Source of the DNA: Williamsia sp. 1135
GTDB lineage: Bacteria > Actinomycetota > Actinomycetes > Mycobacteriales > Mycobacteriaceae
Length of the DNA stretch: 64,000 bases
Assembly (NCBI RefSeq): GCF_002095395.1
Contig: NZ_MJEI01000105.1
Span: 186,001 to 250,000 of the forward strand
Direction: 5' to 3'
This document shows, one piece after another, positions 1 through 64,000 of this stretch (position 1 is the stretch's first letter; each line of letters starts with the position of its first letter). The notes under the pieces were generated by a model. It was not told where the DNA came from, did not search any database, and saw only the letters and a program-made list of their open reading frames with translations. Made by a program: the position numbers and the translations under genes.

Positions 1-1
1 G

Positions 2-406
2 GCAGCGGTGGCGATGCCTCAGGGGGCCGAGGCGGTGCAGGTACCGACGTGGCGTGAAGGACTGAGTGAGTCGGTGCGCGCGGGGCTTGTTCGCGCCCGC
101 GGCCGCCAGGGTGTGGTCGGGGTTGTTTTACACGTTGTTGACATTCCGGATGTCTCGGCACCTCAGGTCGAGAGACTGCTCGCCGCGGCAGGCCCTTCGC
201 CCCGGGCACTGGCCCGCGCGACCCACTTCGGGCAAATCGGCCATCCGGCATACATCGGTGCCGATCACCTTGGCGCCGTACTCGATTCACTGAGCGGTGA
301 TCGCGGCGCGGGGCCCTTCTTCGCCGGCCGGGGCGACGTCATCGACGTCGAGTGCGGCGACCTCGGCACCGGCCTCGATCACGACCATCCGAGGCCCCGT
401 CCCTAA
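2..406 (+). CDS. NTP transferase (MobA/MocA-like), 3' part
   Basis: This is the C-terminal part of a nucleotidyltransferase of the MobA-like NTP-transferase family (molybdenum-cofactor cytidylyltransferase-like). The frame is open from the first bases, so the gene begins outside the window and the N-terminal nucleotide-binding loop is not visible. What can be seen is the stretch around 'VVLHVVDIPDVSAPQVERLL', which matches the conserved (D)xPxVxxxxxxxLL region after the nucleotide-binding half. 'GQIGHPAYIGADHL' corresponds to the usual GxxGHPxxxxxxxF acceptor-site motif, and 'GDRGAGPFF' to the GDxGARxxL motif. Its stop codon overlaps the 3' end of the convergent small gene by a few bases. The substrate cannot be told from this fragment; CTP:molybdopterin and related transfer reactions are both possible. 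Confidence 0.7.
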   Translation, partial: AAVAMPQGAEAVQVPTWREGLSESVRAGLVRARGRQGVVGVVLHVVDIPDVSAPQVERLLAAAGPSPRALARATHFGQIGHPAYIGADHLGAVLDSLSGDRGAGPFFAGRGDVIDVECGDLGTGLDHDHPRPRP

Positions 407-684
407 CCGACGATCGTGTAACCCAGTGCGCCCTCGGCGAATCTACGGACCACCGGGCGTGCAGCGGCGAGGGGTTCGTCGTAGCCCTCGCGTGCGTAAC
501 CGGTCAGGCAGGCCTCGCCTTCGTCGCCCAGCGGTTCGATCGCGATCTCGGCGAGCATCTCGCCGGTGGTGGGTTCACAGACGGCCCAGGTGAATCGGGT
601 CTCGTCATCCCACCCGCGTTCGCAGGCGCGCACGTAATCGGGGTCGGTGACACCGGCCAGCGCGAGCGCCGGCCGGTCGGTCAC
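403..684 (-). CDS. GNAT-like acetyltransferase fragment
   Basis: The 93 residues from a GTG resemble the N-terminal half of RimJ/RimL-type GNAT acetyltransferases ('RFTWAVCEPTTGEMLAEIAI' is typical of the first beta strands). The frame then ends where the acetyl-CoA binding half (Q/RxxGxG/A) should begin, so the protein looks truncated. The reading frame stays open upstream to the accA3 stop at 757-759, and the residues there (…INAGAWYLRALRDDDRV) look like the true start of such a domain. No ATG, GTG or TTG exists between that stop and 684; only CTG or ATC codons are available. The gene is either a decayed fragment or starts at an unusual codon. It directly follows accA3 on the same strand. 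Function is not assigned. Confidence 0.45.
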   Translation of the reverse strand: MTDRPALALAGVTDPDYVRACERGWDDETRFTWAVCEPTTGEMLAEIAIEPLGDEGEACLTGYAREGYDEPLAAARPVVRRFAEGALGYTIVG

Positions 685-756
685 CCGGTCGTCATCACGC
701 AGGGCGCGCAGATACCATGCGCCTGCGTTGATCTCGACAGCCTCGATGGTGCGGTC

Positions 757-2547
757 CTACTTGAGCTCGAACAGGACAGTGCCCTGGGTGACCGCGGCAC
801 CGGCTTCGATGGACAGTCCCTTCACGACGCCGTCTTTGTGGGCGGTGACCGGGTTCTCCATCTTCATGGCCTCGAGAACCACGACGAGTTCGCCCGCGGT
901 GACCTCTTGGCCCTCGGTGACGGCCACCTTGACGACGGTGCCCTGCATGGGTGCGCTCACGGCATCACCCGATGCCGCGGCGGCGCCGCCCTTGGCGCGG
1001 GTACGAGACTTCGGCTTCTTCTTGACGGCGCCGTTCGAACCGCCGCCCCCACCGAGAGCGAGATCGCCGGGGAGCGAGACCTCGAGGCGACGTCCGCCGA
1101 CCTCGACCACGACGGTCTTGCGTGGCTCGGCGTCGTCTTCCTCGATGGGCTGCGCGCCGGTGTAAGGCTCGATCGGGTTCTCCCAATCGGTCTCGATCCA
1201 CTTGGTGTAGATGTCGAAGCCTTGGCCGTCGCCGATGAACGCGGGATTCGAGACGATGTGGCGGTGGAACGGGAGCACGGTGGCCAGGCCCTCGACCTGG
1301 AACTCGGCCAGAGCACGACGTGAACGCTCGAGCGCCTGCTCGCGGTTCTCGCCGGTGACGATCAGCTTCGCCAGCATCGAGTCGAACTGACCGCCGATGA
1401 CGTCACCCTCGACGACGCCGGAATCGACGCGGACACCGGGGCCCGTCGGTTCCTTGTAGACACTGATGGGTCCGGGGGCGGGCAGGAAGCCACGACCGGC
1501 GTCCTCGCCGTTGATCCGGAACTCGAAGGAGTGGCCGCGGGGGGTCGGATCCTCGGTGAACTCGAGCTTCTCGCCGGCGGCGATCCGGAACTGCTGACGC
1601 ACGAGGTCGATGCCCGCGGTCTCTTCCGTGACCGGGTGCTCGACCTGCAGGCGGGTGTTGACCTCGAGGAACGAGACCAGTCCGTCGGCGCCGACGAGGA
1701 ACTCGACGGTGCCGGCACCGTAGTACCCGGCTTCCTTGCAGATGGCCTTCGCCGAGGAGTGGATTCTCTCCCGCTGTTCAACCGTGAGGAAGGGGGCGGG
1801 TGCCTCTTCGACCAGCTTCTGGAAACGCCGCTGCAACGAGCAGTCGCGGGTGCCCGCGACGATGACATTGCCGTGCTGGTCCGCGATGACCTGGGCCTCG
1901 ACATGGCGGGCCTTGTCGAGGTAACGCTCGACGAAGCACTCGCCGCGGCCGAACGCGGAGACGGCCTCACGGGTCGCCGAGTCGAACAGCTCCGGAATCT
2001 CTTCGATCGTGTACGCCACCTTCATACCGCGACCACCACCACCGAATGCTGCCTTGATCGCGACGGGCACACCGTGCTCCTCTGCGAACGCGACGACCTC
2101 ACTGGCGTCCTTGGCGGGGTCCTTGGTGCCGGGTGCCATGGGGGCGTTCGCCTTGAGGGCGATGTGGCGCGCGGTGACCTTGTCGCCGAGATCTCGGATC
2201 GATTGCGGGGACGGCCCGATCCAGGTGAGCCCGGCGTCGATGACGGCCTGGGCGAACTCGGCGTTCTCGGACAGGAAGCCGTAACCGGGGTGGATGGCGT
2301 CGGCGCCGGACTTGGCGGCGGCATCCAGGATCTTGTCGAAGACGAGGTACGACTCGGCCGAGGTCTGGCCACCCAGGGCGAAGGCCTCGTCGGCCAGCTT
2401 CACGAAGAGGGCGTCCGAATCGGGTTCTGCGTACACCGCGACACTGGACAGGCCGGCGTCCTTGGCGGCCCGGATCACTCGAACCGCGATTTCTCCGCGG
2501 TTGGCGATGAGGACTTTCGTGAGTGCTGTGCTGGCGTGACTTGGCAC
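757..2547 (-). CDS. accA3: Acyl-CoA carboxylase alpha subunit (AccA3-like)
   Basis: Biotin carboxylase fused to biotin carboxyl carrier protein. It carboxylates its own biotin with ATP and bicarbonate and passes CO2 to a beta subunit such as AccD5, giving malonyl- or methylmalonyl-CoA for fatty and mycolic acid synthesis. The 596 residues hold an N-terminal carboxylase domain ('[18 protein letters not shown]'), a glycine-rich ATP-grasp loop ('[13 protein letters not shown]'), the '[15 protein letters not shown]' active-site motif, and a C-terminal BCCP domain with EAMKMENP (biotinylated Lys near residue 562). The GTG start is chosen because AGGAG lies five bases upstream and the protein then begins like mycobacterial AccA3; the open frame runs on to 2652 but without family similarity. 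In M. tuberculosis the gene follows sseA and the SufE gene; here a PapA-like gene separates them. Confidence 0.96.
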
Positions 2548-2724
2548 TTGATCTCCTGTTGGGCGCTGGTGGATGAGCGTCGGCGACATTGTCTCGGGTA
2601 TCGATGTCTCGGTACGTCGGCCGCCGCGGCCACGGGTCGTGGTCGGCAGCACTCAATGGAGTCTAAGCACCTCGTTCTCCGGGCTCGACCCCAACCCACA
2701 GATCGCTCGCTCGGTGCGGTTTTC

Positions 2725-4179
2725 CTACTCGCGGGTAACTTTTCCGTAGGTGCTCTGGTCGCCGATCGCGGTGAGGAAATCCCCGAATGCGCCGAGGAAA
2801 CGGCCGACCTGATTGTGGGTTCGTCCGTGTGACGGGAAGCGGGCCGAGATGCGCAGACCCGACGCCGTGCGGTTGACCCAGATGTACACCTCGTCTGCCG
2901 AATAGTTGTGGCTGCGCAGAACCCGTGCCCGGCCGGCGTCGGCCTCGGCGTTACCCGGCGCGAAACGCAGATCGATGAACGACACCACGAACTTCGGCTC
3001 CGGGAAGTCGAACTCTTTTCCGAGGATCTGCCCGACGCGAAGGAACGGCAGACTCGATGCTTTTCGGACCCGCCGCAGTTCCTCGGTGGCACGTCCGATC
3101 GCCTGGCCGAAGTCGGCCGGCTGGGAGCTGTCGAGCCGGAACGGGACGGTCGCCACGAACCAGCCGAGGGCCCCGAACCACTGCTGGTCGCCCCGGGTGT
3201 GGCGGGGGATGACGCACCGCATCACCGGGCCACCGCCGAGATCCGCGTACACCGCGCCGAGCGCCGCCATGACACCGGCGAAGAGTGAGCCGCCCGCCGC
3301 CGAACACACAGCGGTGAATCTGTTGGTCTGTTCGTCGTCGAGCAGCTCGGCGGTGATCGACCCTTGCGGGGTGAGTTCGGCGTGCTCGTGTGTCCCGGGC
3401 TCGTGGCCGAGTTCGGGCTCGGCAGGGTCGGCGTCACCGCCGAGCTCGAAGCCCGGTAGCTTCCCGCCGGTGTCGCGCAGGAAGTCCGACCACACGGCGA
3501 TCGCCTCGTGATCGCTGCCTGCCGCGTCCGCCTCACGGCGCTGATACGCGCTGAAATCGACGTACGAACCCACGGCGGGCAGGTCGGGTTGGACCTTGCG
3601 TCGGCTCGCCGCGTACAGCGACACCAATTCGTGCTGGGCCATGATCAGCGAGTAACCGTCGACAAGCGAATGGTCGGCCGCGAACAGCAGGGTGAATGAA
3701 CGTTCGCGGGCGACCGTCGCGAAAAGGTATGCGGGCCACTGCAATGGTGCGGTCGCGCGGTCGAAGGTGCCGCTGAGTTGGTCGAGGAGCGGTCCCGGTT
3801 CGCCGTACCAACCGACCTTGCCCATCCTCAGTTTCACCGAGCCGGGGGGCGTCGTCATCCGGGCCAGACGGTCGGCCCAGATGACCACATGACTGCGCAG
3901 CACCTCGTGCCGGTCGATCCACATCGAGAAGGTGGAGCGGATGGCAGGGATGGACAGGGGCTCGTCGAAATCGATGGCCAGCCCGAGCCAGGATTCGCGT
4001 CCGCCTTCACGGCGATGGCGAAGCCGGTACTCGAATGCCGAGCGCAGGTGCTGCTCGTGATTGTGGGACGTGGGCCGGGAATCGGCCTTCCAGTGTGCCA
4101 ATCCGCCATCGGTGTACGGCGACCACTCGACCAGCCCGCCCGGCTCGACGGGCTGGTCCAGCATCTGGATGAACTTCAT
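2725..4179 (-). CDS. PapA-type acyltransferase A (coupled to sufE)
   Basis: A 484-residue acyltransferase of the condensation-domain fold, closest in layout to mycobacterial PapA1/PapA2, which esterify trehalose-based lipids using acyl-CoA or polyketide donors. The catalytic HxxxDG motif is DHSLVDGY (His170, Asp174). '[10 protein letters not shown]' at about 89-98 is the usual N-terminal (R)HExLR motif and '[13 protein letters not shown]' the family's C-terminal strand. The ATG overlaps the stop of the SufE gene as ATGA, so the two are translationally coupled; the longer upstream frame is only the out-of-frame SufE region. It is one of four such paralogues, the other three lying just upstream of sseA. 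Cytoplasmic or membrane-associated action is inferred; no signal peptide is visible. Donor and acceptor are unknown. Confidence 0.88.
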
Positions 4180-4592
4180 CGACCCGTCGGGCCCAGGTGC
4201 GCTTTGATGCGGGCGAGCATGGCCGCCATCCCGCGAAGTCGCAACGGGCTGATCGCGGAGTCCAGGCCGAGGCTGGTGTAGAAGTCGCCGGGCACGGCCA
4301 GTATCTCCGCCGCGCTGGCCCCGTTGAGGCCCTGATGCAGGATGGATGCGAATCCGCGGGTGGTCGGCGCCTGTGGTGGAGCGCTGAAGAAGAGCTGGAT
4401 CGAGTCGGGGTCGGTGTCGTCCACCGAGAGGAACAACGGTGACTGGCACTCGGGCACCGGTTCCATCGCCGCCTCGGCGAGGTCATCCGGCAATTCGGGG
4501 AGTTCGTCGGAGAACTCGAGTAGCAGCTGGATCTTCTCCGAGTCAGAGAGGGCGGCGAAGTCCTCGATGATCTCGTCGAGCGCCGCGGTCAC
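4176..4592 (-). CDS. SufE family sulfur-acceptor protein
   Basis: A 138-residue SufE-like protein (Rv3284 type). SufE proteins take persulfide sulfur from a donor enzyme on a conserved cysteine. The motif '[10 protein letters not shown]' places that cysteine at residue 49, close to Cys51 of E. coli SufE, and '[22 protein letters not shown]' matches the family N-terminus in length and pattern. GTG at 4592 overlaps the sseA stop as GTGA, and the gene's own stop overlaps the start of PapA-type gene A as ATGA, so sseA, sufE and this papA form a tightly coupled string. The sseA-sufE pair is conserved in mycobacteria next to accA3; the coupled papA is the unusual part. Confidence 0.93.
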
Positions 4593-5485
4593 CGTGTGCC
4601 ACTCGCGGTGCCCGGTTCGTCGCCGGTGACGATCGGCGCCCGCACCGCGTTGCCCCATTCGGTCCAGGAGCCGTCGTAGTTGCGGACCTTGTCGAAACCG
4701 AGCAGATGCGTGAGCACGAACCAGGTGTGCGACGAGCGCTCCCCGATGCGGCAGTAGACGATGGTCGACTGGTCGGGGGCGAAGTCCGAGTACAGCTCGC
4801 GCAGGTCTGCGGCCGGTTTGAACCGCCCGTCCGGGGCCGCGGCCTTTGCCCACGGGATCGACACCGCGGTGGGGATGTGGCCGCCGCGCAGGGCACCTTC
4901 CTGTGGATACTCCGGCATGTGGGTGCGCTCACCGGTGTATTCCTGCGGGGATCGGACATCGATGAGTGGTTCGGTGCCGATGCCGGCCCTCACCTCGTCG
5001 GCGAAGGCTCTGATCTGCGAGTCATCGCGCTGCACGACCGGATAGTCGGATTCGGGGTAATCGGGGACATCGAAGGTGATGTCGCGGTCCTCGGAGAACC
5101 AGGCGTCACGGCCGCCGTCGAGCAGGCGGACGTCTTCATGGCCGAACAGGGTGAACACCCACAGGGCGTAGGCGGCCCACCAGTTGCTCTTGTCGCCATA
5201 GATGACCACGGTGTCATCGCGGCGGATTCCTTTGCTGCGCATCAGCTCTGCGAACTGTTCGCCGGAGATGTAGTCGCGGGTCACCGGGTCGTTGAGGTGC
5301 AGATGCCAATCGACCTTCTGCGCGGTCGGGATGTGCCCGATGTCGAACAGGAGCACATCCTCGTCGGATTCGACGATCTTGAGACCGTCGGTGCCGAGGT
5401 GGGCGCTGAGCCACTCGGTACTGACCAGGCGCTCGGGGTGAACGTACTCGGCAAAGCCGGGGTTGTTGTCGATCTCCACGGTCAC
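4589..5485 (-). CDS. sseA: Thiosulfate/3-mercaptopyruvate sulfurtransferase (SseA)
   Basis: A two-domain rhodanese of 298 residues. The N-terminal domain is the inactive structural repeat and the C-terminal one carries the catalytic cysteine (about Cys245) in CRIGERSS, the CRxGxRxS loop typical of the SseA/CysA group. Each domain begins with the family's substrate-loop pattern ('[13 protein letters not shown]' and '[14 protein letters not shown]'). It transfers sulfane sulfur from thiosulfate or mercaptopyruvate to an acceptor, probably the adjacent SufE protein. The start is GTG with GGAG a few bases upstream. It lies 76 bases downstream of PapA-type gene B on the same strand, so it may be transcribed with the acyltransferase genes. 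In M. tuberculosis its upstream neighbour is maf, which here lies about 13 kb away. Confidence 0.95.
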
Positions 5486-5561
5486 GGGTTTGCTCCAAAT
5501 CGGCTGGGCGTTACGGGGGCGAATACCTCACGAGCGTAGTGCGCGGGAGGTGCTCGTGGAG

Positions 5562-6905
5562 CTACCAGGGTTGCCGCAGGAACCGGGAGAGTTCATCGAG
5601 GAAGGATGTGATGACCGGCTCGGCGGCCTCGGTGCCCGGATACCGGGTGCGCAGGGCGAGCCCGCGCTCGGTCCGCGATATCCAGAATTGCGCGTCGTCG
5701 GCTGTGGTCACGTTGGACACGTGGTGCGCCCCGATGTCCTCGTGCGCGGCCGCGCCGGGGAGTCCGCGGTAGTCGACGAACGAGACCATGAAGATGTCAC
5801 TTCGCTGATGGTTGAGGCCTCCCATCGCGGCGAGTACGTGTGGGACGGGCACCTCGCCGAGGGATACCGCCGTGCGCAGTGCCGGACCGGCACGCTGAAC
5901 GGATTCGCTGAAGTCCTCGGTCGCGGCCACCTTGATCGGTGCGTTGGTCGTGAACCAGCCGACCGCACCGCGCCACTGTTCCGAGCGGCGTGTGTGCAGT
6001 GGGAACAGTAGTGACATCTGTGGGCCGCCCCCGAGAACCCGGACGCACCGTGCCATCGCGGCGAGCATGCCCGCGAACACGGATGCACCATTGCGCCGGC
6101 AGAACACCTCGAAGGCGGTGGTGGTGTCCGCGTCCAGCAGGTCGCGCAGGTCCACGGCCTGAGGTGCCGCCTGACCGGGAGGGAGTCCCAGATCGAGTGG
6201 GAAACCCGGAGGGGTGTTGTCGTGCTCGTCGAAGAACTTCAGCCAGGCGCGCATCCGCGGGTCCCGGGGGCCGACGATCGCGGCCTCTGCTTCAGCGGCG
6301 CAGTAATCGACGAAGCTGCCGGCCATCGGCATCGTGTCGGCGAAGAATCCGCCGGGTTCTTCGAGGCAACCGCGATAGAGCTGATAGAGGTCGTCGATGA
6401 TGATCGACATCGAGTACGCGTCCACGTGCGCGTGGTCGAAGCCGCAGAAGACGGTAGAGCGCTCGGCCCGATCGATCGCTGCCAACAGGTAGGCGGGAAA
6501 ACCGAACGGGTGGCACGCCGTGTTCAACGTGCTCCACAGCAGATCCCGCAATCCCTCAGGTGAGTCCGTTCGGGCCATCGGCTCCTGTTTCAGGATCAGC
6601 TCGGCGGGGTCGTAGAGTTCCCTTTCGATCTCGCCGTCGCGTCGCACGAATGCACTGTGCAACGTGCCGTGGCGTGCGATCAACAGGCGGTAGGCGCGCT
6701 CGAGTGCCTTGCCGTCGACCCGCCCCTCGATATCGAATGCTGCTGCGAGCCAGACGCTTTCGCCTTCGGATCCGCTCAGGTGGAAACCCTGGTTGAACGA
6801 GGGCGGTACCGGCGAAGCCACCGGTCGAACGGCTCCGGAATCGACCGTCCACTGCATCAGGTCGCCGGGATCGGGCAGGTAGTGGTCAATGGTGGTGACG
6901 TGCAA
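5562..6905 (-). CDS. PapA-type acyltransferase B
   Basis: A 447-residue condensation-fold acyltransferase. The N-terminus 'HVTTIDHYLPDPGDLMQW' resembles the start of mycobacterial PapA2. The catalytic region reads FDHAHVDAYS (His158, Asp162), so the usual Gly after the aspartate is Ala. 'IFMVSFVDYRGLPGA' is the C-terminal family strand. The start is TTG: an in-frame stop lies three codons upstream and no ATG or GTG precedes the conserved residues; a GAGG sequence lies upstream. It begins 23 bases after the end of gene C and is followed by sseA. It probably transfers a fatty acyl group to a sugar or lipid hydroxyl; the substrate is not visible from sequence. Confidence 0.86.
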   Translation of the reverse strand: MHVTTIDHYLPDPGDLMQWTVDSGAVRPVASPVPPSFNQGFHLSGSEGESVWLAAAFDIEGRVDGKALERAYRLLIARHGTLHSAFVRRDGEIERELYDPAELILKQEPMARTDSPEGLRDLLWSTLNTACHPFGFPAYLLAAIDRAERSTVFCGFDHAHVDAYSMSIIIDDLYQLYRGCLEEPGGFFADTMPMAGSFVDYCAAEAEAAIVGPRDPRMRAWLKFFDEHDNTPPGFPLDLGLPPGQAAPQAVDLRDLLDADTTTAFEVFCRRNGASVFAGMLAAMARCVRVLGGGPQMSLLFPLHTRRSEQWRGAVGWFTTNAPIKVAATEDFSESVQRAGPALRTAVSLGEVPVPHVLAAMGGLNHQRSDIFMVSFVDYRGLPGAAAHEDIGAHHVSNVTTADDAQFWISRTERGLALRTRYPGTEAAEPVITSFLDELSRFLRQPW

Positions 6906-6928
6906 GCGCGGTTACCTCGATCCGATGT

Positions 6929-8392
6929 TCATGGCAGGCGCATCTCTTCCGTCGCAAATACCGTGGGTCCCGGACTGGGTACAGCGTAGTCGCCGCTGCT
7001 GACGACTCGATCGAATACCGACCACAGGTGTTCGTGGTACCGCTTGACCTGGAGCTGCGCCAGAGTGGTGTCCGGGGTCTGGCTGCCGAGGTAGAGACGA
7101 TCGTCGTCGCGGTTGAACCACATCGAGGCATTTGCGGTCCGGCCTTCTCCGGTGAAGAGCACGCCGCGGTCATAGGCCTGGCCTCCGTATCCGGGGAACC
7201 GGCGAAAATCGATGTAAGACAGGAGGTTGGGACTTGCCGCGACGTCGGCGGGCGAGGCGCCCGAACCCAGCAGCGCGGCGATGACGCTTTGTGCGGGAAC
7301 GGCGGCGAGACGTTTCGCCCTGGTGTAGCCGGCAAACGCGGCCGGCACCAGATCGGTGAACGATCGTGCGCCTTCGACCTTGAAGGCGACCGGGGCGAAG
7401 TTGCAGAACCAGCCCTGGGACATCCCGAAGTCGGCGAGCAACCGCGTCGCGAGTACCGAGATACCGAAATAGTCGGCGCGGGCGGCGAGTTCGTACTCCG
7501 TGAGTGCAACCGCGGCGTAGATCCCCGACAAAAAACTGCCGCCGGCCTCTGCGCAGATGCGCTCGAACCGGGCGATGCCGTCGGCGTCGAGCAGGTTCAG
7601 TTCGACCGGGCGGACCGGGGCCGTCTCGCCTGGCGCCAGGCCCATGTCCAGGGGGAATCCCGGCATGGATCCGCCATGTGAATCGAAGATGTCGCGCCAC
7701 TCGACGATCTCGGCGGAGTCGGCGTCGAAACCGGCGGCGAGTTGATTTTCCAGCCGCGCGTACTCGACGAAACTGCCGGTGGGTGCGCTCGCGAAGTGAG
7801 CCGGTGCGCTTCCGGTGATCTCGGCGTCGTACAACTCGGCGATCTCCGCGAGCGCCAGAGCCTGGGAGGCTCCGTCGCTCAGCGCGTGGTCACACCCGTA
7901 GTAGAGGGTGAAGCTGCCGGGGCGGCTGATCGCCCCGAATGCGAAACCCGGCCAGCTCATTGCCACCGCTTCATTCCCGAAGCGGTTGTGGAGGTACTCC
8001 CGGAATTGTTCGGATTCGGTGAACTCTCCGGCCACCCCGACCTCGAAGTCGACGGCCTCGGGATCGAGGAGGTGTCGGGTGATCGCGACCCCGTCAGTGT
8101 CGAACCAGGTCCGCAGACCTTCATGGCGTAGTACGAAGCTGCGCAATGCCCGGGTCAGGGCACTGCGATCGAGATCACCGTCGATGTCGGTGCCCGAGCC
8201 GAGATAGGCCTTGTGGTCACCGCCGCCTTGCCGAGCGACATGGCATGCCCTGATGTGGTTCTCCTGCAGGAATGACAGGGGGCCCGCGTCCTGGGCTGCC
8301 GCTGCCGCGCGTTCCCGCGCCGTCGGCGTCGGATGCCACTCGAGCAGGGTGCCACCGGCCGGGGTCCACCAATCCATCGCGGTGATGATCAC
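6929..8392 (-). CDS. PapA-type acyltransferase C
   Basis: A 487-residue PapA-like acyltransferase. The active-site motif is CDHALSDGAS (His169, Asp173, Gly174), so the canonical HxxxDG is kept. 'LRHEGLRTWF' near 89-98 and 'LLSYIDFRRFPGY' in the C-terminal half match the other three paralogues. The start is GTG with a GAGAGG-like ribosome binding site. It sits 39 bases after gene D and 23 bases before gene B, consistent with one operon. An N-terminal Ala-rich stretch around residues 25-36 is specific to this copy. Donor and acceptor are unknown. By family it should use acyl-CoA or carrier-bound acyl groups, and since no carrier protein or PKS is encoded nearby, acyl-CoA is the likelier donor. 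Confidence 0.86.
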   Translation of the reverse strand: MIITAMDWWTPAGGTLLEWHPTPTARERAAAAAQDAGPLSFLQENHIRACHVARQGGGDHKAYLGSGTDIDGDLDRSALTRALRSFVLRHEGLRTWFDTDGVAITRHLLDPEAVDFEVGVAGEFTESEQFREYLHNRFGNEAVAMSWPGFAFGAISRPGSFTLYYGCDHALSDGASQALALAEIAELYDAEITGSAPAHFASAPTGSFVEYARLENQLAAGFDADSAEIVEWRDIFDSHGGSMPGFPLDMGLAPGETAPVRPVELNLLDADGIARFERICAEAGGSFLSGIYAAVALTEYELAARADYFGISVLATRLLADFGMSQGWFCNFAPVAFKVEGARSFTDLVPAAFAGYTRAKRLAAVPAQSVIAALLGSGASPADVAASPNLLSYIDFRRFPGYGGQAYDRGVLFTGEGRTANASMWFNRDDDRLYLGSQTPDTTLAQLQVKRYHEHLWSVFDRVVSSGDYAVPSPGPTVFATEEMRLP

Positions 8393-8431
8393 GTTGAGCG
8401 CCTCTCTGTACCGGGGAGTCGTCCCGCTGGT

Positions 8432-9910
8432 CTAGGCCGGGAACTTGTCTTGCGAGTAAGGGATCGTGAGCGAGGTCAGTGAACGGCCGGCGGTGGGATG
8501 ATCACCGGCGCGGGCGAACCCGAGCAGTAGTTCGCCGAGGGCATCGATGAAGCGTCGTACTCCTGCCTCGGCGACCTCGGTTGCAGGGAAGCGAGCTGAC
8601 ACCGTCATGCCGACCGGGGTCCGGGCGATCCACAGATACACCTCGTCGTCCGAGAATGTGCCGCTGCGCAGGGTGCGTCCGCGCCACCGCTCCCATTCCG
8701 CTGCGCCGGGCACGAATCTCACGTCGAGGTAGGAGACCACGAACTGTGGGACTGCGTGTCTTCCGAGCAATTGGGCGATGCGAGGGTAGGGAAAGCGGGC
8801 GAAACTCTTGGTGGCGGCCACCGCCTCTGCGCCCGCCCTCATGCAGTCACCGAAGGTCTCGGCGGCCGTGATGTCCACTTCGACCGGGATGATGCCGACG
8901 TACCAACCGACGGATTCGACGTACTGTGACTCGTGGCGGGTGTGCATCGGCATCACGAATCGCAGCGTGGATTCGCCCACGAGTTCGCGTTGCACCAGTG
9001 CGAGCGACGCGAGTACGGCCGACTGCATGTTGTGCCCGAGTTCGTGGCAGTTGGCGTTGACCTGGGCGACCTGCTCGGACGACAGCAGCCACGTGGACAT
9101 CCCGTTCTGCTGCCGGCCCGCATGCGGGTTGATGCCTTCGGGTTTGACCGGAAGTCCGAAACGGGGGAACTGCCCGCCGCCCGCGTCGAGAAATCGCTGC
9201 CACTTCTCGACCGCGTGATGCTCAGGGGTGAGTCCGCCGCCGATGACGCGATCGTTCGCGCTGAAGTCGACGTGACTGCCGATCTCGGACAGAGCCGGAT
9301 CGATTCCGTTGAGCTCGTACGCGTACAAGCGCTGGATCTCGCTGATGCCCAGCAGCATCGAATACGCGTCCATCACCGAGTGGTCGGCGCCGAAGACCAC
9401 GAGGAAGCCGTTGCCGGCAATCGGTGCGTCGGGGTCCGAGACGGTTGCCACCAGGCAGTGTGGCCACGTCAGCGGTGAGATCTGGGTGTCGAACAGGTCG
9501 ACAAGGTGTGCGCGTACGTGAGCCCCGTTCCTGAGGCGACCGACGGGATGGGGAGCCATGTCGAGCACCTCGCCCGAACTGGTGAGCCGGGTGAGGCAGG
9601 TACTGCCTTGGGCGTCAACAGTCTTGGTCACCGTGGTTCGGAAGGCCTCGTGTCGGAGCATCCAGGCCCGGAGCGTTCGCCTGACGGCATCGGCATCAAA
9701 CGGTAGGTGAATCTCGAAAGCTGCTCCAAGCCAAGCAGATTGACCGTTCGATGGTTCGCCCGACATCCCGCGCGTGTAGTGGTCTTCGTGGTCGTAGGTG
9801 AGAGGACGGGAGTCCACAGACCAGCACGCGCCGTCGGCTCCGGTGGTGGGTATCCACTCGGTGAGGCTGCCCGAGGGCAGCGGATAATATACAAGTTCAG
9901 TGAATTCCAT
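8432..9910 (-). CDS. PapA-type acyltransferase D (first of operon)
   Basis: A 492-residue PapA-like acyltransferase and the first gene of the leftward acyltransferase operon (D-C-B-sseA-sufE-A). The motif is GADHSVMDAYS (His177, Asp181), with Ala in place of the motif Gly as in paralogue B. 'MLRHEAFRTTV' near 84-94 and 'FVVSYLDVRFVPGAAEW' match the family. It starts with ATG, preceded by a weak GCGGGA ribosome binding site. The upstream 546-base intergenic region, shared with the divergent ABC exporter, is clearly richer in A/T than the genes. Predicted role: transfer of an acyl group to a glycolipid intermediate. No signal peptide or membrane segment is evident. Confidence 0.86.
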   Translation of the reverse strand: MEFTELVYYPLPSGSLTEWIPTTGADGACWSVDSRPLTYDHEDHYTRGMSGEPSNGQSAWLGAAFEIHLPFDADAVRRTLRAWMLRHEAFRTTVTKTVDAQGSTCLTRLTSSGEVLDMAPHPVGRLRNGAHVRAHLVDLFDTQISPLTWPHCLVATVSDPDAPIAGNGFLVVFGADHSVMDAYSMLLGISEIQRLYAYELNGIDPALSEIGSHVDFSANDRVIGGGLTPEHHAVEKWQRFLDAGGGQFPRFGLPVKPEGINPHAGRQQNGMSTWLLSSEQVAQVNANCHELGHNMQSAVLASLALVQRELVGESTLRFVMPMHTRHESQYVESVGWYVGIIPVEVDITAAETFGDCMRAGAEAVAATKSFARFPYPRIAQLLGRHAVPQFVVSYLDVRFVPGAAEWERWRGRTLRSGTFSDDEVYLWIARTPVGMTVSARFPATEVAEAGVRRFIDALGELLLGFARAGDHPTAGRSLTSLTIPYSQDKFPA

Positions 9911-10456
9911 AGTCCCGCATCCGGTTCCGGTGATGACGTGTAATTGCGATCGCTAATCGTCGGAGAGGTTCTGACTGCGCTTCCCAATCGTATGGCCGGA
10001 CTCTCGCGATTTCGTCACGAGGATAAAGTGTTGTTCATCACTTTTAGCGTTGCAAACAGTCGGACAACACAGTTCTTCGAAAGAGTGCGAGAAGGTTGTC
10101 GAAACGCTGAAAACAATCTTCTAACAGGCATTTTGCCGGACGCGGTGAGTGTGGTGGGCAAGCGTCTGTGCGGCATTGTCGCGCAGTTTTTGCGAGTTGG
10201 TGTCGGGCATGTGACATCGATGTGAAATAAGTTGGCTTACAGTCACTTTGACAGGACGTGAAATCCGGCCGGACCATGTGCCACTCTTGCGGGGATTCGT
10301 TGGCAGGGACTAACCTTCGGCTGTGGGGTAAACGCTTGGCGGAATACAGGCGTCGTTCGGTATTTCTTGTGCGTTATCTGTTGGCGCCGTGGCCGCGTAG
10401 CCAAATGTGATCCAACAGGGCGACCAGAATCGGTGTCCAATAGGAGGAGAAACGCG
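9911..10456. other. AT-rich divergent intergenic region
   Basis: 546 bases lie between the divergent starts of PapA-type gene D (leftward) and the DrrA-like gene (rightward). The middle part (about 10010-10260) is markedly richer in A/T than anything else in the window. It must hold the promoters of both operons. A short open frame at 9944-10225 has no family resemblance and is not called. No tRNA or recognisable RNA element was seen. Upstream of the ABC gene there is a plausible -35/-10 pair (listed separately) and an AGGAGG ribosome binding site. Confidence 0.6.
10287..10316 (+). promoter_or_regulatory. Candidate promoter of the drrA-like operon
   Basis: TTGCGG (10287-10292), an 18-base spacer, and TAACCT (10311-10316), a good actinobacterial -10 of the TANNNT type. 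It lies about 140 bases before the start codon, so the transcript would have an untranslated leader. Found by eye only. Confidence 0.4.
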
Positions 10457-11431
10457 ATGGGCAACCGATCACCGCTGGCGATCGAGGCGACCGGACTCGT
10501 GAAGACCTACGGTACTTTTCGCGCCGTTGACGGCATAGACCTCGCGGTACCTGCGGGCATCGTCTACGCCGTGCTCGGACCCAACGGGGCAGGCAAGACC
10601 ACCACCGTGCGTATGCTCGCCACGCTGCTTCGGCCCGATGCCGGACATGCTGCGGTGTTCGGTTACGACGTCGTCCGCGATGCCACGGCCGTGCGTTCCC
10701 TGATCGGGGTGACGGGTCAATATGCATCCGTGGACGAAGATCTGACAGCGGCCGAGAACCTGATGATCTTCGGCAAGCTCCTCGGCTTGTCGCGGACCGC
10801 GGCGAAATCCAAAGCGGCTGAACTACTCGAGGAGTTCGGCCTCGAAGCCGCGGCCGGCAGGTCTCTCCGGCACTTCTCCGGCGGTATGCGCCGTCGCCTC
10901 GACCTCGCGGCGAGCTTGATCTCGCGCCCGCCGTTGCTCTTTCTCGACGAACCGACCACCGGACTCGATCCGCGAACGCGCGCGCAGATGTGGACCACGA
11001 TCCGAGCGCTGGTCGCAGCAGGCTCGACTGTTTTGCTGACCACGCAGTATCTCGAGGAAGCCGATCAGCTGGCCGATCGCATCGCGGTGATCGACAACGG
11101 CCGGCTTGTCGCGGACGGAACCGCGGACGACCTGAAGGCGGCCGTCGGGTCCTCGACCCTCATCTTGGCCCTGGGTGATCCCGCGGCAGCCGGGGAGGCG
11201 GCGGGCATTGTCGCCGGCTACACGCGCACGGAGGTCACCGTGTCCGGCAACGGAGGGGTCGCCGCACCATTGGACGATCTCTCGCTCATGCCGGAGCTGT
11301 TGTTCGCCTTGCGAGCGGCGGGCATCGAGCTTCGGGAGATCAATGTGCAGAAGCCCAGCCTCGACGAGGTGTTCTTCACGATCACCGGGCAGCCCACCGA
11401 GGTACCCGAGATCCGGGAGGACGCCGCATGA
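10457..11431 (+). CDS. DrrA-type ABC exporter, ATP-binding subunit
   Basis: A 324-residue ATPase of the daunorubicin-resistance/DrrA type of ABC exporter. Walker A GPNGAGKTT is at 41-49, signature SGGMR at 141-145 and Walker B LFLDEP at about 161-166. The C-terminal 80 residues form the family extension that ends in 'PSLDEVFFTITG'. The ATG follows AGGAGG at nine bases; longer starts upstream lack family similarity. It overlaps the permease gene by ATGA. Mycobacterial DrrABC exports the large lipid phthiocerol dimycocerosate, so in this context export or flipping of the glycolipid made by the flanking acyl- and glycosyltransferases is the most natural role; that link is inference from position. 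Confidence 0.93.
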   Translation: MGNRSPLAIEATGLVKTYGTFRAVDGIDLAVPAGIVYAVLGPNGAGKTTTVRMLATLLRPDAGHAAVFGYDVVRDATAVRSLIGVTGQYASVDEDLTAAENLMIFGKLLGLSRTAAKSKAAELLEEFGLEAAAGRSLRHFSGGMRRRLDLAASLISRPPLLFLDEPTTGLDPRTRAQMWTTIRALVAAGSTVLLTTQYLEEADQLADRIAVIDNGRLVADGTADDLKAAVGSSTLILALGDPAAAGEAAGIVAGYTRTEVTVSGNGGVAAPLDDLSLMPELLFALRAAGIELREINVQKPSLDEVFFTITGQPTEVPEIREDAA

Positions 11432-12264
11432 CCGCCGGAACCGAGATCCCGTTCGATCCCGAAGTCGCTGCGCTGCTTGCCGACCGGCACATCCCGAAGC
11501 ACGTCTCGATGGGCAGATCGGTCTCGCAGGCACTGACCATGGCCGAGCGCGGGTTGCTCAAGATCAAACACAATCCGCAACAGCTGTTCGACGTGGTCAT
11601 CCTGCCGATCGTGTTCACGGTGTTGTTCTCGAGCATCTTCGGCGGAGCCATCGCCGGCAACGTCAACGCGTATCTTCCGCTCCTGATCCCGGGTGTGCTC
11701 GTCCAGGTCGCCGTCGCCGCGTCGGTGACCACCGGTGTGCAACTGCGCGAGGATCTCGACAAGGGCGTCTTCGATCGTTTCAAATCCCTTCCCATCGCCA
11801 GGATCTCACCCCTCGCCGGTTCGCTGCTGGCAGATGTGGTGCGCTATGTCGTGGCGACCGGGGTGACAGTTCTTGTCGGATTCGCGATGGGGTACCGGCC
11901 CGGAAGCATCGCCGGGCTCTTTGCCGGCTGTCTTCTCGTCATCGTCGTGGCATTCGCGTTGAGCTGGATATTCGCGCTGATGGGTGTCCTGATGAACAAG
12001 GCATCCACGGTGCAGGGGGTCTCGATGCTGATCCTGATGCCGCTGACCTTTGTGTCCAACGCGTTGGTGCCCGTCACCACGTTGCCCGGATGGATGCAGT
12101 CTTTCGCGTCGGTCAATCCCGTCTCGCATCTCGTGTCCGCGGTGAGAGAACTGGCCGTCGACGGACATTTCGGTCCGCAGATCGCGTGGTCGCTGATCGG
12201 AGCACTCGTGGTGCTCGCCATTTTTGCACCCCTGACCCTGCGGGTGTACATGCGCAAGACCTGA
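11428..12264 (+). CDS. DrrB-type ABC-2 permease
   Basis: A 278-residue ABC-2 family permease with about six hydrophobic segments, beginning after a roughly 45-residue cytoplasmic N-terminus ('NPQQLFDVVILPIVFTVLFS' is the first membrane segment). The segment 'REDLDKGVFDRFKSLPI' is the conserved cytoplasmic motif of DrrB-type permeases, and 'LPGWMQSFASVNPVSHLVSA' their usual C-terminal periplasmic motif. The start codon overlaps the ATPase stop as ATGA. With the preceding gene it makes a complete two-gene exporter. The following GT2 gene begins 56 bases downstream on the same strand and is probably co-transcribed. Confidence 0.93.
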   Translation: MTAGTEIPFDPEVAALLADRHIPKHVSMGRSVSQALTMAERGLLKIKHNPQQLFDVVILPIVFTVLFSSIFGGAIAGNVNAYLPLLIPGVLVQVAVAASVTTGVQLREDLDKGVFDRFKSLPIARISPLAGSLLADVVRYVVATGVTVLVGFAMGYRPGSIAGLFAGCLLVIVVAFALSWIFALMGVLMNKASTVQGVSMLILMPLTFVSNALVPVTTLPGWMQSFASVNPVSHLVSAVRELAVDGHFGPQIAWSLIGALVVLAIFAPLTLRVYMRKT

Positions 12265-12320
12265 CCGATCTGTCAGCCGGCGGATCGACCTGTGCGAACT
12301 TCTGACATCGAAGGAGCGTG

Positions 12321-13220
12321 ATGGATTCGAAGTGTTTGTCGGTGGTGGTCCCCACCTTCAACGAAGAGGAGGTGATCGGCGAATGTCTTGAACGCTTGAG
12401 CCGCCAGCTCGACTACATCCTCGAAATCGTGGTCGTCGACAACAACTCGACCGACAAGACAGCAGACATCGTCGCCACGTTCACCGAGCGGCATCCTGAG
12501 ATCAGGATGATCTCCGAGACCCGGCAGGGACTCGTCTTCGCCCGCAATGCCGGTCTCGACGCCAGCGGCGGCCCAGCAGTGGCGAGGATCGATTCCGACA
12601 CACTTGTGCCGCCACACTGGGCTCGGACGATCGTCGAGTTCCTGCAGAGCGACACAGAACACCGATGGGCGGCGCTGTGCGGCCGGGGCGAGGCGTATGG
12701 ACTGCCCTATGGAGAGGCCTTGAAGGGTGTGAAGGAACGGATCAGTCCGTTGCGTGCGCGACGAGTCAACACAACACGCGCGGGCATCCCCACGCCGATC
12801 GAAGTCAAGGACGTTCCGGTCCTGTACGGCTCCAACATGGTGCTACGCCGCGAGACGTGGTTACAGATTCGCGAGCGGGTCAGCCTGCGACGTGACCTGT
12901 TCGAAGACGTCGACACCGGACTCTGCGTACAGGAATCGGGCGGACGAAATGCGTTTCTGCCGGACATCACGGTGGGTGTCTCACCCCGGCGGATGGAGAC
13001 GAGCGTGCCGGCGTTCCTGACCTACATGATCTGCCTGCCGCGAACCCTGTTGGTACACAGACGGTTCGGATGGGCAGCACTGGCTGCCCTGGTGTACCTG
13101 CCGATGGTCACCGCACTCCATGCCGTTCGACTGGTCGTGATCCGGGCCTACGACAAAGAAACCGGGGAGTTCGCGGCCAAGAACATGCTGCGGCCGACCC
13201 ACGATCGGATCATGCCGTGA
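12321..13220 (+). CDS. GT2 family glycosyltransferase
   Basis: A 299-residue GT-A fold glycosyltransferase of family 2. 'SVVVPTFNEEEVIGECL' is the nucleotide-sugar binding start, 'VVVDNNSTDKT' follows at about 37-47, and the metal-binding DxD is Asp91-Ser-Asp93. The C-terminal third has one or two hydrophobic stretches ('FGWAALAALVYLPMVTALHA'), suggesting membrane attachment facing the cytoplasm. The ATG has AAGGAG four bases upstream; a GTG directly before it is too close to that site. It follows the ABC exporter genes in the same direction. Sugar donor and acceptor are unknown; a role in building the glycan head of a lipid is inferred from the neighbours. Confidence 0.88.
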   Translation: MDSKCLSVVVPTFNEEEVIGECLERLSRQLDYILEIVVVDNNSTDKTADIVATFTERHPEIRMISETRQGLVFARNAGLDASGGPAVARIDSDTLVPPHWARTIVEFLQSDTEHRWAALCGRGEAYGLPYGEALKGVKERISPLRARRVNTTRAGIPTPIEVKDVPVLYGSNMVLRRETWLQIRERVSLRRDLFEDVDTGLCVQESGGRNAFLPDITVGVSPRRMETSVPAFLTYMICLPRTLLVHRRFGWAALAALVYLPMVTALHAVRLVVIRAYDKETGEFAAKNMLRPTHDRIMP

Positions 13221-13267
13221 CACCACATCCGCTGCCCTGGGACAGCTGAGCCGCGACCGCGCGGACA

Positions 13268-14536
13268 TCACGATCGCACGGCCTGCTCGACAAGCTCTGC
13301 TGCCGCGGTGACCGCTGCGGCAGGCGTGACCAACTGCTCGGACAGCCCCCGCGCCGCGCGGGTGTGAACAGGCGTCAGCAACTCCGCGAGCGCGCTGCGG
13401 AATCCGCTCTCGTCAATCTTGGCGAGTGGAGCACTCAACCCGGCGCCGCTGCGCCGAATCTGCCTGCCCCACAAAGGCTGGTCAGCGCCCAGCCAGTAGA
13501 CGAGTGTCGGCAGTCCTGCCCGCAGCGACGCGGCGATGGAACCCGCGCCACCGTGATGGACGGCCGCGACGCACTGGGGCAGGATCGCGTCGTGGTCGAC
13601 GGCGGGAACCGCGTGAATCCGGTCACCGGGCGCATCGAACGTCAAGCCACCCCATCCGGTGGCGAGTAGAACCCGCAGTCCCGCGGCCTCGGTGGCGGTC
13701 GCGATCACCCTCGCCAGGCGGTCGGGGTCTGCCACGGCCATGCTCCCGAATCCGACGTAGAGCGGTGGTGGTCCGTCATCGAGCCACCTCTGCAGCTCGT
13801 GGTCGGAGTGCCCGTCGCCCATCCGTTTTCGGGTCTGAGTCGTGAGGTTGAAGAATCCCACCAAAGGTCTGCGCGCACCCCACTCCGACGTCAGGCCGGA
13901 GAACAACGCGGCGTCGTAGGCCTGGATCTCCGGCACTCCTTGCCTTCCGATACGGGTGGCCGCGGGTGCGTCGGCCGCGGGCAGTCCCAACTCGGATCCG
14001 AGCGTGTTCTCGGCCGATCGGGTTGCCCGCCAGAGGATTTGTTCGAGTACGGTCCAGCTCGCGCGTGCCACCGGTGGCGGAGGATTGATACCGAACTGCG
14101 TGAGCAGTGAGACCTCACCGTTGCGGCGAATCGGACACAGATGGATGGGGATGTAGGGGATCCCGCGTACCAGCGCGACGTTGAGTGCACGTTCCTGGCC
14201 TGCGCTTCCGCCGATGATGGCGTCCGCGCCGGCGGTGAGGTCGAGCAGTTCTTGCTGCATCGTCCGCCCGCCCCTGAGCGTGATCTCTGACACCGCACGC
14301 AGTTTGGTGACCGGATTGTTGGACTTGAGGTCCCGTGAGACGACCTCGGAGCGAAGAAGTTCTCGAGTGTCGAGTCCGTAGCTGTGTACCGCCAGCCCGG
14401 AGCCCCCGGCGAAATCGGTGAGGTTCGGTGGGACCGCGAGCACGACTTCATGACCGCGCACGGCCAATTCACTGCCGAGTGCGATGGCGGGCTGCACGTC
14501 GCCGCGACTTCCGTTGAACGCCAGTACAAATTTCAT
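13268..14536 (-). CDS. GT1 (UGT/Gtf-like) glycosyltransferase, leftward copy
   Basis: A 422-residue GT-B fold glycosyltransferase of the MGT/UGT type, like those that glycosylate mycobacterial glycopeptidolipids and phenolic glycolipids. The N-terminus 'MKFVLAFNGSRGDVQPAIAL' is the family's acceptor-side start, and the nucleotide-sugar binding motif HHGGAGS lies at about 327-333, followed by 'YWLGADQPLWGRQ'. It is transcribed leftward, divergently from a second homologous GT1 gene, and its 3' end faces the GT2 gene. The ATG is preceded by GAGGGG. Its partner shares the same motifs but the two proteins differ clearly, so they probably add different sugars or act at different positions. Confidence 0.92.
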   Translation of the reverse strand: MKFVLAFNGSRGDVQPAIALGSELAVRGHEVVLAVPPNLTDFAGGSGLAVHSYGLDTRELLRSEVVSRDLKSNNPVTKLRAVSEITLRGGRTMQQELLDLTAGADAIIGGSAGQERALNVALVRGIPYIPIHLCPIRRNGEVSLLTQFGINPPPPVARASWTVLEQILWRATRSAENTLGSELGLPAADAPAATRIGRQGVPEIQAYDAALFSGLTSEWGARRPLVGFFNLTTQTRKRMGDGHSDHELQRWLDDGPPPLYVGFGSMAVADPDRLARVIATATEAAGLRVLLATGWGGLTFDAPGDRIHAVPAVDHDAILPQCVAAVHHGGAGSIAASLRAGLPTLVYWLGADQPLWGRQIRRSGAGLSAPLAKIDESGFRSALAELLTPVHTRAARGLSEQLVTPAAAVTAAAELVEQAVRS

Positions 14537-14598
14537 CGCCCCTCGTTTCGGCCAAAGCGGGCTCGATCTTGCGGTAGCGGTTTCGCTGACCCTGCACG

Positions 14599-14620
14599 AC
14601 CCTAACGTCTCACCTAGGAT
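14599..14620. promoter_or_regulatory. Back-to-back -10 elements of the two GT1 genes
   Basis: On the minus strand TAGGGT (14604 to 14599) points toward the leftward GT1 gene; on the plus strand TAGGAT (14615-14620) points toward the rightward one. Both fit TANNNT. They lie only ten bases apart, so one regulator could control both glycosyltransferases. Read by eye; -35 elements are not obvious. Confidence 0.38.
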
Positions 14621-14627
14621 GATGTGA

Positions 14628-14705
14628 ATGACGGCGGTCGGGGCCGAGACAGTGCGGGGAGGCGATGATGCGTTTTGTCCTCGCGTTCAACGGAACGCGT
14701 GGTGA
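14628..14705 (+). CDS. Possible leaderless upstream ORF (25 aa)
   Basis: An ATG lies seven bases after the -10-like TAGGAT, the spacing of a leaderless transcript. It opens a 25-codon frame that ends at TGA 14703-14705, overlapping the first dozen codons of the GT1 gene in another frame. The peptide has no recognised features. It could be chance, or translation through it could affect access to the GT1 ribosome binding site (GGGGAGG, 14656-14662). Confidence 0.2.
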   Translation: MTAVGAETVRGGDDAFCPRVQRNAW

Positions 14706-15957
14706 TATCCAGCCCGCGGTTGTGCTCGGTGCAGAACTGCTGCGACGTGGACACGAGGTGGTGTTCGGGGCGCCGCCCAACCTGGTCGAGTTCGCGGCCG
14801 GGGCCGGACTCGATGCACGCCCATTCGGCTACGACACCAGGGCGCACATCAACTCGGCCGTCATCCGGGAGGGCGTGCGTACCGGTGGGCCTCTCAAACG
14901 CGTCCGCGCGCTTGCCGAAATCCGCGATCACGGTTGGAGCCAGATGGTCGACGAGATGTTTGGGCTCGCAGTGGGTGCCGACGCGATCGTGACCGGATTC
15001 ACCACGGCTCAAATAGTTTTCGCATTCGCACAACGAGACGACGTTCCGTTCTTCGTTCTGCATCATGCACCCGTGGCGGAGAATCCTTTCGTCTCGCCGT
15101 TCCCCGGGGCACCCCTGACGCTTCCTGCTCGCGTGAACGCAGTCAGTTGGGCTGCCGTCACCGCGGCGTTCTGGATGCTGACCAGGGGACGGGAGAACCG
15201 GCTCCGGCACCTGCTCGGGCTCGGCCCGGCCAAGCAACCCCTGTCACCGCGAATGCAGGCCTACGGAGCTGTCGAGGTCCAGGCATACGACCCTGTCTTC
15301 TGCCCCGAACTCACCCGGGTGTGGGGTGCCCGTCGCCCACTCGTCGGCTTCATCGATCTCCCGGCGGGCCTGCGACGCCGGATCGGCTCCGACCCTGTGG
15401 ACCCAGAGACCGAAGCCTGGATCGAGAGCGGGGATCCTCCCATCTATTTCGGGTTCGGCAGTATGCCCGTACCCGATCCGGAAGCTCTGTTGAGCGCGAT
15501 CGACGAGGCCTGCCGAGCGTTGGGGCAGCGCGCCCTGGTGTGCGCGGGATGGAACGACTTCGGCCAGACCTCGACCGAACGCGTGCGCGTGGTCGGTGCG
15601 GTCGACCACGGACGCGTGTTCGCGCGATGCCGGGCGGTGGTCCATCACGGCGGGGCGGGCACCACGTCCGCCGCTGTCCGGGCGGGCAAGCCGGCACTGG
15701 TGTGCTGGCTCGGTTCGGACCAGCCCTTCTGGGGACGGCAACTCGAGCGAATGGGCGCGGGAGCATCGATACCGCTCAAAACCCTGAATGCCGACGTTCT
15801 GACGAAGAATCTCGAGTTGATTCTCGGTATGGCGTACGCCGAGCGCGCAACGGAGGTGGCGTCCTGCCTCATCCCCGCCGAGCAGGCCGCCGCAGGCGCG
15901 GTCGACCTGATCGAGAACGCCGCCCGGCAGAGGCGCTCGATTCGATTGTCGGCCTGA
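14668..15957 (+). CDS. GT1 (UGT/Gtf-like) glycosyltransferase, rightward copy
   Basis: A 429-residue GT-B glycosyltransferase homologous to the divergent neighbour. It begins 'MRFVLAFNGTRGDIQPAVVL' and carries HHGGAGTT at about 326-333 followed by 'CWLGSDQPFWGRQ'. Two ATG codons are adjacent; the second is chosen because it lies five bases after GGGGAGG, the first only two. Its stop is followed within three bases by the GTG of the next acyltransferase gene, so glycosylation and acylation are probably co-expressed. By family it transfers a sugar from a nucleotide donor to a lipid-linked hydroxyl or sugar; the exact donor cannot be read. Confidence 0.92.
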   Translation: MRFVLAFNGTRGDIQPAVVLGAELLRRGHEVVFGAPPNLVEFAAGAGLDARPFGYDTRAHINSAVIREGVRTGGPLKRVRALAEIRDHGWSQMVDEMFGLAVGADAIVTGFTTAQIVFAFAQRDDVPFFVLHHAPVAENPFVSPFPGAPLTLPARVNAVSWAAVTAAFWMLTRGRENRLRHLLGLGPAKQPLSPRMQAYGAVEVQAYDPVFCPELTRVWGARRPLVGFIDLPAGLRRRIGSDPVDPETEAWIESGDPPIYFGFGSMPVPDPEALLSAIDEACRALGQRALVCAGWNDFGQTSTERVRVVGAVDHGRVFARCRAVVHHGGAGTTSAAVRAGKPALVCWLGSDQPFWGRQLERMGAGASIPLKTLNADVLTKNLELILGMAYAERATEVASCLIPAEQAAAGAVDLIENAARQRRSIRLSA

Positions 15958-15959
15958 TC

Positions 15960-17276
15960 GTGACGCGATTGGAGCCGGAAGACTTCACCTATTGGTTCGT
16001 ACACCGTGCCTTCGGGTGGTCGGTGGTGTTGCAGGTCTTGTGGACGTTCGATCGTCCGCCCTCGCGCGATGCGCTCATGGCCGTCAACGCGCACCTGGCG
16101 GCCAGCCCCTTGAATCGACAACTGATTACGTCGACGTTTCCCTTCTCGCGCCCGCGCTGGGTCCACGCCGAGATCGAACCGGAACTCCTCCTGGACGAGA
16201 CAGCGATCGAGAGCCGCGCGGTCGAGGTATGGGCGGCGCAGGAGATGTATTCCGCGCCTTTGGAACCCGAGAGTGGACCGCCGTGGCGGCTGCGGGGCAC
16301 GGCCACCGTCGATGGCGGCTTCGTGCTGTCCCTGACCACGCTGCATCTGATCGCAGACGGTAAGGCGACGGTGTCGGCCGCGGCAGACGCGCTCGGAGGT
16401 AAGGGGGTGGACGCCCTGTCCCTGCGTCCTCGGATTCATGCCGGCGCGGCGGATGCAGGTGATTCGATCCGTCAGATCGTCGCCGCGGCGTACGGCGTCG
16501 TGCGCGCGGCGATCACTACGCTGCGCCGCGACTCGACGCCACCACCCCCGACGCGGCCACCCCGTCCGCCGATGAATGTGAGAGCGCCCGCTGCCGCCGG
16601 ACCGTGGGCGATCGTCAGTGTGGACGTCGACGCGTGGCGCAAGGTCGCCGAGGAGCACGGCGGCACCGCGAACAGCCTTTTTGTTGCGGTGATCTCAGGG
16701 TTGTTGCGAAGCAGCGGCTACGCACCACTCGGAGAACCGATCAAGGTGGGGGTCCCCGTCAGCAACAGAACGGCCGACGACGAGGGAGGCAACGCCACCG
16801 CGGGGGTCTCGGTCCACCTGACCGACGAGCCGGCCGCCGGCGGCGACCTGGGCCCGATCCGGCGAAAGTGCAAGGCCGCCTTCACCGTGCTCGCAGAAGG
16901 CCGCAGGCCTGCCATGATCCATCTGCTACCGCTGATGTGGTTGCTCCCGACATCTCTGATCGTCAAGGCGGTCAGCTCGGGCAGCGGGATGCCCGACGCG
17001 GTCGCGTCCAATCTCGGCGCCTTCGCCTCGGAACTCTCAGAGCTGGGCGGGGTACCCGCCTCTGGTGTCGCCTTCCGCGGAATCGCGCAGGGGGTCAATC
17101 CGTCGCAGCCCTACCGGTTCGGCGAGGGTGTCCAGTCCTGGCTCCTCGAGGTGGGCGATCAGCTCACGTTCTCGGTGGCGGCATTCGACGAATCCCGGTT
17201 CGGCGACCGGCCGGAGCTTCATCGCCTGCTCACTGCAGAACTCGACGCCTGGGGACTACCGCACCGCATCTGGTGA
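15960..17276 (+). CDS. HxxxDG acyltransferase (WS/DGAT-like), first of pair
   Basis: A 438-residue protein of the CoA-dependent acyltransferase/condensation superfamily, closer in layout to WS/DGAT-like proteins than to the four PapA copies. The motif is TLHLIADGKA (His129, Asp133, Gly134). Conserved C-terminal features shared with the next gene are 'EEHGGTANSLFVAVISGLL', 'VPVSNRTADDEGGNAT' and the ending AWGLPHRIW. A Pro-rich linker lies near residues 185-200. GTG at 15960 is the first start after the preceding stop (two-base gap); frames extending further upstream lie inside the glycosyltransferase and have no family similarity. It probably esterifies a glycolipid or alcohol with acyl-CoA; the substrate is unknown. 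Confidence 0.82.
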   Translation: MTRLEPEDFTYWFVHRAFGWSVVLQVLWTFDRPPSRDALMAVNAHLAASPLNRQLITSTFPFSRPRWVHAEIEPELLLDETAIESRAVEVWAAQEMYSAPLEPESGPPWRLRGTATVDGGFVLSLTTLHLIADGKATVSAAADALGGKGVDALSLRPRIHAGAADAGDSIRQIVAAAYGVVRAAITTLRRDSTPPPPTRPPRPPMNVRAPAAAGPWAIVSVDVDAWRKVAEEHGGTANSLFVAVISGLLRSSGYAPLGEPIKVGVPVSNRTADDEGGNATAGVSVHLTDEPAAGGDLGPIRRKCKAAFTVLAEGRRPAMIHLLPLMWLLPTSLIVKAVSSGSGMPDAVASNLGAFASELSELGGVPASGVAFRGIAQGVNPSQPYRFGEGVQSWLLEVGDQLTFSVAAFDESRFGDRPELHRLLTAELDAWGLPHRIW

Positions 17277-17301
17277 TGCGCTGACCGGAGGACGAACACA
17301 T

Positions 17302-18657
17302 ATGTCTGAGCAAGGAAAGCAAGCAGATCGGGTCACCGGTGCGGATGAATCCTATCTGTTGGCCGAGGATCTTTTCGGCCTCGGTGCGCCCATCCAGTTC
17401 CTGTGGGTCTTCGACCGACACCCCGGTGAGGCGGCGCTGGTCCGACTGCGGGATGAGCTGGCAGCCGGGTCGCTGAACCGGAGGGTACGCCGGACCCGGG
17501 TACCACTCGCCCGCGATCGGTGGATCCGTCACGACGAGGTCCCCGATCTCAGACTTGCGCATTCACCGATCGCCGACGACGAGATCGGGGCGTGGATGGA
17601 CGAACGTGTTCGGGGTTCGGCCCTGCGACCGGCGGACGGTCAGGGGTGGCAGCTGGACGGTGCACCGACCGATTCGGGTGGGTACGCACTGTCACTCCTG
17701 GTCTCGCACATGGTCTCCGACGGACAGGGTGTCTATGGGGCACTCGCCGCCGCTCACGCAGGAGCGTCGACCAACACGTTGCCCACATTCGATCAGACGC
17801 GCGGTTGGCCCGGGATACGGGACGATCTCACCGATGCCAGGGGGCAGGTCGCAGCGGCTGTCCGGTCGGGTGCACTCCTTGCCGCGGCGCTGTGGAAGCA
17901 GCGCAGTGAGGTGGACAGCGTCCCGAAGGACCCGAACGCCCCGAAGGCGGCGGTGTCACCGGATCGTGGTGGTCCCGAGACAACGCTCGCCACGGCGGAT
18001 GTGGACAAGGAGCAGTGGATTGCCCGGGCGGCCGAACACGGTGGCACGTCGAACAGTTTGTTCACGGCGCTACTCGGCGGCTTGGTGCAACGCTCGGGGT
18101 ATCCCGTTCCGGCGCCGGCGATGCGGTTGTGTATCGCCGTCAGCAGGCGCAGCGACGGCGACGAACGTGCGAATGCATCTGGTGGCGTGTGGATTCGAGT
18201 GCCAGGGGAGATCACACCCGACCGTGGGCTCGGCGAGATCAGGGCGCTGAGCAAGCAGGCCTTCATCGACTACGCGAACAACGGTGCGGCCGCGGTGGCC
18301 GACAACCTGCAACCGGTTGTGCGTCTGCTACCGAAACGATTGATCGGGAAGATGATGCAGTCGATACCGGGCCCGGACACCACGGTGTCGAATCTGGGAG
18401 TCGTGCCGCAGACCGCGCTCGAGCTGGGCGGCGAGACGGCGACGTCGTTCGGGATCAGAGCGATCATGCAGGGCCGCCCTCCAGAGCATCGCAGGACGCT
18501 GGGACCTGCGGTGGCGGCCTGGGCAGTCGAGTACGGGGACAAGGTGACGATCACGTTCTTCGGGATCCACCCGGACCACTTCGGAGATGCCGATCTGATG
18601 CGCAAGCAGATCGGGGAGGAGTTGACGGCGTGGGGTCTCGATCACCGGATGTGGTGA
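17302..18657 (+). CDS. HxxxDG acyltransferase (WS/DGAT-like), second of pair
   Basis: A 451-residue homologue of the preceding gene, with the motif VSHMVSDGQG (His136, Asp140, Gly141), 'AEHGGTSNSLFTALLGGLV', 'VSNLGVVP' and the ending AWGLDHRMW. The ATG follows GGAGG at about ten bases. It is the last gene of the rightward string (GT1, acyltransferase, acyltransferase), and its 3' end faces maf. The pair looks like a tandem duplication that has diverged. With the four PapA copies this makes six HxxxDG acyltransferases within 16 kb, more than the few ester positions of a simple glycolipid would seem to need. Confidence 0.82.
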   Translation: MSEQGKQADRVTGADESYLLAEDLFGLGAPIQFLWVFDRHPGEAALVRLRDELAAGSLNRRVRRTRVPLARDRWIRHDEVPDLRLAHSPIADDEIGAWMDERVRGSALRPADGQGWQLDGAPTDSGGYALSLLVSHMVSDGQGVYGALAAAHAGASTNTLPTFDQTRGWPGIRDDLTDARGQVAAAVRSGALLAAALWKQRSEVDSVPKDPNAPKAAVSPDRGGPETTLATADVDKEQWIARAAEHGGTSNSLFTALLGGLVQRSGYPVPAPAMRLCIAVSRRSDGDERANASGGVWIRVPGEITPDRGLGEIRALSKQAFIDYANNGAAAVADNLQPVVRLLPKRLIGKMMQSIPGPDTTVSNLGVVPQTALELGGETATSFGIRAIMQGRPPEHRRTLGPAVAAWAVEYGDKVTITFFGIHPDHFGDADLMRKQIGEELTAWGLDHRMW

Positions 18658-18696
18658 CGAGCCCGAGCGGCGGCGGAACCTGACGAGCGGTGGTTG

Positions 18697-19323
18697 TCAC
18701 ACCCAGAGGTCGGTGACGCTCACTCCGACATTGTCGAGCAAACTGCGTACCAGCGGGAGGCTGATGCCGATCACCGATGACGGATCGCCGTCGATCCCGT
18801 CGACGAACCAGCCGCCGCGGCCGTCGAGCGTGAATGCCCCGGCCACGGCCAGCGGCTCTTCGGTGGCCACATAAGCTTCGATCTGTGCGTCCGTCGGACT
18901 ACTGAAACGTATTGTGGTCGCGACGGTTCGGCTCTCGGAGGCCACGATCTCACCCGCGATCAGTCGCACCACGCAATGGCCCGTCAACAACTCGGCCTGC
19001 GTGCCGCGCATCGCGTGCCACTGGGCTCGGGCGGCGGCAGCGGTATGCGGTTTGCCCGTGAGTGCACCGCCGTGATGGAGCATTGAATCGCACCCTACGA
19101 GTACCACGTCTTCTCGGAGGCGGGGATCGAGCGAGGCCACCACGCTCTCCGCCTTCGCACGGGCGAGAGTGGCAACGACGTCCGCGGGTGGTGCGCTCGA
19201 ACCGATCTCGGCGATGAGAGCTTCCTCGTCGACGTCGGACACGTGAACCACCGGATCGAGTCCGGCTGCCTGCAGGATCCGAAGCCGCGCCGGTGAGGCC
19301 GATGCCAGTATGAAACGGGTCAT
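18697..19323 (-). CDS. maf: Maf-like nucleoside triphosphate pyrophosphatase
   Basis: 208 residues with the Maf family signature: 'MTRFILASASPARLRILQAAG' contains the conserved SASPxR motif at 8-13, and 'VLVGCDSMLHHGG' has the conserved D in the usual xxxxDxxV-type position, followed by GKPHTAAAARAQW. Maf proteins hydrolyse non-canonical or modified nucleotides and are linked to septum formation control. The start at the ATG before TRFILAS is required by the family N-terminus; the longer frame is unrelated. The gene lies 29 bases downstream of the accE5 stop on the same strand, as in M. tuberculosis, where sseA follows; here the accessory cluster follows instead. Confidence 0.94.
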   Translation of the reverse strand: MTRFILASASPARLRILQAAGLDPVVHVSDVDEEALIAEIGSSAPPADVVATLARAKAESVVASLDPRLREDVVLVGCDSMLHHGGALTGKPHTAAAARAQWHAMRGTQAELLTGHCVVRLIAGEIVASESRTVATTIRFSSPTDAQIEAYVATEEPLAVAGAFTLDGRGGWFVDGIDGDPSSVIGISLPLVRSLLDNVGVSVTDLWV

Positions 19324-19352
19324 CGAGACCTCACCGGCGCGTCCACCGGGTG

Positions 19353-19594
19353 TCAGTAGCCGAACGCGAGGTTCGGGAACACGCTCGGAGCCAGGCCGGT
19401 TGCCGCCCGCAGGCGATCGGACGGAGTGCCCCACAGGTTCCGCGGGCCGCTGTCGACCGGTCCACCCGAAACGCCGGCGGACGCGAAAACGCCTACGAGC
19501 GCTGCGACCTCGGCGTCAGACGGGTTGCCTCTCACGACCGTGAGAAATGGCTTCGCCGGTGCGGTATCCGTGGCCTCTGCCACCGTGTCGTCGC

Positions 19595-19598
<4 letters not shown>
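19353..19598 (-). CDS. accE5: Acyl-CoA carboxylase epsilon subunit
   Basis: An 81-residue epsilon subunit of an actinobacterial acyl-CoA carboxylase. The C-terminal part has the pattern seen in AccE proteins: '[20 protein letters not shown]' then '[10 protein letters not shown]'. In mycobacteria AccE5 stimulates and stabilises the AccA3-AccD5 complex. The ATG overlaps the accD5 stop as ATGA, so the two subunits are translationally coupled. The larger open frame around it is a shadow of accD5. The N-terminal 18 residues are Ala/Thr/Asp-rich and probably disordered. Confidence 0.92.
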
Positions 19599-21223
<1,625 letters not shown>

Positions 21224-21326
21224 GGCCTTGATGCTATCCACTGCCCTCGGTGGGGGTGCAGACCGGGCTAACCTGAGGTTTCTCTCATGTTTGATCCGGT
21301 ACTCTTCGACACACATAAAATCGCCC

Positions 21327-21345
21327 TCACAGCTCTAGGCTGTGA
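21327..21345. promoter_or_regulatory. Palindrome over the birA -10 element
   Basis: TCACAGCTCTAGGCTGTGA is a perfect inverted repeat with 7-base arms around a 5-base centre. The -10-like TAGGCT (21336-21341) sits inside it, eight bases before the birA ATG. A protein bound here would block a leaderless birA transcript and might also touch the divergent accD5 promoter. The regulator is unknown. Confidence 0.45.
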
Positions 21346-21349
21346 CCTC

Positions 21350-22162
21350 ATGACCGACACGCGCGCACCGCTGGATCCCGACGTCCTCATCGCCAAGGTG
21401 GCGGGCACCAGATGGCGGTCGATCCGGGTGGTGGAGGACACCGGTTCGACCAACGCCGACCTCGTTGCGCTGTCGGGTTCGGGTGACGGCACGGGTTCGG
21501 TCCTCGTCGCCGAATACCAAAGTGCAGGCCGCGGCAGACACTCGCGGTCGTGGACGAGCCCGCCCCGCTCGCAAGTCGCCCTTTCGGTGGCCGCAGCGGC
21601 CGACACCTCGGATCAGCCGAGTGCCCTGGGTTGGCTTCCCCTGCTGACCGGGCTGGCGGTCGTCGAAGCGATCGAGGCGGTGAGTGACCTGAAACCGGAA
21701 CTCAAGTGGCCCAACGACGTCCTGCTGCCGGGCGACGGCGACAGCCGCAAGGTCGCCGGCATCCTGGCGGAATTGACGCATGGACCTGCGGGGCCGGTCG
21801 TCGTGATCGGGATCGGCATCAACGTCAGCCTGTCGGAGGACGAACTGCCCGTGCCGACCGCGACGTCACTGAGCTTGGCCGGCGCCGAGGTCGACAGAGC
21901 CGAGCTGGCCGCGGCCCTGCTCATCGCACTCTCGCGCAGGCTCGATCAGTGGCCCGCCGACCTCGGGGTCGTCGCCGAGGACTACCGCGCCGCGTCCGCG
22001 ACCCTCGGGCATCGGGTCAGGGTGCAACTGCCGGTCGGGGACGAGCTCGTCGGTGTGGCCACCGCGATCGACAGCACCGGGCGAGTGGTGGTCGATGTTG
22101 CCGGGGGTGAGCAGGTCGCCGTCGCGGCCGGCGACGTCACCCACCTACGACTGGTGGACTGA
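21350..22162 (+). CDS. birA: Biotin--[acetyl-CoA-carboxylase] ligase
   Basis: A 270-residue class I biotin protein ligase that makes biotinyl-AMP and attaches biotin to the AccA BCCP lysine. 'DTGSTNADL' (31-38), the biotin-binding loop GRGRHSRSW (60-68), 'ELKWPNDVLL' and 'GIGINVSL' are all present. There is no N-terminal helix-turn-helix, so it is catalytic only and not a BirA-type repressor. The ATG lies eight bases after a TAGGCT -10 element, suggesting a nearly leaderless transcript. It is divergent from accD5, as in mycobacteria. Confidence 0.95.
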   Translation: MTDTRAPLDPDVLIAKVAGTRWRSIRVVEDTGSTNADLVALSGSGDGTGSVLVAEYQSAGRGRHSRSWTSPPRSQVALSVAAAADTSDQPSALGWLPLLTGLAVVEAIEAVSDLKPELKWPNDVLLPGDGDSRKVAGILAELTHGPAGPVVVIGIGINVSLSEDELPVPTATSLSLAGAEVDRAELAAALLIALSRRLDQWPADLGVVAEDYRAASATLGHRVRVQLPVGDELVGVATAIDSTGRVVVDVAGGEQVAVAAGDVTHLRLVD

Positions 22163-22171
22163 GGGCCTGCG

Positions 22172-22762
22172 CTAGCGCCGTTCCATGCTCTTCGTGCCCA
22201 TCGCGGGAACGAGGAACATGATCGGCAGGCCGATCACCGCGTGGATGATCGCGGTCGAGATACCCGTGGTCCAATCGCGCGAGAGCAGCAGTGGGATCAG
22301 CACTGCCGCAATGATCAGCAAGCCGACGATCCACGAGAAGAACTGGTTGGGTGAGGGTGTCGCCAACTGCAGGACGTACCAGAGAGCTCCTGCGAAGAGC
22401 GCACACAGAAAGGCCACGACGGCGAACCAGTACTCGTCGTTGGCCATCGGGTTCCACACACCCAGCTTGCCGGTCTCGTTCACGCGCTCGATGACCAATC
22501 GGATCAACCAGGCGACCAGCCAGGCCGCAAGACCGGTGACGATCGCAGTGGCCAGGACGCCGCCGATGAACATGGTCGGGTTGACCTGCGGCCGGTTCGA
22601 CTTGGGGCGGCGCGGTGGCTGCCCCGCAGGTGCCGCCTCGTAGTACTGGTCCGCGGGCTGTTGGCCCTGCTGTGGGTACGACTGGCTGTACGCCTGTGGT
22701 TCCGGGTCATAGCCCCGGTCGTAACGCGCGGTACGCGGTTTGTTCGGGTCGTTCGGATACAT
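22172..22762 (-). CDS. Membrane protein, disordered N-terminus and four TM segments
   Basis: A 196-residue protein of unknown function. Residues 1-60 are hydrophilic, rich in Pro, Gln and Tyr ('AYSQSYPQQGQQPADQYYEA') and probably disordered. About four transmembrane helices follow: 'FIGGVLATAIVTGLAAWLVA', 'YWFAVVAFLCALFAGALWYV', 'FSWIVGLLIIAAVLIPLLL' and a last one near 'AIIHAVIGLPIMFLVPA'. It converges on birA (nine-base gap) and is divergent from the PH-domain gene. Small tyrosine- and glutamine-rich membrane proteins of this kind are common in this order; no family function is assigned. Confidence 0.8.
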   Translation of the reverse strand: MYPNDPNKPRTARYDRGYDPEPQAYSQSYPQQGQQPADQYYEAAPAGQPPRRPKSNRPQVNPTMFIGGVLATAIVTGLAAWLVAWLIRLVIERVNETGKLGVWNPMANDEYWFAVVAFLCALFAGALWYVLQLATPSPNQFFSWIVGLLIIAAVLIPLLLSRDWTTGISTAIIHAVIGLPIMFLVPAMGTKSMERR

Positions 22763-22923
22763 CTCGCACCTCCCTATGCGTCTGAGTCTACTGACCAGCG
22801 GCGCCGTTGCGCGCGAATCCTCGCCGAAGCCCACCGGGACACCGGCATCTGGTTTGATTGCGATGCAGTGGAACCGCGCGCACCGGTCGCGGGAGGCGTG
22901 GCGCGAGTCGGAGGGGTTTGTCG

Positions 22924-23442
22924 ATGGGGTATCCCGAGAGCATCCTGGCCCAGGGCGAGCGGGTGGTGCTGCATCACCATCCGCATTGGAAGTGTCTGCT
23001 GCTCCCGACCTTCGTGTTCATCGTCGGTACGGCCCTCGCCGGTGTCGCCGGTGGGTACCTGTCCACCTCCGATATCAACTCCACCGCGAAGCTCGTGGCG
23101 GGGATAATCATCGCCGTGGTGTGGCTGGTGATCGTCATCTGGTTCTTCATCCGTCCATTCATCAGCTGGCGCACAACTCATTTCGTGCTGACCGATCGAA
23201 GGGTGACCTACCGGAACGGGATCATCACCCGTTCGGGCATCGACATCCCGGTGCAGCGCATCAACTCGGTCGAGTTCCGGCACGGACTGGTCGACCGAGT
23301 GCTGCGCACCGGCACCCTGATCATCGAATCGGCGTCCGAGGATCCATTGGAGTTCAACGACATCCCGCACGTCGAGCGGGTGCACTCCCTGCTCTACCAC
23401 GAGGTGTTCGACACCCGCGACGGTGACGACTTCCGCCGTTGA
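22924..23442 (+). CDS. PH domain-containing membrane protein
   Basis: A 172-residue protein like M. tuberculosis Rv3278c. Two transmembrane helices ('LLLPTFVFIVGTALAGVAGG', then 'LVAGIIIAVVWLVIVIWFFI') are followed by a bacterial PH (bPH2/DUF304) domain starting at 'TTHFVLTDRRVTYRNGIITR' and including 'IPVQRINSVEFRHGLVDR'. The ATG lies directly after a region with GGAGG upstream ('gtcggaggggtttgtcg'). Such proteins are membrane-anchored with the PH domain on the inner face; the ligand is unknown. The nucleobase permease gene follows in the same direction after 126 bases. Confidence 0.86.
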   Translation: MGYPESILAQGERVVLHHHPHWKCLLLPTFVFIVGTALAGVAGGYLSTSDINSTAKLVAGIIIAVVWLVIVIWFFIRPFISWRTTHFVLTDRRVTYRNGIITRSGIDIPVQRINSVEFRHGLVDRVLRTGTLIIESASEDPLEFNDIPHVERVHSLLYHEVFDTRDGDDFRR

Positions 23443-23568
23443 TCCGCCGCCACCTCGGCGCCCGATATATTCCAGCCGAAACATCGGTGAAACCTTCTGG
23501 GTAAAAGTCCGAAATGTGCGAGTCCGACGATCACCTCGTCAACGCTCCATCGCACCGTTAGGACGCCC

Positions 23569-25242
23569 ATGTCGTTCCTCTCCGTGATCGCCCGCGGTCG
23601 CACCGCCGAACACCCCGTGGACGAGATCCCTCCGCTCGTCCGACTCCTCCCGCTCGGCCTCCAGCACGTGCTCGCCATGTACGCCGGAGCGGTCGCTGTC
23701 CCGCTGATCGTCGGTGGCGCCATGGTGAGCGCCGGCGAACTGGAATCGTCGGACATCGTGCACCTGATCATGGCTGATCTGTTCGTCGCGGGTATCGCGA
23801 CAATCCTTCAGGCAGTCGGCTTCTGGCGTTTCGGCGTGAGACTGCCCTTGATGCAGGGCGTCACTTTCGCCGCGGTCGCCCCGATGATCACGATTGGTGT
23901 CGAACACGGCATCACGGCGATCTACGGTGCGGTCATCGCCTCCGGATTGTTCATGATCCTCATGGCGCCGGTGTTCGGAAAGCTCATCCGATTCTTCCCT
24001 CCGCTGGTCACCGGAACGATCATCTTGATCATCGGGGTGTCGCTGATGCGGGTCGCAGCAGGCTGGTTCGGCGGCGGCACTGCGAAGGGACCTGATTTCG
24101 GCGCCCCGAGTGCCATCGGTATGGGATTTTTGACCCTGTTGATCATCCTGTTGATCGAGCGATTCGCTCCGGACGCGTTCCGCCGGGTGTCGGTGCTGCT
24201 CGGTCTGGTCATCGGCACATTGATCTCGATTCCGTTCGGAATGCCCACCTGGGACAACGTGAGTCACTACGACTGGGTGGGCTTCGTGCAGCCGTTCCAG
24301 TTCGGCGCACCGACGTTCCAGATCAGTTCGATTCTCGCGCTCATGATCGTCGCCATCGTGATCATGACCGAGACCACCGGCGACACCGTGGCGGTCGGCG
24401 AGATCGTCGGCAAGAAGATCACCCCACAGAAACTCGCGGATGGCCTGCGCGCAGACGGGCTGGGGACGGTCCTGGGCGGCATCTTCAACACGTTCCCGTA
24501 CACGGCATTCGCCCAGAACGTCGGTCTGGTTGCCATCACCGGCGTCAAGACCCGTCACGTCGCGACCTGTGCCGGCATCATCCTGGTGATTCTCGGACTG
24601 CTGCCCAAGATGGCCGCGATCGTCGAGGGCATCCCGATGCCGGTTCTCGGCGGCGCGGGTGTGGCGCTGTTCGGCATGGTTGCCGCCAGTGGCGTGCGAA
24701 CCCTGTCGAAGGTGAAGTTCAACAACTCCAACATCCTGGTCGTCGCGATCTCCGTCGGCGTCGCGATGCTGACCGAAGCCAAGCTGTACTACAGCGATCG
24801 CAACCTGGGCGCCGCGCCGGTGGACGTCGCTCTGGACCTCTACGACCAGTTCCCGGACTGGTTCCAGACGATCTTCCATTCAGGTATCTCGGCGGGTGCG
24901 CTCACGGCAATCGTCTTGAACCTGCTGTTCAATTCCGCAGCCATGCGCAAGGACACGATCGATGAGGACGAGGTCGGAGGAGGCGGGTTCGACGCCCCGC
25001 GCGGTCCGTTTCTCGACCCGCGGGATGCGCTGGAGGCCGCCGACCCGTCGACCAGCAGCGAGAAACTTCGAGCACTGGCCGAGAAGCACGAAGATCTCCA
25101 CACCATCATCGTCACGAATCCGAACGCCGAGGCCGACCTGTGCGATTGGATCCGGGACCAGGACAACCCCAAGGTCAAGCAGGTGTACGAGAAGTGGGAC
25201 GGACACACCCACGGGGAGTTCTCCAAGCGCGGACGCACCTGA
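23569..25242 (+). CDS. NCS2 family nucleobase (uracil/xanthine) permease
   Basis: A 557-residue nucleobase:cation symporter-2 with about 12-14 membrane segments. Family hallmarks are 'LLPLGLQHVLAMYAGAVAVP' near the N-terminus, 'RLPLMQGVTFAAVAPMITIG', 'MTETTGDTVAVGEIVG' (substrate/cation region of TM8) and 'QNVGLVAITGVKTRHVAT' (the QNxGxxxxTxxxSR-like motif). The C-terminal 100 residues are hydrophilic and cytoplasmic, ending 'HGEFSKRGRT'. The substrate is probably uracil, xanthine or uric acid; sequence alone does not separate them. No purine-degradation genes are adjacent. Confidence 0.92.
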   Translation: MSFLSVIARGRTAEHPVDEIPPLVRLLPLGLQHVLAMYAGAVAVPLIVGGAMVSAGELESSDIVHLIMADLFVAGIATILQAVGFWRFGVRLPLMQGVTFAAVAPMITIGVEHGITAIYGAVIASGLFMILMAPVFGKLIRFFPPLVTGTIILIIGVSLMRVAAGWFGGGTAKGPDFGAPSAIGMGFLTLLIILLIERFAPDAFRRVSVLLGLVIGTLISIPFGMPTWDNVSHYDWVGFVQPFQFGAPTFQISSILALMIVAIVIMTETTGDTVAVGEIVGKKITPQKLADGLRADGLGTVLGGIFNTFPYTAFAQNVGLVAITGVKTRHVATCAGIILVILGLLPKMAAIVEGIPMPVLGGAGVALFGMVAASGVRTLSKVKFNNSNILVVAISVGVAMLTEAKLYYSDRNLGAAPVDVALDLYDQFPDWFQTIFHSGISAGALTAIVLNLLFNSAAMRKDTIDEDEVGGGGFDAPRGPFLDPRDALEAADPSTSSEKLRALAEKHEDLHTIIVTNPNAEADLCDWIRDQDNPKVKQVYEKWDGHTHGEFSKRGRT

Positions 25243-25349
25243 TCGAAGCGCTCCGACACCGTCTCGGCAGGCCTACCGCGCGGTCGATTGCGCACGCGGC
25301 GGACGGCCGTTCGGCGCCTTCCCATGATTTCCCTAAATCGCCTGCTCAA

Positions 25350-25364
25350 CTGACGTACGGTCAG
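25350..25364. promoter_or_regulatory. Inverted repeat upstream of the binding-protein gene
   Basis: CTGAC-GTACG-GTCAG has 5-base arms with a 5-base centre, 98 bases before the lipoprotein start codon. It has the size of a small dimeric-repressor operator. No adjacent regulator gene is apparent. Confidence 0.25.
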
Positions 25365-25398
25365 CTGGACCCGAGGCCGAGGGTTCCGGTCTCCGCAC

Positions 25399-25452
25399 GT
25401 GCGAGTCCGCAGCAACCGCTCATCTGCTCAGGCGATCGAACAGTGCGAATGA
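25399..25452 (+). CDS. Possible 17-codon leader ORF
   Basis: A GTG inside the palindrome CGCACGTGCG (25394-25403) opens a 17-codon frame containing one Cys, whose TGA at 25450-25452 overlaps the GAGGAG ribosome binding site of the lipoprotein gene. This arrangement allows translational coupling or attenuation. No similarity to a known leader peptide is claimed. Confidence 0.22.
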   Translation: MRVRSNRSSAQAIEQCE

Positions 25453-25461
25453 GGAGATCAG

Positions 25462-26556
25462 ATGTCCAGCAGAAGTCGTCGGAGCCGGGTGACGTGTTTG
25501 ATCGCCGCCGGCACCATCAGCGCTCTGGTACTCGCCGGCTGCGGCGAGTCAGCCGAACCGAGCACCGGGCAGGCCGAATCCAGCACGGAGTCAGCCGAAC
25601 CGAACACGGGGGAGTCGCTGCGGATCGTGTTGGGTTCGAAACCACAGGCGTCGCAGGTCCCGCTGGTCTACGGCGTGGGGCACAACGCGGATGACTTCGG
25701 GCTCGACATCAGTGTCGAGCAGAACATCACGATCTTCGACGACCACATCGACCCCCTGAAGACCTTGCTCGATGGCGAAGCCGAGGTCATGGCGACGTCG
25801 GTCTCCGCGATCCTGGATGCGCGTGAGCAGGGCGAGGACGTCAAGATGTTCTGCCCGTACGTGAGCATGGACGACTTCGTCCTGGCCGGCGCCAACGGCG
25901 TGAACACCGCCGGTCAGCTGTTCGAACCGTCGACCCGGGTGGGCATCGACAGCCCGGGTGGCGCCGGAGCCATCGTCCTCAACGCGCTCTTGAGCGGTAT
26001 CGGCGAGCCCCGTGACATCGACGAGATCCCGAATCAGCAGATCATCGAAAGCTCAAGCGCCCGAACGGAAGCGTGGGCCGCGGGGCAGCTGGACGCAACG
26101 GTGATTCACGACACCCAGTACGACAGTGCCCAGGAGACGGTGAACCTACCGGTGCTCATCGCCACCCTCTACGAGAACGCCCCCGGATTCATCAAGGTGG
26201 CTCAGGCCGCCCCGGCGGAATGGCTCGTCGAGAACCGCGAACTCGCCGCCAGGTACTGCGCCACCACGCTGCGTGCGATGAAGACTCTGAAAAGCGACTT
26301 CGCCCTCTTTCGGGCCGCGGTCGACGAATGCGTCGAAGAACCGCCCTCGGAAGAATCCCTCAGAGAGCTGTTCGGCCTCATCCAGAAGTATCCGTTCTGG
26401 ACCGATGACGGCGGGCTCTCCGACGCCAGCGTGACGTTCATGATCGACATCGCGAGCGAGTCAGGTGTCCTGACCCAACCGATGAATGCTGCCGACGTGG
26501 TCGACCGGGAGACGCTGAGTCGGGCCGTTGAACTCGCGAACATGCCGACGGGATAG
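25462..26556 (+). CDS. Substrate-binding lipoprotein (SsuA/TauA/NMT1-like)
   Basis: A 364-residue exported lipoprotein. A Sec signal with lipobox LAGC puts the lipid-modified Cys at residue 27, followed by a Ser/Glu-rich linker to about 50. The mature part has the look of nitrate/sulfonate/taurine or NMT1/THI5 binding proteins: 'LRIVLGSKPQASQVPLVYGV' at the start, 'GEAEVMATSVSAILDA', and 'VGIDSPGGAGAIVLNALL' at the hinge. The ATG follows GAGGAG at five bases. No permease or ATPase gene lies beside it, so it is an orphan binding protein that must share a transporter encoded elsewhere or act as a sensor or chaperone. The ligand is unknown. Confidence 0.82.
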   Translation: MSSRSRRSRVTCLIAAGTISALVLAGCGESAEPSTGQAESSTESAEPNTGESLRIVLGSKPQASQVPLVYGVGHNADDFGLDISVEQNITIFDDHIDPLKTLLDGEAEVMATSVSAILDAREQGEDVKMFCPYVSMDDFVLAGANGVNTAGQLFEPSTRVGIDSPGGAGAIVLNALLSGIGEPRDIDEIPNQQIIESSSARTEAWAAGQLDATVIHDTQYDSAQETVNLPVLIATLYENAPGFIKVAQAAPAEWLVENRELAARYCATTLRAMKTLKSDFALFRAAVDECVEEPPSEESLRELFGLIQKYPFWTDDGGLSDASVTFMIDIASESGVLTQPMNAADVVDRETLSRAVELANMPTG

Positions 26557-26622
26557 CCGGAATGCGGGGACGGGACAACCCGCTGGAATCGGCTCGCTGC
26601 GAACCTGCGGCCCGAATGCGCC

Positions 26623-26637
26623 TAAGTTGGCAGAGTG
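26623..26637 (+). promoter_or_regulatory. -10 element of leaderless response-regulator operon
   Basis: TAAGTT (26623-26628) followed by six bases and then the GTG start at 26635, the spacing expected for a leaderless transcript. There is no ribosome binding site before this GTG, which supports the reading. Confidence 0.55.
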
Positions 26638-27312
26638 ACCGAAGTTCTGCTGGCCGAAGATGACGAAGCCATTGCCGCGCCGCTCGCCCGTGCCCTGAGC
26701 CGGGAGGGATACGGCTGCGAGGTCGTCACCACCGGCACCGAAGCCCTCGAGATGGCCCGTAGCGGCCGATTCGAACTGCTCGTCCTCGACCTCGGGCTGC
26801 CCGAGATGGACGGGCTGGAGGTGTGCCGCCGGATCCGGGCCGTGCGTCCCCAACTCGCGGTGTTGATGCTCACTGCGCGCACCGACGAGGTGGACTTCGT
26901 GGTCGGACTGGACGCCGGAGCTGACGACTACGTCGGTAAGCCGTTCCGGCTGGCCGAGTTGCTCGCCCGGGTGCGGGCGCTGTTGCGTCGCAAACAAAGC
27001 GCCGACGTGGTGATCGAGGCCGGTGACATCCATCTCGATGCCCGCGGGCGTCGTGTCCTGGTCGCGGGGGAAGACGCGACACTGGCCAATCGCGAGTTCG
27101 ATCTGCTGCGGTATCTGATGGAACGCGGCGGCGAGGTGGTCAGTCGCGAAGAGATACTGACCGAGGTGTGGGGCACTCCCGACCTGCTCTCCTCCAAAAC
27201 CCTTGACATGCACATCTCCTGGCTGCGCCGCAAGATCGGTGACGACCGGCCAGGACGCAAGAAGCGGATCGTCACCGTGCGCGGGGTCGGCTTCCGCTTC
27301 GATCCCGACTAG
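26635..27312 (+). CDS. OmpR-family response regulator
   Basis: A 225-residue regulator. The receiver domain has the acidic pair in 'LLAEDDEA' (residues 8-10), phospho-acceptor Asp52 in 'LVLDLGLPEMDG' and the conserved Lys in 'DDYVGKPF'. The C-terminal winged helix includes 'ANREFDLLRYLMERGGEVVS' and 'MHISWLRRKIG' and ends in 'VRGVGFRFDPD'. The kinase gene starts two bases after its stop, so this is a regulator-kinase operon. The signal and targets are unknown; no obvious target gene is adjacent. Confidence 0.94.
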   Translation: MTEVLLAEDDEAIAAPLARALSREGYGCEVVTTGTEALEMARSGRFELLVLDLGLPEMDGLEVCRRIRAVRPQLAVLMLTARTDEVDFVVGLDAGADDYVGKPFRLAELLARVRALLRRKQSADVVIEAGDIHLDARGRRVLVAGEDATLANREFDLLRYLMERGGEVVSREEILTEVWGTPDLLSSKTLDMHISWLRRKIGDDRPGRKKRIVTVRGVGFRFDPD

Positions 27313-27314
27313 AC

Positions 27315-28631
27315 ATGCGCCGCCGAATTCTCCGGTCGATGATGGCCATGGTCATGGGCATCGGACTGCTGCTGGGTGTGCCGCTCATGTTCACGGCCTG
27401 GTGGTGGGTCGACGACACCGCACACCAAGATCTCGACGATCGACTCAAACGCGTGTCGGCCGAGCTCCTCGACCAGGAGGGGCCGGACGGTTCTGTGAGC
27501 GGCGATCTGGATCGCGACAAGTTCCGGCTGCTCGTGCCCGAAGGTGGACGCCTGGAAATCTATTTTCCGGTGGTATCCGAAGACGGCATAGATCAGGGAA
27601 GACTCGACATAGGGGCGTCGTTCGACGAAGAACCCGTGACGGAATCGCTGACCCTCGGTGAGGCCGGCTCGGTGACGCTGTCGGTGCCCTACTCGCAGGT
27701 CCGCAGCAGACAGTGGGGAGCGGTCGGGGTGGTCTCGCTCGTGGTCACGACCTCGGTCATCGCCGGCCTCGTCGTGGCCGCGGTGACCGCCGGCCGCCTG
27801 GCGGACCCGTTGGAGGACGTCGCCGCGCGAGCGGCACGCATGGCCCAGGGGGACTTCGGGACCGAGGGCAGGCACTACGACATCGAGGAACTCGACCGGG
27901 TGTCGTCGGCGCTCGATACGGCGAATCGCGAGATCACCGTCCGTCTCGAGCGTGAGGGCCGGATCGTGGGCGAGGTCTCCCATCAGCTGCGGAGCAGACT
28001 GACCGCCATCAGATTGCGACTCGACGAGTTGTCCATCCATCCCGATCAGGACGTGGTGGACGAGGCCGACGCAGCGCTCGCCCAGGTCGAGCGGCTCACC
28101 AGCGAGCTCGATGAACTGATCACCGCCGCGCGCGGCGAGCAGGTGGCGCGCCTCGACCCGGTGGCCATACCCGGGCAGGTGGATCAGGTCGTGGCCGACT
28201 ATAGGCAGGCGTTCGCCGTGCAGAACCGCACGCTCTCCGCCGTCGCGTCGGGAGAGTGCGCCGCGCGCGTCACCCCGACGCGCCTGCGCGAGGCCCTGAG
28301 CGTGCTCGTGGACAACGCATTGCGCCATGGCGAGGGTGACTGCCTGATCGAGACCCGCGAGCTGCCCGGGAGCGGCATGATCCGGATCTCGGTGTCGGAC
28401 CAGGGCGCGGGGGTCAGCGACAAGAGCGCCCCGCACGTCTTCCAGCGGGGGTACTCCGAGGGCGGGTCCAGCGGTGTGGGTCTGCCGCTGGCGCGAGCGC
28501 TGATCGAGGCCGACGGGGGACGGCTCGACCTGCTGCAGCGTCGTCCGCCGACTTTTGCGATCGTGGTGCCGCGGCACGAAGTCGATACCGATGCCGATCA
28601 GGTACTCCCCAGGGGGCCCGAACCCCGTTAG
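27315..28631 (+). CDS. Sensor histidine kinase
   Basis: A 438-residue transmembrane kinase. TM1 (about 10-32) and TM2 (about 135-159) bracket an extracellular sensor of roughly 100 residues. A HAMP-like linker follows ('GRLADPLEDVAARAARMAQG'). The phospho-acceptor is His223 in 'GEVSHQLRSRLTAIRLRL', unusual in having HQLR in place of the more common HELR/HDLR. ATPase motifs are N box 'LVDNALRHG', G1 'VSDQGAGVSD' and G2 'GGSSGVGLPLARAL'. It is cotranscribed with the OmpR-type regulator. The stimulus cannot be told from the sensor domain. Confidence 0.93.
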   Translation: MRRRILRSMMAMVMGIGLLLGVPLMFTAWWWVDDTAHQDLDDRLKRVSAELLDQEGPDGSVSGDLDRDKFRLLVPEGGRLEIYFPVVSEDGIDQGRLDIGASFDEEPVTESLTLGEAGSVTLSVPYSQVRSRQWGAVGVVSLVVTTSVIAGLVVAAVTAGRLADPLEDVAARAARMAQGDFGTEGRHYDIEELDRVSSALDTANREITVRLEREGRIVGEVSHQLRSRLTAIRLRLDELSIHPDQDVVDEADAALAQVERLTSELDELITAARGEQVARLDPVAIPGQVDQVVADYRQAFAVQNRTLSAVASGECAARVTPTRLREALSVLVDNALRHGEGDCLIETRELPGSGMIRISVSDQGAGVSDKSAPHVFQRGYSEGGSSGVGLPLARALIEADGGRLDLLQRRPPTFAIVVPRHEVDTDADQVLPRGPEPR

Positions 28632-28642
28632 TCAGACCGATG

Positions 28643-28695
28643 ATGGGTTGTTCTGGCGAGGTCGACCTGCGCTTTTGTTCGCCACAACGACCCAT
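28643..28695. terminator. Hairpin between convergent genes (palindromic repeat)
   Basis: ATGGGTTGTTCTGGCGA (28643-28659) and TCGCCACAACGACCCAT (28679-28695) form a 17-base stem with one mismatch and one G-T pair around a 19-base loop. It lies between the 3' ends of the convergent kinase and GtrA genes, so it could end transcription in both directions. Its arm resembles the arm of the inverted repeat at 33415-33506. Confidence 0.5.
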
Positions 28696-28713
28696 TACCG
28701 CCAGGGCGGGGGT

Positions 28714-29274
28714 TCAGCTGTGGCCGAGTTCCTCGTCCGCGAGCTCTTCGCCGGCGGGGTGTGGATCCGTGGAACCGGCCGCGGCACCGCGAAGGTCGGA
28801 CTCCGGGAACGCGAAGCGCCGCAGGGCCCAGAACCGAAAGGCCATCTGCAGTAGGTTGCCGATGATGTAACCGAGGACGAAGTCGATGACGACGAGTTTG
28901 GTGACGTCGACGGAACTGCGGATGTCGAAGATGTTGTTGGCCACGAACAGGGGCGCGGCCTGCAAGATCACACCGACGCCGCTGATCGCGAAGAACAGCA
29001 GGGCCTCGTGGTGCGTCTCGCGTCCACCGCGATTCTTGAACGCCCACTCACGGTTGAGGATGTAACTGACGATCGTGGCGAGAACACCCGAGATGATCTT
29101 GGCGACCACGGGCTTGTTCTCGAGGATCGTCAGACTCAGCGAATAGAAGATCGCCATGTCGAAAAGCATCATCGAACCACCGATGATGGCGAACTTGATG
29201 AGCTCGTGGTGTTTCATCGCCACGCCCCTGATGGGCGCCGGGGTACGGGCCATCAGCCCGTCGATGAATGACAC
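28714..29274 (-). CDS. GtrA family membrane protein
   Basis: A 186-residue protein with four transmembrane helices typical of GtrA: 'KFAIIGGSMMLFDMAIFYSL', 'ISGVLATIVSYILNREWAFK' (with the family's NRxWxF motif), 'LLFFAISGVGVILQAAPLFV' and 'LVVIDFVLGYIIGNLLQMAF'. GtrA proteins are thought to flip polyprenyl-phosphate sugars for surface polysaccharide or arabinogalactan synthesis; Rv3277 is the syntenic homologue. The GTG start at 29274 has no strong ribosome binding site, and a Met at residue 8 is an alternative. It is divergent from purK, as in mycobacteria. The tail is acidic and hydrophilic. Confidence 0.9.
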   Translation of the reverse strand: MSFIDGLMARTPAPIRGVAMKHHELIKFAIIGGSMMLFDMAIFYSLSLTILENKPVVAKIISGVLATIVSYILNREWAFKNRGGRETHHEALLFFAISGVGVILQAAPLFVANNIFDIRSSVDVTKLVVIDFVLGYIIGNLLQMAFRFWALRRFAFPESDLRGAAAGSTDPHPAGEELADEELGHS

Positions 29275-29378
29275 AAGGATGCAGTCTACGAAAAAATATC
29301 GCCGGTCAACTAATCCGGCGCGTTCTCGGCCGGTCCCGTGTCATTCGAACACCTCAGATCGTGACAACATGGATAGCC

Positions 29379-30686
29379 GTGACGAGTGATTCGACCGCGG
29401 TACCCGCGCCGACCGCGACGACGGTGCCACCGGCACCCGATTCGCCGGAGGGCAGCCGCGATGCCGCAACATCAGGTATGCCCGTGGTGACGATGATCGG
29501 TGGGGGTCAGCTCGCCCGGATGACGCATCAGGCGGCCATCGCCATGGGCCAGCGTCTTCGGGTTCTCGCCGCGTCGGCCGACGAACCTGCAGCTCAAGTC
29601 ACTCCGGACGTGGTGTTCGGTTCGCACACCGACCTCGAGGACCTCCGCGCGGCCGCCCGGGGCGCCCACGCCTTGACCTTCGACCACGAGCACGTTCCGG
29701 TCGGGCACCTCGAGGCACTGGTCGCCGAGGGCGTGAAGGTGCTCCCGCCGCCGACCGCGCTGATCTACGCACAGGACAAGCTCCGGATGCGTCGCAAGCT
29801 CGCCGAGCTGGGCGCCCCGATCCCCGAATACGTGGAGTTGGGGTCCACCTCACCGCGCGAGGCGCTCATCGAGTTCGGTGAGCGACATCACTGGGACATC
29901 GTCCTGAAAACGGTCACCGGCGGCTACGACGGGCGCGGTGTGTGGCTGATCGACGACCGGGAGCAGGCGCTGGCGGTGCTCGACGAGGCGCCGGCCGGCG
30001 CAGCTCTGATGGCCGAGGAGAAGGTCGCGTTGCGACGAGAGTTGTCGGCGATGGTCGGCCGCTCGCCGTTCGGGCAGGGTGCTGTCTGGCCGGTGGTCGA
30101 GACGGTTCAGCGTAAAGGGCAGTGCGCGGTGGTGATCGCGCCCGCCCCGGGGCTGGACGCTGAACTCGCCGAGAGTGCCCAGCGACTCGCGTTGTTCCTG
30201 GCCGGCGAACTCGGCGTGGTGGGCGTCATGGCTGTCGAACTGTTCGAGACGACAGACGGTGGTCTGCTCGTCAACGAGCTGGCAATGCGTCCGCACAACA
30301 GTGGGCACTGGAGCATGGACGGCTCGGTCACGGGCCAGTTCGAGCAGCATCTGCGGGCCGTGCTCGACTATCCGCTCGGCGACACCTCGGTGCTGGCACC
30401 CGCCACCGTGATGGCCAACATCCTCGGGGCCGAGCAGGCGCCGTCGATGTCCATGGACGAACGCCTGCACCACCTGTTCGCGAGAATCCCGCGCGCGAAG
30501 GTGCACCTGTACGGGAAGGGCGAACGGCCCGACCGCAAGATCGGCCACGTCAACATCGTGGGTGCGCCGGGTGGCGACGTCGACGACCCGGACTACGTCG
30601 CGCAGCTGCGGGAAGTCGCGGAACGGGCCGCACACTGGATGTCGCACGGGGTCTGGACCGACGGATGGGATGTGCACGGTGGGTGA
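29379..30686 (+). CDS. purK: N5-carboxyaminoimidazole ribonucleotide synthase
   Basis: An ATP-grasp enzyme that converts AIR, ATP and bicarbonate to N5-CAIR in purine synthesis. The core starts at '[20 protein letters not shown]', then '[15 protein letters not shown]', '[13 protein letters not shown]' (ATP-grasp loop) and '[18 protein letters not shown]' (metal and ATP site). From GTG 29379 the protein has 435 residues with a roughly 30-residue Pro/Ala/Thr-rich N-terminal extension; GTG 29361 is an alternative start. purE overlaps its 3' end. It is divergent from GtrA. Confidence 0.95.
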
Positions 30687-31194
30687 GAACACGAACGGTC
30701 CGCTCGTCGGACTGATCATGGGCAGCGATTCGGATTGGCCGACGATGGAGGCCGCCGCAGTGGCGCTGGCCGAGTTCGGGGTTCGTTTCGAGGTGGGGGT
30801 CGTCTCGGCGCACCGTACTCCGCAACGCATGCTCGACTACGCCGCAGATGCCGCCGGCCGCGGCCTCTCGGTGATCATCGCCGGCGCTGGTGGCGCCGCG
30901 CATCTGCCCGGGATGGTGGCATCGGCGACGCCGCTGCCGGTGATCGGGGTACCGGTGCCACTGAAGTACCTCGACGGAATGGACTCGCTGCTGTCGATCG
31001 TCCAGATGCCCGCCGGGGTTCCCGTGGCAACGGTGTCGATCGGCGGGGCCCGCAACGCCGGTCTGCTCGCCGTCCGCATCCTGGCCGCCTCGGACCCTGC
31101 GCTGCGCACCCGGATGGAACGGTTCCAGGCCGATCTGTCCGATATGGTTCTCGCCAAAGATCAAGCGCTGCAAGACAAGCTGCTCGGAGGCTGA
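30670..31194 (+). CDS. purE: N5-carboxyaminoimidazole ribonucleotide mutase
   Basis: A 174-residue class I PurE that rearranges N5-CAIR to CAIR, the step after PurK. '[17 protein letters not shown]' is the phosphate-binding start, '[15 protein letters not shown]' holds the catalytic His, and '[16 protein letters not shown]' and '[20 protein letters not shown]' complete the active site. The start overlaps the end of purK; ATG 30670 is used, with GTG 30679 as an alternative. Translational coupling to purK is likely. Confidence 0.95.
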
Positions 31195-31210
31195 TCGGAT
31201 CTGCGTGAGG

Positions 31211-32038
31211 TCAGGCCGGTTCGGTCAGCAGCCTGCGCCGGAACAGATCGAGCACGTCGTCGAGCGCCTGCCTGGTGGGGGTCCCGGGTTCGTCGACGAG
31301 GTGTTCGGTCAGTGCGGAGTGGGGTGGCAGCGGAGACGGCGCCGCGTCGCTGTCGTCGAGTTCGATGGCCACGAAGGCCTCACCGAGCTGTTCGCGCAGG
31401 AACTCGAAGCGCTTCGGCGGGGACAGTTTGTCTCCCTTGAACCGGACCCCGAGCACCTGCAGGCCCTTGGCGCACCGGCCCTTCACCGTCTCGAGCTCCT
31501 CCGCGGAGATGTCGATGTTGCCCGCGAGCGCGTTCAGCGGCCGGAACGGCAGCGACGGTTGGGCTACGACCGGTGCGAGGAGGCGCTCGTCGGTCGCCAT
31601 GGCCAGTGCGAAACCTCCGGTGAAGCACATTCCGATCGCCCCGACCCCCGGGCCGCCGCACCGCTCGTGTTCGGCGGCAGCCAGCGCCCGCAACCAGTTG
31701 ACGACCGGTGACGATTTCCCGGTCGCGAGCACCGTGAAATCGCTACTGATACACCGCGGCACCAACGACGACGCCATCCTGCGGGCGTCTGCTGCACCGG
31801 CGTGCAACGGATCGAGGCCGTCGACGCCGAACAGGCTCGGCAGCACCGCAGTGCAGCCGATGTCGGCGACCTTGCGGGCGAAGCGGAGGACCTTGGGGGT
31901 GATCCCGGGTATCTCGGCGATGATGATCACCGCGGGGCCACTGCCGAGCCGGTAGATCGTGCGCGTCTGGCCGTAGTGGGTGAAGTCTGATTTCTCGAAG
32001 TCGGCAAGTGCTTCGGCCGGGGACGTCTTCGGGCTCAT
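31211..32038 (-). CDS. Dienelactone hydrolase family protein
   Basis: A 275-residue alpha/beta hydrolase of the dienelactone hydrolase family. The nucleophile elbow is GMCFTGG, with Cys in place of Ser as in true dienelactone hydrolases. 'AVIIIAEIPGITPKVLRFAR' is the family's N-terminal strand and oxyanion region. A His toward the C-terminus (in 'PPHSALTEHLVDE') may complete the triad. The N-terminal 25 residues are outside the core. It is divergent from the fadE25-like gene across a 208-base region holding an inverted repeat, so both may share control. The substrate is unknown. Confidence 0.87.
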   Translation of the reverse strand: MSPKTSPAEALADFEKSDFTHYGQTRTIYRLGSGPAVIIIAEIPGITPKVLRFARKVADIGCTAVLPSLFGVDGLDPLHAGAADARRMASSLVPRCISSDFTVLATGKSSPVVNWLRALAAAEHERCGGPGVGAIGMCFTGGFALAMATDERLLAPVVAQPSLPFRPLNALAGNIDISAEELETVKGRCAKGLQVLGVRFKGDKLSPPKRFEFLREQLGEAFVAIELDDSDAAPSPLPPHSALTEHLVDEPGTPTRQALDDVLDLFRRRLLTEPA

Positions 32039-32132
32039 GGGCGGTCACCTTTCGGGCAGAATGGGATGTCTGCGGCCAAGGCTAGTGCCACCGACTTCCG
32101 CATTTGGGGCGGTGGGGAGGTACACGAACTTC

Positions 32133-32150
32133 AGTTACCCGCCAGTAACT
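32133..32150. promoter_or_regulatory. Inverted-repeat operator upstream of fadE25-like gene
   Basis: AGTTACCCGCCAGTAACT is an inverted repeat with perfect 6-base arms and a 6-base centre. A -10-like TATTAC lies at 32165-32170, so a bound protein would cover the -35 region. The shape suits a TetR-type fatty-acid or acyl-CoA sensing repressor; which one is unknown. Confidence 0.55.
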
Positions 32151-32246
32151 AAGTTTGGACGCGGTATTACGATTGTGGGCGTAGAGCCCGACTTTCCACT
32201 CGGGCGAAGAGTCCGATTTTCACTGGCGCATATGAGGAGTGTTCTG

Positions 32247-33407
32247 ATGGCCGGCAACCCCGATTTCGATCTGTTCAAGCTCGGTGAGGAGCACGATGAG
32301 TTGCGTGCGGCGATTCGGGCGCTCTCGGAGAAGGAGATCGAGCCGCACGCGGCTGATGTCGACGAGAATTCCCGGTTCCCCGACGAGGCCCTCGCTGCGC
32401 TGACCGCGTCGGGGTTCAACGCGATCCATGTGCCCGAGGAGTTCGACGGGCAGGGTGGTGACTCGGTCGCGGCGTGCATCGTGATCGAGGAGGTCGCGCG
32501 GGTGGATGCGTCGGCGTCGCTGATCCCGGCGGTGAACAAGCTGGGCACGATGGGTTTGATCCTGAAGGGTTCGCAGGAGCTGAAGCAGCAGGTGCTGCCC
32601 TCGATTGCCTCGGGTGAGGCGATGGCCTCGTATGCGTTGTCCGAGCGTGAGGCCGGTTCGGACGCGGCGTCGATGAAGACCCGCGCGAAGGAGGACGGTG
32701 ACACCTGGGTGCTCAACGGCAGTAAGTGCTGGATCACCAATGGTGGCAAGTCGTCCTGGTACACGGTGATGGCGGTGACCGATCCGGAGAAGGGTGCCAA
32801 CGGGATCTCGTCGTTCATGGTCCACAAGGATGATCCGGGGTTCACGGTCGGGCCGCTGGAGAAGAAGCTGGGAATCAAGGGTTCGCCGACTGCGGAACTG
32901 TACTTCGAGAACTGCACCATCCCGGGTGATCGGATCATCGGCGCACCGGGCACGGGGTTCAAGACCGCGCTCGAGACGCTCGATCACACGCGTCCGACGA
33001 TCGGTGCCCAGGCGATCGGTATCGCCCAGGGCGCCCTGGATCAGACGATCGCGTACGTCAAGGACCGTAAGCAGTTCGGGAAGTCGATCAGCACGTTCCA
33101 GGGTGTGGAGTTCATGATCGCCGACATGGCGATGAAGATCGAGGCCGCTCGGTTGATGGTCTACACCTCGGCTGCGCGCGCCGAGCGGGGTGAGAAGAAC
33201 CTCGGGTTCATCTCGGCGGCGGCGAAATGTTTTGCCTCGGATGTGGCGATGGAGGTGACCACCGATGCGGTGCAGTTGTTCGGCGGCGCCGGCTACACCC
33301 GCGATTTCCCGGTGGAGCGGATGATGCGTGATGCCAAGATCACCCAGATCTACGAAGGCACCAACCAGATCCAGCGCGTCGTGATGTCACGAGCACTCCT
33401 GCGCTAG
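32247..33407 (+). CDS. fadE25: Acyl-CoA dehydrogenase (FadE25-like)
   Basis: A 386-residue flavin-dependent acyl-CoA dehydrogenase for the first oxidation of beta-oxidation. 'YALSEREAGSDAASMKT' is signature 1, 'QFGKSISTFQGVEFMIADMA' and 'QLFGGAGYTRDFPVERMMRD' cover signature 2 and the FAD contacts, and 'ITQIYEGTNQIQRVVMSRAL' contains the catalytic base Glu (IYEGT). The ATG follows AGGAG by seven bases; codons upstream in frame lie in the promoter. Codon use is more biased to GGT/CTG/AAG than its neighbours, suggesting strong expression. It is syntenic with fadE25 downstream of purE-purK in mycobacteria. Confidence 0.94.
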   Translation: MAGNPDFDLFKLGEEHDELRAAIRALSEKEIEPHAADVDENSRFPDEALAALTASGFNAIHVPEEFDGQGGDSVAACIVIEEVARVDASASLIPAVNKLGTMGLILKGSQELKQQVLPSIASGEAMASYALSEREAGSDAASMKTRAKEDGDTWVLNGSKCWITNGGKSSWYTVMAVTDPEKGANGISSFMVHKDDPGFTVGPLEKKLGIKGSPTAELYFENCTIPGDRIIGAPGTGFKTALETLDHTRPTIGAQAIGIAQGALDQTIAYVKDRKQFGKSISTFQGVEFMIADMAMKIEAARLMVYTSAARAERGEKNLGFISAAAKCFASDVAMEVTTDAVQLFGGAGYTRDFPVERMMRDAKITQIYEGTNQIQRVVMSRALLR

Positions 33408-33414
33408 CCCGATT

Positions 33415-33506
33415 TTGGTGGGTTCTGGCGAGCATTCGCCCCGGACGAAGCGCAGCGGAGTTCGACGTTTCCCGGTCAGCAGGTCGGTGTCGCCAAAACC
33501 CACCAA
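33415..33506. repeat. 92-bp palindromic repeat element
   Basis: TTGGTGGGTTCTGGCGA (33415-33431) and TCGCCAAAACCCACCAA (33490-33506) are 17-base inverted arms with one mismatch, around a 58-base GC-rich centre. The element starts eight bases after the fadE25 stop. The inner end of the arm (TTCTGGCGAG) also occurs in the hairpin at 28643-28695, so these may belong to one dispersed family of small palindromic elements. No ORF lies inside. Confidence 0.55.
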
Positions 33507-33560
33507 TTCCGGGGATCCAGATCCACCCCAGGTCTGATGTGCGACCGCATTCGGTGCCAC

Positions 33561-33576
33561 TAGATTGGGCGCAATG
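33561..33576 (+). promoter_or_regulatory. -10 element of leaderless NarL-type operon
   Basis: TAGATT (33561-33566) is followed by seven bases and the ATG at 33574, with no ribosome binding site between; this fits a leaderless mRNA for the kinase-regulator pair. Confidence 0.5.
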
Positions 33577-34785
33577 AACACCCAGCGGATCATCGAGCGC
33601 TGGAATCGGTTCGCGGAGCCGCGGACATTGCTGCTCGATGCGCTTCTCGCGCTCGCCATCGCCACGGTGACGGTGCTGCCGGAGCTGTGGGAACAGATGG
33701 GTCCGAACGTCTGGTGGCGGATGCTGCTCGGCGCCGTGTGCTGCGTCGCACTGGCATTTCGTCGAACCCGGCCGGACCTGGCCGGATCTGTGATCGCGCT
33801 GGTCGCGTTCGTGCACATCGTCGTCGACGAGCAGCTCAGTCCGGCAGTCACCATCACCGCCGTCATCGGGCTCTACTCGATGGCGGCGTACGGCTCGATG
33901 TGGGGTACTCGCGTAGCCCTGGTGCTCGGGGTCCTCGGTGGTGTCGGCTCGTCGGGGCGGTTTTATTCGGAGGCTCCCGAGTCGCGTTCGTTCGAGTACA
34001 ACGCCATCGGTGCCTCCTTTCTGGCGGCCCTGACGGTCGGGATCTGGGCCACCGGAATGTTGCGGCGATCGCGAATGCGCGAGGTCTCCTCACTACGCGA
34101 GCGGGCTCGGCTGCTCGAACTCGAACGAGCGCAGGAGGCCGAGCTCGCCGCGGTCGGTGAACGCACCCGTATCGCCCGCGAGATGCACGACATCATCGCC
34201 CACACCCTGACGGTGGTGATCGCGCAGGCCGACGGTGGCCGGTACGCCGCTGAGCAGGATCCGCAGGCAGCTGCGCGTGCGCTCGAGACCATCGCGGAGA
34301 ACGGGCGACAAGCCTTGGCCGACATGCGATCCCTGCTCGGCGTGTTACGTGAGGACGGGCCGCGCGAGGTGCGAGCCGTGCCGGGCATCGCCGATGTGCC
34401 GGACCTGTTGGCCGTGGTGCGGGCCGGCGGCCTGCCGGTGACCTGCTCGTCCTCCGGTCCCGAGCGAGTGGTCTCGGTGGGGTGTGGACTCACCACGTAC
34501 CGGATCATCCAGGAATCGCTGACGAACGTTCTGAAGCACGCCGGACCCGGCGTGGATGCCGAGGTCCGATTGCGTTGGGAGCCGGCGCAGTTGCGCATCA
34601 CGATCGTCGACGACGGCCGCGCCGACGCGGTGGAGGGCGACTGGGCCGCTCCCGTGGGCGGTAAAGGGGTGTTGGGCATGCGCGAGCGGGCGGAATTGCA
34701 CGGTGGGACGCTGACCGCCGGAGCGCGCCCGGGTCGCCGCGGATATCAGGTAGAGGCCATATTGCCGACAGGGGAAGCGTTGTGA
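33574..34785 (+). CDS. NarL/DesK-type sensor histidine kinase
   Basis: A 403-residue kinase of the HisKA_3 class. The first 165 residues hold about five to six membrane helices with little extracytoplasmic sequence, typical of kinases that sense membrane stress or work with a transporter. A coiled linker ('LRERARLLELERAQEAELAA') leads to the phospho-acceptor His205 in 'AREMHDIIAHTLTVVIAQAD'. The ATPase domain has 'YRIIQESLTNVLKHA' (N box), 'IVDDGR' and 'GKGVLGMRERAELHGG'. ATG 33574 is preferred over an upstream TTG because of the leaderless promoter spacing. It overlaps the regulator gene as GTGA. Confidence 0.93.
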   Translation: MNTQRIIERWNRFAEPRTLLLDALLALAIATVTVLPELWEQMGPNVWWRMLLGAVCCVALAFRRTRPDLAGSVIALVAFVHIVVDEQLSPAVTITAVIGLYSMAAYGSMWGTRVALVLGVLGGVGSSGRFYSEAPESRSFEYNAIGASFLAALTVGIWATGMLRRSRMREVSSLRERARLLELERAQEAELAAVGERTRIAREMHDIIAHTLTVVIAQADGGRYAAEQDPQAAARALETIAENGRQALADMRSLLGVLREDGPREVRAVPGIADVPDLLAVVRAGGLPVTCSSSGPERVVSVGCGLTTYRIIQESLTNVLKHAGPGVDAEVRLRWEPAQLRITIVDDGRADAVEGDWAAPVGGKGVLGMRERAELHGGTLTAGARPGRRGYQVEAILPTGEAL

Positions 34786-35483
34786 GCGAAGTGATTCGGG
34801 TAGGGCTCATCGACGATCAGGCGCTGGTGCGGGCCGGGTTCGGGATGGTCATCAACTCCCAGGCCGACATGGAGGTGGTCCTCGAAGGCGGCGACGGCAA
34901 CGAGGCCATCGAACAGATCCGCGCGACGAAGGTCGATGTGGTCCTGATGGACGTCCAGATGCCGGGTCTTGACGGTATCGCGGCAACTCGCCGGTTGCTG
35001 GACGGCCAGGACGATGCGCCGAAGATCGTGGTGCTCACGACCTTCGACACCGACGAGTATCTGCTCGCGGCCATCGCGGCCGGCGCGAGCGGGTTTCTCC
35101 TGAAGGACGCGCGTCCCGAAGAGCTGCTGGCGGCCATCCGCACTGTTTTCGCCGGGGATGCGGTGATTGCGCCGCGGTCTACCCGACGGTTGCTGACCCA
35201 CGTGGCCGCGGGGGTGGGTGCGGGTGCCGAGTCGGTCACCCCAGAGAGGTTCGACCTCGTCGACCCGCTGACCCCGCGCGAGAGTGAAGTGCTGCGGGCC
35301 ATAGCGATCGGGATGACCAACGGTGAGATCGCCGCAAGCTTTCATCTGTCGACAGCGACAGTCAAGACCCACGTAGGTCGGGTGTTGACCAAGACCGGTT
35401 CGCGAGACCGAGTGCAGGTCGTGCTGTTCGCCTTCAGGACAGGAATGGTGGCTGTGGCGGACATCCTCGGCCACCACGAGTAG
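34782..35483 (+). CDS. NarL/LuxR-family response regulator
   Basis: A 233-residue regulator. The receiver domain has 'LIDDQALVRAGF', phospho-acceptor Asp57 in 'VVLMDVQMPGLDG', and Lys in 'FLLKDARPEELL'. The C-terminal LuxR helix-turn-helix is 'LTPRESEVLRAIAIGMTNGE' to 'LSTATVKTHVGRVLTKTGSR'. Its GTG overlaps the kinase stop. The ABC transporter genes 141 bases downstream are probable targets, as such systems often control a neighbouring transporter; direct repeats of ACCGCG at about 35484-35515 could be binding sites, but this is only suggestive. Confidence 0.94.
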   Translation: MSEVIRVGLIDDQALVRAGFGMVINSQADMEVVLEGGDGNEAIEQIRATKVDVVLMDVQMPGLDGIAATRRLLDGQDDAPKIVVLTTFDTDEYLLAAIAAGASGFLLKDARPEELLAAIRTVFAGDAVIAPRSTRRLLTHVAAGVGAGAESVTPERFDLVDPLTPRESEVLRAIAIGMTNGEIAASFHLSTATVKTHVGRVLTKTGSRDRVQVVLFAFRTGMVAVADILGHHE

Positions 35484-35624
35484 TACCGCGGTCGTACCGC
35501 GATCACCGCGTGGGTGGACGCCGGTGCACGCAATGATCGGCCCTGACTCCGACGATTTCCTTCACCCGCTAGAAATACGCTTGTGCGGCAATGACATTCA
35601 TTGACACGGACAAGGAGTACAGCG

Positions 35625-36455
35625 ATGTCGACTACGAGGACCCAGGTGAACGCTGCTGACACAGCCGGCGCTGGTGGGGTGCGGCCGGGCCACGCTTCCA
35701 GTGGCACAGTGGCGGCTCGGGCCATCGGGTTGCAGAAGACGTACGGCGAGAAGGACGCCGAGGTTCACGCGTTAAGCAATGTGAGCCTGGCGATCCCTGC
35801 AGGGAGGTTCACCGCGATCATGGGTCCGTCCGGCTCTGGGAAATCGACACTCATGCACTGCCTCGCCGGGCTGGACACCCCCACGGCCGGCACCGTGATG
35901 ATCGGGGACACCGATCTGTCCCGGTGCGATGACACGCAGCGGACCCGGATCAGGCGACGCGAACTGGGATTCGTCTTCCAGTCGTTCAATCTGCTGCCGG
36001 TGCTCTCGGCGAGGGCGAACATCTTGCTGCCGCTCACGCTGGATCGCCGGCGCCCGGACGGGGCATGGTTCGATGAATTGGCAGACGTGCTGGGTATCGC
36101 TGATCGTCTCGACCACAAACCATCCGAGCTGTCGGGCGGTCAACAACAGCGTGTCGCGATCGCGCGTGCGTTGCTCCCTCGGCCACGTCTGATCCTTGCC
36201 GATGAACCGACAGGCAATCTCGACAGCCACGCGGGAGCGCAGGTGCTCTCGCTGTTGCAGGCGAGTAGTCGCCGGGCCGGACAGACCATCGTGATGGTCA
36301 CTCATGACCCGGTGGCGGCCAGTTATTGCGATCAGGTACTGGTGATGGCCGATGGTCTGCTGGTGGACCAGATCGATTCACCAACAACAGATTCGGTGGC
36401 CGCGGCGATGTTGCGCCACGGATCGGTGGTTGGCGCGGCGGGGGTCGTCCGATGA
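35625..36455 (+). CDS. MacB/LolD-type ABC transporter ATPase
   Basis: A 276-residue ATPase. Residues 1-30 are a disordered extension; then 'ARAIGLQKTYGEKDAEVHAL', Walker A GPSGSGKST (67-75), 'LGFVFQSFNLLPVLSARANI' (Q loop), 'ELSGGQQQRVAIARALL' (signature) and 'LILADEPTGNLDSH' (Walker B and D loop), which place it in the LolD/MacB/FtsE group. The ATG follows AAGGAG by seven bases. It overlaps the permease gene by ATGA. With the permease it may export a lipid or peptide, or give resistance to an envelope-active compound. Confidence 0.93.
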   Translation: MSTTRTQVNAADTAGAGGVRPGHASSGTVAARAIGLQKTYGEKDAEVHALSNVSLAIPAGRFTAIMGPSGSGKSTLMHCLAGLDTPTAGTVMIGDTDLSRCDDTQRTRIRRRELGFVFQSFNLLPVLSARANILLPLTLDRRRPDGAWFDELADVLGIADRLDHKPSELSGGQQQRVAIARALLPRPRLILADEPTGNLDSHAGAQVLSLLQASSRRAGQTIVMVTHDPVAASYCDQVLVMADGLLVDQIDSPTTDSVAAAMLRHGSVVGAAGVVR

Positions 36456-38908
36456 GAAGTGTTGCGCTCGCCCAGCTCCGGGCATACAAGGGCCGCTACC
36501 TCGCGTCGGGCTTGGCCGTTGCCATCGCCGTCGCCTTCGTCGCCGCCACCCTCACCCTGTCGGCGACCTCGAGCGCATCGATGCGCGCATCGGTGGCCGG
36601 GCAGTTCGCGAACACGGACGCCGCAGCCTTCGTGCCCGGTGAGTTCGCTGAGCGGACGGGTGCGGCACTGGCCGACACGCCGGGGGTTGCTGCGGCCGCG
36701 ATCGACACCACCCGGTGGGTGAGTGTGACCAGCGGGACGAAGTCGTACGGTCAGGTCCAGCTGACCGCCATCGCGCCCGACGAGTCGTTGCGCTGGCAGA
36801 CCCTCTCGGTGGGACAGCTGCCCCGGGCAGACAACGAGGTCGTAGCCTTCGCTGGGTCGAATTTTGCTGTCGGCCAGCACTTCTACGTCCGTCCCGACGT
36901 CGACACCGCCACCGACAGGGTGGCCCGGGAGATGACCGTGGTGGGGCTGCTGGATCGTGGCTCGATGACCACCAGTGCGCCCCAGTTGTTCGGCACCAAC
37001 GCGGGTGTTGCCGCCATCGGGCCGGGACGGGCGGTCGATCAGGCCGAGAGCGTTGTCATCCGGATGGCGCTGCGCCCGGGCGCGGACCCGGTCGCAGTCA
37101 TGTCGGCGATCAGCGGACTCGTCAGCACGGTGCCCGGTGGCCAGGCCATGACCGGTGGCCAGGCCACCGACGAGGTGATGAAGCGGTATGTCGGTGAAAC
37201 CGACGTGCTGGCGACCGTACTGCTCGTCTTCGCCGCCATCACCGCGTTGGTGTCGTGCCTCGTGATCGCGAACACCTTCGCGGTCCTGATCGCCTCGCGA
37301 ACGCAGGAACTCGCACTGCTCCGGTGTATCGGGGCCGATAAGGGGCAGGTGCGATCAGGGATGCGATTCGAGGCTCTGCTCTTGGGTGTGGTGGCGTCGG
37401 TCGTCGGGGTGGTGTTCGGGATCGGCGGCGTGGCTGCGGCATCGGCGGCGGTGCGCGGGGTGGGTTCGAACTTTCCGCTGACCGAACTGACGGTGCCGCT
37501 GGTCGCACCGGTGGTCGCCCTGGTGCTCGGCGTGGTGATGACGCTGATCGCGGCGACCGTTCCTGCCCGACTCGCGACCGCTGTATCTCCGCTGGCGGCG
37601 TTCCGTGCGGTTGTTCCGGCGTCCACCGGGCGTCGCGGGGTCGCCAGGTTGGTCGTCGCCGGGGCACTTGCGGGCGGTGGGACCATCGTGATGATCGTGG
37701 GGATGGGCGGGAAGTCCGTGCCCGCAGCCGGGTTCGGCGGCGCGTTGAGCTTCCTCGGCTTCATGCTCGCCGCTACAGTGCTGGTGCCCCCGTTGGTCAG
37801 GGTGATCGGGGTCGTTGCCGCGCGCCTGTTGCGGGGAACCGCGGCCGGGCCCGTCGCCGAACTGGCCGCCGCGAACGCGACGCGCCACCCACGACGCACT
37901 GCCGCGACGGCTTCGGCGCTCATCGTCGGCATCACCCTGACGACGATGATGGTGGTGGGGGCGCAGGTCGTGCGGTCGAGCGTTTCGGGGGTCATCGGTG
38001 AGATGCACCCGGTCGATGTGGTCATCTCGTCGAGTGCACCGCTGGATCCGTCGCTCGTCGACGCGGTGGCGAGTACAGCGGGGGTCGAGGCTTCGATACC
38101 CATCACGCGTACCGAGGTGTCGGTGAACGGGAAGCCGCTGAGTGTAGGTGCCCTCGACACCGCTCGTCTGCCGCAGGTGATGCGATCAGGCCGCGCACCC
38201 GCCGCTGATGAGATCGCCCTGGCGCCAGAAGATCAGACCCTCGCGGGGGTCGGACCGGGTGAGCGAGTGCGACTGGTCTCCGGGGGTGCGGTTCGCACCG
38301 TGACCGTCGTCGACGGCGCCTCGGGTGCGTTTGTCGATCGCGGCCTCGTTGCCGCGGCGCCCACACCCACCGGTCTCGTGGTCCGGCTGGAGGCGGGCGG
38401 TGCCGGGAGTTCGGGGGTGATGACCGCAATCCGCGAGCTCGTGGCGAACTCGGCCCCCGACGCCACCTTCGGGGGCGGTGTCGAGATAGCCCAGCAACTC
38501 GATCAGATCCTCACGCTGCTCCTGCGAATCGTGCTGGCACTGCTGGCCGTTGCGGTGGTCGTCGCGCTGATCGGGGTGGGCAACACGATGGCGCTCTCGG
38601 TCATCGATCGATCCCGAGAGAACGCGATGCTGCGGGTGATCGGTCTGAGTTCGCGCGGTGTGCAGGGGATGCTGCTGGCAGAAGCGACCCTGATCGCGGT
38701 GGTCGGATCCGTCGTCGGTGTACTGCTCGGGACCGGATACGGGATAGCTGGAGCTGCCGCCGTGGTCGGCGTCGACCGGGTGTCGCTGCCGAATCTCCCA
38801 CTTGTCGCACTGGTGGGGATCGTCGTGGTCGGGGGGATGGCAGGATTGCTCAGCTCGGCCATTCCGGCCCGCCGGGCGCTGAAGGCAGATCCGGCTGCGG
38901 CGCTGTGA
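36452..38908 (+). CDS. FtsX-like ABC permease (MacB type)
   Basis: An 818-residue permease with two FtsX domains. An N-terminal helix ('GLAVAIAVAFVAATLTLSA') is followed by a periplasmic domain of about 220 residues, three helices from about residue 255 onward ending in a proline- and alanine-rich segment, a second helix at 'TASALIVGITLTTMMVVGAQ', a second periplasmic domain, and three C-terminal helices ('IVLALLAVAVVVALIGVGNT' to 'LVALVGIVVVGGMAGLL'). The end 'IPARRALKADPAAAL' is typical of these permeases. The start codon overlaps the ATPase stop. Such large two-domain permeases work by coupling ATP hydrolysis to periplasmic movements. Confidence 0.91.
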   Translation: MRSVALAQLRAYKGRYLASGLAVAIAVAFVAATLTLSATSSASMRASVAGQFANTDAAAFVPGEFAERTGAALADTPGVAAAAIDTTRWVSVTSGTKSYGQVQLTAIAPDESLRWQTLSVGQLPRADNEVVAFAGSNFAVGQHFYVRPDVDTATDRVAREMTVVGLLDRGSMTTSAPQLFGTNAGVAAIGPGRAVDQAESVVIRMALRPGADPVAVMSAISGLVSTVPGGQAMTGGQATDEVMKRYVGETDVLATVLLVFAAITALVSCLVIANTFAVLIASRTQELALLRCIGADKGQVRSGMRFEALLLGVVASVVGVVFGIGGVAAASAAVRGVGSNFPLTELTVPLVAPVVALVLGVVMTLIAATVPARLATAVSPLAAFRAVVPASTGRRGVARLVVAGALAGGGTIVMIVGMGGKSVPAAGFGGALSFLGFMLAATVLVPPLVRVIGVVAARLLRGTAAGPVAELAAANATRHPRRTAATASALIVGITLTTMMVVGAQVVRSSVSGVIGEMHPVDVVISSSAPLDPSLVDAVASTAGVEASIPITRTEVSVNGKPLSVGALDTARLPQVMRSGRAPAADEIALAPEDQTLAGVGPGERVRLVSGGAVRTVTVVDGASGAFVDRGLVAAAPTPTGLVVRLEAGGAGSSGVMTAIRELVANSAPDATFGGGVEIAQQLDQILTLLLRIVLALLAVAVVVALIGVGNTMALSVIDRSRENAMLRVIGLSSRGVQGMLLAEATLIAVVGSVVGVLLGTGYGIAGAAAVVGVDRVSLPNLPLVALVGIVVVGGMAGLLSSAIPARRALKADPAAAL

Positions 38909-38969
38909 GTTTCGGGCAGACCGTTTCGCGGACTTGACAGGGAATAGAACGGATGTTCGACTGGGCGTC

Positions 38970-40013
38970 ATGCGATGGGACGCACAGTTGCTCGAGTCCG
39001 AGAAGGATTCGGGAGAGGACTTCGCCAGGCCGGCTCTTCCAGGATTGGAGCGAGCCGGCCTGGTCCGGTCTGTGCAGACCCCGGAGTTCTCGGGGGTGAC
39101 CTTTCACGAAGTGCTCTGCAAGAGTGCTCTGAACAAGGTTCCCGAGGGCTCACGGGTGCCGATGCGCTGGACCATCAATCCGACCAGGGGTTGCCTGCAC
39201 CAGTGCGTCTACTGTTTTGCCCGGGGAAGCCACGAATACCTGGACCTCGATGCGGGCCGCGACTTCGACACCCAGATCGTGGTGAAGGTGAACATCGCGG
39301 CGGTGTTGCGGAAAGAGCTGGGACGCAGGAGCTGGAAGCGCGAAACGGTGGCTCTGGGCACAAACACCGACCCCTACCATCGCGCGGAGGGCCGGTATCG
39401 GTTGATGCCGGGCATCATCGGCGCCCTCGCCGACCACGGGACCCCGATGTCGATCCTGACCAAGGGAACTCTGCTGCGGCGCGATCTGCCGTTGTTGTCG
39501 GTGGCAGCACAATCGGTCCCGGTGACCATCGGGATCTCTTTGGCGTTGCTGGACGAAGAGCTGCGTCGGCAGGTCGAGCCGGGTGCTCCCTCGGCCAGGG
39601 CCCGCCTCGATCTGATCACAGCTGTGCGTGAGGCAGGTTTCGATTGCCACGTGATGGCATCGCCGATCCTGCCTGCACTCAAGGATTCCCGGGCCGAACT
39701 CGATGAACTGTTCGGCGCCCTGGCCGCGGCAGGTGCCACCTCGGTCACCGCCTCGGAACTGTTTCTCCGGGGACCGACCCGCAACTGGTATCTCACCTGG
39801 CTCGGCGACAACCACCCCGCGTTGCTGCGTACCTATCGGCGGATCTACGGACGGGGTTCGCACCCCGCCCCGGAGTATCGGCAGTGGCTGCGCGAGCGCA
39901 TCACTCCGCTGCTGGAAAAGCACGGCCTCAACGGCATGGGTTACGACGAGATCCACGTTCCGCGGAACCAGGTCGCGACCGCGCAACCCCCGGTTCAGCC
40001 GACGCTCTTCTAG
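38970..40013 (+). CDS. Radical SAM protein (Rv2578c-like)
   Basis: A 347-residue radical SAM enzyme of the Rv2578c/SplB-related family common in actinobacteria. The [4Fe-4S] cluster motif CLHQCVYC has Cys75, Cys79 and Cys82 in the CxxxCxxC arrangement, just after 'MRWTINPTRG'. 'VALGTNTDPYHRAEGRYRLM' and 'ILTKGTLLRRDLPLL' are further family motifs. ATG 38970 is used; a TTG 36 bases upstream is possible. The reaction is unknown. It stands alone between the ABC permease and the convergent TIGR03089 gene. Confidence 0.9.
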   Translation: MRWDAQLLESEKDSGEDFARPALPGLERAGLVRSVQTPEFSGVTFHEVLCKSALNKVPEGSRVPMRWTINPTRGCLHQCVYCFARGSHEYLDLDAGRDFDTQIVVKVNIAAVLRKELGRRSWKRETVALGTNTDPYHRAEGRYRLMPGIIGALADHGTPMSILTKGTLLRRDLPLLSVAAQSVPVTIGISLALLDEELRRQVEPGAPSARARLDLITAVREAGFDCHVMASPILPALKDSRAELDELFGALAAAGATSVTASELFLRGPTRNWYLTWLGDNHPALLRTYRRIYGRGSHPAPEYRQWLRERITPLLEKHGLNGMGYDEIHVPRNQVATAQPPVQPTLF

Positions 40014-40078
40014 CTCGCCGCCATCAGGTCGCCTTTCGCGGATCGCCCACAGCCCGACTTCTCGGCGGCCCAGGTTGT

Positions 40079-40786
40079 TCAGGTCAGGGTCGCGGTGACC
40101 TTTTCGGACTCGGCCCGCGCAGGCAGCTTGGCGATGTCCGGGTTGGCCACCTGCACCAGCGAGCCGCCGCTGACGAGGGTGGCAAGGAGATTGGCGATGA
40201 CATTTCCGGGGTCGTCCCATGGGCGGGTGGTCATGATTCGCGAACCGGCGACGATCCCCGCCCCGACTGCGAATTCCCGTGCCTCGGCGATGACTTCGTC
40301 GACCGATCGGTCGTCGAGCGCCGGGCCGCCCGGCCCGGTCGGGTGGAACTGGTCGCCGTGGACGCGCACCGATGCGGCGTAATCGGTGAGTCCGATCGGC
40401 AGGTCGCGCATGGGCATGCCGAACGGGTCGAGGGATACGACTGCGATCTCCGGCGCAGCGTCGACCCGTTCCAGGGTCGCCATGGAACAGAAAGCCAGTG
40501 CGGCATCGTCGGAGTATCCGAGGCGGACATGAACCCCCGCCCACCACGCGCCGAGCAGAACCGCAGCACTCTGCCAGTGCGTGGGAAGATCGACCGACAC
40601 CACGTCACCGGCCATCAGGCCGAATTCGTCGCGGATCATGTTGGCTGTCTTGGCGGCCCAGTTGGCTGTGGTGATCCCGGAAAGCTCGGTGCGTTCACCG
40701 GTGGCGTCGTCGTAGTAGGTCAGCAGCGGCTGCGATCCGTCGGTGCCCAGCGCGGGATTCAGCGCGGCATCGGTCACCGTGGTCAA
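40079..40786 (-). CDS. TIGR03089 family protein
   Basis: A 235-residue protein of the actinobacterial TIGR03089 family, which resembles the N-terminal portion of AMP-forming acyl-CoA synthetases but lacks their C-terminal domain and the phosphate-binding loop. 'LLTYYDDATGERTELSGITT' and 'NWAAKTANMIRDEFGL' are hallmark stretches, followed by a 'VVSVDLPTHWQSAAVLLGAW' segment. The TTG at 40786 overlaps the LCP stop as TTGA; GTG 40777 is an alternative. Its steady position beside LCP genes suggests a cell-envelope link, but the function is not known. Confidence 0.85.
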   Translation of the reverse strand: MTTVTDAALNPALGTDGSQPLLTYYDDATGERTELSGITTANWAAKTANMIRDEFGLMAGDVVSVDLPTHWQSAAVLLGAWWAGVHVRLGYSDDAALAFCSMATLERVDAAPEIAVVSLDPFGMPMRDLPIGLTDYAASVRVHGDQFHPTGPGGPALDDRSVDEVIAEAREFAVGAGIVAGSRIMTTRPWDDPGNVIANLLATLVSGGSLVQVANPDIAKLPARAESEKVTATLT

Positions 40787-42627
40787 TTGACACACTCCGG
40801 TCCGGTGCCACCGGCGGTGATGGTCTTGGCCGGCGGGGCGGCCGGATCGGAGGTCGGCGCGTCCTGGCTGTCCTGCGAACCCTGGTCGTCGATCGAACCC
40901 GGACCCTGGTAACTGTCGGTGAGTACCACTCTGATGGTGTTGGGGGCCAAAGTCTTGTCCTCTGTGATGGGCAGACCGCCGAGCTGCTCGGCGACTGCCT
41001 TGGCTCCGGGGTTGTCGGTGCTCGCGGTCTGCACCTGACTGTCCGTGGTGGAGTTGGTCTCGTTGCCGGTCTCGCCGGTCAGATAACCCTTGGTGGAGAC
41101 GATCTTGGACACGTTGGTGGCCAGCCCGTCGACGGTGCCGGTGTTGACGACGTCGACGGTGTAGTCGCCGGCGCGGAACTTGGTCTGGCCCGAAGAGTCC
41201 TTCTCTCCGAGCAGACCTGCAGTGAACGCTTTGACCGCCTCCGGATCGATCTCGACCACACTCTGGGTGCCGTCGTCGCTCCACCCCTGTTCGGTCACAA
41301 CGGGAATGGTGGCGAACTGCACCCGACCGCCGGACAGGTCCTTGAGTTGCTCCACGAAGTTGAGGATGTCCCAGCTCTTGTCGATCACCACCGACCGCGA
41401 CACCGCGTTCTCGAGGTCACCGAGCTTGCCCGGGCTCGAGAGGGTTCCCGCGGAGAGCACCTTCTGGGCAAGCGAGGCCATGAAGACCTGCTGGCGGACG
41501 ATCCGATCGAGATCGCCTCGCGGGAGGTCGTGGCGCTGGCGCACGAAGCTCAGGGCTTCCGCACCGTCGAGCGTCTGCCGTCCCGCCGGGAAGTCGGCAC
41601 CCGAAAACGGCTCTGACACGGGCTCTCTAAGGCAGACCTCGACACCGCCCACGGCATTGGTCAACAGCACGAATCCGAGCAATCCGACCTCTGCGTAGTG
41701 GTCCACCTCGACTCCGGTCAGATTCGCGACCGTGGTGATCAGCGCGTCGCGTCCCGCCTGTACCGATTCTCTGTCGGCCTGTTCGAGATCCATACCGTCG
41801 TTCACGAGTTGTTCGCGGCGTTCCTCTTTGGATGATCCGTACGCCGAGTTGATCTTGGTCTTCCCGATGCCCGGGACGTCGACGTAGGAATCGCGGGGGA
41901 TCGAGATCGCGGTGGCAGAAGACCCGTCGTTCGGGATGCGGATCAACAGGATCGTGTCGGTGTTGGTGCCGACGTCGTCACCCGAATGAAGTTGCGCCAG
42001 CTCCTTTTCGGACAGGGGATTGCCCTGGGCGTCGGTGCGGGAGTCGGTCCCCACCATGAGTATGTCGACCGCGCCGTCCTTGCCGGAACCGAGCGAGAGC
42101 CCGTCGAGCTTGGTGATGCTGTTCTCCAGGCGGGTCATCTGATTCCAGGCGAAGCCGGTCGCGACCAGTACCGCCACCGACACCAGTGCGACGGCGGCTC
42201 GCGTCAGCGAGCGTCCCGACCGGCCTCCCGGGGAGGATTCACCGGTAGGCGGTGGGGTCGCAGGAGGTGGGGGAGGTGGTGCGTTCCGGCTCGACCGAGA
42301 TCGCTCACCGCGTCCACCGCGCCGGCGCGAGGATTCCGCGTCCTGCGGGCGAGTGCCTCGATCACGCCGACCCGCACGCTCGGTCGATGCCCGGGGAGGA
42401 CGCTCCGCGCCGGAGTCTTCGCCCGGCAGCGGCCTGCGCGGTCTCGGGGACGTTGTCCGGCGGGGTGGTGGCTCGGTGGGCTGGTCCCGCTCGCGCCGGC
42501 GAGCTGCCGGCGGGCGCTGTGGTTCGTCACTGCCAGATCGCTGGTGGCGGCCGCCGCCTGCGGAGCGCTGCCCTGATGATCCCGTACGGCGCTCGCCCGG
42601 CGGTCGATCCGACGATGGACGATCCAC
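40783..42627 (-). CDS. LytR-CpsA-Psr (LCP) family cell-wall ligase
   Basis: A 614-residue LCP protein. LCP enzymes transfer glycans from polyprenyl-phosphate carriers to peptidoglycan; in mycobacteria they attach arabinogalactan. Residues 1 to about 135 are a Pro/Arg-rich disordered cytoplasmic tail, then one membrane helix ('AAVALVSVAVLVATGFAW'), then the LCP domain: 'VDILMVGTDSRTD', 'NTDTILLIRIP', 'ISIPRDSYVDVPG' with catalytic arginines, and 'LSFVRQRHDLPRGDLDRIVR'. A C-terminal LytR_C domain is around 'GDYTVDVVNTGTVDGLATNV'. The GTG at 42627 has AAGGAG 11 bases upstream; a TTG at 42828 would add 67 unlikely residues. Rv3267 is the syntenic homologue. Confidence 0.9.
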   Translation of the reverse strand: MDRPSSDRPPGERRTGSSGQRSAGGGRHQRSGSDEPQRPPAARRRERDQPTEPPPRRTTSPRPRRPLPGEDSGAERPPRASTERAGRRDRGTRPQDAESSRRRGGRGERSRSSRNAPPPPPPATPPPTGESSPGGRSGRSLTRAAVALVSVAVLVATGFAWNQMTRLENSITKLDGLSLGSGKDGAVDILMVGTDSRTDAQGNPLSEKELAQLHSGDDVGTNTDTILLIRIPNDGSSATAISIPRDSYVDVPGIGKTKINSAYGSSKEERREQLVNDGMDLEQADRESVQAGRDALITTVANLTGVEVDHYAEVGLLGFVLLTNAVGGVEVCLREPVSEPFSGADFPAGRQTLDGAEALSFVRQRHDLPRGDLDRIVRQQVFMASLAQKVLSAGTLSSPGKLGDLENAVSRSVVIDKSWDILNFVEQLKDLSGGRVQFATIPVVTEQGWSDDGTQSVVEIDPEAVKAFTAGLLGEKDSSGQTKFRAGDYTVDVVNTGTVDGLATNVSKIVSTKGYLTGETGNETNSTTDSQVQTASTDNPGAKAVAEQLGGLPITEDKTLAPNTIRVVLTDSYQGPGSIDDQGSQDSQDAPTSDPAAPPAKTITAGGTGPECVN

Positions 42628-42846
42628 TGCGGGGTGCGCTCCTTCTCTGTGCGGGTGACTCCGGCCGTACTCATCGGTGTTGTGCTCGTCGAGTTCACAC
42701 TCTGGTGAGCGCGCCCGTCGTCGAACTGACCGCAATCCTACTTGCGAAACTTCGCCACCTGACGCAGCCGGATGTCCCGTGTCCCTCACATCGTCGAGTG
42801 ATGTGGGAGCAGGCGTCCGAGTGGCCAAGTCGAAGCGAAAGCGGAC

Positions 42847-43806
42847 ATGATTGTGCCCATGCAGACCATCGGCGGAGACGGAGCGGAGCGGAGCTCGACC
42901 ATCAGCGGAGACGGAGCGGGGCAGAGTTCGGCGGGATCAGGGTCGATTGTCGTGACCGGGGTCGCAGGGCAACTGGGCACGCAACTTCGCACCCGCGGGG
43001 GTTCACGGGTGCGGGGGCTGACCTCCGCGCAGCTCGACATCACCGATCCGGTGTCCGTCTACCAGGCGCTGGGGAAGCTGGGACCCGGTGATGTGGTGAT
43101 CAACTGCGCGGCCTATACCGCGGTCGACAACGCCGAATCGGATCGCAGCACGGCTGCCGCCGTGAACGCGGATGGCCCGGGATATCTGGCTGAACACACC
43201 GCGCGGACCGGAGCACATCTGATCCACATCTCCACCGACTACGTGTTCACGGGTTCGTCATCGCGTCCCCTGGAACCGGGGGATCCGACGGGGCCCGACT
43301 CGGTGTACGGCGCGACGAAGCTCGCGGGCGAACAGGCTGTCCGCGCCGGCGATCCGGCGGCGACCATCGTCCGGACGGCGTGGGTCTACACCGGCGCCGC
43401 GAACTCGGCCGACTTCGTGGGCACCATGCGGCGGCTCGAAAAGGAGCGCGACACGGTGTCGGTGGTCACCGATCAGGTCGGGTCGCCGACCTATTCGGGT
43501 GATCTCGCCGACGGACTGCTCGAGCTGGCCGGGGAGGTGAGCGGTCCGGAATCGGTGGCGTCCGGGCAGATCCTGCACGCGACCAACGCGGGCAGTTGCA
43601 GTTGGTTCGACCTGGCTCAAGCGGTGTTCGTCGAAGTCGGTGCCGATCCGTCGCGGGTCCTGCCCACGACGTCGGCGGAGTTTCCTCGGCCGGCCCCGCG
43701 CCCGGCGTACTCCGTTCTCTCCGGACGGGCGTGGCAGGACGCCGCGCTCACACCGCTACGGGACTGGCGCGCGGCCTTGACGGCAGCGGTGCATAACGGT
43801 GGGTGA
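42847..43806 (+). CDS. rmlD: dTDP-4-dehydrorhamnose reductase
   Basis: A 319-residue short-chain dehydrogenase making dTDP-rhamnose, the donor for the galactan linker unit. 'VVTGVAGQLGTQL' is the NADPH loop, 'VINCAAYTAVDNAESD' the typical RmlD stretch, and 'SVYGATKLAGEQ' the catalytic YxxxK. The first 33 residues are not part of the fold and contain a 33-base tandem duplication (TIGGDGAERSS / TISGDGAGQSS). The ATG at 42847 or the next at 42859 is the start. It overlaps the wbbL frame at its end, and the two enzymes are consecutive steps. Confidence 0.94.
   Translation: MIVPMQTIGGDGAERSSTISGDGAGQSSAGSGSIVVTGVAGQLGTQLRTRGGSRVRGLTSAQLDITDPVSVYQALGKLGPGDVVINCAAYTAVDNAESDRSTAAAVNADGPGYLAEHTARTGAHLIHISTDYVFTGSSSRPLEPGDPTGPDSVYGATKLAGEQAVRAGDPAATIVRTAWVYTGAANSADFVGTMRRLEKERDTVSVVTDQVGSPTYSGDLADGLLELAGEVSGPESVASGQILHATNAGSCSWFDLAQAVFVEVGADPSRVLPTTSAEFPRPAPRPAYSVLSGRAWQDAALTPLRDWRAALTAAVHNGG
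42865..42930 (+). repeat. 33-bp tandem duplication in rmlD 5' end
   Basis: Two adjacent 33-base units (42865-42897 and 42898-42930) differ at only a handful of positions and encode TIGGDGAERSS and TISGDGAGQSS. The unit keeps the reading frame and lies before the Rossmann fold begins. Confidence 0.7.
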
Positions 43807-43873
43807 TTCATCCGTCGGGGTGAGCGGCGCGGCCGCGGATGCTGTCCTGTCCGGGCGACCCGGGGTGGCCGGT

Positions 43874-43888
43874 TACCCTGAGCCCGTG
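43874..43888 (+). promoter_or_regulatory. Candidate leaderless -10 element of wbbL
   Basis: TACCCT (43874-43879), then six bases, then GTG at 43886. This supports GTG 43886 as the wbbL start and an internal promoter at the end of rmlD. Confidence 0.5.
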
Positions 43889-44824
43889 ACTGCTGAGCCC
43901 ACCCCGAAAAGTCCGGTCCCGAAGCGTGTGGCGGTGGTGACGGTGACGTACTCGCCGGGGGAGTACCTGACGAGGTTCATCCAGACGCTGGAGCACGCGA
44001 CCGCGGCGAGCGCGACGGTGATCCTGGCCGACAACGGATCGGTCGACGGGGCTCCCGAGGCGGCGGCCGAGAAGTACGACAACGTCTCCTTGCTGCGCAC
44101 CGGTGGCAACATCGGCTACGGCGGCGCAATCAACCGGGCAGTCGCCGAGGTCGATCCGACGGCGGAGTTCGTGGTGGTCGCCAACCCCGACGTGGAGTGG
44201 GGGCCCGGCTCGATCGACGAGCTCTTCGAGGCAGCGGACCGCTGGCCACGGGCAGGCTCGCTGGGTCCGCTCATCCACGAACCCGACGGCACCGTCTACC
44301 CGTCTGCCCGACGTGTTCCCGACCTCGTATCCGGTACGGGTCACGCGGTGTTGGGCACGGTCTGGAAGTCGAATCCGTGGACGGCGGCCTACCGGCAACA
44401 TGACGAGGACATCTCCGAGCGACCGGTTGGCTGGTTGTCGGGCTCGTGTCTGCTGTTGCGCCGCGCCGCGTTCGATTCGATCGACGGCTTCGACTCGCGT
44501 TACTTCATGTACATGGAGGACGTGGATCTCGGTGACCGGCTCGGCAAGGCCGGGTGGCTGAACGTCTACGTGCCACAAGCTCAGATCCTGCACGCGAAAG
44601 GCCATGCGGCAGGCCGTGATCCGGGCGCGATGCTGCCGGCTCATCATCGCAGCGCCTATCGGTTCCAGGCCGATCGCCACCCACATTGGTGGCAGGCGCC
44701 GGTACGGCTGGCCTTGCGGGTGGGGCTCGCGGCACGGTCCGCGGTCGTGGTCCGTGCCGCCAAGCGTGCCGAAGGCCGCGACAACTCTCTGAACGGTGCC
44801 GACGCTCTCGGGCGGCTGAAGTGA
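43886..44824 (+). CDS. wbbL: Rhamnosyltransferase WbbL
   Basis: A GT2 rhamnosyltransferase that adds L-rhamnose to decaprenyl-PP-GlcNAc, making the linker between peptidoglycan and arabinogalactan; essential in mycobacteria. 'VAVVTVTYSPGEYLTRFIQT', 'ILADNGSVDGAPEAA', 'NIGYGGAINRAV', 'VVVANPDVEWGPGSIDELFE' and 'RPVGWLSGSCLLLRRAAFDS' followed by 'YFMYMEDVDLGDRLGKAGWL' match M. tuberculosis WbbL almost throughout. GTG 43886 (312 residues) is preferred because of the adjacent -10 element; GTG 43799, overlapping rmlD, would add 29 unconserved residues. manB follows after 11 bases. Confidence 0.94.
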   Translation: MTAEPTPKSPVPKRVAVVTVTYSPGEYLTRFIQTLEHATAASATVILADNGSVDGAPEAAAEKYDNVSLLRTGGNIGYGGAINRAVAEVDPTAEFVVVANPDVEWGPGSIDELFEAADRWPRAGSLGPLIHEPDGTVYPSARRVPDLVSGTGHAVLGTVWKSNPWTAAYRQHDEDISERPVGWLSGSCLLLRRAAFDSIDGFDSRYFMYMEDVDLGDRLGKAGWLNVYVPQAQILHAKGHAAGRDPGAMLPAHHRSAYRFQADRHPHWWQAPVRLALRVGLAARSAVVVRAAKRAEGRDNSLNGADALGRLK

Positions 44825-44835
44825 AAGGTGCGACC

Positions 44836-45939
44836 ATGACCTCGAATGAGACCTCGCAGACGACCTCGGTCGACGATGTCCAGGCGGTGATCCTTGTCGG
44901 CGGGAAAGGGACTCGCCTCCGGCCCCTGACGCTGTCGGCGCCGAAACCCATGTTGCCGACGGCAGGTCTGCCGTTCCTGACCCACCTCCTCGCACGAATC
45001 GGCGCCGCCGGTATCACCCGCATCGTGTTGGGTACCTCGTTCCAGTCCAAGGTGTTCGAACAGCATTTCGGCGATGGCTCCAAGATGGGGCTGTCGATCA
45101 CCTACGTGCACGAATCGGAGCCTCTCGGCACCGGCGGCGGGATCCGGAACGTGCTGTCGGAGCTCACCGCGGAGACCGTCCTGGTGTTCAACGGCGACGT
45201 CCTGTGCGGGACCGACGTGCGCTCGATCGTCGACACCCACCAGACCTCGGGCGCAGAGGTCACCCTCCACCTCGTGCGGGTCACCGATCCACGTGCATTC
45301 GGTTGTGTACCCACCGATTCCGAGGGGCGCGTCACCGCGTTCCTCGAGAAGACCCAGGATCCGCCGACCGACCAGATCAATGCCGGCTGCTACGTCTTCA
45401 ATCGTTCGGTGATCGAGACGATCCCGGAGGGTCGGCCGGTCTCGGTCGAACGTGAGGTCTTTCCGGGTCTGCTCGCCGAGGGCCGCCACGTCCAGGGTCA
45501 CGTCGACTCCGGGTACTGGCGCGACATGGGAACTCCGGAAGACTTCGTACGGGGCTCCGCGGACCTGGTGCGGGGCATCGCGCCATCTCCCGCGCTGCAC
45601 GGACACCGCGGGGAGTTCCTCGTTCACGACGGCGCGTCGGTGGGACCTGGCGCATTGCTGATCGGCGGCACGGTGGTGGGTCGCGGTGCCGAGATCGGTG
45701 CCGGAGCCCGCCTCGACGGTGCGGTGATCTTCGACGGTGCGGTGGTCGAGGCCGGCGCGGTGATCGAGCGGACCATTGTCGGATTCGGTGCGCGAATCGG
45801 TCCGCGGGCACTGATTCGCGACGGCGTGATCGGTGACGGCGCCGACATCGGTGCCCGGTGCGAGCTCCTGCGAGGGGCCCGGATCTGGCCGGGCGTGAAG
45901 ATCCCCGACGGTGGAATCAGGTTCTCGACCGATGTCTGA
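44836..45939 (+). CDS. manB: Mannose-1-phosphate guanylyltransferase (ManB/Rv3264c-like)
   Basis: A 367-residue sugar-1-phosphate nucleotidyltransferase. 'AVILVGGKGTRLRPLTLSAP' is the nucleotide-binding signature, 'PLGTGGGIRNVL' and 'VLVFNGDVLCGTDV' the active site, and the C-terminal 100 residues form a left-handed beta helix of hexapeptide repeats ('GGTVVGRGAEIGAGARLDGA'). Position and similarity follow Rv3264c, which makes GDP-mannose, the donor for mannolipids and lipomannan. The ATG is preceded by GAAAGG. It is the third gene of the rmlD-wbbL-manB string, and the GDSL gene overlaps its end. Confidence 0.9.
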   Translation: MTSNETSQTTSVDDVQAVILVGGKGTRLRPLTLSAPKPMLPTAGLPFLTHLLARIGAAGITRIVLGTSFQSKVFEQHFGDGSKMGLSITYVHESEPLGTGGGIRNVLSELTAETVLVFNGDVLCGTDVRSIVDTHQTSGAEVTLHLVRVTDPRAFGCVPTDSEGRVTAFLEKTQDPPTDQINAGCYVFNRSVIETIPEGRPVSVEREVFPGLLAEGRHVQGHVDSGYWRDMGTPEDFVRGSADLVRGIAPSPALHGHRGEFLVHDGASVGPGALLIGGTVVGRGAEIGAGARLDGAVIFDGAVVEAGAVIERTIVGFGARIGPRALIRDGVIGDGADIGARCELLRGARIWPGVKIPDGGIRFSTDV

Positions 45940-46726
45940 GGTGAGCGCGCCGCCGAGATTCAAACGCTTTGTTGCCCTGGGCGATTCGTTCGTCGAGGGG
46001 GTTGGCGACGTCGAGCCTCGCTGTCCGAACGGTGTTCGGGGCTGGGCTGATCGGGTCGCTGAGGTGATGGCGCGGGCGGACCCCGAGTTCCGGTACGCGA
46101 ACCTGGGGATCCGGGGCCGGGTCCTGTCTGCGGTGCTCGGTGAGCAGTTGGAACCCGCGCTGGCGATGAATCCGGATCTGGTGGCGATCTGTGCGGGCGC
46201 CAACGATCTTCTGCGTCCGAGTGCCGACATCGACGCGCTGATCGAGACCTATGACGAGGCGATCGGGCGACTGCAGGCGAACGGGGCCACGGTCGTCACC
46301 TTCACCGCCTATGACACCGGCGGGAAGTCGGTGTTCGGGGCGTTACGTGGGCGGTTCGCGGTCTACAACGAATTGCTCAGGGAGGTCATCGAACGCCGCG
46401 AGGTGACGCTGGTCGACTTCTGGCGGATGCGGGTGTACTCAGAACCACGCATGTGGGAGTTCGACCGGCTGCACATGTCCACCGCCGGACACGTGTACAT
46501 GGCGATCGAGGTACTCCGCGCACTTGGCATCGACAACGATCTGATTCCGGTGGAACTGGGTCCGGCGCAGCGGGTTTCGCCCACGCAGCGGCGGCGCGAC
46601 AGTCGTCAGTGGACTGTGGAGTACGCCATTCCCTGGGTGGGTAGGCGTCTGCGTGGCGTGTCCACGGGCGACACCATCCGGCCGAAGTATCCCGAGCTGA
46701 CCGCGATGGCCCCGAGCGAGAGCTGA
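45932..46726 (+). CDS. SGNH/GDSL-family hydrolase
   Basis: A 264-residue SGNH hydrolase with the catalytic Ser19 in 'FVALGDSFVEGVGD', the oxyanion Gly in 'YANLGIRG', Asn in 'CAGANDLL', and the Asp-His pair in 'FDRLHMSTAGHVYMA'. No signal peptide is seen, so it is cytoplasmic or membrane-associated. The start overlaps the manB stop by eight bases, suggesting translational coupling. Likely an esterase; it could remove acyl or acetyl groups from an envelope precursor, but that is inference from context only. Confidence 0.88.
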   Translation: MSEVSAPPRFKRFVALGDSFVEGVGDVEPRCPNGVRGWADRVAEVMARADPEFRYANLGIRGRVLSAVLGEQLEPALAMNPDLVAICAGANDLLRPSADIDALIETYDEAIGRLQANGATVVTFTAYDTGGKSVFGALRGRFAVYNELLREVIERREVTLVDFWRMRVYSEPRMWEFDRLHMSTAGHVYMAIEVLRALGIDNDLIPVELGPAQRVSPTQRRRDSRQWTVEYAIPWVGRRLRGVSTGDTIRPKYPELTAMAPSES

Positions 46727-46766
46727 TCGAGGACCCGGGACCGGCGGTCTCGAGACCCACCCCTGT

Positions 46767-47465
46767 TCACGGCGTCTCCGGTTCTACCTGTGCTTTTGCT
46801 GCTGCGAGCAGTCCTCGACCGAGTGGGATGACGACGGGCAGGAGAGAGTCGTCGTCGGCGATGAGCAGGGCCGCCTCACGTGCGGCGAGCGCGGCGGGGT
46901 CGGCGCTGGCGGGGTCGGCGACGGTCCCGTCTGCGGAGGCGTTGTGGACCACCAGGACTCCGCCCGCGCGCAGCAGGCGTAGTCCCTCCGCGACGAATCT
47001 GGGCTGATCGGTCACGGCGCCGTCGATGAACACCAGGTCATATCCGGCGTCCGAGAGTCGGGGGAGAACCTCGGCGGCTCGGCCGTTGATCAGCCTGGTG
47101 CGCGACGGGCCGATCCCGGCGGTGCTGAACGCGAGTTTCGCTGCTCGATGATGTTCGGCCTCGGAGTCGATCGTGGTGAGCACCCCTTCGGTGCGCATGC
47201 CGTTGAGCAACCACAGGCCGCTGATGCCCGCGCCCGTCCCGACCTCGACCACCGCCTTGGCGTTCACCAGACGGGCCAGGAGCGACAACGTCGCCCCGAC
47301 CGCCGGCGTGATGGCCGGTGCGCCGAGTTCGTCCGAGCGCTCCCGGGCCAGCCGCAGCGCCTCGTCCTCGACGATCGCAGCTTCGGCGTAGCGGCTCAGC
47401 ACCGTCGGATCGATGGTGGCTGATCCCGTCGCTTCGGAGTTTGCGGGGACGCTGTGATCTGACAC
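46767..47465 (-). CDS. O-methyltransferase (Rv1220c-like)
   Basis: A SAM-dependent O-methyltransferase of the catechol/caffeoyl-CoA type. '[20 protein letters not shown]' is the SAM-binding motif I, '[20 protein letters not shown]' follows, and '[17 protein letters not shown]' holds the metal-binding Asp. The GTG at 47465 gives 232 residues; an ATG at 47495 would add ten. It is divergent from sigE exactly as Rv1220c is in M. tuberculosis. The substrate is unknown. Confidence 0.9.
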
Positions 47466-47575
47466 GGGTACGAGGTTAGCGCCGTCGCCGCCCATGATGG
47501 CCTAGGCGCGCTGAGCTGCCCGGCGTGCGGATCGGCGGTGAATGGCCCGCTGAACTGCGAGAAAATGGTTGTGAC

Positions 47576-47604
47576 TCTCAGGTAACACTCAGCCCTCTCA
47601 TAGT
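47576..47604 (+). promoter_or_regulatory. Direct CTCAG repeats and -10 upstream of sigE
   Basis: CTCAG occurs at 47577-47581 and 47588-47592, 11 bases apart, with a related CTCAT at 47597-47601 running into CATAGT (47599-47604), a possible -10. The 8-base direct repeats with a short spacer resemble what I recall of MprA boxes, and sigE is an MprA target in M. tuberculosis. The match is by eye. Confidence 0.4.
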
Positions 47605-47747
47605 GCGTGCACACCCCGGTCAGACAAGGTCATAGGGGAACAAAGCAGGCAGGCTTCGATGTTGGACCGATTGGGTATCAATACCTGGATCCCATCTTTG
47701 AGGGTGCGCAATACGACCGGCGTGAGCAGTTGGTCCTGGGGAGAAAA

Positions 47748-48440
47748 GTGGAGTTGATCGTGATCGATGCCAACACCGAAACCGACAGGGCAGACATTGC
47801 GGTGGGCGAAGGCCACTCCGATGGTGTGACAGGCGTGCTCGAGACGACCGGCGATCCGATTCCCGAAGGCGGTACCGCAAGGTTCGATGCGACCGGCGAT
47901 TCCACTCTCATGCCGGCCTGGGACGATCTGGTTCGTGAGCACGCAGACCGCGTTTACCGGCTGGCCTACCGCCTGTCGGGTAACCAGCACGATGCCGAAG
48001 ACCTGACGCAGGAGACCTTCATCCGGGTGTTCCGTTCGCTGTCGAGCTACAAGGCGGGGACGTTCGAAGGGTGGCTGCATCGCATCACCACGAACCTGTT
48101 CCTCGACATGGTGCGGCGCCGCAACAAGATTCGGATGGAGGCACTGCCCGAAGATTACGAGCGGGTTCCCGGCAACGAGCCCGATCCCGAGCAGATCTTC
48201 CATGACGCGAACCTCGACCCGGACCTGCAGAGTGCACTCGACTCCCTTGCTCCCGAGTTCCGTGCGGCAGTCGTGCTCTGCGACATCGAAGGTCTGTCCT
48301 ACGAGGAGATCGCCACCACCCTCGGGGTCAAGCTTGGTACCGTGCGCAGCCGCATCCACCGCGGCCGGCAGGCCATCCGGGATCATCTCGCGTCCAGTGG
48401 TCACCACTCGGGCCGCTCCGTCCTCGCGCAGGACTTCTGA
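47748..48440 (+). CDS. sigE: ECF sigma factor SigE
   Basis: A 230-residue extracytoplasmic-function sigma factor. Region 2 includes '[20 protein letters not shown]' and '[20 protein letters not shown]', with '[15 protein letters not shown]' binding the -10; region 4 is '[20 protein letters not shown]' to '[20 protein letters not shown]'. These are near-identical to mycobacterial SigE, which controls surface and envelope stress. GTG 47748 with GGGGAG upstream is taken as the start; the frame is open back to GTG 47607, and M. tuberculosis sigE also has alternative starts. rseA and htrA follow, the known regulon partners. Confidence 0.94.
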
Positions 48441-48598
48441 GGCACTACGACTGCAGACACCCGCGGTCCGCGGAACTCGCGGGACTGCACGAACGTTGTT
48501 TCGGTGGATGACGACGACAACCGGCGGTCCGCGCCGGGATTCCGTACAGTCGGATTCTGACGTCGCAGGTGCGACACCGATGCGAAGGGGTGAAGACG

Positions 48599-49102
48599 AT
48601 GGACGAGCGCACTCCCGACGATTCGCGCACCAAGGATTCCGAGCACGACACTTCGAAGGGCCTGCGGAACCGCCGTCGGGTGCTCGGCTGGTTACCGGCA
48701 TCGTCGATGCTGACCCAGAACAAGAGTTATCGCGCACCCGGCAGCGCCGGGGGCCGAAAGTTCCTCTCGACCGAGCATCTCGCGACCGAAGCGGTCGCTG
48801 CATACGTCGACGGCGAACTGCGGATGAATGCCTACATGCGGGCGTCCCAGCATCTCCAGGCGTGTTCACAGTGCCGGGCCGAGGTCGAGGCCCAGAGCGC
48901 GGCCCGCGCCGCGCTCCGTCGGTCGGGTGAGGTCACCATGCCCGCCGGTCTGCTCGGCGAACTGAACCAGATCCCGACCCGCGAGATCGACATTCGAATG
49001 GCCGACGGCGGTGCCCGCGACGATCGGCGTGTCGGCGAGGAATCGCCGCTGGACGCTCCAGGCTTCCCCGTCCACCGCGGTCAGCGGCGGCGCAATCGGT
49101 AG
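48599..49102 (+). CDS. rseA: Anti-sigma-E factor RseA (zinc-associated)
   Basis: A 167-residue soluble zinc-associated anti-sigma factor. The ZAS motif HxxxCxxC is His85, Cys89, Cys92 ('QHLQACSQCRAEV') and an upstream helix 'HLATEAVAAYVDGELRMNAY' completes the sigma-binding fold. There is no membrane helix, as in mycobacterial RseA, which is released from SigE by oxidation or by phosphorylation and ClpC-dependent degradation. The N-terminal 55 residues are basic and probably disordered. It lies 158 bases after sigE, and the htrA start follows after 115 bases. Confidence 0.91.
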   Translation: MDERTPDDSRTKDSEHDTSKGLRNRRRVLGWLPASSMLTQNKSYRAPGSAGGRKFLSTEHLATEAVAAYVDGELRMNAYMRASQHLQACSQCRAEVEAQSAARAALRRSGEVTMPAGLLGELNQIPTREIDIRMADGGARDDRRVGEESPLDAPGFPVHRGQRRRNR

Positions 49103-49217
49103 GACCGGTGCCAGGTAGCCTCGGTGAGGATCACCCGGTACACCCGGTGATGTCCAGGCGACCAGCTGCAAGCGAGGGGTTCGAGTTCTTGATGAGACCG
49201 GTGATTCGGGCGGGCCA

Positions 49218-50741
49218 GTGACAGACGCTGACAACAACGGCTCGCAGCCATCTCCGCGGCGGCCGGACGGTGATCTCGCGCGAGGCTCGGTCGACCAGGC
49301 GCCGCGACTGGCGCCACGCCCCAATTCGCACCCTGCCGTACCGGAGCAGACCACCGCAGTGTTCGGCAGGCCCGACGGCGTCGCCGGCGCATTCGCCCCG
49401 CCCGAGGCCGGTCGAACGCGTCCCGCGCAACCGGTGATCGCCGACCCCGACCCTGTACTGCAAGAGGCATTCTCCCGTCCTGAGGGTGCCGACACCCTTC
49501 AGCGTGATCCCGACTCCCGATTCGGTGTGAAGGAATCGACACCGGAGCCTGCCGACCCGTGGCGCGATCCCGACGCGGCCGCTGCGCTGAGCGCGCCGGC
49601 GGTCGGCACTCCTGTGCCGCCTCCACCGTCGACCCCGGGCCCCAAACTCGGCGTCAGCGAAGTCCTCTTCGACCGCAAGGTCAGCTGGAGGGCGCTCGCG
49701 GTACTCACCGTCATCGCTGTGGTCATCGGGCTCGCCGGCGGGCTGATCGGACGGCTGACGGCCGAGGTTTCTTCACCCCTGCACTCCGATACGGTCTCCC
49801 TCTCGGGCAGTGATGACGACAACGAAGACGAGCCCCGCAGCCAGGTGGCGCGGGTCGCGCAGGCGGTCGAGAAGTCCGTCGTGATGATCGATGTCCGCCT
49901 CGCGGACGGCGGCGGCACCGGTTCAGGTGTGGTGATCGACAAAGAGGGATACATCGTCACCAACAATCACGTCATCTCGATGGCGGCCAACGATCGCAGC
50001 GCCAAGCTGGAGGTCGTCTTCTCCGATCGCACCCGGGTCCCGGCGCGGATCGTGGGTCGCGACATCCGCACCGACCTCGCGGTCCTCAAGGTCGACGGCG
50101 TCGACAACCTCACGGTCGCGAAGCTGGGTGACTCCAGCAAGATCCAGATCGGCGAGGAAGTCGTCGCATTCGGAGCCCCCCTCGGTCTGGACCAGACGGT
50201 CACCAGCGGGATTGTCAGCGCCGAGGGCCGTGCGGTCCCACTGCGGCCCGACGAGACATCCGACACCGACGCGGTGATCGACGCCATCCAGACCGATGCG
50301 GCGATCAACCCCGGTAACTCCGGTGGTCCGCTGGTGGACGATCAGGGGCGGGTCATCGGGATCAACACCGCCGGACTGGCACCCGGCGGCGGCTCCATCG
50401 GCCTCGGTTTCGCCATCCCCGTCAACGAGTTCCTCCCGATCGCTCAGGCCCTGATCAAGGACGGCCGGGTGGTGCACGCGCAGATCGGCGTCAACGCGAG
50501 TTCGGTGCGGAACGACCGCGTGCTCGGCGCGCAGGTGCGCAACGTGGTCGAGGGATCGCCGGCCGCACGAGCTGGTATCCGTGAAGGCGACGTGATCACC
50601 AAATTCGGCGATCGGGTCATCGAGGACGCCGACGAGCTCACCGTGGCCGTTCGTACCTCCGAGATCGGTGCGGACGTGCCGTTCGAGTACTGGCGCGACG
50701 GACGCACCTTCGACGCGACCATCACCCCCGCCAGCGATTGA
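49218..50741 (+). CDS. htrA: HtrA-like membrane serine protease
   Basis: A 507-residue membrane-anchored protease. Residues 1-150 are a disordered cytoplasmic region, the membrane helix is about 157-178 ('AVLTVIAVVIGLAGGLIG'), and the trypsin-like domain has the triad His251 ('IVTNNHVIS'), Asp286 ('RTDLAVLKV') and Ser368 ('NPGNSGGPLV'). One PDZ domain follows from about 405 ('VVEGSPAARAGIREGDVITK'). The GTG start has no close ribosome binding site. It belongs to the SigE envelope-stress locus and would process misfolded proteins outside the membrane. Confidence 0.94.
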   Translation: MTDADNNGSQPSPRRPDGDLARGSVDQAPRLAPRPNSHPAVPEQTTAVFGRPDGVAGAFAPPEAGRTRPAQPVIADPDPVLQEAFSRPEGADTLQRDPDSRFGVKESTPEPADPWRDPDAAAALSAPAVGTPVPPPPSTPGPKLGVSEVLFDRKVSWRALAVLTVIAVVIGLAGGLIGRLTAEVSSPLHSDTVSLSGSDDDNEDEPRSQVARVAQAVEKSVVMIDVRLADGGGTGSGVVIDKEGYIVTNNHVISMAANDRSAKLEVVFSDRTRVPARIVGRDIRTDLAVLKVDGVDNLTVAKLGDSSKIQIGEEVVAFGAPLGLDQTVTSGIVSAEGRAVPLRPDETSDTDAVIDAIQTDAAINPGNSGGPLVDDQGRVIGINTAGLAPGGGSIGLGFAIPVNEFLPIAQALIKDGRVVHAQIGVNASSVRNDRVLGAQVRNVVEGSPAARAGIREGDVITKFGDRVIEDADELTVAVRTSEIGADVPFEYWRDGRTFDATITPASD

Positions 50742-50775
50742 CACCCGTTCGATTCGACAGTTCGCCTGCGCACAG

Positions 50776-50790
50776 TAACCTGGAGCGGTG
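50776..50790 (+). promoter_or_regulatory. -10 element of leaderless tatB
   Basis: TAACCT (50776-50781) is followed by GGAGCG and GTG at 50788. The six-base spacing fits a leaderless transcript, although GGAG is also near enough to serve weakly as a ribosome binding site if transcription begins further upstream. Confidence 0.5.
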
Positions 50791-51318
50791 TTCAGCAGCA
50801 TCGGTTGGGGTGAGATAGCGGTCTTGATGATCGCCGGCCTGGTCATCCTCGGTCCCGAGCGTCTCCCCAGCGCGATCTCGTGGACCATGAAATCGATCCG
50901 GCAGGTTCGCGATTACGCGACCGGTGCCACCAGCGCTCTCAAGGACGATCTCGGGGCGGACTTCGAAGATCTCCGCAAACCGCTCGCCGAACTCAACGAG
51001 CTGCGCGGTATGAGCCCGCGTTCGGTGATCACCAAACATCTGCTCGACGGTGACGATTCGATCTTCACGGGCAAGTTCGATTCAGGTCAGTCGAAGATCA
51101 AGCCGGTGTCCCAGCCCCTGCCGACCACGGATGAGAACTCCACGGTGGTGTCGCTCGGCAAGGGCACCGAATCAAGCAAGGGCACCGGGTCCGACATGGG
51201 CGCAGGGTCCGGCAACGACACCGGGGCGGGTAAGACCCCCGACCTGAGCAAGACGGGCGGGTCGACCGAGCCCGCGGCTTCCGCGACGAGCTCGGTCGAT
51301 CGCTGGGACGCCACCTGA
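50788..51318 (+). CDS. tatB: Sec-independent translocase protein TatB
   Basis: A 176-residue TatB. The short N-terminal membrane helix '[20 protein letters not shown]' and the hinge '[10 protein letters not shown]' are typical, followed by an amphipathic helix '[20 protein letters not shown]'. The last 70 residues are a low-complexity Ser/Gly/Thr tail. TatB passes twin-arginine substrates from TatC to TatA. The gene follows htrA at the same place as Rv1224 in M. tuberculosis. Confidence 0.93.
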
Positions 51319-51354
51319 TCTCAGCGGCTCACGTGTCTCAGCGCCCCACGTCTC

Positions 51355-52190
51355 TCAGCGCCGCAGCCGCCGATACGCCCTCGTGGACAACGCCATGAAC
51401 ACCAGGCTGATCGCCGCAGGCCAGATGACCGCGAAGCCGATGGCCCACGCGTCCAACGGTCCGCCGGTCACCCCCGTCGGATTTCCGAAGAGGTCGCGGG
51501 TGGCCGTGGCGGTGGCCGATATCGGATTCCAGGCCGCCACTGTGCCGAGCCACCCGGGCATGGTCTCCACCGAGACGATCGCGGTCGAGAGGAATCCGAT
51601 CGGCCAGACCAGGACCTGAACGCCGAGGTCGCCGATTCGCTCGGGAACGTCAGCCCGAGAAAGATCCCGACCCACAACAGTGAGAACCTCAGGGCCAGCA
51701 ACAGGACGATCGCGAGCGCGGCCGAGGCGGGATCTGAGTCGATCGTCCAACCGATCAGCAGGCCGCCGACGATCAGTACCGAGAGCTCGACGACCGAGTT
51801 GAGCATGTCGGCGCCCACCCGGCCGAGCGCCACCGCGACGTTGCCGATGGGCATCGAACGGAAGCGGTCGGTGATGCCTTTCTTGGCGTCGGCGGCCATC
51901 GCAGCGGTCGTCGTCTCGACACCGAACATCATGCTCAACGCGAGCATTCCGGGTACGAGAAAGGCAATGTAGTCGGCTCGGTCCGAATCGTCGACTCCCG
52001 GAATGTCGATCGCGCCGCCGAAGAGGAACCCGAAGACCAGAAGCAGCATGATCGAGAACGCCAGCCCGAAGATCGGTGTCCAGGGATCACGCCGCCAGTG
52101 CGCGAGGTCGCGTGAGGCGATGATCCATCCCGCGCGCAGGGTGCCTGTTCTCGTCGACTCGGTGGCCGCTCTCATCTGTCGATCGTTCAT
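51355..52190 (-). pseudogene. Frameshifted DrrB-type ABC-2 permease
   Basis: Frame 1 from ATG 52190 encodes the N-terminal 60% of a DrrB-like permease ('RDPWTPIFGLAFSIMLLLVF', 'AADAKKGITDRFRSMPIGNV', 'LLALRFSLLWVGIFLGLTFP') and then turns into Arg/Ser/Pro-rich nonsense. The expected continuation is found in another frame, 'RIGDLGVQVLVWPIGFLSTA' then 'ETMPGWLGTVAAWNPISATA', ending at 51355. The switch falls at about 51636-51646 and needs a one-base deletion relative to an intact gene. The start overlaps the ATPase stop as ATGA. A real decay or an assembly error are both possible. Confidence 0.8.
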
Positions 52191-53138
52191 CGTGTGCTCC
52201 CTTCGTCGGTGAGGTGGAGGAAGACCTCGTCCAGGGTCGGACGACGCACCAGGAGGTCCGCGGGTGCGATCGCGGCCGCGTCGAGCGCGCGCACCACGGA
52301 GAAGAGTCCGCCTGCGGCGGTGTCGATCTCGAACGTCAGCGTTCGGCTGTCGGCGTCCACGACGGTCGGGCGTGCCGAGAGGGCCTCGCTCAGGAGGTCG
52401 GTCGCCCGCTCGAGCGGCGTGCTCTGGGACACGGTCACGGTGACCCGGTCACCACCTATGCGGCTCTTGAGCAGGTCGGGTGAACCCTCGGCGATGACTC
52501 GGCCGTGATTCATCACGGATATGGTCGCCGCGAGCTGGTCTGCCTCGTCGAGATACTGGGTGGTCAGCAGCACCGTGGTGCCCGCTGCCGCGATCTCGCG
52601 CACGGTGCGCCAGACCTCGTTGCGGGCCCGAGGGTCCAGACCGGTGGTCGGTTCGTCGAGAAACAGCACCGCCGGGGTCAGGATGAGTCCGACAGCGATG
52701 TCGAGTCGGCGGCGCATCCCGCCGGAGTAGTTCGCCACCGCTCTGGTCGCTGCGTCGGTGAGGTCGAAGACCTCGAGCAATTCGTCTGCTCGCTGTCGCG
52801 CGCGGGCCTTCTCGAGCCCGAACAAACGACCGAACATCACGAGGTTCTGCCGGCCTCCGAGTACCTCGTCGAGGGCGGGGGACTGGCCGATGAGTCCGAC
52901 CCGCTGCCGTACCGCGCGCGACTGCGTCGAGACGTTTCGACCGGCCACCGTCGCGGCACCGTCGTCGAGGTCGATCAGGGTGGTCAGTGCCCGCACCGCT
53001 GTGCTCTTACCTGCGCCGTTGGGTCCGAGAAGGCCGTGGATCGTTCCCGGCGACCTCGAGATCGAACCCATCGAGTGCCCAGCTGTCTCCATATCGTTTG
53101 CGTAGTCCACGCGCGGATATAGCGGGTGTAGAAGTCAT
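52187..53138 (-). pseudogene. Frameshifted DrrA-type ABC ATPase
   Basis: The ATG at 53138 opens a normal DrrA start ('ISARGLRKRYGDSWALDGFD') that runs into nonsense after 'LEVAG'. The rest of the ATPase lies in another frame: 'GTIHGLLGPNGAGKSTAVRA' (Walker A), 'YSGGMRRRLDIAVGL' (signature), 'VLFLDEPTTGLDPR' (Walker B) and the C-terminal 'RPTLDEVFLHL'. The switch is at about 53045-53055 and needs one base inserted or two deleted. Without repair no functional ATPase can be made, since the N-terminal part stops before Walker A. It lies next to a similarly broken permease and an intact TetR gene. Confidence 0.8.
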
Positions 53139-53157
53139 GTGTCGCCTAACTTCGTAT

Positions 53158-53190
53158 GGTGTACGGACTTGGGGACGTTCACCGTACACC
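53158..53190. promoter_or_regulatory. TetR-type operator between the ABC and tetR genes
   Basis: GGTGTACGG (53158-53166) and CCGTACACC (53182-53190) are perfect 9-base inverted arms, 15 bases apart. The -10 TATTCT of tetR (53199-53204) follows directly, six bases before the ATG at 53211, so tetR is probably leaderless and autoregulated from this site, which also covers the divergent ABC promoter. Confidence 0.65.
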
Positions 53191-53210
53191 ACACGACGTA
53201 TTCTGTGCAG

Positions 53211-53990
53211 ATGGATGACACCCGTTCGCCCGAAGAGCGCGGATCCGCCGATCCGGTGGTCGACCGGACGCTGACACTGCTCTGGCGGCGTAGCGCCGGC
53301 GCGCCCCGAGGTTCTCGTGGACCGCGGCAGCGGGTGTCGGTCGACGAGGTGATCGCCGCGGCGATCGCACTGGCGGACTCCGAGGGGCTGTCGGCTCTGT
53401 CGATGCGGAAGGTTGCCGACAAGCTGGGGCTGGGTGTGATGTCGATGTACACCTATGTGCCGGGAAAGGCGGAGCTGATCGGCCTCATGGTCGACGAGGT
53501 CATGGGCGAGGCCGACCAGCCCGCCTACTCGGGCACCCTGCGGGACCGGATGACCGAGATCGCGCGGCAGCTGTGGGACGAGTTCCATCGGCATCCATGG
53601 TTGCTACACGTACAGAAGGCGCGGCCGTGGATCGGGCCGAATGGATCGGCTCGGTACGAATGGCAACTGGCGGCGATCGAGGGTGTCGGTCTGGGAGATC
53701 TCGAGATGGATCACACCATCGCCGTGCTCGCGGGCTTCGCGGAGAGTTCGGCGCGGTCGTCGATCGAGGCGGCAGGCGCCAGGACGGAATCGGGCATGAC
53801 CGACCAGCAGTGGTGGGAGATCAACTCGCCGGTTCTGGAGCGGTTGATGGAAGGCCGCGACTACCCGATCTCGTCTCGCGTGGGCCGAGCCGCCGGTGAG
53901 GCCTACAACTCGATGTCAGACCCCGCCTCGTCGTTCGAGTTCGGATTGGCGCGCATCATCGACGGGATCGAGGCGCTCCTGCGCCGCTGA
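53211..53990 (+). CDS. TetR-family regulator of the adjacent ABC genes
   Basis: A 259-residue repressor of the TetR/AcrR family. The helix-turn-helix is 'VIAAAIALADSEGLSALSMR' to 'LGLGVMSMYTYVPGKAELIG', with the common Y(T/N)Yxxx(K/S) ending of recognition helix. The C-terminal ligand domain includes 'WDEFHRHPWLLHVQKARPW' and resembles the group that regulates drug exporters. ATG 53211 is selected from the leaderless promoter; an upstream extension to 53139 reads through the operator. It is divergent from the broken ABC genes. Confidence 0.92.
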   Translation: MDDTRSPEERGSADPVVDRTLTLLWRRSAGAPRGSRGPRQRVSVDEVIAAAIALADSEGLSALSMRKVADKLGLGVMSMYTYVPGKAELIGLMVDEVMGEADQPAYSGTLRDRMTEIARQLWDEFHRHPWLLHVQKARPWIGPNGSARYEWQLAAIEGVGLGDLEMDHTIAVLAGFAESSARSSIEAAGARTESGMTDQQWWEINSPVLERLMEGRDYPISSRVGRAAGEAYNSMSDPASSFEFGLARIIDGIEALLRR

Positions 53991-54018
53991 GCCGGCGTGC
54001 CCGGATGCGTTGGTGCGA

Positions 54019-55176
54019 TCAGCTTTTCGGGCCTGCACTCCGGGTGGTGTCGATGCCCAGATTCATGCCTGCCAGACCGCGTTTGCGAACGGCAAGGCGT
54101 TCGGCGACCTGCCGCAGAGCGGCGCCGGCGGTCGAGTCGGGGGCAGAAAGCACCAGGGGCATGCCCTCGTCACCGCCTTCTCGCAGCGCGGGGTCGAGCG
54201 GGATCTGCCCGAGCAACGGGACTTCCGCTCCCACGGCGACGGTCAGGCGCTCCGACACCCGGGCGCCACCACCGGATCCGAATGGTTCGATGCGACTGCC
54301 GTCCGGCAGTTCCATCCAGGACATGTTCTCGACCACGCCCATGATCTTCTGGCGGGTCTGCAGTGCGATGGCGCCCGCGCGTTCGGCAACCTCGGCCGCG
54401 GCCTGCTGTGGGGTCGTGACCACCAGGATCTCGGCACCGGGGATCAGCTGTGCCACCGAGATCGCCACATCGCCGGTGCCCGGTGGCAGATCGAGCAAGA
54501 GGATGTCGAGATCCCCCCAGAAGACGTCGGACAGGAACTGTTGCAGTGCCCGATGCAGCATGGGGCCGCGCCAGACCACCGGTGTGTTGCCACTGGTGAA
54601 CTGTGCGATCGAGATGAACTTCACGCCGTGGCTCATCGGCGGCAGGATCATCTTCTCGACCTGTGTGGGCTTGGCGTCGTTTCCGAGCATCCGCGGCACC
54701 GAGTGGCCGTAGATGTCGGCGTCGAGCACGCCGACCTTCAGGCCTCGGTCGGCAAGTGCCGCAGCGAGATTCACGGTGACACTGGATTTTCCGACACCGC
54801 CCTTGCCCGAGGCCACCGCGTAGACGCGCGTGAGGGAGCCGGGCTGGGCGAACGGGATCACAGGCTCCGCGCGGTCTCCGCGCAGGCTCTTGCGTAGTTC
54901 GGTGCGTTGCTCGTCGTTCATCACGTCGAGTTCCACTGAGACGCGCCCGACCCCGGCGACGTCGGCGGCGGCAGTGGTGACGCGCTGGGTGATCTCGGTC
55001 CGCAGCGGACACGCGGACGTCGTCAGGTAGATCACGATGGCCACGCTGGCGTCGTCGGCGACAGCGATCGACTTGACCATCCCGAGGTCGGTGATCGGTT
55101 TCCCGATCTCGGGGTCGTCCACCTTGGCCAGTGCCGCGCGAATGGCGGATTCCGTTGGCAACGTTGCTTGTGTCAT
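54019..55176 (-). CDS. mrp: Mrp/NBP35-type Fe-S cluster carrier ATPase
   Basis: A 385-residue P-loop ATPase that carries Fe-S clusters. An N-terminal MIP18/DUF59 domain (about 8-90, 'LAKVDDPEIGKPITDLGMV') is followed by the ATPase with the deviant Walker A 'GKGGVGKSSVTVNLA' at about 124, 'VLDADIYGHSVPRML' and 'LLLDLPPGTGDVAISVAQ'. The Cys-x-x-Cys pair found in many homologues is not evident ('GVVENMSWMELPDGSRIEPF'), as in other actinobacterial Mrp proteins. ATG 55176 is used. Syntenic with Rv1229c. Confidence 0.93.
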   Translation of the reverse strand: MTQATLPTESAIRAALAKVDDPEIGKPITDLGMVKSIAVADDASVAIVIYLTTSACPLRTEITQRVTTAAADVAGVGRVSVELDVMNDEQRTELRKSLRGDRAEPVIPFAQPGSLTRVYAVASGKGGVGKSSVTVNLAAALADRGLKVGVLDADIYGHSVPRMLGNDAKPTQVEKMILPPMSHGVKFISIAQFTSGNTPVVWRGPMLHRALQQFLSDVFWGDLDILLLDLPPGTGDVAISVAQLIPGAEILVVTTPQQAAAEVAERAGAIALQTRQKIMGVVENMSWMELPDGSRIEPFGSGGGARVSERLTVAVGAEVPLLGQIPLDPALREGGDEGMPLVLSAPDSTAGAALRQVAERLAVRKRGLAGMNLGIDTTRSAGPKS

Positions 55177-55238
55177 CAGGCGCGAGTTTACGCCCGCGGT
55201 CTCATCCACCCCGCTTCGGTACGCGCAACCGGGGCGGT

Positions 55239-56303
55239 TCAGCGAGCCGGTGCGGGTGCGGGAGGAGGTGGCGGCAGCAGCGACTGGACCTCGGGCGGCA
55301 AGCAGATGATCACACAGGGCTCTGTGGTCTTAGTGGTGGACGGTGACGCGGACGGCGAGCTCGGGTTCGCAGGCGCCGGCGAAGAGGAACTGCTGCTGGA
55401 CGAACTCGATGACGTCGGGGCGGGCAGCGGACCGGTGTCGGTCGGCGCCGCACCGGTCGCGTACCCCGCCGCCCAGGACAGCACGTTCGACACGTACTCC
55501 ATCGAGTTGTTGTAGCGCAGCACTGCGCTGACCTTGGTCTTTTCGCCCATGATGTCGGTGACACCGGAGCACAGGTATCGGCCGGCCGAGTAGGTGGCGT
55601 CGAAGATGTTGTTGGGGTCGGACTTCCCGTCGCCGTTGGCGTCACTGCCCCACGAGGCCCAGGTGGAGGGGATGAACTGCATCGGTCCCATCGCGCGATC
55701 GTGGCCCGGGTCTCCGTCGATCCGGCCGCCGTCGGTGTCGGTGATCACTGCGTTACCGGACAGGTGGCCGTTGAGCAACGGGCCCGCGATCGGGGTCAGC
55801 GTGGTGCCGGAACTGTCGACGTTGCCGCCGCCGGCGTGCCCGGATTCGATCCGGCCGATCCCGGCGAGCAAGAACCAGGGCAGTTTGCACTGAGGTGACT
55901 CCGCAGCGACGCGCTGCTCAGCCATCTTGTACGCCTGCAACACGATTCCGGGAATTCCCAGCGGGCCCGTCGGCAGGGCATCTGCCCGGATCCGCGGTAC
56001 CGACAGCGGATCGATGACTTGTGGGAGGTCGTCGGCGGGTGCAGGCGCAGGCGGGAGGAAGTCGAGTTGCGGACGGGCCGCAACGGGGAGGATCTCGGCG
56101 GCAGGTGTCACCGGCCGCTCGATGTCGGTGGCAGCGGTGAGCGTGGGTGCGGGCCCACTGTAGGCGCTAGAGCTCACGGCGGCCATCAGGCCGATACCGA
56201 TGACCGCACAACCGGTCAGCAATTGCACTCGACCCCACCGCACGTCCCGCAACTCCTGTGTTGATCTCCCCGACCGCCATGTCGCACGGCGAATGTGACC
56301 CAC
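55239..56303 (-). CDS. Transglycosylase-like (lytic murein) protein
   Basis: A 354-residue exported protein (Rv1230c position). An N-terminal membrane anchor or signal ('LLTGCAVIGIGLMAAVSSS') precedes a Pro/Ala-rich linker and an SLT/MltB-like domain: 'LPWFLLAGIGRIESGHAGGG' with probable catalytic Glu153, 'MGPMQFIPSTWASWGSDANG' and 'DPNNIFDATYSAGRYLC'. After the domain comes a run of about 12 Ser and a Pro/Ser/Thr tail ending in 'PPPPPAPAPAR'. It should cleave peptidoglycan glycan chains. The GTG at 56303 is the start. Confidence 0.88.
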   Translation of the reverse strand: MGHIRRATWRSGRSTQELRDVRWGRVQLLTGCAVIGIGLMAAVSSSAYSGPAPTLTAATDIERPVTPAAEILPVAARPQLDFLPPAPAPADDLPQVIDPLSVPRIRADALPTGPLGIPGIVLQAYKMAEQRVAAESPQCKLPWFLLAGIGRIESGHAGGGNVDSSGTTLTPIAGPLLNGHLSGNAVITDTDGGRIDGDPGHDRAMGPMQFIPSTWASWGSDANGDGKSDPNNIFDATYSAGRYLCSGVTDIMGEKTKVSAVLRYNNSMEYVSNVLSWAAGYATGAAPTDTGPLPAPTSSSSSSSSSSSPAPANPSSPSASPSTTKTTEPCVIICLPPEVQSLLPPPPPAPAPAR

Positions 56304-56395
56304 AATACATATTTGCGGAATGCGTGCGCGGGCAAACCGATGTTTATCGCAGAGCCATCCGTCCGGCCGGGTTCGTATGCCGGCAGCGCGAGCGA

Positions 56396-57040
56396 TCAGT
56401 CGTCGAGCAGGCCGCCGGACCGCTTGCGGTCTTCGAGCTCGTGGTCGTCGCGCCTGAGTTGCTCGTCCCGCCTCACTTGCTCGTCCCGTTTGGCCTGCTC
56501 GTCCCGTTTGGCCTGGTCGCCGAGCAACCGATCGGAGAGTTCCGTGAGCAGGTCGTCGAGCTCGCGTCGAAGGTAGTCGCGAGTCACGGTGTCACCGACG
56601 GCCAGCCGAACGGCGGCGAGTTCGCGGGCCAGGAACTCGGTGTCGGCCTTCGTCTGTTCGGCGCGCATGCGGTCCTCTTCGAGCGAGACCTTGTCGCGGT
56701 TCTCCTGGCGGTTCTGGGCCAGGAGGATCAGTGGCGCCGCGTAGGCGGCCTGCGTGGAGAAGGCCAGGTTCAGCAGGATGAACGGGTATGGATCCCATCG
56801 CAGACTGATGACCACGAGATTGAGGAAGATCCAGATGATGACGATGATCGTCTGGATGGCCAGATACCGGCCCGTGCCGAGGAACCGTGCGACGCGCTCG
56901 CTGTAGACCCCGACAACGTCGGAGTCGAGGTTCAGTTTCCAGCGGCGGTTCTGGCCGGGTGTGTCGAGTCGCCGTACGGAACGGGCATTCTGCCGCTCAG
57001 TTCTCGGGGTGGACCGGTTGTCACGATCACTGGGGCTCAT
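56396..57040 (-). CDS. DUF1003 membrane protein with heptad-like repeat tail
   Basis: A 214-residue DUF1003 protein. Two membrane helices ('YLAIQTIIVIIWIFLNLVVI' and 'FILLNLAFSTQAAYAAPLIL') enclose the family motif 'DPYPFILLNL'. The last 40 residues are hydrophilic and contain four hexapeptide repeats of the type AKRDEQ/VRRDEQ/LRRDDH, probably a charged helix or coiled coil. The ATG shares one base with the stop of the MgtE-like gene, so the two are coupled. Function unknown. Confidence 0.87.
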   Translation of the reverse strand: MSPSDRDNRSTPRTERQNARSVRRLDTPGQNRRWKLNLDSDVVGVYSERVARFLGTGRYLAIQTIIVIIWIFLNLVVISLRWDPYPFILLNLAFSTQAAYAAPLILLAQNRQENRDKVSLEEDRMRAEQTKADTEFLARELAAVRLAVGDTVTRDYLRRELDDLLTELSDRLLGDQAKRDEQAKRDEQVRRDEQLRRDDHELEDRKRSGGLLDD

Positions 57041-58332
57041 CAGCGCAGCCCTTCGGCCAGATCGTCATCGCCTTCGGTCTCGCGCCAATCCTCGGGCAGC
57101 AGGTGATCGAGGAGGTCGTCGACCGTCACCGCCCCGATCAGGTGTCCGTCATCGTCGATGACGGGTCCGCAGACGAGGTTGTAGGTCGCGAAGTAACGGG
57201 TGACCTTCTCGAGGGAGTCGTTCGGGCCGAGGTTGGGAAGCCGATCGTCGATGATTCCACCGACGAGGTTGGCGGGTGGTTCCCGCAGAAGGGCCTGGAT
57301 GTGGACGCAGCCGAGGTACTTGCCGGTCGGGGTGGCGGTCGGGGGTCGCACGACAAACGTCAGGGACGCGGACGCCGGCGTCAGGTCCGGGTTGCGGGCG
57401 CGGGCGAGGGCTTCGGCGATCGTGGTCGACGGCGTGACGACCAGCGGTTCGGTGGTCATCAGACCACCGGCGGTGTCGGGGGAGTGCAGCATCAGCCGGC
57501 GGACCGGTTCGGACTCCTGCGGATCCATCAACTGCAGCAACGCCTCGGCCTCGGCGCCGGGCAGCTCACCGAGGAGGTCGGCCGCATCGTCCGGGTCCAT
57601 CGCTTCGAGGACGTCTGCGGCCCGCTCGACGGCCATGTGTCCGAGGAGGTCGGTCTGATCGTCGGTCGGGAGTTCCTGTACGACGTCGGCGAGTCGTTCG
57701 TCGTCGAGTGCCGATGCGATCTCCTGGCGCCGCTTCGACGGTAGTTCACGCAGCGCGTGTGCCACGTCGGCAGCCCGCATGCCGTCGAACTGGGACAGGA
57801 TCTGGGCCACCCCCTGACCGGGCAGGGCCAGGGCGCTCTGGGTCAATCCGAGGACATGATTCCACTCGACCACGTGGGTTTCCCCCCGTCGGCCGAGGCG
57901 GGTGCGGGCGCCGCGGACGGCGACGCGCGAGATCACCCAGTCGCGGGTGCGTCTGCGTTCGATGGCGACGTCGACCACGGCCAGGTCCTCGTCGGCGAGA
58001 TGTTCGAGGTCGGGGTCGTCGACGCGCACGCGCGATTCCACTATCTGTCCGAGGACAAGAGCCTCTCCCGGACGCAGGATCAGCCGTCGCAGACTCACGG
58101 TTCCGGTGCTCAGGGTGACCGAGTTCGGCTCGATGGCAGTCACCCGCAACATCGGGACGAAGATCCGTCGACGGGTCGTCAGCTCGACAGCCAGCCCGAG
58201 GACTCTCGGCTGGCCGGTGCCGAACCGGATGGAGACCACCACGTCTCGCACCCGGCCGATGGATTCGCCGTCGGGTCCGATGACGGCCAGACCGGCAAGC
58301 CTGGCCACGAATGCCTTGCTCACCGCTGCCAT
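57040..58332 (-). CDS. MgtE_N/CBS domain protein (no transmembrane part)
   Basis: A 430-residue soluble protein (Rv1232c type). Residues 1 to about 160 are PRC-barrel-like ('LAGLAVIGPDGESIGRVRDV'), then an MgtE N-terminal superhelix of repeats ('LPSKRRQEIASALDDERLAD', 'LPTDDQTDLLGHMAVERAAD', 'DPDDAADLLGELPGAEAEAL') and two CBS domains ('TAGGLMTTEPLVVTPSTTIA'; 'FATYNLVCGPVIDDDGHLIG'). The membrane domain of MgtE magnesium channels is absent, so it cannot transport alone. ATG 58332 gives the family N-terminus. Confidence 0.87.
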   Translation of the reverse strand: MAAVSKAFVARLAGLAVIGPDGESIGRVRDVVVSIRFGTGQPRVLGLAVELTTRRRIFVPMLRVTAIEPNSVTLSTGTVSLRRLILRPGEALVLGQIVESRVRVDDPDLEHLADEDLAVVDVAIERRRTRDWVISRVAVRGARTRLGRRGETHVVEWNHVLGLTQSALALPGQGVAQILSQFDGMRAADVAHALRELPSKRRQEIASALDDERLADVVQELPTDDQTDLLGHMAVERAADVLEAMDPDDAADLLGELPGAEAEALLQLMDPQESEPVRRLMLHSPDTAGGLMTTEPLVVTPSTTIAEALARARNPDLTPASASLTFVVRPPTATPTGKYLGCVHIQALLREPPANLVGGIIDDRLPNLGPNDSLEKVTRYFATYNLVCGPVIDDDGHLIGAVTVDDLLDHLLPEDWRETEGDDDLAEGLR

Positions 58333-58727
58333 GGGGGTAAGGGTAGTGGGGCGCGTCCGAGCGCGTCTTCCGCGGGGACAGTTCTCATCTGTCATCACCC
58401 CGCACCGGTACGGGAGGTGGGTGAATTCCGGGTGCCGGGGAGGTGATGCACCCGGATGGGTTCTGTTCGAAACGCACTGACAAGAGCCGTGTTTGACAGG
58501 CGGGGGCGTGTATTACCGTGCGCGGTGGCCTCTCTCACCTCGATGTGGACGTGACCGCCACAGCCCTGCGGTGCAGGCCGTGATCGCGGGCGACTGGTGG
58601 TGAAGCGCCTTGCGATGATGGCAGGCTCGGTGCCGGTTCTGAGATGATCTCCATCAGACGGGCCGAATGCGTCGCAGACTGCAGATGGCGGATTCAGGCC
58701 GATCCGGTAATACGAGGAGCAGAGACC
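58333..58727. other. Divergent intergenic region
   Basis: About 395 bases separate the divergent MgtE-like gene and the small membrane protein gene. It contains TTGACA at 58493-58498 and TATTAC at 58511-58516, but only 12 bases apart, too close for a standard promoter, so at most one of them is real. GAGGAG (58714-58719) is the ribosome binding site of the rightward gene. No RNA gene or further ORF with family resemblance was seen. Confidence 0.5.
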
Positions 58728-59213
58728 ATGAGTAACCCGATACGCCCGACGCCACGCCCCGGACTGCCGACCCCACCCAAGGGATGGCCGATCGGCTCGT
58801 ACACGACGTACGCCGAAGCGCAACGCGCGGTGGATTTTCTGTCCGACGAGAACTTCCCGGTCCAGGACGTGACCATCGTGGGTGTCGACCTGATGCAGGT
58901 CGAACGCGTGCTGGGACGTCTGACCTGGGGGAAGGTGATCGGCGGTGGCATCGTGTCCGGTGCCTGGCTCGGCCTTTTCTTCGGGTTGCTCGTCGGAATC
59001 GTTGTCGACACGAATCCATTGGTACCGTTGCTTTTTGGTCTGGTCGGGGGCATTGTGTTCGGTGTCGTGTCGACCTCCATCCCGTACGCAGCGACGCGCG
59101 GCCAGCGCGACTTCTCCTCGACCATGCAGCTGGTCGCCGGCCGCTATGACGTCCTCTGTGACCCCAAGAGCGCCGAACGCGCCCGGGACATGCTCAGCCG
59201 TCTCACTCCTTAG
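58728..59213 (+). CDS. General stress protein 17M-like membrane protein (Rv1234-like)
   Basis: A 161-residue protein with a short Pro-rich N-terminus, a GSP17M-like ferredoxin-fold segment ('IGSYTTYAEAQRAVDFLSDE', 'VQDVTIVGVDLMQVERVLGR'), two membrane helices ('IVSGAWLGLFFGLLVGIVVD' and 'PLLFGLVGGIVFGVVSTSIP') and a C-terminal cytoplasmic end ('YDVLCDPKSAERARDML'). The ATG follows GAGGAG by eight bases. It precedes lpqY as Rv1234 does in M. tuberculosis. Function unknown. Confidence 0.87.
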   Translation: MSNPIRPTPRPGLPTPPKGWPIGSYTTYAEAQRAVDFLSDENFPVQDVTIVGVDLMQVERVLGRLTWGKVIGGGIVSGAWLGLFFGLLVGIVVDTNPLVPLLFGLVGGIVFGVVSTSIPYAATRGQRDFSSTMQLVAGRYDVLCDPKSAERARDMLSRLTP

Positions 59214-59347
59214 TACCGCCGGTCGGAGAGTGCATTGCCAGGTCCTGCGCCCGCGAAGATGCAGCGTAGCGGGCCCGGGCAGGTGATACCGGTCCGTGAC
59301 CGGGGGGAACGATTTGATGTCAGGTTGGCACGATCATGCCGACTGTG

Positions 59348-59382
59348 TTGCGCGTCACTCTCAGACGCCTATAAGTTAACTT
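59348..59382 (+). promoter_or_regulatory. Candidate lpqY promoter with internal palindrome
   Basis: TTGCGC (59348-59353), 16 bases, TATAAG (59370-59375). The palindrome AAGTTAACTT (59373-59382) overlaps the -10 and could be an operator half or a start-site sequence. The lpqY start codon lies about 63 bases downstream. Confidence 0.42.
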
Positions 59383-59445
59383 GCAGGCATGGAGGGGTGC
59401 GTCGGTAGCGATCGGCGCACCTTTCGGACTCATCGAGGAGGCTGC

Positions 59446-60930
59446 GTGCGGTGCAAAGGCGATTCGGCCGAGAATGACGGTCGATCAGCAGGACCCAACA
59501 AGTACGGCGGTTTGAAAAAGTTCGGATTGTCTTGTGCGGCAGTTGCTGTGGCACTTCCGGTGTTCAGTGCATGTAGCTCCGGTTACACGACTGGGACGAT
59601 CAACGTCTATGCGCCCGCGGATGGCGCGTCGTTCATCGAGGAAGCCGGGAACGCGTGTACCGCGGAGTCCAACGGCGAGTACAAGATCAAGACGTTTGCT
59701 TTGCCGAAGGCTGCGGACGACCAGCGCCTGCAGTTGGCGCGTCGATTGGCGGGCAACGACAAGGGCCTGGATCTGATGGGCATGGACGTCGTGTGGACAG
59801 CAGAGTTCGCCGACGCGGGCTGGATCGAACCGGTTCCCGACGAGATGGCTGCGGAGATCAAGGCGACGACCCTCGGGGGCCCTTACGAGACCGCTCTCTG
59901 GAAGACCAACGATGACAACGAAAAACGTCTCTACGCGATTCCGACCTGGACCAACACCCAGCTGCTCTGGTACCGCAAGGATGTCATCGAACAGTTCTTG
60001 AACCGGCCGACCCCGCCGGCGACGTGGGACCAGATGCTGGCGGAGAACGAGGAGATCCGCAAGGCCGGTGGGCCCAGCTACATCATGGTGCAAGGTAAGC
60101 AGTACGAGGGCCTGATGGTGTGGTTCAACTCGGTTCTCGCCAGTGCCGGCGGTGAGGTGCTCGACCCGGACGACCCGAACAAGCAAACACTCAACGACAC
60201 CCCCGAGCATCGCGCCGCCACCCTGAAGGCACTGCAGACGCTCAAGGCAGTCGCGACCGCTCCGGGTGCCGATCCCTCGATCACCAACAGCGATGAGTCC
60301 TCGGCTCGGCTCGGAATGGAAAGCGGGCAGGCAACCTTCGAGGTCAACTGGCCGTTCGTGTTCCCGTCCATGCGGTCGAATGCCGCGGCCGGCGACGTTG
60401 CGTTCCTATCGGACGTCAAGGCCGAGTTCGGCCCGCTGTTCGCCGATCCCGACAACCCTCCTGCCGACGCCGAACTGGCCCCGGTCAATGCCGCGGTACA
60501 GACCGCCTTCGACTTCTCCCGCTATCCGGGTGTGCTCCCGGACGAACAGTCGAAGGTCACACTCGGCGGCGTGAACATCGCGGTTGCGGATACCTCGCAA
60601 CAGAAGGATCTCGCCTTCAAGGCCGCTGCGTGTTTGACCAACGAGAAGTCGCAGAAGCTGTACTCGATCAGTGGTGGTACGCCACCGACGATCGCGTCGA
60701 TCTACGACGACCCGGAATTTCAGGACGCATACCCGATGGGCGACGCGATCAAGGCCCAACTCGAGACCGGATCGGCGGCATTGCGACCGGCTTCTCCTGA
60801 CTACCAGGCGATTTCGACCTTGATCACCGCGAAGCTCAGTCCGGTCGGATCCTGGGATCCGGAGCAGATGGTCGACATTCTCGCCGAGCAGGTCACCAAG
60901 GCCATCGAAGGGGAGGGGCTGATCCCATGA
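59446..60930 (+). CDS. lpqY: Trehalose-binding lipoprotein LpqY
   Basis: A 494-residue substrate-binding lipoprotein of the LpqY-SugABC importer, which in mycobacteria returns trehalose released from trehalose monomycolate during mycolate transfer. The lipobox VFSAC puts the lipidated Cys at residue 43; the preceding n-region is unusually long (about 27 residues), so a later start is possible. 'NVYAPADGASFIEEAGNACT', 'TWTNTQLLWYRKDVIEQFLN' and 'VNWPFVFPSM' are family stretches. GTG 59446 with GAGGAG five bases upstream is chosen. sugA overlaps its end. Confidence 0.93.
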   Translation: MRCKGDSAENDGRSAGPNKYGGLKKFGLSCAAVAVALPVFSACSSGYTTGTINVYAPADGASFIEEAGNACTAESNGEYKIKTFALPKAADDQRLQLARRLAGNDKGLDLMGMDVVWTAEFADAGWIEPVPDEMAAEIKATTLGGPYETALWKTNDDNEKRLYAIPTWTNTQLLWYRKDVIEQFLNRPTPPATWDQMLAENEEIRKAGGPSYIMVQGKQYEGLMVWFNSVLASAGGEVLDPDDPNKQTLNDTPEHRAATLKALQTLKAVATAPGADPSITNSDESSARLGMESGQATFEVNWPFVFPSMRSNAAAGDVAFLSDVKAEFGPLFADPDNPPADAELAPVNAAVQTAFDFSRYPGVLPDEQSKVTLGGVNIAVADTSQQKDLAFKAAACLTNEKSQKLYSISGGTPPTIASIYDDPEFQDAYPMGDAIKAQLETGSAALRPASPDYQAISTLITAKLSPVGSWDPEQMVDILAEQVTKAIEGEGLIP

Positions 60931-61862
60931 CCGCAACGCTGGACAAGGAAGCCGCGCCGAACAAGAAGAAAAAGGCGCAGCTCAGCGAGGGCAAGCGGGC
61001 AGAGCGCCGCTTGGGATTGTGGCTGATCACCCCGGCGGTGATCATGATGATCCTCGTCACCGGCTATCCGATCGTCTACGCATTCTGGCTGAGCTTGCAG
61101 AAGGCGAGCCTGTCGGCTCCCGGTGAGAACGAGTTCATCTGGTTCAGCAATTATGGGACCGTTCTCACGGACAGTTACTGGTGGACGGCACTGAGCGTGA
61201 CGCTGTTCATCACGGTGGTGTCGGTGATCATCGAGCTGGTGCTGGGCATGGCCATCGCCCTGGTGATGCACCGAACCCTCTTCGCCAAGGGCGCGATCCG
61301 CACGGTCGTCTTGATCCCGTACGGCATCGTGACCGTGGTCGCCGCGTTCTCCTGGTACTACGCCTGGACCCCCGGCACCGGTTATCTCGCGAACCTGCTC
61401 CCGGACGGGAGCGCACCGCTCACCGAGCAGTGGCCGTCGCTGGCGATCATCATCCTGGCGGAGGTCTGGAAGACGACGCCGTTCATGGCGCTGCTGCTCC
61501 TCGCCGGCCTGGCGCTGGTGCCGGACGACCTGCTCAAGGCCGCGCAGATGGACGGTGCGGGCGCCTGGACGCGGCTGTGGCGGATCATCCTGCCACTCAT
61601 GAAACCCGCGATCCTGGTGGCGCTGCTGTTCCGTACCCTCGATGCTTTCCGGGTGTTCGACAACATCTACATCCTGACCCGCGGCAGCAACAACACCTAT
61701 TCGGTCTCGATGCTGGGCTACGACAACCTGTTCAAGGCCTTCAACCTGGGGGTCGGTTCCGCGATCAGCGTGCTCATCTTCGTGTGTGTCGCGATCATCG
61801 CGTTCATCTTCATCAAGTTGTTCGGGGCCTCGGCACCCGGCTCTGACAACGAGGGGCGGTAA
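60927..61862 (+). CDS. sugA: Trehalose ABC transporter permease SugA
   Basis: A 311-residue permease of the carbohydrate MalF type with about six helices after a basic N-terminus ('[19 protein letters not shown]'). The EAA loop that contacts the ATPase is '[20 protein letters not shown]' followed by LPLMKP. It overlaps lpqY by ATGA, and sugB starts nine bases downstream. Confidence 0.94.
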
Positions 61863-61870
61863 CCGGACCG

Positions 61871-62701
61871 ATGAATACCTTGATGGGAAAACGGATCAGC
61901 TGGTCGGTCGTCAACCTGCTGGTCCTGCTCTACGCATTGATCCCGGTGGTGTGGATCGTCAGCTTGTCCTTCAAGCCGCCCGGCAGCGTGAAGGACGGTA
62001 GCTTCATCCCGAAAGAGTGGACCCTGGACAACTACTCCAGCATCTTCGAGACCAGTGCATTCACGTCCGCTCTGCGTAACTCGATCGGTATCGGGTTGAT
62101 CACCACCGTGATCGCCGTCGCACTCGGCACGATGGCTGCCTATGCCATTGCCCGCCTTGATTTTCCGGGCAAGAAAGCCCTGGTGGGCGCCGCGCTGCTG
62201 ATTGCGATGTTCCCGCAGATCTCCTTGGTGACGCCACTGTTCAACATCGAACGACGGTTGGGCCTGTTCGACACCTGGGCAGGCTTGATCCTGCCGTACA
62301 TCACGTTCGCGCTGCCGCTTGCGATCTACACGTTGTCGGCGTTCTTCCGGGAGATCCCCTGGGAGCTGGAGAAAGCCGCGAAGATGGACGGGGCCACGCC
62401 GGCGCAGGCCTTCCGCAAGGTCATCGCACCTCTCGCGGCCCCGGGTATCGTCACCGCGGCGATTCTCGTCTTCATCTTCGCGTGGAACGATCTGCTGCTG
62501 GCCATCTCGCTGACCTCCACCGAGAGATCGATCACCGCGCCGGTGGCAATCGCGAACTTCACCGGCAGTAGCCAATTCGAGGAACCAACGGGTTCGATCG
62601 CGGCGGCCGCCGTGGTCATCACGATCCCGATCATCATCTTTGTCCTGCTGTTCCAACGTCGAATCGTTGCCGGTCTGACCTCCGGCGCTGTGAAGGGATA
62701 A
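61871..62701 (+). CDS. sugB: Trehalose ABC transporter permease SugB
   Basis: A 276-residue MalG-type permease with six helices; the EAA loop is '[20 protein letters not shown]' followed by IAPLAAPG. '[20 protein letters not shown]' is TM1 and the following periplasmic turn. It pairs with SugA to form the channel. sugC begins four bases after its stop. Confidence 0.94.
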
Positions 62702-62704
62702 CCA

Positions 62705-63877
62705 ATGGCCGAGATCGTTCTGGACCAGGTGAGCAAGAAGTACCCTGACGGTTCGCTGGCCGTCAGCGAGGTGGACATCACCATCGCCGATGGCGAGTTC
62801 ATCATCCTGGTCGGCCCCTCCGGATGCGGAAAGTCCACGACCCTCAACATGATCGCGGGCCTGGAGGACATTTCGTCCGGTGAACTGCGTATCGCGGGGG
62901 AGCGGGTCAACGAGAAGGCGCCGAAGGACCGCGACATCGCGATGGTGTTCCAGTCGTATGCGCTGTATCCCCACATGACGGTGCGCGACAACATCGCGTT
63001 CCCGCTGACCCTTGCGAAGATGTCGAAGCAGGAGATCGCGTCCAAGGTCGACGAGGCCGCCAGGATCCTCGATCTGGGCCAGTACCTCGATCGCAAGCCG
63101 GCGAACCTGTCCGGTGGTCAACGGCAGCGTGTCGCCATGGGCCGTGCAATCGTCCGTTCGCCCAAGGCGTTCCTGATGGACGAGCCGCTGTCGAACCTCG
63201 ACGCGAAGCTGCGTGTGCAGACCCGCACCGAGATCGCCCAACTGCAACAGCGACTGGGAACCACCACCGTCTACGTCACCCACGATCAGACCGAGGCCAT
63301 GACGCTCGGCGACCGGGTCGTGGTGCTGCGGTCGGGGCTCGTGCAGCAGATCGGTTCACCGGCCGAGCTGTACAACAAGCCGTCGAACCTGTTCGTCGCC
63401 GGTTTCATCGGATCGCCTGCCATGAACTTCCTGCCGGGACGGTTGACCCAGAACGGGATAGAGACCGCGCTTGGTGAGGTCACGCCGGCCGACATGGGCC
63501 GGGTGATCGAGAACGCCAAGTCGGTGCGCAGCAGCGGCGAAGTGCTGATCGGCATCCGCCCCGAACATTTCGAAGATGCGAGTCTCGTCGAGACATTGAC
63601 GAAGTCGCGGGGCTCGACCTTCACGGCGAAGGTCAGCGTGCTCGAGTCGATGGGATCGGACAACTACGCGTACTTCTCGGTCGAAGGTGGCGATGCGTCC
63701 GCACAGGCGCTCGCCGACATCGCCGCGGACGCCGGCCAGCCGATGGGCAGCGGACAGCTGATCGCCCGGTTGTCCCCTGAGTCGACGGTGTCCAAGGGCC
63801 AGAATGCCGAACTGTACTACGACACCTCGAAGGTCTCGGTCTTCGATCAGCAGAGTGGTGCCAACCTGAGCCTCTGA
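62705..63877 (+). CDS. sugC: Trehalose ABC transporter ATPase SugC
   Basis: A 390-residue MalK-type ATPase. Walker A GPSGCGKST is at 37-45, signature 'NLSGGQRQRVAMGRAIV', Walker B 'AFLMDEPLSNLDAKLR' and the switch His in 'VYVTHDQTEAMTLGD'. A C-terminal TOBE/MalK regulatory domain runs from about residue 235 ('FIGSPAMNFLPGRL'). It drives uptake by LpqY-SugAB. A strong hairpin ends the operon just downstream. Confidence 0.95.
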   Translation: MAEIVLDQVSKKYPDGSLAVSEVDITIADGEFIILVGPSGCGKSTTLNMIAGLEDISSGELRIAGERVNEKAPKDRDIAMVFQSYALYPHMTVRDNIAFPLTLAKMSKQEIASKVDEAARILDLGQYLDRKPANLSGGQRQRVAMGRAIVRSPKAFLMDEPLSNLDAKLRVQTRTEIAQLQQRLGTTTVYVTHDQTEAMTLGDRVVVLRSGLVQQIGSPAELYNKPSNLFVAGFIGSPAMNFLPGRLTQNGIETALGEVTPADMGRVIENAKSVRSSGEVLIGIRPEHFEDASLVETLTKSRGSTFTAKVSVLESMGSDNYAYFSVEGGDASAQALADIAADAGQPMGSGQLIARLSPESTVSKGQNAELYYDTSKVSVFDQQSGANLSL

Positions 63878-63890
63878 GCAAACCCCGTCA

Positions 63891-63926
63891 CCGTCCGTTG
63901 ACCGGTAGGGCTCGGTCAACGGACGG
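63891..63926 (+). terminator. Intrinsic-type terminator after sugC
   Basis: CCGTCCGTTGACCG (63891-63904) and CGGTCAACGGACGG (63913-63926) are perfect 14-base complementary arms around an 8-base loop, 14 bases after the sugC stop. There is no T-run, as is usual for terminators in these high-GC genomes. Confidence 0.8.
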
Positions 63927-63950
63927 TAGGGTCCGGTCGGCGCAGTCGAT

Positions 63951-64000
63951 TCAGGGGAGCTTGCCGCGGCGCCGTGACCGAATGCGGAGTTCGTCGATGA
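63951..64000 (-). CDS. 3' end of a leftward gene (partial)
   Basis: On the minus strand a frame open to the window edge ends in IDELRIRSRRRGKLP and a TGA at 63951-63953. A leftward gene here would converge on sugC, which would explain the bidirectional-looking hairpin between them. Too little is visible to name it. Confidence 0.35.
   Translation of the reverse strand, partial: IDELRIRSRRRGKLP

Follow-up and report, generated by a model that had tools for sequence, protein, structure and literature searches.

A conserved PapA, glycosyltransferase and DrrAB gene locus in the maf–sseA slot of Williamsia sp. 1135, probably for a trehalose-based oligosaccharide ester

The window analysed here, 64,000 nucleotides from the genome of the soil actinobacterium Williamsia sp. 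1135 (contig NZ_MJEI01000105.1, positions 186,001 to 250,000), carries in the slot between maf and sseA genes for PapA-type acyltransferases, glycosyltransferases (GTs), further acyltransferases (ATs) and a DrrAB exporter (Table 1). Domain searches recovered, at the positions and on the strands given in an earlier note on this DNA, every gene part that it had listed. Its count of three PapA genes had, however, overlooked papA_1 and has to be raised to four. The cluster does part sseA from maf, as had been described, but the flanking block is not otherwise intact, since papA_1 lies between accA3 and sufE, which are thus not contiguous here either. The sseA gene has an orthologue in W. soli (99%; L007). 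In the intergenic region that divides the two divergent gene groups no sigma-70-type promoter was matched, and one terminator-like stem was located at 10166-10186 (average in shuffles, 0.4).

Table 1. Genes and features of the maf–sseA slot and its flanks in the window.
Feature	Position	Strand	Evidence and remarks
accA3, biotin carboxylase/carrier	757..2556	-	Pfam Biotin_carb_N/C, CPSase_L_D2, Biotin_lipoyl; start approximate; block flank
papA_1, PapA-type acyltransferase, HSLVDG	2725..4179	-	Pfam Condensation 2.2e-17; best PDB match PapA2 6aef 7.1e-20
sufE	4176..4592	-	PF02657 2.1e-29; shares a few bases with papA_1 and with sseA
sseA, rhodanese-type sulfurtransferase	4589..5485	-	PF00581 6.8e-33; slot flank
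papA_2, PapA-type acyltransferase, HAHVDA	5562..6905	-	Condensation 4.9e-16; PapA2 6aef 4.8e-29
papA_3, PapA-type acyltransferase, HALSDG	6929..8392	-	Condensation 4.9e-14; PapA2 6aef 1.8e-39
papA_4, PapA-type acyltransferase, HSVMDA	8432..9910	-	Condensation 6.6e-18; PapA2 6aef 8.9e-19
Intergenic region	9911..10456	.	Promoter/terminator scan
drrA, ABC transporter ATPase	10457..11431	+	TIGR01188 drrA 353.7 bits, cut-off 312.45
drrB, ABC-2 permease	11428..12264	+	PF01061 4.2e-27; DrrB models below cut-offs
GT2 glycosyltransferase	12318..13220	+	PF00535 5.1e-28
GT1a, GtfB-like GT1 glycosyltransferase	13268..14536	-	PF06722, PF03033; best PDB match GtfB 1iir 3.9e-24
GT1b, GT1 glycosyltransferase	14665..15957	+	PF06722, PF03033
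AT1, HLIADG acyltransferase	15936..17276	+	Start 15936 or later; TIGR02946 acyl_WS_DGAT 7.3e-10, below cut-off
AT2, HMVSDG acyltransferase	17299..18657	+	Motif; weak profile matches; no Pfam match
maf	18697..19323	-	PF02545 5.9e-47; start approximate; slot flank
accE5, epsilon subunit, 81 codons	19353..19598	-	PF13822 3.5e-15
accD5, carboxyltransferase	19595..21226	-	PF01039 1.4e-205; start approximate
birA, biotin protein ligase	21287..22162	+	PF03099 4e-15

All four PapA proteins exceed the cut-off of the Condensation family (PF00668), and the top solved-structure match of each is PapA2, a trehalose-2-sulfate acyltransferase, so that they may acylate trehalose or an acyltrehalose. The catalytic His and Asp of the HxxxD motif are present in the four and in all kept relatives, with HxxxDA in place of HxxxDG in papA_2 and papA_4. 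In a wider survey of 214 PapA/AT stretches, one of which (L023 papA_4) was removed because it contains a stop, H-x3-[DE]-[GAS] occurred in all 213 remaining, at stretch positions 120-186. Trees, all computed with FastTree only, placed the relatives of papA_2 (35 sequences), papA_3 (38) and papA_4 (38) in three separate groups, each with support 100, as expected if each has a different job.

The two further HxxxDG acyltransferases mentioned in the earlier note are both present with their motif, but neither could be assigned to a Pfam family (zero families at E<=0.01). AT1 scored 38.3 bits against the wax-ester-synthase model TIGR02946 (cut-off 309.95), and its profile weakly matched the WSD structure 7nxg (9.2e-5) and the PapA5-type structure 8s6l (1e-4); for AT2 the same two structures gave 0.0085 and 0.0013 respectively. 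These sub-cut-off matches hint at a tie to PapA5/WSD-type enzymes. Residues H137, D141 and G142 are invariant across 24 aligned AT2 and AT1 sequences, and profile comparison of AT2 with PapA_3 revealed no relation (probability 0.4 of 100).

DrrA satisfies the NCBIfam drrA model, and DrrB is above the cut-off for ABC2_membrane but short of those for TIGR01247 (66.4 of 223.05 bits) and TIGR00025 (92.2 of 146.9); no DrrC was identified in the cluster. When DrrB was searched against 150 genomes of the order, PapA or GT matches were found in only one (L035) of the nine regions read (L033-L041). DrrB is thus a poor marker for the cluster, and AT2 and papA_4 were used for surveys instead.

The cluster, a combination that the earlier note did not recognise, is not peculiar to this genome. 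The gene set was present in 18 of the 26 loci retrieved with GT1a, in Williamsia, Gordonia, Nocardia, Rhodococcoides, Antrihabitans and Millisia; each of ten core genes was matched somewhere in the locus in 15 of the 18, and one was missing in the other three. The insert is therefore a locus conserved across several genera, which rules out a one-off insertion. The marker AT2 was found in 34 of 251 genomes of the family, the cluster that bears it lying at the acc–maf–sseA block in 22 and elsewhere in 12, and the set is kept together away from the block too (e.g. L058 and L080). A plasmid-borne element was also rejected, with only two weak matches of AT2 among 72,556 plasmid records.

That the acc block is contiguous in other genomes, as had been supposed, was borne out by a survey of 110 genomes with both genes, drawn from the 150 sseA and 113 maf matches listed: among these, maf and sseA are at most 700 bp apart in 37 and more than 2 kb apart on one contig in 58. 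The survey takes maf only from genera with a listed sseA, so that distant genera are under-represented. Slot contents were read, some partly, in 15 of the 58 wide-gap genomes (the window, L042, L051-L053, L056, L059-L061, L063, L069-L074 and L076-L077). Other genera have in this slot either related sets, without a GT but with an MFS exporter or with one GT, or unrelated genes. Thus, papA_3-papA_2 and an MFS exporter occur without a GT in L070 and L074, and papA_2 stands alone in L075 (G252). Unrelated inserts comprised an AMP-binding enzyme with a UDP-sugar dehydrogenase in three g2 genomes (seven frames scanned), a zinc-peptidase-like protein in two g5 genomes and an NRPS in one g74 genome. 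The earlier note had named occupation of this interval throughout the order by the same genes, with a known product, as what would speak against it: related genes do fill it in part of the family, but a product is proven for none in the literature found. Neither a description of the locus in the open-access literature nor a published experiment tying a product to any of these loci was found.

In M. tuberculosis, PapA1 and PapA2 belong to sulfolipid loci and PapA3 to an acyltrehalose locus, while glycopeptidolipid systems use Gtf glycosyltransferases and PDIM systems DrrABC. The window probably shares with the M. tuberculosis loci the action of PapA-type enzymes on a trehalose core, and differs from them in having GTs and DrrAB but no PKS, FadD, ACP, sulfotransferase or MmpL among the genes recognised from sseA to maf, as the earlier note had stated. 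Sulfolipid- and DAT/PAT-type pathways were rejected for this reason, so that from the earlier reading of a glycolipid pathway we retain glycosylation, repeated acylation, export and a plausible trehalose base, and drop the likeness to sulfolipid. With glycopeptidolipid and PDIM systems the window shares, respectively, the GT1-type Gtf family and a DrrAB-type exporter, but NRPS, PKS and DrrC were not identified and the DrrB models stay below cut-off; without an NRPS between sseA and maf, a glycopeptidolipid pathway was likewise rejected.

A closer counterpart is Rhodococcus sp. I2R, which makes succinoyl di- and trisaccharide esters, presumed to consist of trehalose and a third hexose, and for which the available text of PMC8396431 names papA and scattered candidate genes but no locus. 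Its four papA genes (137187, 138665, 140099 and 143010; PMC8396431) span 5,823 bp from first to last, as judged from the published coordinates only; in nine g4 genomes the corresponding span is 5,815-5,920 bp. In the three of these nine loci that were read, the slot has the order AT-GT1-AT-papA_4-papA_3-papA_2-sseA-sufE-papA-accA3, and the adjoining of papA_4-papA_3-papA_2 to sseA-sufE-papA-accA3 is common to the window, L049-L053 and, as far as its published papA coordinates show, I2R. The I2R quartet, where acylation is also repeated, has the papA_4-papA_3-papA_2-[~1.5 kb]-papA spacing of the window. Unlike the window, with GT2, two GT1 and DrrAB, the three I2R-related loci have one GT1 and lack GT2 and DrrAB, and none of their six ATs belongs to the AT1 or the AT2 group. 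Their single GT1 (L049, L051 and L053) is sister to the GT1b group, with a support of 91 for the 16 GT1b plus these three (FastTree). One-GT loci have six acyltransferases, and the highest acyl count in the available I2R rows of PMC8396431 is also six (five acyls and succinate). TlsA from the succinoyl trehalose lipid producer Rhodococcus sp. SD-74, as described in PMC8396431, is, like the PapAs, a putative acyl-CoA transferase with PapA-type homologues, takes trehalose as acceptor and is ~30% similar to the I2R PapAs. In Gordonia amarae, which appears as a trehalose-lipid maker in Table 1 of PMC9009618, locus L014 contains three GTs and lacks just one of the ten core genes.

Taken together, we consider it probable, at roughly 0.6, that the locus makes and exports a trehalose-based oligosaccharide polyester, a biosurfactant of the succinoyl-oligosaccharide type. 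Trehalose would be supplied from general metabolism, no trehalose-making gene or known succinyltransferase having been identified between sseA and maf, and GT1b, GT1a and GT2 would add up to three sugars to it. With acyl-CoA as donor, PapA_1-4, AT1 and AT2 could then perform as many as six different acylations, each enzyme acting at a separate position or on a hydroxyacyl chain, and the finished lipid would leave through DrrAB. Products of this class are on record in actinobacteria (PMC4365757, Table 3), namely a trisaccharide from Rhodococcus fascians, tri- and tetrasaccharides from Tsukamurella and a pentasaccharide succinic octaester from Nocardia corynebacteroides, described in the part of that source available to us as chemistry, with no gene names.

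The same enzyme types could also build a polyacylated glycolipid on glucose, glycosylated glycerol or a polyol. GT1a and GT1b do resemble models and structures with many different acceptors, the cluster has no identified trehalose gene and the acceptor is not settled by PapA homology, but we think such a core unlikely given that acyltrehalose-forming PapA2 is the best match of all four PapAs and that one-GT loci share their papA spacing with a producer whose core is presumed to be trehalose. Still less likely is decoration of an envelope scaffold or pigment, as an acylated glycosyl carotenoid, a lipooligosaccharide or an acylated envelope glycan: GT2 is similar to polysaccharide enzymes, and the references of PMC7502451 include a title on an acylated carotenoid glucoside from a Rhodococcus, but six acyltransferases and an exporter exceed the needs of a glycosyl carotenoid, and the genes recognised from sseA to maf include none for a polyprenol, a PKS or a scaffold. 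That the island is mixed, with a simple trehalose ester made by papA_2-4 and other products served by GT1a, GT1b, GT2, AT1, AT2 and DrrAB, would fit the GT-free slots and lone papA_2 noted above and the papA at the accA3–sufE position of the cluster-free loci L064-L067, but is very improbable since the genes stay linked across genera, even off the acc block.

Within the trehalose-oligosaccharide reading, we tentatively raise a further idea, which we regard as doubtful: that the maf–sseA slot is a recurrent address at which acyl-oligosaccharide lipid pathways are built up or trimmed, GT number setting the length of the sugar chain. No GT would then give trehalose (the MFS and papA_3-papA_2 loci, linked to R. 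erythropolis), one a trisaccharide (I2R and R. fascians-like) and three a pentasaccharide (the g4 genomes of 4.0 Mb and the Williamsia studied here), so that the window would direct a pentasaccharide polyester exported by DrrAB. The links of genomes to R. erythropolis, R. fascians, R. corynebacterioides and Tsukamurella are our presumption, and on it the g81 loci, if Tsukamurella, have one GT in L073 and none found in L063. This counts against the idea, because T. tyrosinosolvens is reported to have tri- and tetrasaccharides (PMC4365757). So does G. amarae, which has three GTs yet is listed simply for a trehalose lipid in PMC9009618, and the octaester of N. corynebacteroides (PMC4365757) does not match six acyltransferases in the loci.

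Rhodococci and related bacteria make biosurfactants of the trehalose- and oligosaccharide-lipid kind, whose chemistry has been studied for a long time, whereas the genetic basis of succinoyl trehalolipids is 'still poorly understood' (PMC8396431). The conserved locus, with its separate acyltransferase groups and variable number of GTs, offers a concrete candidate, for which the number of sugars may be predictable from the number of genes and so can be put to the test.

In the window, accA3, papA_1, sufE, sseA, papA_2, papA_3 and papA_4 follow one another, in this order, as a minus-strand left arm; to the right of papA_4 lie drrA, drrB and the glycosyltransferase (GT) gene GT2 on the plus strand, GT1a on the minus strand, and GT1b and the acyltransferase (AT) genes AT1 and AT2 again on the plus strand, with maf, accE5 and accD5 (minus) and then birA (plus) beyond AT2. 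The gene list in the earlier note was right in every entry but overlooked papA_1, between accA3 and sufE. Across the block, the closest relative fetched, Williamsia soli (L007), shows 88–99% protein identity. Base composition marks no recent arrival, since G+C at 10–13 kb is 0.60–0.64 versus 0.62–0.69 elsewhere in the first 26 kb.

We took maf and sseA positions for 110 genomes and, among the matches listed, found gaps of ≤700 bp in 37, 700–2,000 bp in 14, 2–7 kb in 16, 7–13 kb in 24 and 13–30 kb in 18, the two genes being split over two contigs in one. Seven of the nine Williamsia genomes (group g1), the window's included, have gaps of 13.2–21.9 kb and two have ~1.5–1.7 kb, the slot (maf–sseA interval) in one of these two (G252, L075) containing papA_2 at 71% identity. 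In a first sample of 20 family genomes, with gaps measured by hand, these were <800 bp in 10 of 13 group g2 genomes and 3.8–7.1 kb in three; seven frames scanned in the three g2 inserts gave two clear matches, AMP-binding and UDP-sugar dehydrogenase, unrelated to the pathway. Comparison of the interval across genera, as the earlier note had proposed, gave a mixed picture: it is bare in some genomes and holds related sets or unrelated genes in others. Most of the slot in L071 (g74) is one 5,934-codon frame (2179–19983) encoding an NRPS, with condensation, adenylation and carrier domains in the N-terminal 3,268 codons scanned, and that of L069 (g5) is filled by three papA genes with an AT and an esterase. 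PF00756 esterases adjoin papA trios at L069 10217–11260 and L077 466–1521. Six g4 genomes have the set flanking maf on its accD5 side (L054 and L055 from sequence, four by position).

Variants occupying the slot, with the loci in which each was read
Variant	Content	Locus
(a)	bare block	L078
(b)	papA between sufE and accA3 only	L064–L067
(c)	MFS transporter, papA_3, papA_2 and sufE–accA3 papA; GT match absent	L070, L074
(d)	AT, one GT1, AT, papA_4, papA_3, papA_2	L049–L053 (three genomes)
(e), first g81 locus	one GT1, three PapA5-type proteins (PF16911), AT2-like frame	L073
(e), second g81 locus	MFS transporter and PapA-type genes; GT match absent	L063
(f)	GT2, GT1a, GT1b, AT1, AT2, three papA; without DrrAB	L054, L055 (accD5 side of maf)
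(g)	full set	window
(h)	set without GT1b, then second papA trio, PF00756 esterase, another GT1, AT, DrrAB	L076–L077

GT1a, used as query against named genomes, yielded 26 loci, in 18 of which (L007–L024) it lies within the same gene set; the remaining eight (L025–L032) have GT1 relatives with fewer parts or none. The ten core genes each have a match, anywhere in the locus, in 15 of the 18, a GT1b match being absent from L011 and L013 and a papA_2 match from L014. GT1b lies between GT1a and AT1 in only 12 of the 18 because, besides L011 and L013, the gene counted as GT1b in L010, L012, L017 and L018 lies beyond AT2 and belongs to another GT1 group in the tree. Among 251 family genomes, AT2 occurs in 34 (E ≤ 1e-70) and papA_4 in 100 (E ≤ 1e-85); AT2 is ≤25 kb from sseA on the same contig in 22 of the 34 (seven of g1, six of g4, eight of g71, and G284 of g5) and elsewhere, away from sseA, in 12. 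A second cluster type, with a papA trio, an AT and a GT1a-like gene, is present in four named Gordonia (L025–L028); the g5 genome of L035 has it as well, accompanied by DrrAB.

PapA2 (6aef) is the best solved-structure match of all four PapA proteins (E-values 1.8e-39 for papA_3, 4.8e-29 for papA_2, 7.1e-20 for papA_1 and 8.9e-19 for papA_4). From 214 PapA/AT stretches with at least 400 residues aligned we removed one with an internal stop, papA_4 of Nocardia harenae (L023 14404–15834); the loose motif H-x3-[DE]-[GAS] was found at stretch residues 120–186 in all 213 kept, by a pattern check that was alignment-based for AT1 and AT2 only. The usual signatures, with exceptions, are HSLVDG/HSIIDG (sufE–accA3 papA), HxHVDA (papA_2), HALSDG/HAFSDG (papA_3), HSVMDA (papA_4), HLVADG (AT1) and HMxxDG (AT2). 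In a FastTree analysis of 188 of these sequences, 25 from duplicate regions being excluded, papA_2 (n = 35), papA_3 (n = 38) and papA_4 (n = 38) formed separate groups with support 100 each; the sufE–accA3 papA was outside the papA_4 group in all eight cases checked. Because a papA persists between sufE and accA3 without the cluster (variant b), the gene at this position (window 2725–4179) may have a separate, older role. The likeness of AT1 to wax-ester-synthase-type acyltransferases is below the model cut-off. Elsewhere in the genome (5.98 Mb) are two further PapA-type stretches, C23:7284–8669 and C23:2588–3823, the latter apparently broken, with two internal stop codons.

The matches of GT1a and GT1b are to enzymes of the GtfB and macrolide types, and in the tree the GT1b group (16 sequences) has the variant (d) GT1 (3 sequences) as its sister, with support 91. 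DrrA passes the NCBIfam drrA cut-off; the cluster's DrrB did not reach those of the DrrB models. A second DrrAB pair in the genome (C54:64412–65170, L033), 66–67% identical to that of the cluster, has no PapA or GT match beside it, and the same holds for similar pairs in L034 and L036–L041. The window also contains an additional ABC ATPase gene (35601–36455) and weak DrrA/DrrB-like matches at ~51.4–53.0 kb and from 62.8 kb.

The simplest account of the locus is a trehalose-based oligosaccharide polyester pathway, with the product predicted: the GTs would extend the core sugar, six acyltransferases would decorate it with acyl-CoA as donor, and DrrAB would export the finished lipid. This product class and the protein families of all parts are already known. 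Full-text searches of an open-access library found no paper on the locus, and as far as that literature goes both the locus and its slot appear to be undescribed.

Rhodococcus sp. I2R, which has a 5.3-Mb genome and a 16S sequence near those of R. yunnanensis and R. fascians, is reported to make >30 novel succinoyl di- and trisaccharide esters; the papA genes of its contig 9 are listed at 137,187, 138,665, 140,099 and 143,010 (PMC8396431). Their first-to-last start spacing, known here through these published coordinates alone, is 5,823 bp, and that in the window ~5,731 bp. Nine g4 genomes with two papA_4-type matches on one contig (G338, with its two on separate contigs, was excluded) have a papA spacing of 5,815–5,920 bp, and all three loci read among them are of variant (d); spacing is ~6.7–6.8 kb in the six g4 genomes whose set flanks maf on the accD5 side. 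Other listed makers are R. fascians NBRC 12155 (trisaccharide succinic tetraester), Tsukamurella tyrosinosolvens (tri/tetrasaccharide) and Nocardia corynebacteroides SM1 (pentasaccharide succinic octaester) (PMC4365757); SD-74 is assigned to R. erythropolis in a paper that describes the genetics as less well known (PMC7502451), and Gordonia amarae is listed under trehalose lipid (PMC9009618).

The number of GTs can be paired with this chemistry: one with trisaccharides (d), three with the pentasaccharide (f) and none with plain trehalose (c). The pairing was made post hoc, and a published coordinate stands behind the one-GT case only; the other two depend on putative species assignments based on genome size. 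G. amarae (L014), with nine of the ten core genes including three GTs, and the g81 loci fit such pairing poorly. If GT number does set chain length, the three GTs of the window would predict a lipid of up to five sugars.
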